Shown: positions 1 through 39,861 of the stretch, piece after piece
How positions within the stretch are numbered: the stretch's first letter is position 1
Layout: each line of letters starts with the position of its first letter
Assembly: GCA_902790215.1 (NCBI GenBank)
Contig: CADAQX010000018.1
Span: 871 to 40,731 of the forward strand
Direction: 5' to 3'
Length of the DNA stretch: 39,861 nucleotides
Source of the DNA: an uncultured Bacteroidota bacterium
Lineage (GTDB): Bacteria; Bacteroidota; Bacteroidia; Bacteroidales; P3
Made by a program: the position numbers and the translations under genes
Notes under the pieces: generated by a model
Seen by the model: the letters and a program-made list of their open reading frames with translations, nothing else
The model's database searches: none
Told to the model about the DNA's origin: nothing

Positions 1-132
1 ATAGAGATGTCAGACTACATCATGGTACTGGGCATATTCCTATCCGGTGGTGATACCTCGAAATACGCCCATCGCTATAAGATTCGAGACAGCGTATCCC
101 CGGTACCTTATAAATCTTTCGACCGCTCATGA
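1..132 (+). CDS. Possible C-terminal end of a protein, truncated by the window edge
   Basis: Frame 1 is open from the first base and stops at a TGA at 130-132, giving 43 residues ending in Lys-Ser-Phe-Asp-Arg-Ser. The mixed composition looks protein-like, but the piece is too short to assign to a family. A gene here would run on the plus strand toward the minus-strand NAD kinase, so the two would converge across 133-534. It may also be chance. Confidence 0.35.
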   Translation: MEMSDYIMVLGIFLSGGDTSKYAHRYKIRDSVSPVPYKSFDRS

Positions 133-534
133 TTGCAAATCCAGCCCAACGGCACGATACTGAACAACCCCAAAGTCAGCCCTACGTCGCGGTATCGAAC
201 ATCCGCCACGACGGATTGCGGTTTACGAATCCTCCCCAAAAATAATCAAACAAAAACTGAGCAACAATCAGTTGCATTTTCGCAAAAAAAGCCTCAAACC
301 ACCCTCCATCAACAGAAAACACAGCCCCAAAAGCCAATTTCCCCCATAATCCCGACAACCCCGACAAGGTTATCTCCGCTTTCCGCGCTACACCTGCTAC
401 AGTGCTACAGTTCCCGACCACCCTCTATCCTGCGTGTCGGAGACACGCCACCTCGCGCAAAAAGAATGTCAACCATATCAGGGAAAGACAAATGACCTGT
501 TTTTTTGACGGGCAAGATGCCCGTGGTCCAGAGC
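133..534. other. Intergenic region with two small perfect hairpins
   Basis: I see no convincing gene. The 120-codon open frame on the plus strand is Pro/Thr/Gln-rich low complexity with no family resemblance. Two compact palindromes are present. One is at 432-448, with arms GCGTGTC and GACACGC around GGA. The other is at 508-524, with arms ACGGGC and GCCCGT around AAGAT. The T-run beside the second lies on its 5' side on the plus strand, so neither reading direction gives a canonical intrinsic terminator. They look like short dispersed intergenic repeats. Confidence 0.5.
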
Positions 535-1338
535 CTATACTCCCCAGCCGAGTTTCTGGTGAATGGCGGTGAAGAAACTTTGGTTGCCAAGGCGGACAAG
601 GCGTACTTTGAAGTCTTCGCGGCTCAGCCGTATTTCGGCGCCATAGGGCAGGTGCTTGCGGCGCGAGTCCATGCCGAGGCTGAACTGCTGCGGTGAGGGG
701 TGTGTGACCAACCGCAACAAGGCGGTGTCGGGCACGATGATGGGGCGCAGAGTGAGGTTGTGCACTCCGATGGGAGTGATGACAAAGCAGCCGCTGTCGG
801 GCGTTAGGATGGGGCCACCGCAGCTGAGTGAATAGGCGGTGGAGCCTGTGGGAGTAGCGACTATAAGACCGTCACCGGCGTAGTTGGCCACGAAGTCGTC
901 GCCGACAAAGAGGTCGGTACGCAGCAGGGGTGCATCGTCGAAACGGTGGAGGCTCACCTCATTGAGGGCGAAGGTGGCGAGAGTGTCGGCGTTGTGGTGT
1001 GCCTCGACATGGAGGAGGGTGCGGGGTTCGAGGGTGTAGCGCTGGGCAAGGAGGTCGGCAGCGAGGGTGTCGAGGTTGTCGCGCCCGGTGGTGGTGAGGA
1101 ATCCGAGGTGGCCGAAATTGACTCCGAGCACGGGGATGTCGCGGCTACCGATGAGGTGGACGGAGCTGAGAAGGGTGCCGTCGCCCCCGATGGAGAAGAG
1201 GAAATCGTAGGGGCGGTCGGGCAGCGAGCCGGTGACGATGTCGGTGTCGATGCCGTTTTTGTTCAAGATACCCACGAGACGGTCTATCTGCTGGCGCGAG
1301 TCGTCTTCGATATGGCGGATGTATAGGGCTATTAGCAT
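535..1338 (-). CDS. nadK: NAD kinase
   Basis: ATP-dependent phosphorylation of NAD to NADP in the cytosol. The 267-residue protein carries the diagnostic GGDGT motif (residues 51-55, catalytic Asp53), the GVNFGHLGFL block at 72-81, an Asn-Glu pair in the central LNEVSLHR block, and the ATPTGSTAYSLSCGGP segment that builds the NAD pocket. An in-frame extension to 1452 exists, but its 38 extra residues are basic, unlike the family, and would overlap the upstream gene; I therefore start at the Met followed by LIALYIRHIED. It lies 53 bp downstream of the T9SS cargo gene on the same strand and is probably the last gene of that run. Confidence 0.95.
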   Translation of the reverse strand: MLIALYIRHIEDDSRQQIDRLVGILNKNGIDTDIVTGSLPDRPYDFLFSIGGDGTLLSSVHLIGSRDIPVLGVNFGHLGFLTTTGRDNLDTLAADLLAQRYTLEPRTLLHVEAHHNADTLATFALNEVSLHRFDDAPLLRTDLFVGDDFVANYAGDGLIVATPTGSTAYSLSCGGPILTPDSGCFVITPIGVHNLTLRPIIVPDTALLRLVTHPSPQQFSLGMDSRRKHLPYGAEIRLSREDFKVRLVRLGNQSFFTAIHQKLGWGV

Positions 1339-1391
1339 TACTATTTGTTTTTTAAGCTTGTAGGATATATAGGGCTTATAGGTTTTATTCT

Positions 1392-2945
1392 TTATCGCAA
1401 GAGGAGGACGGTGCCGGTATAGGTTTTTGTGGTGCCGTCGGCGTGATGGCATCGAGCCTGATAGACGTAGGCTCCCTGCGGAAGGAGTTTGCCCGTGCGG
1501 GTGGTGCCGTCCCAGCAGTCGGAGAGCTGTGTGGTGGAAAAAATGCGCTCGCCCATGCGGTTGTAGATGTCGAGACGGTAGCCGTCGGCAAGGGGTGAGA
1601 CAAAGACGGGGCAGAAACGACCCACCTCGGGGTCGCCTCCGATGATGGTGTTGGGGAAATAAGCTGTGGGTTCGGACACTTCGGGCAGGGGAATCCGCAC
1701 GGTGTCGGACGAGACGGTGCGCTGGTCGCAGAGGTCGGGGACGTCGAGACGATAGACATAGGCGCGGGCGGTACGCTGGATGTCGCTGTCGGTGTAGGAG
1801 AAGAACTGCTGCGGCGTGGGCGCAAGGCTTCTTGTGAGTTCGGCAATCTGCACAAAGGGCGAGGGAGGGTTGTCGTTGCCTTTTACGGTGCGGCGCATGA
1901 GGCGGCAGTCGGCTCCCTGGAACTCGGGGTCAACCTCGAAGTCGAGTATTATGGCCGGTGCTGTTTCGTCGTATTCGGCAGCGGTGATGCGGACATACTC
2001 GGCGGCGGCGGATTGGTCGAAGCGGAAGGTGTGAACCCGTGAGTAGGCGATGAGACTGTCGTTGCGGGAGAAGACGGCAAGGTAGGCATGGACTTGGCGC
2101 ACGGCGAGGTCGGGGACATCGATGTCGAAGGCAAAGGGGCCGTTGGGGCCTGCGGTGTGGCATTGCCCTTCGGTGTCGCCGTCGATTTTATAGTGTATGT
2201 GGTAGGAACCTACGCTGTCGGGCATGTTGATGTAACGGTTCCACGAGCAGTGCAGCCGGCGGGAGCAGGGTTCGGCCGAGAGGTGCAGCACGGGGTTGTG
2301 GTAGTAGGGCGTGAGGGGGCTGGCTTGATAACAGCTGTCGAAGGCAAGGATGCGGAAGGAGAACTCGGCCTGTGCATTTTCGTCAAGGGTGAGGTCTTCG
2401 CGGCAGAGGTACTGGGTGTTGAGCCGTCCCCAGACGGTGTCGTAGTCGCGGCAGGGGGAGCCCATGCAGATGTAGTAGCCCATGACATCCGTGTCGGGGC
2501 TGGGTTCCCAGCTGAGGCGCACGCGGTTGAGGAGGGTATCGACGGTGCAGAGGCGCAGCGTGCAGGGAGCGGTGGGGATGTTGTCTTGATAGAAAAGACC
2601 TGCAGTGTCGGAGGGGATGGGTTGCGCTGCGGTGTCGCGGGCGAGGAGGCAGTAGCTTACGGTGTCGGCACAGATGACGCGGTGGAGGGTGTCGGTGTAG
2701 TGTGTGTCGGCAAGGGTGGCCAGGAGCGTGAAATCGGTTTGGTCGGGGAAACGACGATAGAGCTCATAGCTCTGGACATCAGGCAGACGGTTCCAGCACA
2801 AGTCGCCCACATGATGGCTCACCACAACGGCGCGAGTGAAACGAAGGGCGGCGGTGTCCTGCGCGGCGGCGGGCACGACAGCCGTTACCGCAGCGATGAG
2901 CAGCAGTAGATGATTTGCCGTAATATGTGCCTTGCGGGGGTTCAC
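1392..2945 (-). CDS. Secreted protein with a T9SS type B (gliding-motility-type) C-terminal domain
   Basis: The 517-residue protein begins with a Sec signal peptide: a basic start, a Leu/Ala-rich core at about residues 11-27, and an Ala-Ala-Ala-Gln cleavage region. The middle looks like fibronectin-III or Ig-like beta-sandwich modules, with recurring LSW and YRLD strands. The last ~85 residues match the type B sorting domain: YFPNT start, then YRLDIYNRMGERIF, DCWDGT, GKLLPQGAYVYQ and a final short strand. Such domains send proteins through the outer membrane via type IX secretion (family knowledge). The passenger's function is unknown. It sits 14 bp downstream of the ABC exporter, so it is probably co-transcribed with envelope genes. 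The coding strand is C-rich. Confidence 0.85.
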   Translation of the reverse strand: MNPRKAHITANHLLLLIAAVTAVVPAAAQDTAALRFTRAVVVSHHVGDLCWNRLPDVQSYELYRRFPDQTDFTLLATLADTHYTDTLHRVICADTVSYCLLARDTAAQPIPSDTAGLFYQDNIPTAPCTLRLCTVDTLLNRVRLSWEPSPDTDVMGYYICMGSPCRDYDTVWGRLNTQYLCREDLTLDENAQAEFSFRILAFDSCYQASPLTPYYHNPVLHLSAEPCSRRLHCSWNRYINMPDSVGSYHIHYKIDGDTEGQCHTAGPNGPFAFDIDVPDLAVRQVHAYLAVFSRNDSLIAYSRVHTFRFDQSAAAEYVRITAAEYDETAPAIILDFEVDPEFQGADCRLMRRTVKGNDNPPSPFVQIAELTRSLAPTPQQFFSYTDSDIQRTARAYVYRLDVPDLCDQRTVSSDTVRIPLPEVSEPTAYFPNTIIGGDPEVGRFCPVFVSPLADGYRLDIYNRMGERIFSTTQLSDCWDGTTRTGKLLPQGAYVYQARCHHADGTTKTYTGTVLLLR

Positions 2946-2959
2946 TGGAGCGTTAATGT

Positions 2960-4765
2960 TTAAGTGAGTTTTTGCAACTGTACAAGCTGTTCGTAACGGC
3001 CGTGAAGGTTAATGAGCTGGTCGTGGGTGCCCGTTTCGACGATGCGTCCTTGCTCCAGCACCACGATAAGGTCAGCATGGCGCACGGTGGAAAGGCGATG
3101 GGCGATGACCAAGGCGGTGCGCCCGGAGAGGAGTGTGTCGAGGGCTTGCTGGACGAGGGCCTCGCTCTCGGTGTCGAGGGCACTGGTGGCTTCGTCGAAG
3201 ATGAGGATGTCGGGTTCGGAGAGGATGGCGCGGGCGATGCTGATGCGCTGGCGCTGCCCACCGCTGAGGAGGGCGCCTGAGTCGCCGATATAGGTGTCGT
3301 AGCCCTCGGGCAGTTGGAGGATGAAGTCGTGGGCATGCGCCGCACGGGCTGCTGCCTCAATCTGGGCATCGGTGGCGTGAGGCATACCATAGGCAATGTT
3401 GTTGCGGACGCTGTCGTTGAAGAGGAATGTGGTCTGTGCCACTACTCCGATATGCCGACGCAGCGAGGCGATGCGGTAGGACTGGATGGGCTGGCCGTCG
3501 AGGAGAATCTGGCCGGAAGTGGGCTCATAGAAACGCATGAGGAGGTCGGCCAATGTGGATTTGCCGGAGCCGGAACTGCCCACAAGCGCCACATTGGAGC
3601 CTTGGGGGATGACGAGATTGATATGGCTGAGCACATCGGTGCCGGGAGTGTAGGCAAAGCAGAGGTCGCGGAATTCAATCTGTTGGCTGAGTCCTTTGAA
3701 GTCGCTGGCTTCGGCGGGGTCGGCCACAGCCTCGGGTTCGTCGAGGAACTGCTGCAGCCTGTCAACACATGCGCGGCCTTTCTTCATCTGCGAGATAGCG
3801 GTGGTGAGCTCTTTGGCGGGCGGTATCATGAGCACGAACATCATGATGTAGGACACGAAGAGTTCGGGAGTGATGCCCGAGTCGCCGTTGATGACCATAT
3901 AGGAGCCGAAGAGGATGATGGCGATGACCACGCAGTTGCCCAGGAAGTCGCTCACCGGCGAGGAGAGATCGACGCGGCGCAGCACTCGTGTACGCAGGCG
4001 TGCATAGGCGGCGTCGGCTTTCTGGAAACGGCGGTTGGAGAAGTCGATGGCAGTGTAGGCTTTGATGACCTTGAGGCCAATGATGGTCTCTTCCATGAGC
4101 GACATGAGGAAGGAATTGCGTTCCTGCAGCTCGGTGGAGGCGCGACGAAGACGGTGGGTGATGCCCGATATGACAAAAGCCACCACAGGGAGCATTAGCA
4201 GCACAAAGAGCGTAAGCTTCACACTGATGTAGAAAAGCATGGCAGTGTAGAGCACGATGGCGGCAATGGCGGCAAAGAGCTGCTGAAAGGAGGCAAGGGT
4301 GCTTTCGTCGTACTCGGTCATATCGCCGGCAAAGCGCGAGAGGATGTCGCCACGACGGCTTTTGCTATAATAGGAGAGCGGCAGGCGCATGGCCTTGCGG
4401 TAGAGCTGTCCCCGGATGTCGCGGACGATGTTGCAGCGCACCACAGCCATCTGGACAACGGAGAGGTAACCGAAAACATTCTTGAGGGAGTAGAGCCCCA
4501 GAAGAATGATGGAGAAATAGACCAATGCGTGTTTGGGGCCAAAGGAGATGAGCCACACATAGAGCTGCTGCAACCCCTGGCTGAGAAGGCTGGCGTCGGA
4601 GGCAGGAACCGCCGAAGAGGTCACATCCGTCGGGAAAAGTATCTTGAGGAAGTCGGCCACAGAAAGGGCTGTAGCCATAGTGAATATCACCGAGAGCAGC
4701 ATGAAAAAGCCATACGCCGCAAGGCGTATGGCGTATGGCTTCATGTGTTGTAAGGTGAATGACAT
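2960..4765 (-). CDS. ABC exporter, fused permease and ATPase (MsbA-like)
   Basis: This 601-residue half-transporter has an N-terminal membrane domain with about six helices (residues 12-315) and a C-terminal nucleotide-binding domain. The latter has Walker A GSSGSGKS at 396-403, Q-loop Gln444, signature LSGGQ at 500-504, Walker B ILIFDE at 520-525 with Glu525, and switch His556. The architecture is that of the MsbA/lipid-flippase and multidrug exporter group. In this envelope gene context (murA nearby) lipid A core export is a reasonable guess, but a drug exporter cannot be excluded. It starts 8 bp after purB. Met8 is an alternative start. Codons 12-19 contain a perfect 10-bp inverted repeat. 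Confidence 0.9.
   Translation of the reverse strand: MSFTLQHMKPYAIRLAAYGFFMLLSVIFTMATALSVADFLKILFPTDVTSSAVPASDASLLSQGLQQLYVWLISFGPKHALVYFSIILLGLYSLKNVFGYLSVVQMAVVRCNIVRDIRGQLYRKAMRLPLSYYSKSRRGDILSRFAGDMTEYDESTLASFQQLFAAIAAIVLYTAMLFYISVKLTLFVLLMLPVVAFVISGITHRLRRASTELQERNSFLMSLMEETIIGLKVIKAYTAIDFSNRRFQKADAAYARLRTRVLRRVDLSSPVSDFLGNCVVIAIILFGSYMVINGDSGITPELFVSYIMMFVLMIPPAKELTTAISQMKKGRACVDRLQQFLDEPEAVADPAEASDFKGLSQQIEFRDLCFAYTPGTDVLSHINLVIPQGSNVALVGSSGSGKSTLADLLMRFYEPTSGQILLDGQPIQSYRIASLRRHIGVVAQTTFLFNDSVRNNIAYGMPHATDAQIEAAARAAHAHDFILQLPEGYDTYIGDSGALLSGGQRQRISIARAILSEPDILIFDEATSALDTESEALVQQALDTLLSGRTALVIAHRLSTVRHADLIVVLEQGRIVETGTHDQLINLHGRYEQLVQLQKLT
4709..4732 (-). repeat. Perfect 10-bp hairpin inside the start of the ABC exporter gene
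   Basis: The arms GCCATACGCC and GGCGTATGGC surround a 4-nt loop, falling in codons 12-19. The neighbouring bases repeat part of the arm. In the mRNA this would fold about 33 nt after the start codon. It may be only codon coincidence in an Ala/Tyr/Arg stretch. Confidence 0.6.
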
Positions 4766-4773
4766 TGGGGTAT

Positions 4774-6126
4774 TTATAGAGTGTATCCCAAATAGTTGTG
4801 AGGAGTGATGTGGCGGATGCGCTCCTTGACGGAGTCATCTACATTGAGAGTCTCCACAAAGTCGGCAATGGTCTGTGCCGTCACTTTCTGGTTGGTGCGG
4901 GTAAGCTGCTTGAGTGCCTCATAAGGGTTGGGGTATCCCACCGAACGGAGAATGGTCTGGATGGCTTCGGCCACAACTGCCCAGTTGTTTTCCAAGTCGT
5001 TGTAGATGGCTTGCTCATTGAGAAGGAGTTTGCCAATACCCTTTTCCAAGGAGGCGAGGGAGATGAGCGTGTGGGCAATGGGCACACCGATGTTGCGGGT
5101 GACGGTGGAGTCGGTGAGGTCGCGCTGGAGCCGCGATACGGGGAGCTTGTGGCTCAGATGCTCGAAGATGGCGTTAGCCAATCCCAGATTACCCTCGGCA
5201 TTCTCGAAGTCGATGGGGTTGACCTTGTGCGGCATAGCCGAAGAACCCACCTCGCCTGCCTTAATCTTCTGCTTGAAGTACTCCATCGAGACATACGTCC
5301 AGATGTCGCGGCAGAAGTCGATGAGGATTACATTCAGCCGCTTGCAGTTGTCGAAGTAGGCGGCCATGTTGTCGTAGTTCTCAATCTGGGTGGTGAACTG
5401 CTGGCGCTCCAAGCCCAAATGCTCAGCCACAAAGCGATTGCCGAAACCGCACCAATCCACCTCGGGATAAGCGGCCAGATGGGCATTGAAATTGCCTGTG
5501 GCACCGCCGAACTTGGCCGAGAAAGGTATCTGCCCGAAGTAATCCATTTGACGACGCAGACGGTAGGCGAAAACCATCATCTCTTTGCCCAACGACGTGG
5601 GCGACGCGGGCTGACCGTGGGTGTGGGCCAGCATGGGGATGTCCTTCCACTCCTGTGCCCGTTCCTCGATGAGCGAGAGAATTGCCTCGTAGCGCGGCAA
5701 CAGCACTTGCTCGTGGCACTCTTTGATGGACAACGGTACCGAGGTGTTGTTGATATCCTGCGAGGTGAGGCCGAAATGGATAAACTCCTTGTAGGCTTCA
5801 AGACCCAAGGTGTCAAAGCGGCGCTTGATGAAATACTCCACTGCTTTGACATCGTGGTTGGTGGTCTTCTCTATCTCTTTCACCTCGAGGGCATCGTCGT
5901 CGGTAAAGTTCTGATAAATTGCACGGAGGTCGTTCTGCAATTCCGGACGCTGGGCAAAGAGTTTCTGCAGCGGAAGCTGGGGTACCTGCCCCAGGGCAAT
6001 GAAATATTCTATCTCTACACGGACACGATAGCGAATCAATGCACCCTCGGAAAAGTAAGAGGCAAGCGCATCGACCTTCGAGCGATAGCGGCCGTCAATG
6101 GGGGAAATGGCGTTGAGACTGTTCAT
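4774..6126 (-). CDS. purB: Adenylosuccinate lyase
   Basis: Cleaves SAICAR to AICAR and adenylosuccinate to AMP in purine synthesis. At 450 residues it has the usual bacterial length. The fumarase/aspartase-superfamily signature GSSAMPHKVNP is at 294-304, with the catalytic Ser in the flexible loop. The general-acid region reads LAHTHGQPASPTSLG around His168-His170, and the N-terminal SPIDGRYR block is typical of the E. coli-type enzyme. The start is fixed by MNSLNAISPIDGRY. It begins 1 bp after the stop of the PHP phosphatase gene and is followed 8 bp later by the ABC exporter, implying one transcript. Confidence 0.97.
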   Translation of the reverse strand: MNSLNAISPIDGRYRSKVDALASYFSEGALIRYRVRVEIEYFIALGQVPQLPLQKLFAQRPELQNDLRAIYQNFTDDDALEVKEIEKTTNHDVKAVEYFIKRRFDTLGLEAYKEFIHFGLTSQDINNTSVPLSIKECHEQVLLPRYEAILSLIEERAQEWKDIPMLAHTHGQPASPTSLGKEMMVFAYRLRRQMDYFGQIPFSAKFGGATGNFNAHLAAYPEVDWCGFGNRFVAEHLGLERQQFTTQIENYDNMAAYFDNCKRLNVILIDFCRDIWTYVSMEYFKQKIKAGEVGSSAMPHKVNPIDFENAEGNLGLANAIFEHLSHKLPVSRLQRDLTDSTVTRNIGVPIAHTLISLASLEKGIGKLLLNEQAIYNDLENNWAVVAEAIQTILRSVGYPNPYEALKQLTRTNQKVTAQTIADFVETLNVDDSVKERIRHITPHNYLGYTL

Positions 6127-6127
6127 A

Positions 6128-6907
6128 CTAAAGCTTTTTGGTTTTCAACGGCTCAGGGTCGTTAACATGACTGTTGAGGAACTTGTGTTTCTCCATCAAC
6201 TTGATAATCTTACGGTCGTGTGTGGCATCGATAAGTGCCTGAGCATAGAGCGTGTTGTGCATGTCGGTGCCCATAAACTCCACCCAACCCTTCTCAATCA
6301 TCTCGAAAGCTTTGCGCTTGGGGCTTTCGCCATAGAATCCGGACAACGAAAGGATATTGACTTGGAAATTAATACCCATATCCTTCAGGTGTTGGAGTTT
6401 CGACGAAGTACCGCTATAGTAGGGGTAACGCTCGGGATGGGCAAGGATAATCTCGTAATTCTTCATCTGCAGGTCGAACATCACCTGGTCGAGACCAATG
6501 ACTTGCTGGTGGAGCGAGAACTCCACAAGTACATATTTCCCGCCTACCAGCAGGAAACGGTTGTTCTCGATGCGGGCCGGGAAACCGGTATCGACGCGGT
6601 ATTCTCCCGCAACGCCTGTGAGGTTGGGGATATTCTTCTGCTTAGCCGCAGCGATATCAATTTTGAGGGTATCAAACCTGTTCAGAATATCCGTTTCCTC
6701 GTTGGGAAAACGCGGATACTGGTAATGCGGCGTGCAGATGACATTCTCGAAACCTGCATCGCGCATCACCTGCAAACAAGCCAACGACTCTTCGTTGCTC
6801 TTAGAGCCGTCATCCACACCGGGCAGCAGATGGCAATGTATGTCCGTACCGAGAGGGGCAAACGTCGGTATGGCTGACTTGGGTCTGTGTTTTAAGAACT
6901 CAAACAT
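6128..6907 (-). CDS. PHP-family tyrosine-protein phosphatase (CpsB/CapC/YwqE-like)
   Basis: The 259-residue protein shows the metal-binding motifs of the PHP phosphatase family in order: Asp22-x-His24-x-His26 followed by LLPGVDDG, TPH at 59-61, GEY at 101-103, AHPER at 156-160 and GTDMHN at 213-218. Relatives use a metal cluster to dephosphorylate the tyrosine tails of BY-kinases that control capsule or exopolysaccharide polymerisation (family knowledge). No BY-kinase gene is in this window, so the partner must be elsewhere. It lies 22 bp after murA and 1 bp before purB, within the minus-strand envelope/purine run. Confidence 0.88.
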   Translation of the reverse strand: MFEFLKHRPKSAIPTFAPLGTDIHCHLLPGVDDGSKSNEESLACLQVMRDAGFENVICTPHYQYPRFPNEETDILNRFDTLKIDIAAAKQKNIPNLTGVAGEYRVDTGFPARIENNRFLLVGGKYVLVEFSLHQQVIGLDQVMFDLQMKNYEIILAHPERYPYYSGTSSKLQHLKDMGINFQVNILSLSGFYGESPKRKAFEMIEKGWVEFMGTDMHNTLYAQALIDATHDRKIIKLMEKHKFLNSHVNDPEPLKTKKL

Positions 6908-6929
6908 ATATCTTATCTTTAATTACTGT

Positions 6930-8255
6930 TTAATCAATTCGTTTTATCTCGGCACCCAGCAACCGCAGACGTTCGTCAATGTGCTGGTAACCGCGGTCAA
7001 TCTGCTCAATATTGTCAATACGGCTTTTGCCGTCGGCCGACAAAGCAGCGATAAGCAAAGCCACACCCGCACGAATATCGGGCGACGACATACGCACACC
7101 GCGCAGTCGATGCTGCTGGTCAAGGCCGATAACCGTAGCACGGTGTGGGTCGCACAGGATAATCTGTGCACCCATGTCGATAAGCTTATCCACAAAGAAC
7201 AAACGGCTCTCGAACATCTTTTGGTGTATCAACACACTGCCGCGTGCCTGAATGGCCACCACAAGGGCGATACTAATCAAGTCGGGCGTGAAGCCAGGCC
7301 ACGGGGCATCGGCAACAGTCATGATGGAACCGTCCATAAAACGCTCAATCTCGTAATGGTCCTGAGCAGGGATGAACAGGTCATCGCCTTTCTGCCACAC
7401 CTCAATACCGAGACGACGGAAAACCTTGGGGATAAGCCCCAGATGCTCCATTCCCACATTGGGAATGGTGATATCGCTCTGCGTCATTGCCGCCATGCCG
7501 ATGAAAGAGCCCACCTCAATCATGTCGGGCAGCAGCCGGTGGGTGCAGCCATGCAGTTCTTTCACTCCGTGGATGGTAAGCAGATTCGAACCCACACCGG
7601 TGATATCGGCACCCATGGTATTGAGCATCTTGCAAAGCTGATAGACATAGGGCTCACAGGCGGCATTCATAATGGTGGTGGTGCCCTCGGCCATCACGGC
7701 AGCCATGATAATATTGGCCGTGCCGGTAACCGAAGCTTCGTCAAGCAGCATATAGCAGCCCTGCAACCGTTCAGCATCCACTTTATAGCCTCCCCTGCGG
7801 TAATTGACTGTTGCACCCAGTTTCTCCATACCGAGAAAATGCGTGTCAAGACGGCGGCGGCCTATCTTGTCGCCCCCCGGCTGAGGCACCACAGCGCGTC
7901 CATAGCGCGAAAGCAGTGGACCTACAACCATAATGGAGCCGCGCAAAGCGGCAGCCTGCTGGGCAAATTCCGCGCTCTCCAACACGTCAAGGTTCACCTC
8001 ATCCGCCTGAAACTCGTAGCTGCGACCCTCTGTGAGCAAGGCACTGTCGTCGTTTAGCCGGCGTACCTTCACGCCCAAAAGCTGCAACAGACTGATAAGC
8101 TTGTTGACATCGCGGATGTCGGGGATATTCTCTATCGTCACCCTGTCACTCGTAAGCAACACAGCGCATATCACCTGCAGTGCCTCGTTCTTGGCACCCT
8201 GCGGGTGAATGGTTCCATGGAGCTTATGCCCACCTACTATTTCAAAAGATGACAT
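6930..8255 (-). CDS. murA: UDP-N-acetylglucosamine 1-carboxyvinyltransferase
   Basis: Catalyses the first committed step of peptidoglycan synthesis, transferring enolpyruvate from PEP to UDP-GlcNAc. It has 441 residues, slightly longer than the usual ~420. The substrate-binding Lys22-Asn23 pair (GAKNEALQ) and the LRGSIMVVGPLLSRYG loop are present. The catalytic-loop position, Cys115 in E. coli within GGCAIG, reads GGDKIG here, with Asp129. Asp at this site is known to keep activity while abolishing covalent inactivation by fosfomycin. It lies 3 bp after DUF4290 and 22 bp before the PHP phosphatase. Confidence 0.96.
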   Translation of the reverse strand: MSSFEIVGGHKLHGTIHPQGAKNEALQVICAVLLTSDRVTIENIPDIRDVNKLISLLQLLGVKVRRLNDDSALLTEGRSYEFQADEVNLDVLESAEFAQQAAALRGSIMVVGPLLSRYGRAVVPQPGGDKIGRRRLDTHFLGMEKLGATVNYRRGGYKVDAERLQGCYMLLDEASVTGTANIIMAAVMAEGTTTIMNAACEPYVYQLCKMLNTMGADITGVGSNLLTIHGVKELHGCTHRLLPDMIEVGSFIGMAAMTQSDITIPNVGMEHLGLIPKVFRRLGIEVWQKGDDLFIPAQDHYEIERFMDGSIMTVADAPWPGFTPDLISIALVVAIQARGSVLIHQKMFESRLFFVDKLIDMGAQIILCDPHRATVIGLDQQHRLRGVRMSSPDIRAGVALLIAALSADGKSRIDNIEQIDRGYQHIDERLRLLGAEIKRID

Positions 8256-8258
8256 ATT

Positions 8259-8873
8259 CTATTTTTTCTTCTTTTTCTTCTTTTTATGAGTACCGTTGGC
8301 CCTGCGTTCCTCGTCGGTGCCTTTCAGGTATTCACGGAAATCTTTGAACTGGAAATCCTCCGGCAGTTGAAGCTTGTTGTCCGACAATTCCTCTATCTGC
8401 TGGGTGATAACCCCGTCCTCCACCGTGTCGCTGTTCCACAGCAGGTAGTCGCGTTTCATGGCATGAGCCATCAGCGACACAAGCTCGTCGCGCTCTTCAC
8501 CTTCTGGATACTCGGCCACACGTCTGATCATCTTCTCCATAATGGCGCCGTAATGGCGGTACTGTATCTTTTCCTGTCCGTATTTCAGTGCATGTGGGGT
8601 GAACTCGACGGTCTCCTCACGCGAAATCTCGTAAGGCACATCCACGTCCAGCTCCCAGTCTGCCAGAATCATCAAGTGTACCCAGAATTTACGCTTATAA
8701 TCCTCTCCCCCTTTGGCGTCGGGACTGTTCTGCGCCATGATGTCAACTATGGCCGACGCCATCTGGTTCCGCTTCTCGCGGTCCTCTACGGTTTTGGTAT
8801 ACTGGATAAGCTTGTATATATTACGTCCGTAATCGTTAATCTTCAGTTTTGTTCGTTGTGTGTTGTATTCCAT
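8259..8873 (-). CDS. DUF4290 family protein
   Basis: The 204-residue soluble protein starts MEYNTQRTKLKINDYGRNIYKLI, the form I recognise for DUF4290, a conserved Bacteroidota family of unknown function usually encoded next to murA. The body is largely helical and charged, with no catalytic motif I can name. The C-terminus is a run of eight Lys, encoded by an A-rich run close to the stop, which could contact nucleic acid or be unstructured. The stop is 3 bp from the murA start, so translation of the two is probably coupled. Confidence 0.88.
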   Translation of the reverse strand: MEYNTQRTKLKINDYGRNIYKLIQYTKTVEDREKRNQMASAIVDIMAQNSPDAKGGEDYKRKFWVHLMILADWELDVDVPYEISREETVEFTPHALKYGQEKIQYRHYGAIMEKMIRRVAEYPEGEERDELVSLMAHAMKRDYLLWNSDTVEDGVITQQIEELSDNKLQLPEDFQFKDFREYLKGTDEERRANGTHKKKKKKKK

Positions 8874-8898
8874 TCTTATATCTTAAGTCTTACGATGT

Positions 8899-9597
8899 TT
8901 AGTAAATACCGTCAAAAAAATAGGGGCAGAACGGCGAGGCCATCCTGTAGTAGTCCGTTGGTGTAGCATACAGTCCCCAGGGGCTGAAGCCGCTATGCAT
9001 CCACGCATCATGATACATAAACGGGAGTGTGCCGTAATGGTCGTGCACCACGGTAAAGGAAAGCTGGAGAAAATCCCTCTCGTTAAACCGGAATGCCGCC
9101 GCTGCCGAGACAGCTGTGGCCGACACATCCAATGTGCTGCCCTTTCCAAATCCAAAGAACGGGGCATATGTGCCGCCGATATGGTAAACCGAGGCCGCCA
9201 GCCACAGGTTATCGTTAACCTTATATTCCGCCGCTGCATGTGCCGACACAAGACCCGTGCCACCGTTCCGTTTATAGGGTGCCAAGTCACGGTTGGTCGA
9301 AAGCATTGGAAAACCCATATCCGAAGTGATGCGGAAACCTGCCGACAAACGCCACCGGTCATTGGGACGGTATGCCAGCGACGGAGCCACCGATGTAAAC
9401 AGGCGGTTGTCGCCAAATGACGAACCTATGAAACCGGTACTCACCGACAGATGGGGTTCCCACTTGGGAGTCCGCACCGTGTCCTTTATCTCCTTGAGCG
9501 GACGGTTGGGGTTATACGTCCGCTGAGCACTCAACGGAACCGCACATCCCGTCATCACGACGGCAAGAATCAAAAGTCTTATGCTGTGCTTTAACAT
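8899..9597 (-). CDS. Outer membrane beta-barrel-like protein
   Basis: The product of 232 residues has a signal peptide (MLKHSIRLLILAVVMTGCA) followed by alternating hydrophobic/polar strands rich in Tyr, Trp, Phe and Gly (for example NLWLAASVYHIGGTY and FLQLSFTVVHDHYG), consistent with a small outer-membrane barrel. Cleavage could be after Ser-Ala-Gln, or at the Cys in MTGC as a lipoprotein. I chose the Met at 9597 because six upstream codons (LSEKN region) only add a charged stub before the signal peptide. It is the first gene of the long minus-strand run ending at nadK. Function unknown. Confidence 0.75.
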   Translation of the reverse strand: MLKHSIRLLILAVVMTGCAVPLSAQRTYNPNRPLKEIKDTVRTPKWEPHLSVSTGFIGSSFGDNRLFTSVAPSLAYRPNDRWRLSAGFRITSDMGFPMLSTNRDLAPYKRNGGTGLVSAHAAAEYKVNDNLWLAASVYHIGGTYAPFFGFGKGSTLDVSATAVSAAAAFRFNERDFLQLSFTVVHDHYGTLPFMYHDAWMHSGFSPWGLYATPTDYYRMASPFCPYFFDGIY

Positions 9598-9663
9598 ATT
9601 CTTTTCCGATAACAATGATTAATAATAATAAAATATAACGTACATCCCGCTTTATTATTGTGT

Positions 9664-10542
9664 CTACAGCTCCATTAATTTCAAAAACGCTGATGGATAA
9701 GGGGTTTCAAACGCCAAACGCTTGCCGGTCACAGGATGGTAGAACCCCAGTCTGAAGGCATGGAGCGCCAGCCGGTTGATAGGCGAGATATCGTCTTTGT
9801 AGCCATACATTGGGTCGTGTACTACGGGATGTTTTTCCTCCCGCAGGTGCACACGTATCTGGTTTCGCCGTCCTGTGTCCAGTCTGAGCTCCAGCAGCGA
9901 ATAACGACGGCTGGTCTGCACTACATTGTAGTGAGTCACTGCCAGTTTGCCGCCATTGTCGGTCGGAGACGACAGCACACAGTATTCCCCGTCGGTGAGC
10001 CATGAGCGGATGGTTCCCTTGGGAGGATCTACTTTTCCCCATGCCACTGCCACATAGGCGCGGTCATACACAATCCCCTTCCAGTCGGCCTCGAACCGTT
10101 GAGAGACCTGCTTCGACTTGGACACAACCATCAGTCCCGACGTATCGCGGTCGAGTCTGTGTACAATGTGGGCATGACAACTCTGGTGCGTTAGATACAG
10201 ATATCTATTCAATACCGTGATAACAGTCTGCTCCGTGCTCTTCTTGCTGTAGGACAAAAGACCTTCATGCTTATTCACCACAAACAGGTGTTCATCCTCA
10301 TACACAATATCCAGCTCGCGTGGTTTGAAGCGCTCCTTATACCCGGCTTTCTCAATGGTGACCTTCATGCCCGGTTGCAACGGATAGTTGTATTGTGTCA
10401 CCTTTCGGCCATCCACACACACACTGTGAGTCAGCAATTCCTTCACCTTCGACCGGCTGGTGTCGGGCATCTGCTGCATCAGAAAACTGAGCAGCTCACA
10501 AGAGGCTTCAACTTTATATTCTTTTTGTTTCACGTGAAACAT
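9664..10542 (-). CDS. RluA-family pseudouridine synthase
   Basis: Converts uridine to pseudouridine in rRNA or tRNA. The 292-residue protein has an N-terminal S4-like RNA-binding region (about residues 12-65, SRSKVKELLTHS...VCVDGRKV) and the catalytic motif HRLDRDTSG at 128-136 with Asp131 as nucleophile. The C-terminal half contains GRRNQIRVHL, typical of RluC/RluD relatives. The target site cannot be told from sequence. The first codons (MFHVKQ) are exactly the bases of a perfect parS palindrome, so this coding start is constrained by, or was built from, a centromere site. Met22 is a possible internal start but would cut into the S4-like region. Confidence 0.9.
   Translation of the reverse strand: MFHVKQKEYKVEASCELLSFLMQQMPDTSRSKVKELLTHSVCVDGRKVTQYNYPLQPGMKVTIEKAGYKERFKPRELDIVYEDEHLFVVNKHEGLLSYSKKSTEQTVITVLNRYLYLTHQSCHAHIVHRLDRDTSGLMVVSKSKQVSQRFEADWKGIVYDRAYVAVAWGKVDPPKGTIRSWLTDGEYCVLSSPTDNGGKLAVTHYNVVQTSRRYSLLELRLDTGRRNQIRVHLREEKHPVVHDPMYGYKDDISPINRLALHAFRLGFYHPVTGKRLAFETPYPSAFLKLMEL
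10526..10541. other. parS chromosome partition site (perfect match)
   Basis: The 16-mer TGTTTCACGTGAAACA matches the broadly conserved ParB-binding palindrome at every position. It overlaps the start of the RluA-type gene, whose ATG begins at 10542 on the minus strand. ParB-parS loci cluster near replication origins in most bacteria. No parA or parB gene is in this window. Confidence 0.88.
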
Positions 10543-10628
10543 TTTTTTAGGTTATCAACAAGTGTTTATCTACTTTTCAACAGGGTCTCCTCCCCTACTC
10601 CACCGGTCCCGTTTCGATGACTGAAAAC
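10543..10628. other. Short gap with two DnaA-box-like sites beside parS
   Basis: Between the pseudouridine synthase and the editing protein there are 86 bp. They contain TTATCAACA at 10552-10560 and TTTTCAACA at 10574-10582, both on the plus strand, one or two bases from the classic DnaA box TTATCCACA and identical to boxes in the 12.1-13.0 kb gap. No promoter of the TAnnTTTG type is clear here. Confidence 0.45.
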
Positions 10629-11120
10629 TCAATACAAATCCATAAATTCATACCTGTTTCCTATGCTTTCTATAAACTTCAGCATATCGCTGTTGCTTAT
10701 CACCAGCGAGGCGGTATTGTCATTCGGATGAAAACTGACTTTCGGCGCATCCAACAGCTTTCTGTCTACAAAAAGGATTACCTCGTGATTCACATCGTTA
10801 ACCAGCGTAAACAGCGACACCGACCCAGGCTTCACACCCAGATACCGCATCATGCGCTCCGGCGAGGCGAACGAAAGCTTACCCTGGTGCAACTGGTGCT
10901 CAATCTCGTGAATATCCATGTTGTGGCGCGCGTCCATGATGACAAGATAGTGTTTGTTTCCTTTATGGTTGCGGAAAAACAGATTCTTGCACAACACAGT
11001 GCCCTCGCCGCGATAAAACTGCGAAGCAATCTCAATAGTGGGAGCCTCGGGATGCTCATAATAGTCAAACCCTATCCCCTGTTGCTCCAGATAGTCGTAA
11101 ACCTGCTGCTGTCCTCTCAT
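10629..11120 (-). CDS. Prolyl-tRNA editing protein, YbaK/ProXp-ala (PrdX) type
   Basis: The 163-residue free-standing editing domain is expected to hydrolyse Ala mischarged onto tRNA(Pro). It has the YbaK-fold landmarks: YEHPEAPT near the N-terminus, CKNLFFRNHKGNKHYLVIMD with Lys45-Asn46 at the positions used for deacylation in ProXp-ala, and GVKPGSVSLFTL at 95-106. The length fits the PrdX subfamily. Its ATG overlaps the nadA stop in an ATGA arrangement (4 nt), so the two are translationally coupled. The link to NAD synthesis is probably only operon convenience. Confidence 0.88.
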   Translation of the reverse strand: MRGQQQVYDYLEQQGIGFDYYEHPEAPTIEIASQFYRGEGTVLCKNLFFRNHKGNKHYLVIMDARHNMDIHEIEHQLHQGKLSFASPERMMRYLGVKPGSVSLFTLVNDVNHEVILFVDRKLLDAPKVSFHPNDNTASLVISNSDMLKFIESIGNRYEFMDLY

Positions 11121-12064
11121 TTAATGATACCCAATTGTCTCGACATGTCAAGCATCCGCAGTATGGGAGTCTTGGCCTTTTCGATTACCTCTGCATCCAT
11201 AATGATTTCGGGTGTCTCATCACGCAGGCAGGCATAGAGTTTCTCCAGTGTGTTTTGTTTCATATAACTGCAGTCGGCGCAATTGCACCCTTCCTTCGCT
11301 GATACGGTCAGGAACTCCTTGTCGGGGTTGTTCTTGCGCATCTCGTACAGGATACCCGTCTCAGTGGCAACGATAAATTTCTTTTTATCAGACTTTTCAA
11401 TATAAGTAAGCATAGCCTTTGTACTGCCTACAAAGTCTGCTACCTGCAGCACGGCACCGTTGCATTCGGGATGTGCCACAACCACAGCGTCGGGATGTTC
11501 GGCGCGCATTTTCAAAATGCTTTCAGCCCGCATTGCATCATGCACCATGCACACTCCGTCCCACAAAAGCATATGTCGGCCAGAAACACTGTTGATGTAA
11601 CCACCCAGGTTCTTGTCGGGCGCGAAAATGATTTTCTGGTCTTCCGGCAGCGAACGCACCAGTTTTTCAGCATTTCCCGAAGTGCAAATGATATCGGACA
11701 TAGCTTTGATTTCCGCTGTGCAGTTGATATATGAAATCACGATGTGGTCGGGATGCTCAGCCTTGAACTTGGCAAAATCCTCCCCTTTGCACGACTCGGC
11801 CAGTGAGCAGCTGGCTGTCATATCAGGTAGCAGTACCTTGCGCGAAGGATTGAGAATCTTGGCGGTTTCAGCCATGAAGTGTACGCCACAGAAGACAATA
11901 ATGTCGTTGTCGCATTTTTGTGCCATCTGAGCCAAGGCCAAACTGTCACCAATGTAGTCCGAAAGGTCCTGTATCTCCTCTCTTTGGTAGTAGTGGCCTA
12001 ATATGACGGCATTTTTTTCTTTTTTCAAGCGGATAATTTCGCTCTTTAAAAATTCAGTGTTCAT
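11117..12064 (-). CDS. nadA: Quinolinate synthase
   Basis: Condenses iminoaspartate with dihydroxyacetone phosphate to quinolinate in de novo NAD synthesis, using a labile [4Fe-4S] cluster. The 315-residue protein shows the three-fold family repeats and candidate cluster ligands Cys86 (TASCSLAESC), Cys201 (AHPEC) and one Cys of the EGCNCADCSYMKQNTLEKL block, most likely Cys265. I start at MNTEFLKSEI; the 22-codon upstream extension overlaps the likely promoter box at 12128-12135. It is the first minus-strand gene left of the candidate origin. nadB and nadC are not in the window. Confidence 0.96.
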   Translation of the reverse strand: MNTEFLKSEIIRLKKEKNAVILGHYYQREEIQDLSDYIGDSLALAQMAQKCDNDIIVFCGVHFMAETAKILNPSRKVLLPDMTASCSLAESCKGEDFAKFKAEHPDHIVISYINCTAEIKAMSDIICTSGNAEKLVRSLPEDQKIIFAPDKNLGGYINSVSGRHMLLWDGVCMVHDAMRAESILKMRAEHPDAVVVAHPECNGAVLQVADFVGSTKAMLTYIEKSDKKKFIVATETGILYEMRKNNPDKEFLTVSAKEGCNCADCSYMKQNTLEKLYACLRDETPEIIMDAEVIEKAKTPILRMLDMSRQLGIIK

Positions 12065-12127
12065 AACCTGCTTATTTATATAATAATCAATCCTTCCACA
12101 TTGAAATGGGGACATGTTTCCAAATTG

Positions 12128-12135
12128 CAAATATA
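12128..12135 (-). promoter_or_regulatory. Probable -7 box for nadA
   Basis: On the minus strand this reads TATATTTG, matching the Bacteroides -7 consensus TAnnTTTG. No clear TTTG partner lies 19-21 nt upstream. The leader to the nadA ATG would be about 57 nt. Confidence 0.45.
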
Positions 12136-12136
12136 C

Positions 12137-13008
12137 ATATTTTTTTCAGATTCCATATTGATTTTGTTTTAATTCAGCAGGTTTAACATTTCTGCGTTCT
12201 TATTCTATACCTAATTTTGACAAGTTTCATCCTTTATTCCCGGCCAACACAACTTTTCGGTAAGACACTTGCCACTTCGCGCGGAATTTACTTTTTATTC
12301 TGTTAAGGGTTACGCCAACTTTCCTCAGTGTTCAGATAAAGTCACATATTTGTCCCCAACTTACCTCTGTATGCTTTAAAGGCTCGATGTTGCGTCGTTC
12401 TTTATCTTATCGTTTTTCGATATGTTTCCCCCATTTTTCCCTTTCTGAAACGGAAAAAGAGTGGAAAACGATCGAATAACGATCGAATAAATGACGACGC
12501 TACTATTACTCTACATATACGGTACAGCCTTTTTTCTTACTTGGCATTTCCCTGGATTGTCTTGTTGTTTAATAATTCTAATATTATTGTTTTATAATCT
12601 TATTTTTAGTTTTATGTTTGTCAATTCTGTTGATAATTATTTTACGTTTTTCAGCACTATTTTTTTGCTGACATCAATTAACAATTTATCATTTGCAACT
12701 CTTTTTGATTCAACTCAGATTGCAGTTATCAACCGTTTGTTAGTTTTAGATTAACACGGTTTTGTTAATACACTCAGGTGAAGTTAGAGGCCCATTTCAG
12801 TGTTGAAAAAGGGTAATGAAAACAGGGTTTATCAACAGTTGGAAAGGCAATTTTTTTCTTTCACTTTTTTTCTACAGGGTTGTCAAACGGTTGTGAACAT
12901 TCTTTGTTGATAATATTTAAAGATTTAATAGTTAGTGAATAAGAAAAGAAAATAGTCTTTATGCCATGATTTTTATTTTTTAATTCTTAATTATTTACGG
13001 TTTTGTGG
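12137..13008. other. Candidate replication origin (oriC) in an AT-rich gene-free gap
   Basis: No convincing gene is present; an 87-codon AT-rich hydrophobic open frame (12491-12754) looks like chance. The gap has DnaA-box-like sites: TTATCAACA at 12829-12837 (+), 12628-12636 (-) and 12905-12913 (-), TTATCAACC at 12726-12734 (+), and TTTTCAACA at 12801-12809 (-). The very AT-rich stretch around 12565-12720 could be the unwinding element. An 11-bp unit ACGATCGAATA is tandemly repeated at 12468-12489. Genes point away on both sides, and a perfect parS lies about 2 kb to the left. The identification is inferred, not shown. Confidence 0.55.
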
Positions 13009-13016
13009 TATCTTTG
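13009..13016 (+). promoter_or_regulatory. Probable -7 box for rpiB-deoC
   Basis: TATCTTTG matches TAnnTTTG, 32 bp before the rpiB ATG. I see no good TTTG element 19-21 nt upstream; that stretch is pure A/T. Confidence 0.55.
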
Positions 13017-13048
13017 CAATGACTTTATATTTTTAAACAGTCTTTGAT

Positions 13049-13492
13049 ATGAAAGAAATAATTGCTATGGCATGCGATCATGCAGGCTTTGAACTAAAAG
13101 AGGTTGTTAAGAAACATCTATCTGAATTGGGATATGATGTAAAAGACTATGGAACAAATAGTAGTGAGAGTGTTGACTATCCCGATTTCGCACATCAGCT
13201 GGGTCATGCCATCAACAGTGGCGAGTATAAAAGAGGTATTGTCATCTGCGGCAGCGGCAACGGTGTGCAGATGACTGTAAACAAATACCCTGGCGTGCGC
13301 TGCGCTCTGTGCTGGAATACCGAGATTGCACACCTCGGACGACAGCACAACGACTGCAATGTGGTGTCGCTGCCTGCGCGTTTCATACCGCAGGAAACGG
13401 CGTTGCAGATTGTCGACGAGTTTTTGAACACTCCGTTTGAAGGTGGCCGCCACCAACGCAGGGTGGAGAAAATCAGCAAAATAATAAAGTAA
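13049..13492 (+). CDS. rpiB: Ribose-5-phosphate isomerase B
   Basis: Interconverts ribose 5-phosphate and ribulose 5-phosphate in the pentose phosphate pathway. The 147-residue protein has the RpiB/LacAB features: Asp10-His11 near the N-terminus, catalytic Cys67 in ICGSGNG (anion hole), and RQHNDCN with His100-Asn101. The start MKEIIAMACDHAGFELK is typical of the family. It is followed 4 bp later by deoC; together they feed deoxyribose and ribose phosphates into central metabolism. It is the first plus-strand gene right of the candidate origin. Confidence 0.95.
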   Translation: MKEIIAMACDHAGFELKEVVKKHLSELGYDVKDYGTNSSESVDYPDFAHQLGHAINSGEYKRGIVICGSGNGVQMTVNKYPGVRCALCWNTEIAHLGRQHNDCNVVSLPARFIPQETALQIVDEFLNTPFEGGRHQRRVEKISKIIK

Positions 13493-13496
13493 AGAT

Positions 13497-14291
13497 ATGG
13501 ACAACATGGTTTCGGCCGCGACATACGACAGTCTGCGGCAAGTATTTACGTGTATAGACAATACCACCCTTGAGGGAAGCGACACACGCGAAAGAGTTGA
13601 GAAGTTGTGCCGTCGCTCTATCGAACTGCAAGATGAGAAGAGGGGCATAGGGCATGTGGCGGCAGTGTGTGTGTATCCTGTGTTTGTCAGACAGGCACGC
13701 GAATGTCTGCGGGGAAGCGGGATACGTGTGGCCTCGGTGGCTGGCGCTTTTCCGGCGGGACAGTCTCCCCTGCCTGTCAAGTTGCAGGAAATCAGGTATG
13801 CCCTTGACGAAGGGGCCGACGAGATTGATATGGTCATATCGCGCGGAGCGTTGCTGGAGGGGGATTACAACAGGGTGTTTGACGAGATAGCTGCCATCCG
13901 CAACGAGACGACTGGGCGCACGCTTAAAGTAATACTCGAAACCGGTGAGTTGCAGACTGCCGACAATATTGCCAAAGCCTCAGAACTGGCCATTGACGCC
14001 GGTGCGGATTTCATTAAGACATCTACAGGCAAGATAGCCGTGTCGGCGACACTCGAGGCTTCGGAAATCATGTTAAATACTATCAAAAAACACCATGAAG
14101 AGGCTGGAAAATGGGTTGGTTTTAAGGCCGCCGGAGGCATTTCCACTCCCGAACAAGTGTTAAAATATTATTTGTTGGCTGAACAGATTTTAGGAAAAGA
14201 ACAAATTACAAACCAGTTTTTTAGAGTTGGTGCCAGCCGTTTGACGGAAAGATTGTTCAGTTTTTTAACAGATGAGAATTTTGTAAAGTGA
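13497..14291 (+). CDS. deoC: Deoxyribose-phosphate aldolase
   Basis: Splits 2-deoxyribose 5-phosphate into acetaldehyde and glyceraldehyde 3-phosphate in deoxynucleoside catabolism. The 264-residue enzyme carries the class I aldolase residues: Asp111 in DEIDMVI, the Schiff-base Lys174 in DFIKTSTGK, and the proton-relay Lys210 in GFKAAGGI. The length is close to the E. coli form (259). It lies 4 bp after rpiB and is probably co-transcribed. A Met four codons in is an equally possible start. Confidence 0.95.
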   Translation: MDNMVSAATYDSLRQVFTCIDNTTLEGSDTRERVEKLCRRSIELQDEKRGIGHVAAVCVYPVFVRQARECLRGSGIRVASVAGAFPAGQSPLPVKLQEIRYALDEGADEIDMVISRGALLEGDYNRVFDEIAAIRNETTGRTLKVILETGELQTADNIAKASELAIDAGADFIKTSTGKIAVSATLEASEIMLNTIKKHHEEAGKWVGFKAAGGISTPEQVLKYYLLAEQILGKEQITNQFFRVGASRLTERLFSFLTDENFVK

Positions 14292-14325
14292 ATTTTTTTT
14301 TGTTATTTTGCAGTTTTGTATATAT

Positions 14326-14333
14326 TAACTTTG
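14326..14333 (+). promoter_or_regulatory. Probable -7 box for spt
   Basis: TAACTTTG fits TAnnTTTG and ends only 10 nt before the spt ATG, implying a near-leaderless transcript. TTTG elements occur upstream, at spacings of 15 and 23 nt, neither ideal. Confidence 0.5.
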
Positions 14334-14343
14334 TATTCGTTAA

Positions 14344-15528
14344 ATGAAACCTTTACAAAAGAAACTTTCGCGTTATACGGCTCCTCAGGAAGCCAAGGCA
14401 AAGGGCATTTACCCTTATTTTACACCTATTTCTTCAGAACAAAACACCGAGGTTCTTGTCAGTGACAAGAAGGTGTTGATGTTTGGTTCCAATTCGTATC
14501 TCGGTCTTACCAACCATCCCAAAATCAAGGAGGCTGCCAAGGCTGCCATCGACAAGTATGGCACGGGATGTGCAGGTTCCCCTTTCCTCAACGGTACGCT
14601 TGACATCCACGTCCAGCTGCAGGACGAGTTGGCAGAGTTCCTCGGCAAAGACGGCGTGATGCTGTTTTCAGCTGGTTTCCAGGCTAACTCAGGCACTATC
14701 CCGTGTGTTACGGGTCGCAACGACTATGTGTTGTTTGACGAGCTGGACCATGCCTCGATTATGGAGGGCAAGCAGATTACGTTTGCCAACACCATGAAGT
14801 ACAAGCATTGCAACATGGAGGATTTGGAGCGCCAGCTGCAGAAATGCCCCGTTGATGCCAGCAAGTTGGTTGTGACCGACGGTGTGTTCTCTATGGAAGG
14901 AGATGTGGCTCCAATCGATGTATTGGTGGATCTGTGTAACAAGTACCAGGCCACACTGATGGTGGACGAAGCACACGGTCTTGGCGTCTTTGGACGCGAA
15001 GGACGCGGCACCTGCGACCACTATAACAAACTGCCTGATGTAGAGATTGTCATGGGCACGTTCTCGAAATCACTGGCCTCGGTTGGTGGATTCATTGCTG
15101 CTGATAAGGACACCATCAATTATATGAAGCACAATGTGCGCCCGTATATTTTCACGGCTTCCATATCCCCGGCCTCGACAGCCTCGGTGCTTGCCGCTCT
15201 GCACATTATGCGTACTGAACCGGAGCGCAATGCCTCTCTGTGGGACAACACCAACTATGCCATGAAGGCTTTCAGGGATTTGGGATTCGAGATTGGCCAC
15301 ACCAAGACACCCATTATCCCCTTGTTCATACGTGATACGGAGAAGACCTTTATTCTGACGCACATGATTTTCGAGGAGGGTGTGTTTGTCACGCCGGTTA
15401 TTCCTCCCGCCGTGCCGTCGGAGGACACGCTGATACGCTTTGCCCTGATGGCTACGCACACCCACGAGCAGATTGACTACGCTGTGGAGAAAATATACAA
15501 GTGCTTCAAGAAGATGGAAGTGCTCTAA
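14344..15528 (+). CDS. spt: Serine palmitoyltransferase-like alpha-oxoamine synthase
   Basis: PLP enzyme of the alpha-oxoamine synthase family, 394 residues. It carries His136 (LDHAS, stacks on the PLP ring), DEAHG at 208-212 (Asp208 binds the pyridine N), and the Schiff-base Lys242 in GTFSKSLASVGG. Family members include Spt, KBL and BioF. In Bacteroidales this sequence type corresponds to the serine palmitoyltransferase that makes 3-ketosphinganine for membrane sphingolipids. The GNAT-fold gene 33 bp downstream and the nearby dehydrogenase support a sphingolipid role over biotin or threonine metabolism. The assignment is by resemblance and context. Confidence 0.85.
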   Translation: MKPLQKKLSRYTAPQEAKAKGIYPYFTPISSEQNTEVLVSDKKVLMFGSNSYLGLTNHPKIKEAAKAAIDKYGTGCAGSPFLNGTLDIHVQLQDELAEFLGKDGVMLFSAGFQANSGTIPCVTGRNDYVLFDELDHASIMEGKQITFANTMKYKHCNMEDLERQLQKCPVDASKLVVTDGVFSMEGDVAPIDVLVDLCNKYQATLMVDEAHGLGVFGREGRGTCDHYNKLPDVEIVMGTFSKSLASVGGFIAADKDTINYMKHNVRPYIFTASISPASTASVLAALHIMRTEPERNASLWDNTNYAMKAFRDLGFEIGHTKTPIIPLFIRDTEKTFILTHMIFEEGVFVTPVIPPAVPSEDTLIRFALMATHTHEQIDYAVEKIYKCFKKMEVL

Positions 15529-15561
15529 TCTTTAAACTAATAATCAAGAACTAAGAAGTAA

Positions 15562-16683
15562 ATGGAATCCATCGTAATAAAAGAAGTTAACAAGCGCTCG
15601 GATATCCGTGCTTTCATTAAGTTTCCAAACAGGCTTTTCAAAGATGTGCCTACCTATATCCCGCCGCTGATGGGCGACGAACTGGGACTGCTGACAGATA
15701 AGAACCCCTCTCTCGACCACTGCGATCTTAAGATGTGGATGGCCTATAGGGGGAAGGAGATTGTAGGCCGGGTGGCAGGTATTATAAACTATTCTGTCAA
15801 TGAGCGTTGGAACAAAAAGGCAGTGCGTTTCGGATGGTTTGATTTCATCGAGGATTACGATGTGTTTTCCAAGCTTCTGGACCAGGTTGTGGAATGGGGC
15901 AAGTCGAAAGGAATGACGGAAGCTGAAGGTCCTTTCGGTTTTACTGACATGGACAAAGAGTGCTGGGTGATAGAGGGTTTTGACCAGCGTCAGAATATCA
16001 GCACCCTTTACAACCCGAAATATTATATAGACTTTATCGAGCGCGCTGGGTATGAAATCCCATGCCGCTGGGCTCAATATCAGATTCATGCGTCACAGCC
16101 GGTGCCAGACAAGGTGGCGCGTATTAACGAGCTCATTTTGCAGAAGTATCATTTGAGAATACTTAAGTTCAAGTCGCGCAAGGAGGTATATCCTTATGCG
16201 AGGAAGTTCTTTTATACGATTAATGCGGCTTTCAGCGACTTGTATGACTTTGTGCCGCTGACGGAGAAGGAGATAGATGTCTATATCAATGAGTATTTCC
16301 CCTTCATCAACCTGGACTTTGCCGGCTTTGTAGTGGACGAGGAGGACAACCTCGTGGCTTTCGGACTGAGCATACCCGACCTGAATGCAGCCTATAAGAA
16401 GGCCAACGGCCACCTGTTCCCGTTTGGGTGGATACACATCCTCCGCGCACTGCATAAGTTCACGGATATAGACCTGCTGCTCAACGGTGTACACCCAGAC
16501 TGGCAGAAACGTGGCGTGCATTCCATCTACTATGCGCAGATGAGCAAGAACGCCATTAAGCGCAATGTGCGCTGGGCCTACTCTAATCCTCAGATTATCG
16601 GCAACGAGGCACAACGCATCTGGGACACCACCTATAAGTCGGAGCCGATAATGAAACGCGCCATCTTCCGCAAGGCAATATAA
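15562..16683 (+). CDS. GNAT-fold acyltransferase-like protein, possible ceramide synthase
   Basis: The 373-residue protein has no signal peptide. The first ~190 residues contain the block GKEIVGRVAGIINYSVNE followed by RFGWFDFIEDYDV, and the C-terminal half has DEEDNLVAFGLSIPDLN and VHPDWQKRGVHSIYY, resembling the beta4/alpha3 acyl-CoA-binding region of GNAT enzymes (QxxGxG-like). Bacterial ceramide synthases outside animals have been described as GNAT-like proteins encoded near spt; that precedent plus the 33-bp spacing from spt leads me to suggest N-acylation of the long-chain base. The exact substrate is not visible from sequence. It ends before a strong bidirectional terminator. Confidence 0.7.
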   Translation: MESIVIKEVNKRSDIRAFIKFPNRLFKDVPTYIPPLMGDELGLLTDKNPSLDHCDLKMWMAYRGKEIVGRVAGIINYSVNERWNKKAVRFGWFDFIEDYDVFSKLLDQVVEWGKSKGMTEAEGPFGFTDMDKECWVIEGFDQRQNISTLYNPKYYIDFIERAGYEIPCRWAQYQIHASQPVPDKVARINELILQKYHLRILKFKSRKEVYPYARKFFYTINAAFSDLYDFVPLTEKEIDVYINEYFPFINLDFAGFVVDEEDNLVAFGLSIPDLNAAYKKANGHLFPFGWIHILRALHKFTDIDLLLNGVHPDWQKRGVHSIYYAQMSKNAIKRNVRWAYSNPQIIGNEAQRIWDTTYKSEPIMKRAIFRKAI

Positions 16684-16725
16684 TGAGCTGACGGCCGGTG
16701 AGTACGGTCTGGAAGCAATATAAAG

Positions 16726-16761
16726 AACCCCTGCGACATGCATCCATGTTGCAGGGGTTTT
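16726..16761. terminator. Bidirectional intrinsic terminator between converging genes
   Basis: A 15-bp stem (16726-16740 with 16745-16759, one G:T pair, loop CATC) has GC-rich arms containing CCCCTGC and GCAGGGG. It is followed by a T-rich tail on the plus strand and by CTTTATATTG on the minus strand. It would end both the spt-GNAT transcript and the opposing dehydrogenase transcript. Confidence 0.88.
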
Positions 16762-16808
16762 TGATTTTACAAAGCAGGTGCTGTATTGTGTCAGCAAGTG
16801 ATTAAGTG

Positions 16809-17609
16809 TCAGCTTTTGTAATAGCTGCGCAGGATATCTACGTTCCAGTTGCCGGGGATGAAGCGTTTGAGAATGACCGAGAGCTTCTGTTCGAGGTTGG
16901 CCACGCAGTAGCGCAGGTGGGGGTGCTTGGCATTGACTATTTGCTCCACCTTTTTGGCCATATATTCGGGTCTCAGGCCGTTTATTTCCTCTTTCTCGAA
17001 CCGTTCCCTCACCTGGGAGAAGATAGGGCCGTAATCGGGGTCTTTCAGCGTCTCCTCGGAGTTGGTGCGCACAGCGGTGAACCCGGTGGCAAAATCGCCC
17101 GGCTCAACGATGGAGATGGAGATGCCGAAGCGTTTGACCTCGGCGCTGAGAGCCTCGGAAAAGCCTTCTATGGCAAACTTGGAGCAGCTGTAGAACCCTT
17201 GGTAAGGGATGCCCTCAATACCAGCTATTGAGCTGAAATTGATAATCTTGCCATAGTGTTGTCTGCGCATGTACGGGAGGACTTTCTGGCAGACGTTGAC
17301 ACAGCCGTAGAAGTTGGTTTCCATCTGCAGTTTTATCTCGTCCCAGGAGGTGAGCTCGAGGGCTCCGCCCAGGCCCATGCCGGCATTGTTTATCAAGACA
17401 TCAATGCGCTTCTCTTTGTCATATATATCTTTGATTATTTGCGCGATGCGGTTGGTGTCGCGAATGTCGCCCTGCATGTATTTAATGGTGTGGTGTTCCA
17501 TTTGTCTGCGGCAGATGCCATAGACTGTGTGTCCGTGTTGCGAAAGCCTTTCAGCAATCGATTTTCCAAAGCCGGAGGAGGCTCCTGTGATGATGATTAC
17601 TTTGTTCAT
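16809..17609 (-). CDS. Short-chain dehydrogenase/reductase
   Basis: Classical SDR of 266 residues. It has the cofactor motif TGASSGFG at 8-15, NNAG at 74-77, the catalytic Ser at 126/127 in INFSSIAG, and Tyr140-x-x-x-Lys144. Arg34-Arg35 after the second strand suggests NADPH preference. The longer frame up to 17708 runs through its own promoter box, so I start at MNKVIIITGASSG. It converges on the spt-GNAT operon, making a 3-ketosphinganine or 3-ketoceramide reductase an attractive but unproven role; many unrelated SDRs look the same. Confidence 0.88.
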   Translation of the reverse strand: MNKVIIITGASSGFGKSIAERLSQHGHTVYGICRRQMEHHTIKYMQGDIRDTNRIAQIIKDIYDKEKRIDVLINNAGMGLGGALELTSWDEIKLQMETNFYGCVNVCQKVLPYMRRQHYGKIINFSSIAGIEGIPYQGFYSCSKFAIEGFSEALSAEVKRFGISISIVEPGDFATGFTAVRTNSEETLKDPDYGPIFSQVRERFEKEEINGLRPEYMAKKVEQIVNAKHPHLRYCVANLEQKLSVILKRFIPGNWNVDILRSYYKS

Positions 17610-17649
17610 AGCAGTTATTTTGGCCGTTGTACGGCTGATATTACGGGTG

Positions 17650-17657
17650 CAAAGGTA
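17650..17657 (-). promoter_or_regulatory. Promoter of the dehydrogenase gene
   Basis: On the minus strand TACCTTTG matches TAnnTTTG, with ATTG (3 of 4 bases of TTTG) 19 nt upstream at 17677-17680. The transcript would start just before the ATG at 17609. It is back to back with the promoter of the DUF4175 gene. Confidence 0.6.
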
Positions 17658-17697
17658 CGAAATAAAATTGAATTGGCAATAATAGAAGTTTTTTTTG

Positions 17698-17705
17698 TAT
17701 TTTTG
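17698..17705 (+). promoter_or_regulatory. Promoter of the DUF4175 gene
   Basis: TATTTTTG matches TAnnTTTG; a TTGG lies 21 nt upstream. The predicted transcript start is about 10 nt before the GTG at 17722, which excludes the longer upstream TTG frame start. Confidence 0.55.
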
Positions 17706-17721
17706 CAAGTTATTTCAAACC

Positions 17722-20700
17722 GTGAAGAAACAGGGTACAATACTTGAAAGTCTCGACAGATTCATCCGTAAGTACTACAAAAATAGGATGATAAAGGGAG
17801 TGATTTATTCCCTGGCTTTGCTGTTGTCTTTATTTTTGATTATCTCATTGTTGGAGTATTTTGGGTATTTCGGCAGTGTTGTCAGGGCGATACTTTTCTG
17901 GTTGTATCTTGTCATTGCCCTTTTTGTGCTGGGTTATTATATCGCCGTGCCCTTGGCCAAAATGTACCGAATCGGCAAGGTTATATCGTATGAAGAGGCA
18001 GCTGTGATTGTCGGCAACCACTTTCCGGAGATAAAAGACAGCCTGCTGAATCTGTTGCAGTTGCAGGAGCAGAAAAGCGACAGGGACGATGAACTGCTGC
18101 GCATGGCCATCGAGCAGAAGACTGCCCAGCTGAAGCCCCTTCCTTTCCATCAGGCGGTGAATATCAAGGCCAACCTCCGCTATGTGAAGTTTGCGGCTAT
18201 TCCGGTGCTTGCTATTCTTGTGTTGCTGCTGGTGTCCCCTACCCTTCTCACGGCTCCATCCCACCGTATTGTACATTATAACACGCAGTTTGAGAAGCCT
18301 GCACCTTTCGCTTTTGTTGTTGAGAATAACCAGATGGAGGTGTTTCAGTATGAGGATTTTGAGATAGAGGTCTCAGTTGTCGGGGATGCTGTGCCTGCTG
18401 AGGCATTTATTGATATTGGCGGCAATGTGTTCAAGATGCAGCAGGTGGACAAGAGCCACTATAGGTACGTTGCCAGAACGGTTCAGCACACCTTTTCTTT
18501 CCGCCTGAAGGCTGCAGATGTCGAGTCGAAGGAGTATACTCTCACGGTTCTCCCAAAACCGGCTGTAATCGATTTTCAGGCGTGCCTCTCCTACCCTTCC
18601 TACACAGGCAAGGCGGAGGAAACATTGTTCAATGTGGGCGATGTTGTGGTGCCGGAAGGAACAAGCGTAAAGTGGATTTTCAATACACGGAATGTGGACA
18701 CCCTCTTCTTTTACACTGAGACGGGTGGCCGTTCTCTTGTGCCGGATGGCAATGGACGTGTATCATTGACAGTCAGAGCGATGAATCCGTTCGACTATAG
18801 CTTCTTTGTTTCTAACCGCAAGTCATCGCGATGCGACACCTTGAACTATTCGGTTTCGACTATTGCAGACAATCCTCCGATGATTTCGGTGTTCGAGATG
18901 CGCGATTCGTTGCTGTCAGGCCACCGTTTCTTTAAGGGCAAGATAAAGGACGACTATGGCTTCTCACGCTTGGTATTCAAGACAATAAAGACCAATGTCG
19001 AGGATACGACACTCAAAACGGCTGATACCACTGAAATCGGCATTACAAGAGAATCTGTTCAAGAGTTTAATTACTCTACTGATTTAGATGATATTGACCT
19101 GTCTCCCGGTGATAAACTGGTGTATTATTTCGAAGTGTGGGACAATGATGGTGTTCATGGCCCCAAGTCATCTACTTCGCAGCAGTTTGAGATAGTGATT
19201 CCGACCGCGAAAGAGATGGATAAGTTGCTCGAACGTAATTCAAACGAAGCGCAGAAGTATGCACAGAAGTCCATGTCGGAACTGAAAAAGATGCAGGAGG
19301 ACATCAACGAGTTGATGCGTAAATTAGTTGACAAGAAAGAGTTGAACTGGCAGGACAAGAAGGACTTGCAGGAGTTGTCGAAGAAGCAGGAAGAGGTGAA
19401 GAAGATGCTGCAGCAACTACAGAACCAACTCAATGAAAATAAGCAGATTGAGCAGAAATACAAGGAGCAGAGCGAAGAGTTGATGAAAAAACAACAGGAG
19501 CTTGACCGATTGATGAACGAGGTGTTGAATGAGGAGATGAAGGAGATGATGCGCGAAATAGACCAGATGATGAAGGAGATGGATAAGAAGAATGTGCAAG
19601 AGCAGCTGGAAAAGCTGAAGATGGACAATAGTGAGTTGGAGAAACAGATAGACCAAAATCTTGAGCTTTTCAAGCGTTTGGAGATAGAAAAGAAGGTGGA
19701 AGATGCCGTTCATAAAGCAGAATCCCTGGCTGAGAAACAGAGGGAATTATCAAAAAAGACTGAGGATTCCAAGGCTAATAAGGATAATGAGTCCTTGCTG
19801 AAAGAGCAGAAGAATCTTTCCGAGCAGTTTGAACAGCTGAAACAGGACATCCGTCAGATACAATCTGATTATAAAAAGTTGGACCAAAACCTTGATTTCA
19901 AAGTGAATCAAGAGCAACTGAACAAGATTGACAACAATCAGCAAGGGGCTGAAAATGACCTTAAAAAAGGCAAAAACAAGAGTGCGTCCCAGAAGCAGGA
20001 AGATGCTGCACAGCAGTTGGATGAGTTGTCCGAACAACTGGCTGAGGCCGAACAGGATATTGAGCAGGAGGATTTGGCGGAAGATGCTGAAGCAGTGCGA
20101 CGTCTTCTGAAGAATCTAATACAGGTCTCTTTTAACCAGGAGTCATTGATAGGTGATATTCATTCCATATATATCCAAGACCCGAAGTATCAGTCAATCA
20201 TTGCTTCACAATACAAAATCAAAGACGATTTCAAAGGCATAGAGGATTCTCTCAGGGCGATTGCAAAGCGTCAGATTGCCGTTGCCTCCGCGATTAATAA
20301 AAATGTTAACGAAGTAAACAACAACATCTCCCGTTCCCTCTCAGGCCTGTTGGATATGAACCAGACTTTTTATGGCACATATAAGAATACGCAAGCCTCA
20401 CAATCAATGCAGTACGCAATGACTTCATTGAACAATCTTGCCCTTGTGATGGCAGAGTCTCTTGATAATATGAAGAATCAGATGCGGCAGAATGACCAGC
20501 AAAAGAAGAACGGAAGTTGTAAGAATCAGGGCAAGAAAAGCCAGGGAAGCTGCAGCAATCCAGGTAAGGGAAAACCCTCGCCAAAGTCAATGAAACAGAT
20601 GCAGCAGGAGCTGAACAAGCAGATGGAGGCGTTGAAAAAACAGCTGGAAAAACAGGGAAACAAGTCTTCTCAGGGTCGCAAAAAAATAGGAGAGAAATCT

Positions 20701-21141
20701 TCTATGCAGATGAGTGAGGAGTTCGCCAGAATGGCTGCGCAACAGGAGCTAATCCGTCGCATGATGCAGGAATATGGTCAGGAGATGAAACAGAGCGACG
20801 CAGGCAATTCGAAGCTGTCCAAGGAAATCGACCAAATGATTAAACAGATGGAACAGACAGAAACTGACTTGGTTAACAAAGTGATTACTCAGCAAACCAT
20901 CAAGCGTCAGCAGCAGATTTTGACTCGTCTCCTGGAGCATGAAAAAGCGGAGATGCAGCGTGAAAAAGAGGAGCGCAGAGAGAGCCGTGAGGGCAAGGAG
21001 AAGCTTCATACTCCTTCCCAGAGTGAAATCGAGAAGTATGAGCGTTCAAAGAAGGGAGACATGGATTTGTTTCATTCCGTACCCCCTACCCTATCGCCGT
21101 ATTATAAAACAAAGGTCAACGACTACTTCTATAAATACTAA
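17722..21141 (+). CDS. DUF4175 family protein, membrane-anchored with long coiled coil
   Basis: A large protein of 1,139 residues. Two hydrophobic helices near the N-terminus (about residues 20-45 and 52-75) and another around 155-175 anchor it in the inner membrane. A periplasmic-type beta-rich segment follows (about 180-500). The rest is a very charged Gln/Glu/Lys-rich coiled coil (about 510-780), then a Gln/Met/Lys-rich tail. The layout matches Bacteroidota DUF4175 proteins, whose function is not known; a structural or scaffold role is a guess. I chose the GTG start because it follows the promoter box closely and homologues begin at the equivalent LDRFIRKYYKN segment; Met at 17788 is the alternative. 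Confidence 0.85.
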   Translation: MKKQGTILESLDRFIRKYYKNRMIKGVIYSLALLLSLFLIISLLEYFGYFGSVVRAILFWLYLVIALFVLGYYIAVPLAKMYRIGKVISYEEAAVIVGNHFPEIKDSLLNLLQLQEQKSDRDDELLRMAIEQKTAQLKPLPFHQAVNIKANLRYVKFAAIPVLAILVLLLVSPTLLTAPSHRIVHYNTQFEKPAPFAFVVENNQMEVFQYEDFEIEVSVVGDAVPAEAFIDIGGNVFKMQQVDKSHYRYVARTVQHTFSFRLKAADVESKEYTLTVLPKPAVIDFQACLSYPSYTGKAEETLFNVGDVVVPEGTSVKWIFNTRNVDTLFFYTETGGRSLVPDGNGRVSLTVRAMNPFDYSFFVSNRKSSRCDTLNYSVSTIADNPPMISVFEMRDSLLSGHRFFKGKIKDDYGFSRLVFKTIKTNVEDTTLKTADTTEIGITRESVQEFNYSTDLDDIDLSPGDKLVYYFEVWDNDGVHGPKSSTSQQFEIVIPTAKEMDKLLERNSNEAQKYAQKSMSELKKMQEDINELMRKLVDKKELNWQDKKDLQELSKKQEEVKKMLQQLQNQLNENKQIEQKYKEQSEELMKKQQELDRLMNEVLNEEMKEMMREIDQMMKEMDKKNVQEQLEKLKMDNSELEKQIDQNLELFKRLEIEKKVEDAVHKAESLAEKQRELSKKTEDSKANKDNESLLKEQKNLSEQFEQLKQDIRQIQSDYKKLDQNLDFKVNQEQLNKIDNNQQGAENDLKKGKNKSASQKQEDAAQQLDELSEQLAEAEQDIEQEDLAEDAEAVRRLLKNLIQVSFNQESLIGDIHSIYIQDPKYQSIIASQYKIKDDFKGIEDSLRAIAKRQIAVASAINKNVNEVNNNISRSLSGLLDMNQTFYGTYKNTQASQSMQYAMTSLNNLALVMAESLDNMKNQMRQNDQQKKNGSCKNQGKKSQGSCSNPGKGKPSPKSMKQMQQELNKQMEALKKQLEKQGNKSSQGRKKIGEKSSMQMSEEFARMAAQQELIRRMMQEYGQEMKQSDAGNSKLSKEIDQMIKQMEQTETDLVNKVITQQTIKRQQQILTRLLEHEKAEMQREKEERRESREGKEKLHTPSQSEIEKYERSKKGDMDLFHSVPPTLSPYYKTKVNDYFYKY

Positions 21142-21170
21142 AAAATTATTAAAATAATCAAAAATAATTG

Positions 21171-21178
21171 TATCTTTG
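21171..21178 (+). promoter_or_regulatory. Probable -7 box for the HATPase-like gene
   Basis: TATCTTTG matches TAnnTTTG, 27 bp before the ATG at 21206. The upstream 30 nt are almost pure A/T without a clear TTTG. Confidence 0.5.
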
Positions 21179-21205
21179 TAATGTTTAATAATCTTGTCAG
21201 ATATT

Positions 21206-21655
21206 ATGAAAACAACTGGTATACAGCTTAATGATATGTCGCTGCGACAAGCGGAAGACTTCATTGCGGGTATTTGTGACGATAACCACCTCGACAATTA
21301 CCATGCAACAATAGCTGTGCCCGTGCTCAAAGCTGTTGAAATCATAATCCAGTCCGGTTCTAACCAGTCGGTAGCTCCTACAATTAATCTAAAAAGTGAA
21401 TATACACCCAAGGGAATAGCTTTTACTGTCAGCAGTCGGTATAGTTGTTTCCCCTCCTCATTGGCGAACTCTTCCTTGGATTCCCTACCTGAATCGTATT
21501 GCTTATTTCAATTGTTGGCCGATCAGGTTGAGGTGCTCGATGATGGTAAATCTATTTGCTTGACATTTTTTGTCCGTGGAATTGATGAGCAGGAATCCGT
21601 ACGTCGAATGTCTGTATTGAATCATTTCTATTCTCAGGTTTTGGTGGAAGTGTAG
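21206..21655 (+). CDS. Degenerate histidine-kinase-like ATPase domain protein
   Basis: The protein has 149 residues. The pattern resembles the small HATPase/anti-sigma fold: a helix ending in KAVEIIIQSG where active members have the N-box (conserved Asn missing), then a strand pair with GIAFTVSSRY, then a helix-strand FQLLADQVEVLDDGKSICLTFFV like the C-terminal ADEVxxxxxGxxVxLxF end of RsbW-type proteins. The Asn and the Gly-rich lid motifs are absent, so ATP binding is doubtful. I start at the ATG at 21206, not the upstream TTG. It sits between the DUF4175 gene and ybeY. Function unknown. Confidence 0.6.
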   Translation: MKTTGIQLNDMSLRQAEDFIAGICDDNHLDNYHATIAVPVLKAVEIIIQSGSNQSVAPTINLKSEYTPKGIAFTVSSRYSCFPSSLANSSLDSLPESYCLFQLLADQVEVLDDGKSICLTFFVRGIDEQESVRRMSVLNHFYSQVLVEV

Positions 21656-21778
21656 ATTTTTAAGTTCATGACATTGTTTTCTACAGTATAAATACTTAAA
21701 AGGGCTAATTTGTTTCCGTTAAAATGATGAATAAATGGCATACTTTGCTATTAATTGATTGATAATAAGTATAATGTC

Positions 21779-21802
21779 AGTGATTTTTGTGTTTCAATCA
21801 CT
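21779..21802. repeat. Inverted repeat between the HATPase-like gene and ybeY
   Basis: Arms AGTGATT and AATCACT are separated by 10 nt. There is no T-run after the second arm, so it is not a canonical terminator; it could be an operator or chance. Nothing else is evident in the 219-bp gap. Confidence 0.3.
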
Positions 21803-21874
21803 CGGCCCCAAAAAATGATTACGCGCTTGGTTTCGCCTTTTGTATACAATAAATAACATATTATTCAAATAAAG

Positions 21875-22300
21875 ATGGCAATCTCATTCTCTTCACAGGA
21901 TATAACCTTTGACCTTAAAGAAAAACGCAAAGTCAGGCAGTGGATTACTCAGGTCGTTAAATCTTATGGTAAAAAAGTTGGTGAGATAGGTTATCTGTTC
22001 TGCAGTGACTCTTGTCTCATCGAGACCAACCGGACATACCTAAACCATGATACCTACACTGATATTATCACCTTTGATTATGTGGAAGGAAATATAATAT
22101 CAGGTGATATAATGATTAGTGTAGAACGTGTTCGCGAAAATGCCAATGCCTTCAACGCCTCTTTCGACACCGAACTGCATAGGGTCATAATTCATGGCAT
22201 CCTTCATCTTCTTGGGCAGGGAGACAAAAGTGCTGAGGAGGCTGCCGAAATGCGAAAAAAAGAGGATGAGGCTTTAGCCGTATGGAATACAATTGTTTAA
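21875..22300 (+). CDS. ybeY: Endoribonuclease YbeY (rRNA maturation)
   Basis: Metal-dependent RNase for 16S rRNA 3'-end maturation and ribosome quality control. The 141-residue protein has the conserved SCLIETNRTYLNHDTYTDIITFDY block and the metal-binding helix HGILHLLGQGD with His107 and His111. The third ligand of the usual HxxxHxxxxxH is replaced by Asp117, which I believe is common in this phylum. It precedes mnmG by 138 bp. Confidence 0.93.
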   Translation: MAISFSSQDITFDLKEKRKVRQWITQVVKSYGKKVGEIGYLFCSDSCLIETNRTYLNHDTYTDIITFDYVEGNIISGDIMISVERVRENANAFNASFDTELHRVIIHGILHLLGQGDKSAEEAAEMRKKEDEALAVWNTIV

Positions 22301-22306
22301 ACACTC

Positions 22307-22322
22307 GGTTTCACGAGAAACA
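22307..22322. other. parS-like palindrome upstream of mnmG
   Basis: GGTTTCACGAGAAACA differs from the canonical parS 16-mer at two positions (1 and 10). It lies between the ybeY stop and the mnmG promoter. Binding by ParB is uncertain. Confidence 0.45.
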
Positions 22323-22348
22323 TATGGGGATGTTCTGTCAGAAAGCTA

Positions 22349-22356
22349 TATCTTTG
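22349..22356 (+). promoter_or_regulatory. Probable -7 box for mnmG
   Basis: TATCTTTG matches TAnnTTTG. It would give a leader of roughly 75 nt to the mnmG ATG and lies 26 bp right of the parS-like palindrome. Confidence 0.5.
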
Positions 22357-22438
22357 CCCGTATAAGCAAAAACGTAGCTCCCCTCCCCTATTCTGTTTGC
22401 TAAGATTATGGTATTAACTAAATCCTGTCTATTATAAA

Positions 22439-24322
22439 ATGAGGTGGTCGCCGTATGATGTAATTGTTGTTGGTGGTGGTCATGCCGGTGCAGAGGCTTC
22501 TGTTGCGGCAGCCAATCTGGGTGCAAGGACGCTGCTGGTAACATTGAATATTGACACGATTTGCCAGATGTCCTGTAACCCGGCAATGGGTGGTGTGGCC
22601 AAAGGGCAGATTGTCCGAGAGATTGATGCCATAGGCGGTTATTCGGGTATTGTGACAGACCGCTCCATGATTCAGTTCCGGATGCTCAATCTGTCAAAGG
22701 GCCCTGCCATGTGGAGTCCGCGTGCACAGTGCGACAAAGTGCAGTTCTCTCTTAATTGGAGGAAAGTTCTTGAAACGACGCCCTCTCTTTCCATCTGGCA
22801 AGATGAAGTCACGGACATTATCATTAATCAGGGCGTAGCGTGTGGGGTGCGTACAAGGATGGGGCTTGAGATACCTTCGCAAGCAGTAGTGTTGACGAAT
22901 GGGACATTTCTAAATGGTACAATCTACATCGGCGATAATTCGTGGGTAGGGGGTAGGATAGGGGAGAAGTCGTCGATGGGTCTTTCTGATAAATTAAAAG
23001 AATGCGGGTTCGCGGTTGACAGGCTCAAGACGGGAACGCCCGTCCGTATAGATGGGCGCACGATAGATTTCTCCAAACTTGTAGAGCAGCTGGGTGATAC
23101 TAATCCACAGCGGTTCTCATACTCGGACACTGCTCCGCTCCAACACCAGCGTTCCTGCTTCCTCGCCTACACCAACGTCCAGACTCATTCGGTGCTGCGT
23201 ACCGGTTTTGACAAGTCGCCGCTCTATACGGGGCGCATACAGGGGCATGGGCCGCGCTATTGTCCATCTATCGAGGACAAGATAGTCCGTTTCGCCGACA
23301 AGGATCGCCACCAGCTGTTTGTAGAACCGGAGGGCTGGTCGACAAACTCGTATTATCTAAACGGCTTTTCGTCATCGTTGCCTCTTGAGGTTCAAGTCGA
23401 GGCATTGCATACGATTCCGGGTTTTGAACACGCCGACATATATAAGCCGGGATATGCTATTGAATACGACTATTTTCCGCCAACGCAATTAAAATATACG
23501 TTGGAGACAAAGCATGTGGAGAATCTCTACTTTGCTGGCCAGATTAACGGAACAACGGGTTACGAGGAGGCGGCATGCCAGGGTCTCATGGCCGGCATCA
23601 ATGCTGTTCTCAAGCTGAAAGGCAAAGCCCCGTTTATTCTCAATAGGATGCAAGCCTACATTGGAGTGCTGATAGATGATTTGGTAACAAAAGGTGTCGA
23701 CGAGCCGTACAGGATGTTCACCTCGCGGGCTGAATACCGCATCCTGCTGCGGCAGGACAACGCTGATGTCAGGCTCACCCCGCTGTCTCATGCCATAGGT
23801 TTGGCTTCGGACGAGCGGATGAAGAGGGTAGAGGAGAAGAACCGATATACTACCATGCTAATCTCTACGCTTAACGACACTTCAATCAAACCTGCTGATG
23901 CCAATCCCTTTCTTGAGCAGTTGAACACTCCTGCGTTGCAGCAGCGTGTAAAATTGGCAAGCCTTCTTTTGCGCCCGGAAATAAATATAAAGCAATTGCT
24001 TTCCATCTCGCCAGACATGCAATCGTCTGTGGACACGATCCCTGAAGGTGTCAGGGATGATGCTCTTATTGCGGCAGAGATATTGTTGAAGTATCAGCGT
24101 TATATCGAAAAAGAGAGTGATGTGGCCAGCCGTATCCTCAAGTTTGAGGATGTCACGTTGCCGGATGGGTTTGATTACTTTTCTTTGAAGTCGCTTTCTT
24201 ACGAGGCGCGCGAGAAATTGACCAAGATGCAGCCAAGCACGATAGGCCAGGCGTCGCGCATAAGCGGTGTGTCGCCAGCTGATATTTCCGTACTTCTAAT
24301 CTATCTGCAGCAGTCGAAATAG
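22439..24322 (+). CDS. mnmG: tRNA uridine-5-carboxymethylaminomethyl modification enzyme MnmG
   Basis: FAD protein that, with MnmE, installs the carboxymethylaminomethyl group on U34 of several tRNAs. The 627-residue length is usual. The FAD dinucleotide motif is GGGHAGAEA at 12-20; the [13 protein letters not shown] and [17 protein letters not shown] blocks are family signatures, and [16 protein letters not shown] lies in the second FAD-contact region. In many bacteria mnmG (gidA) sits near the origin with parAB; here it lies about 10 kb from the candidate origin and is flanked on both sides by parS-like palindromes. mnmE and rsmG are not adjacent. Confidence 0.97.
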
Positions 24323-24327
24323 TTCTT

Positions 24328-24343
24328 TGTTTCACGGGGAACA
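24328..24343. other. parS-like palindrome downstream of mnmG
   Basis: TGTTTCACGGGGAACA differs from canonical parS at positions 10 and 12. It starts 6 bp after the mnmG stop. No gene is seen in the rest of the gap to 24552. Confidence 0.45.
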
Positions 24344-24552
24344 AACGTTTTAATAGCTTTGTTCCATGACACTTATCATGTTTTCTTGAAACAAAAAGGC
24401 CGTTTTGCCGCTTCTAATGCATAGTATTCATAGACCAAGATAATTACTGGATGTAATCACTATTCCCAGTACTCCTGTGCCTGCAAGGGTGAAATAAGCG
24501 CGCGGGGCATCTGAGGCTCCCGTGTCGGATACCTGTAAAAAGGCTTTACTGC

Positions 24553-25191
24553 TTATCCGATTGCCTCGTCGGGCAGTTCCAGAAGGTATCTCCTGGAGTC
24601 GGGACCCATATTGAAAAGCAAATCAATCGCACTGAGGTTCTGCTGAAAACCAAATCTGCTTTCAAACACCTGACTGTATGGCGGCAGGGTGGGGGAGAGG
24701 GTGGCCTTTTTTGCTGTCAGGGTATAGCGATAGTCTTGCTGATTATCAGCGGATGCCTGGTAATCTTTTGTGTATTCTAATGAACACGTAATCTTCATTT
24801 TATTTAATAGATATCTTAGTATGGCATCGTTGAGCTCAATTAGTTTCTCATGTTCTTTCAGGAGGATAGATTCTAATTCATCCTTATAGTATAGGAAGTA
24901 AGGTGCTGCATTGTAGGCTGATACAATGGCTCTCCAATGTCGGATGTTCCAAGGTTCGTGATAGCTGACGGCCATATCAGCCGTGACGGTATGGTTCCCA
25001 TTGGGTCGTGTCACCGGCACATTAAGCATCAACTCACCATTGCCGGTGGCTATAACGGTGCGGTTCCGGAACGTCTGTTTCGGAAAAGTCTCGTATTGTT
25101 CAATAGCCACAGTCTCGTACTTGGCCAAGAAGGCCATGTATCGAATCGTTGGCAGGTAGGCGGTGGATATCAGAGGAATACGGGTGTCCAT
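24553..25191 (-). CDS. WbqC family protein
   Basis: The 212-residue soluble protein matches the WbqC-like family: ISTAYLPTIRYMAFL at the start, IEQYETFPKQTFRNRTVI, then WNIRHWRAIVSAYNAAPYFLYYKDEL, and near the end YSQVFESRFGFQQNLSAIDLLFNMGP. WbqC genes were first noted in O-antigen clusters, but the biochemical role is unknown. It starts 5 bp after a small uncharacterised gene and is presumably co-transcribed with it. The stop is followed by 30 further open in-frame codons, probably chance. Confidence 0.88.
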   Translation of the reverse strand: MDTRIPLISTAYLPTIRYMAFLAKYETVAIEQYETFPKQTFRNRTVIATGNGELMLNVPVTRPNGNHTVTADMAVSYHEPWNIRHWRAIVSAYNAAPYFLYYKDELESILLKEHEKLIELNDAILRYLLNKMKITCSLEYTKDYQASADNQQDYRYTLTAKKATLSPTLPPYSQVFESRFGFQQNLSAIDLLFNMGPDSRRYLLELPDEAIG

Positions 25192-25196
25192 GCAGT

Positions 25197-25607
25197 CTAT
25201 TTGCCGATGATAACCGACAGCAAATCGTCATTATCGAAGTAGAAATCAACATTCCCTTCATTGAAAGTGACGCGACGTTCTCCCCAGTCCTCATTGTCAA
25301 CGTCCTGCTCAAAATATTGGTTGTCAACCATCAGTTTGACAATCTCTTTTTCTCCCATCTCGAAGACCTTCTTGCCAAACAGTGTCGCCTCTTCTCCGGC
25401 AATGTCAATGCACGACAGGATAGGGCTGTCCCCCTCAAAAAACAGTGTCAGCGTGTCAGTATATCGTAGGATGGTGGTAGTTTCCTCCAATGCGTTCTCG
25501 ATGGTCTCCACCTCGTCGGGTTTACCAAGAATGGCCACAACCTCCTCAACGGGCATATCAAATTTAATGTCGCCTATTCCCTGCTTAATATGTATGTCAA
25601 GAGTCAT
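25197..25607 (-). CDS. Uncharacterised small acidic protein
   Basis: The 136 residues are rich in Asp and Glu, with no signal peptide or membrane segment. It starts with IKQGIGDIKFDMPVEEVVAILGKPDEV, a pattern seen in several small alpha/beta families in which a GxxxF-M-x-EV-LG-PDE loop recurs, followed by repeated beta strands (TLTLFFEGD, VDFYFDNDDLLSVII). I cannot name the family. It is the first gene of a two-gene operon with WbqC and has a well-formed promoter 24 bp upstream. Confidence 0.75.
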   Translation of the reverse strand: MTLDIHIKQGIGDIKFDMPVEEVVAILGKPDEVETIENALEETTTILRYTDTLTLFFEGDSPILSCIDIAGEEATLFGKKVFEMGEKEIVKLMVDNQYFEQDVDNEDWGERRVTFNEGNVDFYFDNDDLLSVIIGK

Positions 25608-25630
25608 GATTTTGTATTTTTTTCAAGAAA

Positions 25631-25662
25631 CAAAGGTACGAATTATTTATCAAACAGGCAAA
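25631..25662 (-). promoter_or_regulatory. Promoter of the small acidic protein/WbqC operon
   Basis: On the minus strand TTTG (25659-25662), a 20-nt spacer and TACCTTTG (25631-25638) make a full match to the Bacteroides sigma-ABfr consensus (TTTG, 19-21 nt, TAnnTTTG). Confidence 0.75.
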
Positions 25663-25752
25663 TAATTTACAGAAAATATTTTTAATCGCCATTGTATTGT
25701 TCTGTATTATAAATAATTAAACATTGCAGTCAAAAAGGGGGATTAAAAACTT

Positions 25753-25783
25753 TTTGCCATAACAGAAAAAAGTTGTACTTTTG
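25753..25783 (+). promoter_or_regulatory. Promoter of the tRNA-Lys pair
   Basis: TTTG at 25753-25756, a 19-nt spacer and TACTTTTG at 25776-25783 fully match the Bacteroides consensus, 19 bp before the first tRNA. Confidence 0.8.
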
Positions 25784-25802
25784 CAAACTCAAAAATGAGG
25801 CC

Positions 25803-25875
25803 GACTAAGTAGCTCAGCAGGTAGAGCACATCCCTTTTAAGGATGGGGTCCAGGGTTCGAATCCCTGCTTAGTCA
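25803..25875 (+). tRNA. tRNA-Lys (anticodon TTT), copy 1
   Basis: A 73-nt cloverleaf: acceptor GACTAAG/CTTAGTC, D-stem GCTC/GAGC, anticodon stem CATCC/GGATG with loop CTTTTAA (anticodon TTT), T-stem CAGGG/CCCTG with loop TTCGAAT, discriminator A. CCA is not encoded. Confidence 0.97.
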
Positions 25876-25887
25876 CACTAATTGGCC

Positions 25888-25960
25888 GACTAAGTAGCTC
25901 AGCAGGTAGAGCACATCCCTTTTAAGGATGGGGTCCAGGGTTCGAATCCCTGCTTAGTCA
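25888..25960 (+). tRNA. tRNA-Lys (anticodon TTT), copy 2
   Basis: Identical in every base to copy 1, with the same four bases (GGCC) before it; the repeat period is 85 bp. Both copies share the upstream promoter and the terminator that follows. Confidence 0.97.
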
Positions 25961-25967
25961 CTGTTCT

Positions 25968-25998
25968 ACACCGGAAACATCGCATTCCGGTGTTTTTT
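25968..25998 (+). terminator. Intrinsic terminator of the tRNA-Lys operon
   Basis: A perfect 9-bp stem ACACCGGAA/TTCCGGTGT with an 8-nt loop is followed directly by five T. It lies 8 nt after the second tRNA and just before the TPR gene. Confidence 0.9.
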
Positions 25999-26019
25999 GT
26001 AAGTAATGTGTCTGTCAAT

Positions 26020-27867
26020 ATGTTGCTCAATAACAAACACTGGTTTCTCTGCCTTGTCTTCGTGATGGCGACGGTGCTGTCTTGCCCTGCCCAGCAAACT
26101 CAGGAGCAGCTGGCCTCCCATTACTACTCTACCGGGCAATTCGAGCAGGCTGCCGAATGCTATGAGGCGCTCTATTCTCGGGCACCCAATAAGTTCTACT
26201 ATCAGATGCTCCTTCGCTCATACCTCGAACTGAAGCAATACCGCGATGCCGAGCGATTGGTGGAGAGACGCATAAAGCAGAATCCTAACGACTTATACCT
26301 GCATGTCGATCTCGGCCAGACGTATGAGCGGAAGGGCGACACCCGCAAGGCGAACAAGGTGTATAATGCCGTTGTGGACAAGGTGGGCTATGACTCCAAG
26401 CAAATCAACGAGCTTACGCAGGCTTTCGAGGCGGCTGGCCATCCCGAACATGCAATACAAGTTTATCTGTCGGCGCGCAAAAAGATGAAGAACGACTTTG
26501 TCTTCGTGGGCGAGCTGGCAACCCTCTACGAGCGCATTGGCGACTACGAAGCAATGATGCGGGAATACTTCGACCTCCTCGACAAATCGCCCGGCATGAT
26601 GGGCTCCATACAAATATCTCTCCAGCGGGTTCTTGCCGAAACCGCCAACCCCAAGCTGGCCGACGGACTGCGCAGTGCTTTGGTGAAACGGATACAGCAG
26701 CATCCCGAAAACAAGCAGAACCTCGAAATGATGATTTGGTTCTCCCTGCAGCAGAATGACTTCCAGTTTGCCATGGTGCAGGCCAAAGCTATCGATGCCC
26801 GTTTCCCCGACCAGGGCGGCGAGCCGCTCATGCGTGTGGCCGCCATTGCCAAATCCAACGAAGCCTATGATGTCGCCCAGGAATGTTTCGCCGCTGTGGC
26901 CGGAAAAGGCCCTGAGAGCCCCTATTATTTCGACAGCAGGGTAGGGGAGCTGGAGGTGGCTTTCGCGCGCATAAACCACAATTTCCCCATCGAAAACAGG
27001 CGCCTGTGGCAGCTTTTGCACAAGTATGAGGATGCCATCGCCGAGCTGGGCAAGAACGTCCGCACCGTAACCCTTATGCGCAACTACGCCCACCTTATGG
27101 CATACCATACCGACAGCATCCAGCGTGCGGCCGACATGCTCTACGACATCCTTGAGCTCCCCAAGCTCCCGCCCAAGGAGCGCGACGAGACCAAGCTCGA
27201 CCTGGGCGACCTCCTCCTCTTTGCCGGTGAGGTGTGGGATGCCTCCTTGCTCTACATGCAGGTGGAAAAAGCCAACAAAAACGACGTGCTTGGGTCGCAG
27301 GCCAAATTCAAAAACGCCAAGCTTTCCTATTATAATAACGACTTCCTCTGGGCCAAGACCCAGCTCGATGTACTTCGCGCCTCCACCAGCAAGCTGATAG
27401 CCAACGACGCCATGCAGCTCTCCCTGCTCATCAGCGACAACATGGAGGAGGACAGCACCTTCGACATGCTCTCTCGCTACGCCGCTGCCGACCTGCTGCT
27501 CTACCGCAACCAACTCGATTCAGCGTGGAAGGAATATGACGACATCGCCCACAGTGCGCTCTCGCATCCTCTTTTCGACGATGTGCTGATGCAAAAGGCC
27601 CGCATCCGCATCCGCCAGCAGCGCTATGCCGAAGCCGACAGCCTGCTGCGACAGCTCGTCGAGTTCTATCCCGACGACCTCCTGGCCGACGATGCGCTCC
27701 TGCTGCGTGCCCAGCTCAACGAGGAGCAGCTCGGCAACCCCGCTCAAGCGCGCGACTGCTACGAAAAACTCATCCTCGACTATCCCACAACCCTTTACGC
27801 CGACCAGGCGCGCAAACGCTACCGGGCTCTGTCCGAGGGAAAACCCCAAGAAACAAAACCGCTGTAA
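26020..27867 (+). CDS. Exported tetratricopeptide-repeat protein
   Basis: The 615-residue protein has a signal peptide MLLNNKHWFLCLVFVMATVLSC, either lipoprotein-type at that Cys or cleaved after Pro-Ala-Gln. TPR units follow: HYYSTGQFEQAAECYEALYSRAPN near the N-terminus, LYLHVDLGQTYERKGDTRKANKVY next, and C-terminal RYAEADSLLRQLVEFYPDDLLADDALLLRAQL with a final LILDYPTTLYADQARKRY like the YbgF/BamD-type repeats. A GTG in the same frame at 25990 lies inside the tRNA terminator, so I start at the ATG at 26020. It is 1 bp from rsmA and is presumably co-transcribed. It probably acts as a periplasmic or envelope scaffold; partner unknown. Confidence 0.88.
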   Translation: MLLNNKHWFLCLVFVMATVLSCPAQQTQEQLASHYYSTGQFEQAAECYEALYSRAPNKFYYQMLLRSYLELKQYRDAERLVERRIKQNPNDLYLHVDLGQTYERKGDTRKANKVYNAVVDKVGYDSKQINELTQAFEAAGHPEHAIQVYLSARKKMKNDFVFVGELATLYERIGDYEAMMREYFDLLDKSPGMMGSIQISLQRVLAETANPKLADGLRSALVKRIQQHPENKQNLEMMIWFSLQQNDFQFAMVQAKAIDARFPDQGGEPLMRVAAIAKSNEAYDVAQECFAAVAGKGPESPYYFDSRVGELEVAFARINHNFPIENRRLWQLLHKYEDAIAELGKNVRTVTLMRNYAHLMAYHTDSIQRAADMLYDILELPKLPPKERDETKLDLGDLLLFAGEVWDASLLYMQVEKANKNDVLGSQAKFKNAKLSYYNNDFLWAKTQLDVLRASTSKLIANDAMQLSLLISDNMEEDSTFDMLSRYAAADLLLYRNQLDSAWKEYDDIAHSALSHPLFDDVLMQKARIRIRQQRYAEADSLLRQLVEFYPDDLLADDALLLRAQLNEEQLGNPAQARDCYEKLILDYPTTLYADQARKRYRALSEGKPQETKPL

Positions 27868-27868
27868 T

Positions 27869-28624
27869 ATGGAAGTACGTGCAAAAAAAGCCTTGGGCCA
27901 GCATTTTCTCAAAGACGAGAACATCGCGCTCCAGATTGCCGAAAGCCTTACCGGCCTCACTCCTCATGTACTGGAAATAGGTCCCGGCATGGGGGTGCTG
28001 ACGAAATACCTCTATAACAGGGAAAACATTGACTTTCACGCCATCGAGATAGACACCGAGTCGGTGGAATACCTCCATGCCCACTATCCCTCGCTCCACG
28101 TCATCGAGGGAGACTTCCTGGCGTTGGACCTTTCCACCCTCTTCGCCGAGCCCTTCGCGGTTATCGGCAACTTCCCCTACAACATCTCGTCGCAGATACT
28201 CTTCAAGGTTTTCGACAACCGCAACTGCATCCTCGAAGTCGTCGGCATGTTCCAGAAAGAGGTGGCCGAGCGCGTGGCCGCCAAACCCGGCAGCAAGACC
28301 TACGGCATATTGAGTGTCTTGCTATCAGCATTCTACAACATCGAATACCTCTTCACCGTCCACGAACACGTCTTCAACCCGCCGCCCAAGGTCAAATCGG
28401 CCGTCATCCGACTGCAGCGTAACGATGTAACATCCTTGGAATGTGACGAGAAGCTGTTTGTCCAGGTGGTCAAGACCGGCTTCAACCAGCGGCGCAAAAC
28501 CCTCCGCAATGCCCTGCGGCAGCTCAACATGCCGCTCGATGCCGTTCCCGAAACACTTCTCGGTCTGCGGGCCGAGCAGCTGTCGGTCAGTGACTTTATA
28601 GAAATTACTAACTCATTGTCATAG
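27869..28624 (+). CDS. rsmA: 16S rRNA (adenine1518/1519-N6) dimethyltransferase
   Basis: SAM-dependent KsgA-type enzyme that dimethylates two adjacent adenines in helix 45 of 16S rRNA late in 30S assembly. The 251-residue protein begins with the KALGQHFLKDENIA signature; SAM motif I is EIGPGMGVLT (Gly38, Gly40, Gly42), motif II is the acidic loop of HAIEIDTE, and the catalytic NFPY is at 101-104. The frame is open much further upstream, but that part overlaps the TPR gene; the ATG directly after the TPR stop gives the standard N-terminus. Confidence 0.96.
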   Translation: MEVRAKKALGQHFLKDENIALQIAESLTGLTPHVLEIGPGMGVLTKYLYNRENIDFHAIEIDTESVEYLHAHYPSLHVIEGDFLALDLSTLFAEPFAVIGNFPYNISSQILFKVFDNRNCILEVVGMFQKEVAERVAAKPGSKTYGILSVLLSAFYNIEYLFTVHEHVFNPPPKVKSAVIRLQRNDVTSLECDEKLFVQVVKTGFNQRRKTLRNALRQLNMPLDAVPETLLGLRAEQLSVSDFIEITNSLS

Positions 28625-28628
28625 AGCT

Positions 28629-29192
28629 ATGTCAGTACTGGAATATATCATCCTTGCCTTTGCCCTCTCGATGCCGGTTATGGTCACCGTCAGGGGCTGC
28701 GCCTTGAAAACCCCCATTCGCCTCACCCGTGGGCTGGCCGTCTCCATTCTCATCGCCCTAGAGCATGTATTGCTCATACTTGCAGGCATGTACATCGGCA
28801 ATATGCTGCGCTTCGGCTTTCCCGAATACGACAATCTCGTCTATCTCGGCTTGCTCGTTGTGGTGGCGTTCCGCATGGTCATTCCCGCCTTCCGCAAAAA
28901 GGAGAGGGAGCTCCCGGCATACAATATAGCCAACTGGACCACAGTCCTGCTGCTCGGTGTTGCCACAGGCATCAACACCCTTTTCGTGGGTCTGGGTTTG
29001 GGTTTCCGTGTCTCTTTTGCCGCCGACCTGTGGCGCGTGGCCATCCCGTTGTTCGTTATTCTCTTTGTTCTATGCTACTTGGCCATCATGCTGGGGCGGC
29101 AGAAGAAAGAGATGCGCGCCCGCCGCTGGCAGCTCATCGCGGTTCTTTTCCTCCTCATTTTTGCCATCAAAGGCGCCTTTTTCTCCAACTAA
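28629..29192 (+). CDS. MntP-like membrane protein lacking the conserved Asp residues
   Basis: The 187-residue integral membrane protein has about six helices and the two-fold internal repeat of the MntP manganese exporter family. Its first helix aligns without gaps to E. coli MntP up to SMD16, but here the residue is Pro16. The second signature, SIDA in active exporters, reads GINT (Asn116), followed by the typical VGLGLGF. Loss of both acidic residues makes Mn export doubtful; the substrate may differ. It starts 4 bp after rsmA. Confidence 0.7.
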   Translation: MSVLEYIILAFALSMPVMVTVRGCALKTPIRLTRGLAVSILIALEHVLLILAGMYIGNMLRFGFPEYDNLVYLGLLVVVAFRMVIPAFRKKERELPAYNIANWTTVLLLGVATGINTLFVGLGLGFRVSFAADLWRVAIPLFVILFVLCYLAIMLGRQKKEMRARRWQLIAVLFLLIFAIKGAFFSN

Positions 29193-29574
29193 AGGTCTTG
29201 GCCACCTCCAAGAATTAAATAAGGTGGCTTCTATAAATCACCCCAACGGGGTGTGACTTTTCATAACGTTGCGGAGGTCGAGAGCAGAGCCGAACTTGTT
29301 CGGACTATGCCGAGATGTAGCAACGTCTCGTAGAAACACCGTACAAGCAATGTACGGTGTCGCGACCGAATGGGAGCAACATCGAACATTGCGCAGTGCG
29401 GTGACAAAACATACTCACTCCCAGCGTCCCGAAGGGACGCGACAATGAGTTAGGTCGGCAAAAAACAGTCATCTGTTATGTTAGAGCGATGATTATAAAA
29501 ACATGAATTATCATTAATTGTCATTAATTGTCATGAATTTATGGTCATTACATGGCAATTCGTGTTAAAAAGAA
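29193..29574. other. Intergenic region packed with hairpins
   Basis: No gene is evident. From left to right: a CACCCC/GGGGTG hairpin with AAC loop (29239-29253), the large covarying hairpin (29266-29326), a 10-bp perfect hairpin ACACCGTACA/TGTACGGTGT (29336-29360), and GCGTCCC/GGGACGC with GAA loop (29424-29440) nested in an ACTCA/TGAGT outer pair (29413-29450). The 10-mer TCATTAATTG is tandemly duplicated at 29511-29530. The left part may also act as a terminator region for the rsmA operon. Confidence 0.7.
29266..29326. repeat. Structured hairpin repeat, copy A
   Basis: The outer arms ACGTTGC and GCAACGT close a long hairpin whose inner core has the conserved halves GAGAGCAGAG and CTATGCCGA; the tip is CCGAAC-TT-GTTCGG. 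The same conserved core with different stem bases recurs at 30718-30775 and 30833-30890. Confidence 0.75.
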
Positions 29575-30417
29575 TTATTCTGTATCGGGCGTAATCATGC
29601 TCGATTCCGTCAACCCGCCGTAGCTCTCTGCCGCGCGGTCAAGGGTCTCGTCGGTGGTGTATTGCTCATACATGTTGCAGCGTGTGACCACCGTCTGGCT
29701 CGAGCACCTCTCGTCTCTTACATGCACAAGCCCCCATCCCATCGTGTCGTCGGCAAAGCAGCTGCCAGTCAACGCCAAACGGCCATCCACGCACTGCATT
29801 TCGATGCCGGAAAAACCGCTCGTTTGTCGGCTGCTTTCCAAAACCAGCTCTTCCATCCTAACAGACACTTTAGGTATCATGTATTCAACGGTTTGATGCA
29901 ACGAATACAGTCTCAGTACGTCACCCCTCTTCAGCGTTGCTCCTTTCCCGCAAAGGGCTGATACCATGTCCGATGCTGTGGGGTCGCTGCCCAAGGGGCG
30001 CTTCATTTTCACGTTGGTCAGCAAAGCGGGCTGTCCGTCCACCTCGTCCAACCGATAAATGATATCGGGCAAAATGCCGTCGCTCAGTGGCATGCCGGGA
30101 ATCAGCAGCGAGGCGCGGCTGGCCAGCTCTTTCTTGGTCAGAAAGACCACTGGCAGTTTACACATCAGCGTACTGAACCGGCCGTAGATATTCACGCATT
30201 GGGTAAACAGCGGTCTCGCCGGCTCTCGCAACCGCTTCCACAGTGCGGTGGTGTGTGCGATGCGCTGCCTTGTGACGAATTGTCCGCGTGTACGTCGCAG
30301 GGGCTGTTCCGATATCGCGGAACGCATGATGATCTTTCCTTTTTTGGTGTAGAAAGTTACGCCATCGCTTTTCAGGCTACCGCTGAGTGCAAATCCTTTC
30401 TTCTTTAATTGTGCCAT
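29575..30417 (-). CDS. Uncharacterised 280-residue protein
   Basis: A soluble-looking protein with no signal peptide. The N-terminal ~70 residues (GSLKSDGVTFYTKKGKIIMRSA then RTRGQFVTRQRIAHTTALWKRL) recall Bacteroidota proteins with a short beta hairpin followed by a basic helix, somewhat like DUF6266; I am not sure of this. The rest is beta-rich without recognised catalytic residues. Oddities point to horizontal origin: a textbook Shine-Dalgarno (rare in this phylum), a roughly 180-nt leader containing a 57-nt palindrome, and repeat elements on both sides. Confidence 0.75.
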   Translation of the reverse strand: MAQLKKKGFALSGSLKSDGVTFYTKKGKIIMRSAISEQPLRRTRGQFVTRQRIAHTTALWKRLREPARPLFTQCVNIYGRFSTLMCKLPVVFLTKKELASRASLLIPGMPLSDGILPDIIYRLDEVDGQPALLTNVKMKRPLGSDPTASDMVSALCGKGATLKRGDVLRLYSLHQTVEYMIPKVSVRMEELVLESSRQTSGFSGIEMQCVDGRLALTGSCFADDTMGWGLVHVRDERCSSQTVVTRCNMYEQYTTDETLDRAAESYGGLTESSMITPDTE

Positions 30418-30425
30418 TTTAGTTT

Positions 30426-30432
30426 CCTCCTT
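30426..30432 (-). promoter_or_regulatory. Strong Shine-Dalgarno site
   Basis: On the minus strand AAGGAGG lies 8 nt before the ATG at 30417. Other genes in this window show no comparable site, so it is unusual here and it fixes the start. Just upstream a GCAAGAyATAA unit is repeated twice. Confidence 0.8.
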
Positions 30433-30476
30433 ATATCTTGCTTATGTCTTGCTTCTTTTTTTCTTCGGTTTTTTCC

Positions 30477-30533
30477 AGCTTGTTCTTCGGTTGTTCTTCG
30501 CTTTTAAAGCGAAGAACAACCGAAGAACAAGCT
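30477..30533. repeat. 57-nt near-perfect palindrome (28-bp arms, 1-nt centre)
   Basis: The left arm (30477-30504) and right arm (30506-30533) are exact reverse complements around a single T. Each arm contains the octamer GTTCTTCG twice. It falls between the likely promoter at 30602 and the start codon at 30417, so it would be transcribed as a 28-bp hairpin in the 5' leader. No T-run follows in either direction, so it is not a simple terminator. Confidence 0.95.
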
Positions 30534-30601
30534 TACAACAAACGTATAAACATACTTGTTACTAAGTTGTTAGGGGTAAATGTTTTTTTTCCCCCTGTTT
30601 G

Positions 30602-30609
30602 CAAAGTTA
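30602..30609 (-). promoter_or_regulatory. Probable -7 box for the 280-residue protein gene
   Basis: On the minus strand TAACTTTG matches TAnnTTTG; TTTG elements lie 16 and 22 nt upstream, neither ideally spaced. It implies a leader of about 180 nt. Confidence 0.5.
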
Positions 30610-30717
30610 CCACTTTTTTTTATTTCAAACGCAAATAATTGCTTTAACCCAAATCGGTCGTTAGGGTTTATGCCAGATTAGTATTTGTTTCGAGCAGATT
30701 GGCCGCATCGCTGGCGA

Positions 30718-30775
30718 ACGTTGCGTAAAGCGAGAGCAGAGGAAGCTTGCTTGCTATGCCGAGCCATAGCAACGT
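30718..30775. repeat. Structured hairpin repeat, copy B
   Basis: The outer arms are ACGTTGC and GCAACGT; the core halves GAGAGCAGAG and CTATGCCGA are identical to copies A and C; the tip is AAGC-TT-GCTT. Confidence 0.75.
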
Positions 30776-30832
30776 CAACGAAGTTAAGGCGTAGCGGGCT
30801 ACGTCGAGACAGGGATGTGGCCAAGATGCCGA

Positions 30833-30890
30833 ACGTTACCCAGGGCGAGAGCAGAGGAAGCTTGCTTGCTATGCCGAGCCCAAGTAACGT
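30833..30890. repeat. Structured hairpin repeat, copy C
   Basis: The outer arms are ACGTTAC and GTAACGT, a compensatory change against copies A and B; the core halves are unchanged, and an inner GGGC/GCCC stem replaces the weaker one in copy B. Confidence 0.75.
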
Positions 30891-31031
30891 CATGGAACAT
30901 AAAGAAATGCTAATATGGCATAAAAAGACCTGAAAAAGCGAGAAAGGATAAAAAAGTCGGACTAATGACCGATTTGGGTTTAATTTGGGGAATAATGTTA
31001 TTGATTCTATTTCGCATAGCGGAGTGATTAT

Positions 31032-31079
31032 CCCAAATCAGTCATTAGGGTTTATGGCAGATTAGTATTTGTTTCAAGC
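31032..31079. repeat. Third copy of the MITE end, fused to the ATPase gene 3' end
   Basis: This 48-bp stretch matches 30648-30695 at 44 positions in direct orientation. It overlaps the last codons of the neighbouring ATPase gene: the TGA stop at 31074-31076 and the final Ala codon lie within or at the edge of the repeat. In the other copy the stop position reads CGA. Confidence 0.75.
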
Positions 31080-32276
31080 CAATGGTGTCTTTATCAGCCA
31101 ATCGACAGCGTTTACCTTTCGGATGCCGTTGATGTCGGTCACGAGGTCGCGATCGAGGGTGATGAGGTAGCGGCTATAATGGTCGCCAAGATTTCCGAAG
31201 GGGCGAATCTCGCGGGCAAGGGTTTCGGGTGAGTTATTCACGGTGTAGGACACCTGGTAATACTCTATCGTGTCCTGCCGTCGGGCGATGAAGTCTATCT
31301 CGGTGTCGTTCAACTTGCCGATATCCACCTTGTAGCCTCGGCGCAGCAATTCAAGATAGACAATATTCTCCAATGCGTGGGTTGCCTCAATCTGGCGGTA
31401 GCCGAGGACATTGTTGCGCAATCCCATGTCGGTGACATAGTATTTGTTCAGTGTCTTGAGATAGGCTTTGCCTTTGATGTCGTAGCGCACCGCCTTGTTG
31501 AGGATAAAGGCATTACAGAACATCTCCAAGTAACGTTCCACCGTCTCGTTGCTCACCTGACGTCCTTCTGCACGAAGGCTTTTTGCAATGGATGCCGGTG
31601 ACACCACACTGCCTATGGCCGACAGCACCATCTTCAGCACGTTCTCCAGCAGGGTGATGTCGCGGATGTCGTTTCGCTTGATAATGTCCTTTAGCACCAC
31701 GGTGTTGTAAATGCCGTCAAGGTAGCTGTTAATGACATTTTCATCTTTGATGCCTGCCAGGAATGGGAATCCCCCATACTTCATGTATTGTAAGAATAAT
31801 TGGTCGGGGTTTTCGTTAGGCCATGCGGATTGGTATTCGGCAAACGACAAGGGCAGCATCGCAACCTCCACATATCGTCCGGAAAGCAACGTGGCGAGTT
31901 CGGACGAAAGCATGTAAGCGTTGGATCCCGTGATGTAGATGTCCACGTTGTGGTCGATGGAAAGGCTCTCCACCGCACGTTCAAATTCGGCAACATTCTG
32001 CACCTCATCCAGTAGGACATAGTACTTCTCATCCGTCCGAATCTTCGATACCACCTCGTCATATAGCGTCTTGTAGTCCTTGACGTTGTCGTAACGAGCC
32101 GATTCGAGGTTGATGCTGATAATCTGTTTTGACGCCACGCCGTTCTTTTTGAGCCAGTCGTCATATAGCATCAGCAGTGTGGACTTGCCACATCGGCGAA
32201 TACCCGTGATAACCTTTACCACAGGCTTGTCCTTGAATGCGATTAGATGCTTCAGGTATTCATCTCTTGCTATCAT
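31074..32276 (-). CDS. AAA ATPase with DUF4143 C-terminal domain
   Basis: The 400-residue protein has an AAA_14-type domain: Walker A GIRRCGKST at 25-33, Walker B YYVLLDE with Asp90-Glu91, and the sensor strand DIYITGSNA at 112-120. A winged-helix-like middle follows (SPASIAKSLRAEGRQVSNETVERYLE). The C-terminal DUF4143 part contains ENIVYLELLRRGY and EIDFIARRQDTIEYYQVS, resembling a PD-(D/E)xK nuclease core with Gln in place of the Lys. Such ATPases are abundant in Bacteroidota; the function is unsettled. The 3' end coincides with a repeat end. One of three related genes in this region. Confidence 0.9.
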   Translation of the reverse strand: MIARDEYLKHLIAFKDKPVVKVITGIRRCGKSTLLMLYDDWLKKNGVASKQIISINLESARYDNVKDYKTLYDEVVSKIRTDEKYYVLLDEVQNVAEFERAVESLSIDHNVDIYITGSNAYMLSSELATLLSGRYVEVAMLPLSFAEYQSAWPNENPDQLFLQYMKYGGFPFLAGIKDENVINSYLDGIYNTVVLKDIIKRNDIRDITLLENVLKMVLSAIGSVVSPASIAKSLRAEGRQVSNETVERYLEMFCNAFILNKAVRYDIKGKAYLKTLNKYYVTDMGLRNNVLGYRQIEATHALENIVYLELLRRGYKVDIGKLNDTEIDFIARRQDTIEYYQVSYTVNNSPETLAREIRPFGNLGDHYSRYLITLDRDLVTDINGIRKVNAVDWLIKTPLA

Positions 32277-32348
32277 ATTCCTGTCTTTTTGCGGATATAA
32301 ACGCAGAAAATGATTTTTTATTGTACTTTTACATCTATAGCCGTAAAA

Positions 32349-34406
32349 TTATTGTCCGAAGATGTCGGATTGTTTCAGTAGTCTTATGGTGTGGGTCTTG
32401 CCGTTGGCGGTGGTGAGGGTGAGGAGGTAGGTGGCTTGGGGGCGGGAGGTGAGGTCTAATGTGTATTTGCCGTTGCCTGCGGGGGTGAGGCGGACTTCCT
32501 CGCGGCGGCCTTGCATGTCAGTGAGCCACGCTTTTGCGACTCCATTTTCAATTTTCAATTTTGAATTTTCAATTTCAATTGTGACTCTCTGCCGGAAGGG
32601 GTTGGGATAGGCCACGAAGGCGTTACCGTCCTCCACCACCTTGATGCGCACGTCGCCCGTGTCTTGAGGACCAGTGTATACGTAAGGGGTCATAAAAGAA
32701 GTGTCAACATACTTAGCAATGTATGCTGTACTACTATTAGTGCAATTGAGCGAAAGGTCACCGAAGGTCATGTCTGTGGTTGTATATCCACAGATATAAA
32801 GAGCACTATCCCTCAATGAGAGGCTGGTTCCACATTCGGATGTTTGTGTTATGGAATTTAAATCGATGTATTGCAATGGATGACCTTGATAGTCCCAAAT
32901 ATAAACACCTTTACCCATTTTTCCATGTTCAATACTAATGTCTTGGTTAAGACATTGAATGTTGTCTTGATATGCAATCGGGGCAAAAACACGATTATTT
33001 CTACATTCAATTGTAGAATGATTAAATATTTTTCCAGAAAAAAATGTCCTTGTCGAAGAATTTGCATTCCCATAAGTGATATAATTCCCTGATTCTTTAT
33101 CAAAACGTAATATGATTGCGCTTTTCCTCAGTTCAATAACATTATTATCAACAAATAGAGGTTCATTGCTATCATTGTTGACGGTAGCCGAAACAAACAA
33201 TGCGTTGGAATCTTTGTCAATACAAATTGCATGAAATAGATTGTGCCTGTCTAATACAGAAATACCATTTTCCAATACCCCATAGTCTATTTGCTTGATA
33301 TAAATAGGAGACAGGTCGCTATCATATTTGGCAAGAAATGTATTCATGTAAGAGTTTATGTGTAACATCATATCAGGGGCATCCTGTATGGAACATGTAT
33401 CCTCACTGGTTGTTCCTGCCATATATGTACAAAGATATATACAATCTGATGAATCAATCTTCATCTGTCCAAGTGTTTGGTATGCAGTCCACGGTAAGTT
33501 CCCTTCAAAAACATATTGAAAATGTAGTAGGCTGTCAAAATGAGGAGAGAACTTTAGCAATCTGAAATTTAATGAAGAAGGCGTGTTTTCGGGGTGTATA
33601 ATGAATTTCTTCTGTCCGTCAACAATAAACATAACCCCAGAAATCAATCCATTTTCTACAGAATAGTACTGAAAATCTTGTTCTTCAAGTACTCCAATCA
33701 TATCTACCGGTACATGCCCAATATAGATGTTCCCTCGTTTGTCCACACAAAATGGGCCTTGCTGAAAAGCATCATTTAAAATATACACTGAATCAGGCAG
33801 ATTTCCACTCTGTCTATCAAACGTAATAATATTATTATCATTATCGATATAAGCAGTTTGTAAAAAGTGATGTTCTACAACGTTGCCATCCAAATCAAGA
33901 ATAGCCACAACTGTTGCTATAGGATAGGTGATACCGCTTTGAGGGGTAAGATACGATGCATTCGCTCTTGTAATAAGAGTGTCAAAAAAATAAAGATAAT
34001 CATTTGTTCCTCTGGGAATATTCACATGCCCCATGACGTACAGGGAAGAGTCACCTATCAGTTGCATTGATGTAATGTTACATGGGTTGTATTGATTGGC
34101 GTGCAGTGCCTTTGACCACAATATTTGACCATCAGACGAAAACTTAATAATAGTAGCATTAGGATTATTGTTTCCACTACCATAAGGAGGGAACGGTAGC
34201 AGGTCATGTCCATCAATGGATGCACCATTGGCAAATTGCCCAGCGACATAGAGGTTGCCATGGGAGTCGGTCACAGAACTGACGATGTAGTTCCATAACT
34301 CACCTAGTCGTTCATTCCCAGAGTATGTCTTCACCCAGTCGAAGTGTTGGGAGAAGGCGGGGAGGGAGGCGGCGAGGAGGATTAAGAGGGAAATGAATTT
34401 TTTCAT
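32349..34406 (-). CDS. Secreted beta-propeller-like protein with T9SS type A sorting domain, paralogue 1
   Basis: The 685-residue protein has a signal peptide MKKFISLLILLAASLPAFS, SBBP-like propeller repeats (DSHGNLYVAGQF..., then KFSSDGQILWSK and similar), and a C-terminal Por secretion tail: FVAYPNPFRQRVTIEIE, a strand, MQGRREE, GKYTLDL and TYLLTLTTANGK. The last motif directs type IX secretion and often surface anchoring. It is a close paralogue of the gene at 36361-38439: the two share near-identical signal-peptide and C-terminal DNA but a diverged middle. The linker IENSKLKIEN is encoded by an AT-rich repeat. Confidence 0.9.
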   Translation of the reverse strand: MKKFISLLILLAASLPAFSQHFDWVKTYSGNERLGELWNYIVSSVTDSHGNLYVAGQFANGASIDGHDLLPFPPYGSGNNNPNATIIKFSSDGQILWSKALHANQYNPCNITSMQLIGDSSLYVMGHVNIPRGTNDYLYFFDTLITRANASYLTPQSGITYPIATVVAILDLDGNVVEHHFLQTAYIDNDNNIITFDRQSGNLPDSVYILNDAFQQGPFCVDKRGNIYIGHVPVDMIGVLEEQDFQYYSVENGLISGVMFIVDGQKKFIIHPENTPSSLNFRLLKFSPHFDSLLHFQYVFEGNLPWTAYQTLGQMKIDSSDCIYLCTYMAGTTSEDTCSIQDAPDMMLHINSYMNTFLAKYDSDLSPIYIKQIDYGVLENGISVLDRHNLFHAICIDKDSNALFVSATVNNDSNEPLFVDNNVIELRKSAIILRFDKESGNYITYGNANSSTRTFFSGKIFNHSTIECRNNRVFAPIAYQDNIQCLNQDISIEHGKMGKGVYIWDYQGHPLQYIDLNSITQTSECGTSLSLRDSALYICGYTTTDMTFGDLSLNCTNSSTAYIAKYVDTSFMTPYVYTGPQDTGDVRIKVVEDGNAFVAYPNPFRQRVTIEIENSKLKIENGVAKAWLTDMQGRREEVRLTPAGNGKYTLDLTSRPQATYLLTLTTANGKTHTIRLLKQSDIFGQ

Positions 34407-34722
34407 AGGATTTTGAAAATTGAAAGTTGAAAGTTGAAAATTATAATGTTTTTTGACATACCCCAGTATTTTGAGGAGGCGTTAGAGGGAAAGAGTATTC
34501 CGCTCTTCGGCTCATCGCCTCACTCGCTGGCGAAAGACTCACTGGGTCTTTCTTTCTCCCCTTTCAAAAGGGGACGATAGAGGGGATGTTTTTTTACATA
34601 CCCCGCTGCTATCGCAGCACCCCTCTCAAGAGGGGAGGGCTGGCGCGGTTGGGGAGTGTATGAGAATTAAGGTAGCAAATATGATTACTTTTTTCATTGT
34701 TTTAGGGTTTTATTTGTATGTT
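34407..34722. other. Intergenic region with small dispersed repeats
   Basis: No gene is evident. It contains tandem copies of a TTGAAAATTGAAAGTTG-like unit (34413-34442), two stretches ending in ACATACCCC after a T-run (near 34450 and 34590), and three hairpins: CCCCTTT/AAAGGGG (34558-34573), GCTGC/GCAGC (34605-34618) and CCCCTCT/AGAGGGG (34620-34635), the first and third with the same CA loop. Confidence 0.6.
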
Positions 34723-36183
34723 TCATTGTGCAAAAAGGTCATCCATCGTGACTTCTCTCTGAATGAATTCGGAATAGCTGTTCCGTTTCACGCCATAGGT
34801 CGTTATCAACGTGGTGTGAAGCGACTTGCGCGTTCCTGTGAGTGTGCGGAATGTTTCTTTGCGAGCATTCAACCGTTCAGCATAGTCCTGCGTAATGGCA
34901 TAGGGAGTTGTCGAGAACTTTGCTTCGCATAGGTTCACGGTCTCGTCATTCCGGTCAATAATGAGGTCTATCTGGGTGCCTCTGTGCTGGGTACCATCGT
35001 TGTCGACAAACGATTTGCATGACCACGAACACACGTTGCTGAGGACACCAGAGATACCCAGCTTCTGTTTAATCTGTGGAATATGATGCAGACAGACCAT
35101 CTCAAACGCATGTCCCTGCCACGAGAAGCGACGGGAATTGTCCTGCATATTGTTCCAAAAATGCTCATCCTGCCCATTCATCCTATCCACAAAATGAAGA
35201 TAGAACAATGAGAAAAGGTCTGTCAACTGATACAATTGTCCGCGTTCTTTTTTGCCAAAGGAGTTATAGTTCCTGACGAAGTCGCATTTGCACAGGTTGT
35301 CAAGCACCTCGGTCAGCAGTCCGCCTTCACCGATTTTCAGCGATGCCTGTATCTCCTTCCGACTCATGCCCGAGGCATTGTTGGCAAGTAGTTCCACTAC
35401 GGAACGGTAAGTCTTGGAGTCTTTAAACAGCGACCGGAAGATAAAGTCATATTCTGTGCGCAAAACGGCTCCTTCGCAAAAGAACAATTGGTCAATGTTC
35501 TCGTTCAGCGTGAGGTTGCGTTCTAACATGTCAAGATAGTAGGGTATCCCCCCCATTGTCATATATGTTTCCACAATCTGATACTTTTCCCAGTCAATTC
35601 CTTTGCTTCTGAGAAACAACTCAGTCTCACCGAGAGTGAAGGGACGTAAATATATCTGGCGGTTCACACGTCCATGCATGCCCCCCTTGTCCCCTATCAG
35701 TTTCGACAACATCCATGTGGTGGCAGAACCGCAGACAAAGAGTTTCATTCCTGTCTGGGTCGATGCCCAACTATTCCAGAAATAACCAAATGCCGACATG
35801 AAACCAGATTTCGGGGTATCCATCCACGGCAGTTCGTCGAGGAAAACCACAATGCGTTCTTTGTGTAGGGAATCGAGATATTCGCGCAAAGCATCGAAAG
35901 CCTCATACCAGTCTTTAGGCTTTCTTTGTTTCTTGCCAGAATAACGTTCCAATTCCTTCTTAAACAACGATAGCTGGGTACTCCTTGGCGTTTCAAACAG
36001 CCCTGTGAAACTGAAATCAAATTGCCCGTTAAAGCACTCCCTGACAAGGAATGTCTTTCCCACACGGCGACGACCATAGACCGCCACCAACTCTGCCTTA
36101 GGACTCTCGTAATACTCCCGGATTAAATCCTGTTCGTGCCTCCTTCCGATGATTGTTGTCGAATATTCCATCTCATTTGTCAT
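34723..36183 (-). CDS. ATPase with DUF234-type nuclease-like C-terminus
   Basis: The 486-residue protein has an AAA domain of the ATPase_2 type: Walker A GRRRVGKT at 37-44, Walker B VVFLDE with Asp116-Glu117, and the sensor strand KLFVCGSATTWML. The middle is a winged helix (MSRKEIQASLKIGEGGLLTEVLDNL). The C-terminal DUF234-like domain contains a good PD-(D/E)xK pattern: TQIDLIIDRNDETVNLCEAKF. The frame opens at 36225, but a promoter box lies at 36198-36205, so I start at MTNEMEYS; MEYS at 36171 is equally possible. It sits between the two T9SS paralogues. Confidence 0.88.
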   Translation of the reverse strand: MTNEMEYSTTIIGRRHEQDLIREYYESPKAELVAVYGRRRVGKTFLVRECFNGQFDFSFTGLFETPRSTQLSLFKKELERYSGKKQRKPKDWYEAFDALREYLDSLHKERIVVFLDELPWMDTPKSGFMSAFGYFWNSWASTQTGMKLFVCGSATTWMLSKLIGDKGGMHGRVNRQIYLRPFTLGETELFLRSKGIDWEKYQIVETYMTMGGIPYYLDMLERNLTLNENIDQLFFCEGAVLRTEYDFIFRSLFKDSKTYRSVVELLANNASGMSRKEIQASLKIGEGGLLTEVLDNLCKCDFVRNYNSFGKKERGQLYQLTDLFSLFYLHFVDRMNGQDEHFWNNMQDNSRRFSWQGHAFEMVCLHHIPQIKQKLGISGVLSNVCSWSCKSFVDNDGTQHRGTQIDLIIDRNDETVNLCEAKFSTTPYAITQDYAERLNARKETFRTLTGTRKSLHTTLITTYGVKRNSYSEFIQREVTMDDLFAQ

Positions 36184-36197
36184 TTTGAAAAACGGTG

Positions 36198-36205
36198 CAA
36201 AGATA
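36198..36205 (-). promoter_or_regulatory. Probable -7 box for the DUF234-type ATPase
   Basis: On the minus strand TATCTTTG matches TAnnTTTG. It ends 14 nt before the chosen ATG, giving a very short leader. Confidence 0.55.
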
Positions 36206-36360
36206 CGAAAAATATTTGATACCACTTCCGTAACTATTATTTTTTTTAATTAACGGAGCCGCTATCGGTGCATTTCCGTATTTCTTGAGGGAGCAAATCA
36301 TATCTGAAATGATGCCAAAAGTGGTAAAAAACAATGAGATTTAGTGTAATATAACGCATA

Positions 36361-38439
36361 TTATCGGCTGAAGATGTCGCTCTGTTTCAGCAGGCGGAGG
36401 GTGTGGGTCTTGCCGGTGGCGGTGGTGAGGGTGAGGAGGTAGGTGGATTGGGGGCGGGAGGTGAGGTCTAATGTGTATTTGCCGTTGCCTGCGGGAGTGA
36501 GGCGGACTTCCTCGCGTCGGCCCTGCATGTCGGTGAGCCACGCCTTTGCAACACCATTCTCAATTCTCAAATCTCCATTCTCAATTCCGATATTGACTCT
36601 CTGCCGGAAGGGGTTTGGGTAGGCCACGAAGGTGTTGCCGTCCTCCACCACCTTGATGCGCACGTCGCCCGTGTCTTGAGGACCAGTGTAGACGTATGGG
36701 GTCATAAAAGAGGTGTCAACATATTTAGCAATATAAGCTAAGGTATTACCCGAAGGATATAGAATGGTATCAGCCATGGTCATACTGGATGTTGAGTAGC
36801 CACAAACATACAATATACTGTCGTGTAGCACAAGTGCGTTACCTGGCTCGCTTCGTCTTGATATAGAGTTGAAATCAATGTACTGGATAGGATTACCGGC
36901 ATAGTCCCAGATGAATAACCCTTTTCCCCATTTGTATTGTTCAATATTGATTTCATTGTTCTGCCACTGGATATTATTCTGAAAGGTTGGCAGTGCAAAT
37001 ACGCGGTTGTTTTTACATACGACACCGGTATAAACAAGTGTATCGAGAAAATTTGAGCATTTGTTGGTAGGTACAATGCCATAAGAGAGGAAGCGACCCG
37101 TGTTTTTGTCGAATTGCAAGAACAGTGCGTTATTATTAGCATTCAGTTGAACCCCGTCAACATACATCGTTTCCTGAGGTACATCACAGGCGACCGAGGC
37201 AATAACAAACAAGGAATTCGAATCCTCATCAATAGTCATGTTATGAAAAAAGTAATAGTCATAGTAACCCTGTGTTTGGGTGTTCAGATAGTTAATTTGC
37301 CGGATGTATTGAGGTTCTAAATGACTGTTATACTTTACTAAAAACCCCATGAAGACTTCCTTGCCCTCCAACACCATGTCCGACGCATCATTGAGCGAAA
37401 CCCTGCCATAATCTCTGTCCCTGTTGAAAACAGTATGGCAGAGATAAATATTATCCTCGGAATCCATCAACAGCCTTCCTGTGGTTAGAGGATCGCCGGC
37501 TGGAGGATCGCCATTCCAAAACGGAGTATCAGCGAACACATACTGATATTGAAGCAGGTTGTCAAAATGTGGGGAGAATTTCAATATCCTGTAATTGGAT
37601 CGAGTTGGACGGTTTTCTGGGTAAAACGAGAAACGAGAATGGCCGTCCACCATGATTGATATGCCTGACAACAATTGCCAATTGTTGGAACCAGGAGTGT
37701 CAGAGATTTCTCTTGGAACCTGCCCAATGATAATATTCCCATCACTGTCCACACAGAATGGATTCGCTTGGAAATAATGGTTAAAAATACGTCCGGATGA
37801 TTCTGGATTCCCATCTGATCTGTCCGAGGTTATGACTCTTCCGGCAGTATCAATCAATGCGATATGCAAAAAATGATGTTCCAAGACGTTGCCATCCAAA
37901 TCCATGATGGAGAATGCCGTCGCGTAAGAATAAGTGCAACTGTCCAACGACATCATGTATGATGCATTATCCTTGGTTATCAGCGTATCGTAGAAATAAA
38001 TATACTGACCATCGCTGTTTGGGATATAGACATCAGATGTTATATATAATGCTGTATCACCAACAATATGCATCTCCGTGACATTACCAGGCTTCTCATC
38101 ATTTGAATGAAGAACTTTCTTCCACAGAATCTGTCCTTGGGGAGAGAATTTGATAATGAAACTATTACGGTAGCAATATTGGCTTCCATGAGGTGTAATT
38201 GGCAACAGGTCCTGCCCGTCAATTGCGGCACCATTGGCGAACCGCCCTGCGACATAGAGGTTGCCATACGAGTCGGTTACAGAACTGACGATGAAGTTGT
38301 AGGGATTCCACAAAGGCCTCAAAGGATTGTTGGCTGAATAGGACTTCACCCAGTCGAAGTGTTGGGAGAAGGCGGGGAGGGAGGCGGCGAGGAGGATTGA
38401 GAGGAGGAGGAGATGTTTAAAAGGGTTTTTCTGTTTCAT
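36361..38439 (-). CDS. Secreted beta-propeller-like protein with T9SS type A sorting domain, paralogue 2
   Basis: The 692-residue protein has a signal peptide MKQKNPFKHLLLLSILLAAS, the same propeller-like repeats (DSYGNLYVAGRFANGAAIDG...; KFSPQGQILWKK) and the same Por secretion tail (YPNPFRQRVNIGIE ... YLLTLTTATGK). Compared with paralogue 1, the first ~25 coding codons and the last ~110 codons are almost identical at DNA level, while the central propeller is only moderately similar. The linker here is IENGDLRIEN, a diverged version of the repeat-encoded linker. It is probably cell-surface or released; function unknown. Confidence 0.9.
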   Translation of the reverse strand: MKQKNPFKHLLLLSILLAASLPAFSQHFDWVKSYSANNPLRPLWNPYNFIVSSVTDSYGNLYVAGRFANGAAIDGQDLLPITPHGSQYCYRNSFIIKFSPQGQILWKKVLHSNDEKPGNVTEMHIVGDTALYITSDVYIPNSDGQYIYFYDTLITKDNASYMMSLDSCTYSYATAFSIMDLDGNVLEHHFLHIALIDTAGRVITSDRSDGNPESSGRIFNHYFQANPFCVDSDGNIIIGQVPREISDTPGSNNWQLLSGISIMVDGHSRFSFYPENRPTRSNYRILKFSPHFDNLLQYQYVFADTPFWNGDPPAGDPLTTGRLLMDSEDNIYLCHTVFNRDRDYGRVSLNDASDMVLEGKEVFMGFLVKYNSHLEPQYIRQINYLNTQTQGYYDYYFFHNMTIDEDSNSLFVIASVACDVPQETMYVDGVQLNANNNALFLQFDKNTGRFLSYGIVPTNKCSNFLDTLVYTGVVCKNNRVFALPTFQNNIQWQNNEINIEQYKWGKGLFIWDYAGNPIQYIDFNSISRRSEPGNALVLHDSILYVCGYSTSSMTMADTILYPSGNTLAYIAKYVDTSFMTPYVYTGPQDTGDVRIKVVEDGNTFVAYPNPFRQRVNIGIENGDLRIENGVAKAWLTDMQGRREEVRLTPAGNGKYTLDLTSRPQSTYLLTLTTATGKTHTLRLLKQSDIFSR

Positions 38440-38488
38440 GGTACTGTTTTTTGAGGGTTAGTTGATTCTATAAAATTGATGGATGGGG

Positions 38489-39853
38489 TCAAAAGATATA
38501 ATCGGAATTGTCTACCTGTGGGGCATCTACCGCCATGAACATCACAAGATAGACGGGCATGTAGGTTATCTTGCCGTCTTGGCGAATTTCGCGTTCGTTG
38601 GAGATGACAGTGGCTGCCTGGATGTTGTAATCGGGATTCTTCAGAAGGTTATTGAGGGCACTGTGTACGGTATAGTCCTTGCCCGACTTGACTTCTATCG
38701 GATGGGCACTCATGGCCGTGTAGTCGTCGACCAGATAGTCTACCTCGCCCTGCTTGCGGTTGTCGTAGTAAAAGAGTTTGTGCCCATGTGCACGTAGTTC
38801 TTGGGCAACCACACTTTCATAAACGCTGCCAAGATTGATACTGCGCACATCGTCAAGAATAGGGCGTATGTTGTTGTGATAAAGCATGCCGGAAAGCATT
38901 CCCACGTCGTTCAGATAGAGTTTGAGCAGATTCTTCTGAAGCGACTCGCTCAACGGGAAATGCGGGTTGGATATGGCATGAACGGCCAACGAGATACCCG
39001 AAGAAACAAGATACTCAAATTCCTCCTGATACTGGGCAAAACGGTCACCCTCCTTACCGCGTATGTCCTGAGCCACGATGCGTTTTTTCTTGTTTTCCAT
39101 CTGCGAGGGTACCATCTCGTAGATACGACGAATGAGCAGTTTCTTGCTGTGTTCCTTCTCGTATTTGGAAGCATCGTCGGCATACATGCTGCGGATGTTG
39201 TCCTGCACATCCCGCACCCGGACGATATTGTGCGTGTCGAGGTAGGCATTGACGGCATCGGGCATTCCACCCACCAACAGGTAACGGCGGAACAGGTCTA
39301 ACATACGGTTGTGGTGTTCCTCCGTCAGACTCTGACGGTTCTCGTAAGAGTGGCGCAGCATGGCAATGGCCTCTGTGCCGAAACCGTTAGCTATGAGGAA
39401 TTCCTCGAAGTCAAGTTGGAACATTTCCTTGCGGATGATGCTGCCAACGGGGATGGATGTGGTATCTTGCAGTGTAATGCCCAACAGGCTGCCGCTGGCA
39501 ATATAGCGGTAGCGTCCATCCTCGCGGAGGAACTTCAGCATGGTGAGGTACTGCGGATAATGCTGTATCTCGTCGAGAAACACCAATGTGCCGTCACGAC
39601 CCGACAGCCTGTCGCCAGCGACCATGCTAAGGGTGAGGTAGAAGTCCTCCTTCTTGTGGATGTTCTTGAACAGCTGGTCTCCTTCATCGTCCTCAACAAA
39701 GTTTATCTCCACGTAATTTGGATAAAGGCGAGTACCCGCCTCGCGGATGCTGAATGACTTACCAATCTGACGGGCTCCTTCCAATATCAGAATCTTGTCA
39801 GTATCAGACTTTAGATAGTCTTCAATATAGGATGTAATTTTTCTGTACAGCAT
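38489..39853 (-). CDS. AAA ATPase with DUF4143-type nuclease-like C-terminus
   Basis: The 454-residue protein has Walker A GARQIGKS at 26-33, Walker B TLVFLDEIQHYP, and the sensor strand YRYIASGSLLG. The middle winged-helix region is longer than in the 400-residue relative. The C-terminal half has YESVVAQELRAHG and a clear PD-(D/E)xK core, GEVDYLVDDYTAMSAHPIEVKSGKD. The start MLYRKITSYIEDYL lies 8 bp from the window edge, so its promoter is out of view. It is more similar in layout to the gene at 31074-32276 than to the DUF234-type one. Confidence 0.9.
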   Translation of the reverse strand: MLYRKITSYIEDYLKSDTDKILILEGARQIGKSFSIREAGTRLYPNYVEINFVEDDEGDQLFKNIHKKEDFYLTLSMVAGDRLSGRDGTLVFLDEIQHYPQYLTMLKFLREDGRYRYIASGSLLGITLQDTTSIPVGSIIRKEMFQLDFEEFLIANGFGTEAIAMLRHSYENRQSLTEEHHNRMLDLFRRYLLVGGMPDAVNAYLDTHNIVRVRDVQDNIRSMYADDASKYEKEHSKKLLIRRIYEMVPSQMENKKKRIVAQDIRGKEGDRFAQYQEEFEYLVSSGISLAVHAISNPHFPLSESLQKNLLKLYLNDVGMLSGMLYHNNIRPILDDVRSINLGSVYESVVAQELRAHGHKLFYYDNRKQGEVDYLVDDYTAMSAHPIEVKSGKDYTVHSALNNLLKNPDYNIQAATVISNEREIRQDGKITYMPVYLVMFMAVDAPQVDNSDYIF

Positions 39854-39861
39854 GGTATATT

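Follow-up and report, generated by a model that had tools for sequence, protein, structure and literature searches.

A candidate chromosomal replication origin between nadA and rpiB in an uncultured Bacteroidales bacterium

Where does chromosome replication begin in an uncultured Bacteroidales bacterium known from a draft genome? The window analyzed here, a stretch of 39,861 nucleotides from that genome, contains a gap between the divergent genes nadA and rpiB, which a preliminary description had proposed as the chromosomal origin, oriC, located away from dnaA. The dnaA gene of this genome does lie elsewhere, on a separate contig (C11). Origins of Bacteroidetes are described as commonly far from dnaA, and for Prevotella intermedia OMA14 Ori-Finder had already placed oriC in a cluster of boxes that coincides with a GC-skew transition and is not beside dnaA (PMC4755523), so the suggestion that such a site would be missed by gene-neighborhood methods is not new. 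We consider it very likely that the gap at 12065-13048 is the replication origin of this bacterium, a reading that is well supported, chiefly by the evidence from relatives.

The gap and its predicted DnaA boxes

The gap spans 12065-13048 and has a GC content of 31.4%, in keeping with its description as AT-rich. To its left, the open reading frame of nadA (quinolinate synthase; 11117-12130, minus strand) likely begins with the ATG at 12064, as read by eye, which makes the gap slightly wider than previously stated; to its right lies rpiB (ribose 5-phosphate isomerase B; 13049-13492, plus strand). Beyond nadA follow genes for an aminoacyl-tRNA editing domain protein (10629-11120) and an RluA-family pseudouridine synthase, “rluD” (9664-10542), both on the minus strand, and the genes on this side are directed away from the gap back to position 535. 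On the right they are directed away up to 24322, the end of mnmG (gidA; 22439-24322, plus strand), a gene correctly placed about 10 kb away by the preliminary description, with one exception: a short-chain dehydrogenase gene at 16809-17708 is on the minus strand and points towards the gap. The earlier claim that genes are directed away for about 11 kb on both sides therefore holds on the left and is slightly overstated on the right.

The remainder of the window has some features of its own. Two tandem tRNA-Lys genes to the right of mnmG (25803-25961) both have the anticodon TTT and receive equal Rfam scores. The stretch 31074-39853 displays alternating genes, with two AAA_14/DUF4143 ATPases, a further AAA ATPase between, and two matches to Por_Secre_tail, the secretion C-terminal sorting domain, of which the one in the protein encoded at 36361-38439 falls below the Pfam cut-off. 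At 1001-4000 local GC is 0.60-0.61 and GC skew is strongly positive (0.22-0.31), unlike most of the window.

Five predicted DnaA boxes, the three exact and two near matches that had been reported in both orientations, are found in the gap. Exact copies of TTATCAACA, which is one base away from the classic DnaA box TTATCCACA, are located at 12628-12636 (minus strand), 12829-12837 (plus) and 12905-12913 (minus), and copies with one mismatch at 12726-12734 (TTATCAACC, plus) and 12801-12809 (TTTTCAACA, minus). The gap contains 3, 5 and 13 matches to TTATCAACA at zero, at most one and at most two mismatches; the corresponding means of 3000 dinucleotide shuffles are 0.02, 0.65 and 7.2, and the observed counts were reached by 0, 1 and 90 of the shuffles. 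Composition does not explain the boxes. The draft genome (2.98 Mb in 40 contigs) has 74 exact copies of TTATCAACA, against 48 of the reversed-word control, and outside the gap no two copies on the same contig are closer than 1,655 bp, the distance of a pair on C6. The genome-wide count that had been suggested as a check on clustering thus shows that no other gap of the draft clusters the exact word.

A candidate DNA unwinding element (12556-12627; A/T at 52/60) adjoins the first box. It includes a T-rich stretch that is kept in relatives, and the 50-bp duplex stability at 12570 is the weakest in the window, tied with that at 21124. Two features by which an oriC is recognized, an intergenic cluster of DnaA boxes and an A/T-rich unwinding element beside them, are hence both found in the gap, the second as a candidate whose melting is predicted.

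Alignment of the window with 10 relatives (n=11) shows that the right half of the gap is conserved and the left half is not. The tandem 11-mer at 12468-12489 that had been noted in the left half is real, but none was seen in the 10 aligned relatives; it is not a conserved part of the origin, is ruled out as an initiator repeat on this ground, and is probably outside the core. From the unconserved left half and 11-mer, we place the conserved core at about 12556-12990. A search for a DnaA-trio returned none that is convincing: the single candidate, TAATAGTAG on the minus strand at 12508, lies some 120 bp away from the closest box and is unseen in the aligned relatives, and a DnaA-trio adjoining a box was rejected as weak. 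The DnaA-trio is not known to be a universal feature of origins.

Conservation of the boxes among relatives

We extracted 37 sequences in which nadA and rpiB diverge, the window included. Duplicates (3), long gaps (4) and sequences from other families (3) were set aside. The remaining 27 gaps comprise 20 from the same genus, counting that of the window, plus 7 taken from close named genomes for which no genus is given; judging by their record titles, the named relatives derive largely from rumen and hindgut samples. An unbiased 8-mer scan of these gaps ranked TATCAACA first by z-score, with 26/27 gaps containing it against about 1.3 expected; since the gap sequences are related, this and the following counts do not represent independent events. 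In the 9-mer scan, the promoter words GCAAAGATA and ATCTTTGCA take the top two ranks and TTATCAACA the third, the exact word being present in 22/27 gaps (0.66 expected). The classic TTATCCACA occurs in a single one of the 27 and was rejected as the main box.

The difference lies in the sixth base. With A at this position, TTWTNAACA is seen 132 times in the 27 gaps and expected 12.5 times; with C, TTWTNCACA is mildly enriched (22 seen, 5.5 expected); G is seen 8 times (4.0 expected) and T 9 times (8.4 expected). The box is mainly TTWTNAACA and less often TTWTNCACA, and C at the sixth base is not its main form.

The 11-sequence alignment displays a footprint that consists of the T-rich stretch, a box, more boxes in both orientations and then the rpiB promoter, the left half having diverged beyond alignment. 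The word at 12628 is identical in 10/11 sequences, with L053 one base off; at 12801, TTTTCAACA is found in 10/11 and L111 has TTATCAACA; at 12829, TT[AT]TCAACA is present in all 11; and at 12905 the aligned relatives mostly have ATATCAACA. The likely rpiB promoter element, TATCTTTG at 13009-13016 on the plus strand, is presumably of the TAnnTTTG type, and TATCTTTGC occurs in 17/27 gaps, with 0.17 expected.

In 21 of the 24 stretches from the genus, that of the window among them, the densest 500-bp segment lies beside rpiB and contains at least four boxes with at most one mismatch. The three exceptions are L051, with two boxes, L070, with three, and L067, whose four boxes are 6 kb off, by parS. 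Among 19 stretches from outside the genus, five have a clear array by rpiB (L037, L041, L046, L047 and L214, the last from genome G189), L032 and L042 have four boxes there, a number that shuffles also reach, and the other 12 were found without an array by rpiB.

Words of this kind have been described in distant bacteria. TT(T/A)TCAACA was proposed as the DnaA box of mollicutes in a source that doubts the motif for phytoplasmas (PMC3322544); it likewise has A in place of C as its sixth base, but mollicutes are an unrelated phylum. One of the two DnaA boxes predicted on the linear chromosome of Cyanothece ATCC 51142 is TTATCAACA itself, in another unrelated phylum and in an organism whose circular chromosome uses TTTTCCACA (PMC4674748). 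The P. intermedia OMA14 origin resembles the present one, as do Bacteroidetes origins of the Ori-Finder/DoriC kind, in having a DnaA-box cluster at a skew transition away from dnaA, but its prediction differs in that the E. coli box was used with one mismatch allowed (PMC4755523). Among the matches listed from open-license PMC papers, we found none that names TTATCAACA as a Bacteroidota DnaA box and nothing on point that links nadA or rpiB with oriC.

GC skew and alternative roles of the cluster

Within the window, which comes from a draft genome of 40 contigs, GC skew has only a local minimum near 13 kb. Two complete chromosomes of relatives were compared. G189, from another family, is a single contig of 4.30 Mb in which rpiB (106,632-107,054) and nadA (107,739-108,698) are neighbors and dnaA is at 1.94 Mb. 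We analyzed 439 contiguous kb, chosen at a sign change of the sampled skew. Within these 439 kb, boxes are most densely arrayed in the rpiB-nadA gap: seven boxes with at most one mismatch in the 500 bp from 107,163, against 0.25 expected. Cumulative GC skew reaches its minimum at 87,341, 20 kb from the array, and the bottom is nearly flat between about 81 and 101 kb. Of 20 sampled stretches, 12 of the 13 between 0.1 and 2.2 Mb have positive skew and all six between 2.5 and 3.9 Mb have negative skew, and at 4.1 Mb it is zero.

G147, from a third family and likewise a single contig of 4.30 Mb, has six exact copies of TTATCAACA in about 400 bp (1,652,489-1,652,889; L188 12489-12889); the cluster was found among the first 100 of 169 copies listed, which reach 2.95 Mb, and a second cluster beyond is possible. 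Left of the cluster, 7/8 sampled stretches have negative skew; right of it, as far as 3.11 Mb, 7/8 have positive skew, and the three beyond are all negative. The rpiB gene of G147 is at 3.94 Mb, about 2 Mb away from the cluster, so in this chromosome the array, not rpiB, marks the skew switch. The origin neighborhood differs within the order. A skew switch at the homologous site or at a box cluster is thus seen in both complete relatives, within 20 kb in G189, and together with the exact-word cluster and the arrays by rpiB these chromosomes support the origin reading of the preliminary description.

Three long contigs from the same genus were also compared. Over 50 kb, all three have negative skew to the left of rpiB and positive skew to its right; over 20 kb this pattern is present in 1/3, with the right side higher than the left in 3/3. 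Their cumulative GC minima are 7, 4 and 94 kb from rpiB, no contig has its purine-skew minimum near rpiB, and keto-skew minima are 10-37 kb off. Within 8 kb of rpiB, GC skew gives no signal: the right side exceeds the left in 15 of 31 stretches, a 32nd (L060) having been left out for its short arm. The 50-kb pattern speaks for the origin reading; the missing signal within 8 kb, the 20-kb pattern, the positions of these minima and the stretches that lack an array by rpiB speak against it.

Clusters of DnaA boxes also occur at sites other than oriC. The gap could accordingly be a cluster that titrates or regulates DnaA, like E. coli datA or DARS, or a DnaA-controlled promoter region of nadA and rpiB, situated close to the true origin rather than at it. 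DnaA-controlled promoters are plausible here, because the dnaA gene of this genome has TTATCAACA about 320 bp upstream, an arrangement otherwise found in one (L173) of 28 other loci among the matches listed. We nevertheless judge this role improbable: the gap is the only cluster of exact copies in the draft and is adjoined by a stretch of weak duplex, its counterpart in G189 is 20 kb from the skew minimum, and the G147 cluster is at a skew switch even though rpiB is about 2 Mb away.

Still less probable is that a different regulator, for instance of NAD synthesis, acts at TTATCAACA here and that the conservation of the word reflects the control of nadA and rpiB. The word does differ from the classic TTATCCACA, and both genes do have their upstream regions within the gap. 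Against this, the G147 comparison, which covers rpiB, places the cluster at a skew switch far from that gene, and the word, one base off the DnaA box, recurs beside parS and upstream of dnaA; the mollicute proposal discussed above, with the doubt its source attaches for phytoplasmas (PMC3322544), also points to DnaA. Chance clustering in A/T-rich DNA, which the gap's 31% GC and the 90 of 3000 shuffles at up to two mismatches would allow, has a negligible probability given that the exact-word count was reached in no shuffle and that 22/27 related gaps contain the word.

As the origin of replication, the gap would work as follows. DnaA would bind the array of TTWTNAACA boxes in both orientations, whose sites and conservation are described above, melt the A/T-rich stretch at 12556-12627 and then load the helicase. 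Forks would depart both ways, co-directional with most flanking genes, and the parS site two kb to the left, paired with DnaA boxes, may tie segregation to the origin.

The parS site, the box shift and their meaning

The perfect parS that had been placed about 2 kb away is at 10526-10541, where it overlaps the start of rluD; 2.1 kb separate it from the closest box in the gap, and it is the only perfect parS in the genome. Allowing one mismatch adds just one site, a degenerate parS at 24328-24343, such that the two are on either side of the gap, a placement that favors the origin reading. A ParB gene is present on contig C2. An exact TTATCAACA, a predicted DnaA box at 10552-10560 (plus strand), is 10 bp from the perfect parS, and a second, weaker predicted box of this element, TTTTCAACA, follows at 10574-10582 (plus strand).

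A survey of 65 stretches (the window and two further sets, of 40 and 24) gave 28 parS sites. TTAT[CT]AACA is found within 120 bp of 24 of them, with 0.033 expected per site, at a spacing of 8-15 bp in 23 and of 35 bp in one; the four sites without a box are those of L047 and L064 and the second sites of L057 and L067. Of 32 stretches, 28 hold rluD, with parS at its start in 23 and an exact TTATCAACA there in 19. Where parS is displaced from rluD, the box has moved along in L063 but not in L064. The same-genus contig G015:C11 has three parS sites within 22 kb; of the two that fall inside stretch L057, one has a box beside it, and the third parS of the contig has no exact TTATCAACA nearby.

The pair is rare outside the genus. 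It was found in 5 of 393 genomes, the window's own included, and in one of the two same-genus genomes within that draw; it was therefore rejected as an order-wide feature, and the other four genomes probably have it by chance. Against the origin reading, the 439 kb of G189 and the 300 kb surrounding rpiB on the same-genus contig G029:C14 yielded no parS.

In Caulobacter, parS is bound by DnaA (Mera et al. 2014, as described in PMC6399470). The present element is similar in that a predicted DnaA box is at an origin-linked, centromere-like parS, where in Caulobacter DnaA acts (PMC6399470); it differs in that the predicted box is 8-15 bp from parS at 23/28 sites. The box groups at the gap and at parS both recur in the genus and are separated by nadA and the tRNA-editing gene. 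Bipartite origins with two box groups parted by a gene-length stretch are described in Epsilonproteobacteria (PMC5043019), but there the groups flank dnaA, unlike here. It is possible, if doubtful, that the origin is bipartite and that one half is a fused centromere-initiator, with parS and a DnaA box about one helical turn apart, at which DnaA would gate both segregation and initiation, a Caulobacter-like coupling that would have arisen separately in Bacteroidota.

The same joint reading holds, as tentatively, that the shifted box, with A as its sixth base, matches altered DnaA residues. The base-contacting residues of E. coli DnaA include R399, P423, D433, H434, T435 and H439 (PMC7561715), and the window's DnaA, mapped by eye, has Ala at the equivalents of 423 and 435. 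Both are Ala in 29 of 30 Bacteroidales DnaA sequences (window included), the best 30 matches of 149 genomes and hence the closest ones; L169 has Ser at both. The DnaA of G147 has Ala at both positions and also Asn at 433. The recognition motif was readable in 8 of the 11 full-length DnaA sequences of a comparison that included Actinomycetota and Tissierellia MAGs. The Actinomycetota MAG (L204) has Pro and Ser at these positions, yet three copies of TTATCAACA within its dnaA locus, and the Tissierellia MAG, also with Pro and Ser, has two TTATCAACA beside three TTATCCACA. Because these genomes carry the same word, the link between residue change and box shift, seen in sequence comparison, is only suggestive, and the residue change was not upheld as its cause.

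The probable origin is of an ordinary kind, origins far from dnaA having already been reported for Bacteroidetes (PMC4755523). Two of its features merit testing, namely the shifted box and the pairing of parS with a DnaA box. The analysis provides a concrete candidate origin, a box consensus and a candidate unwinding element for an uncultured Bacteroidales group, of use when growth rates are estimated from read depth. The box shift is testable against the DnaA recognition residues, and the parS-DnaA-box pair makes the licensing of segregation by the initiator testable outside Caulobacter.
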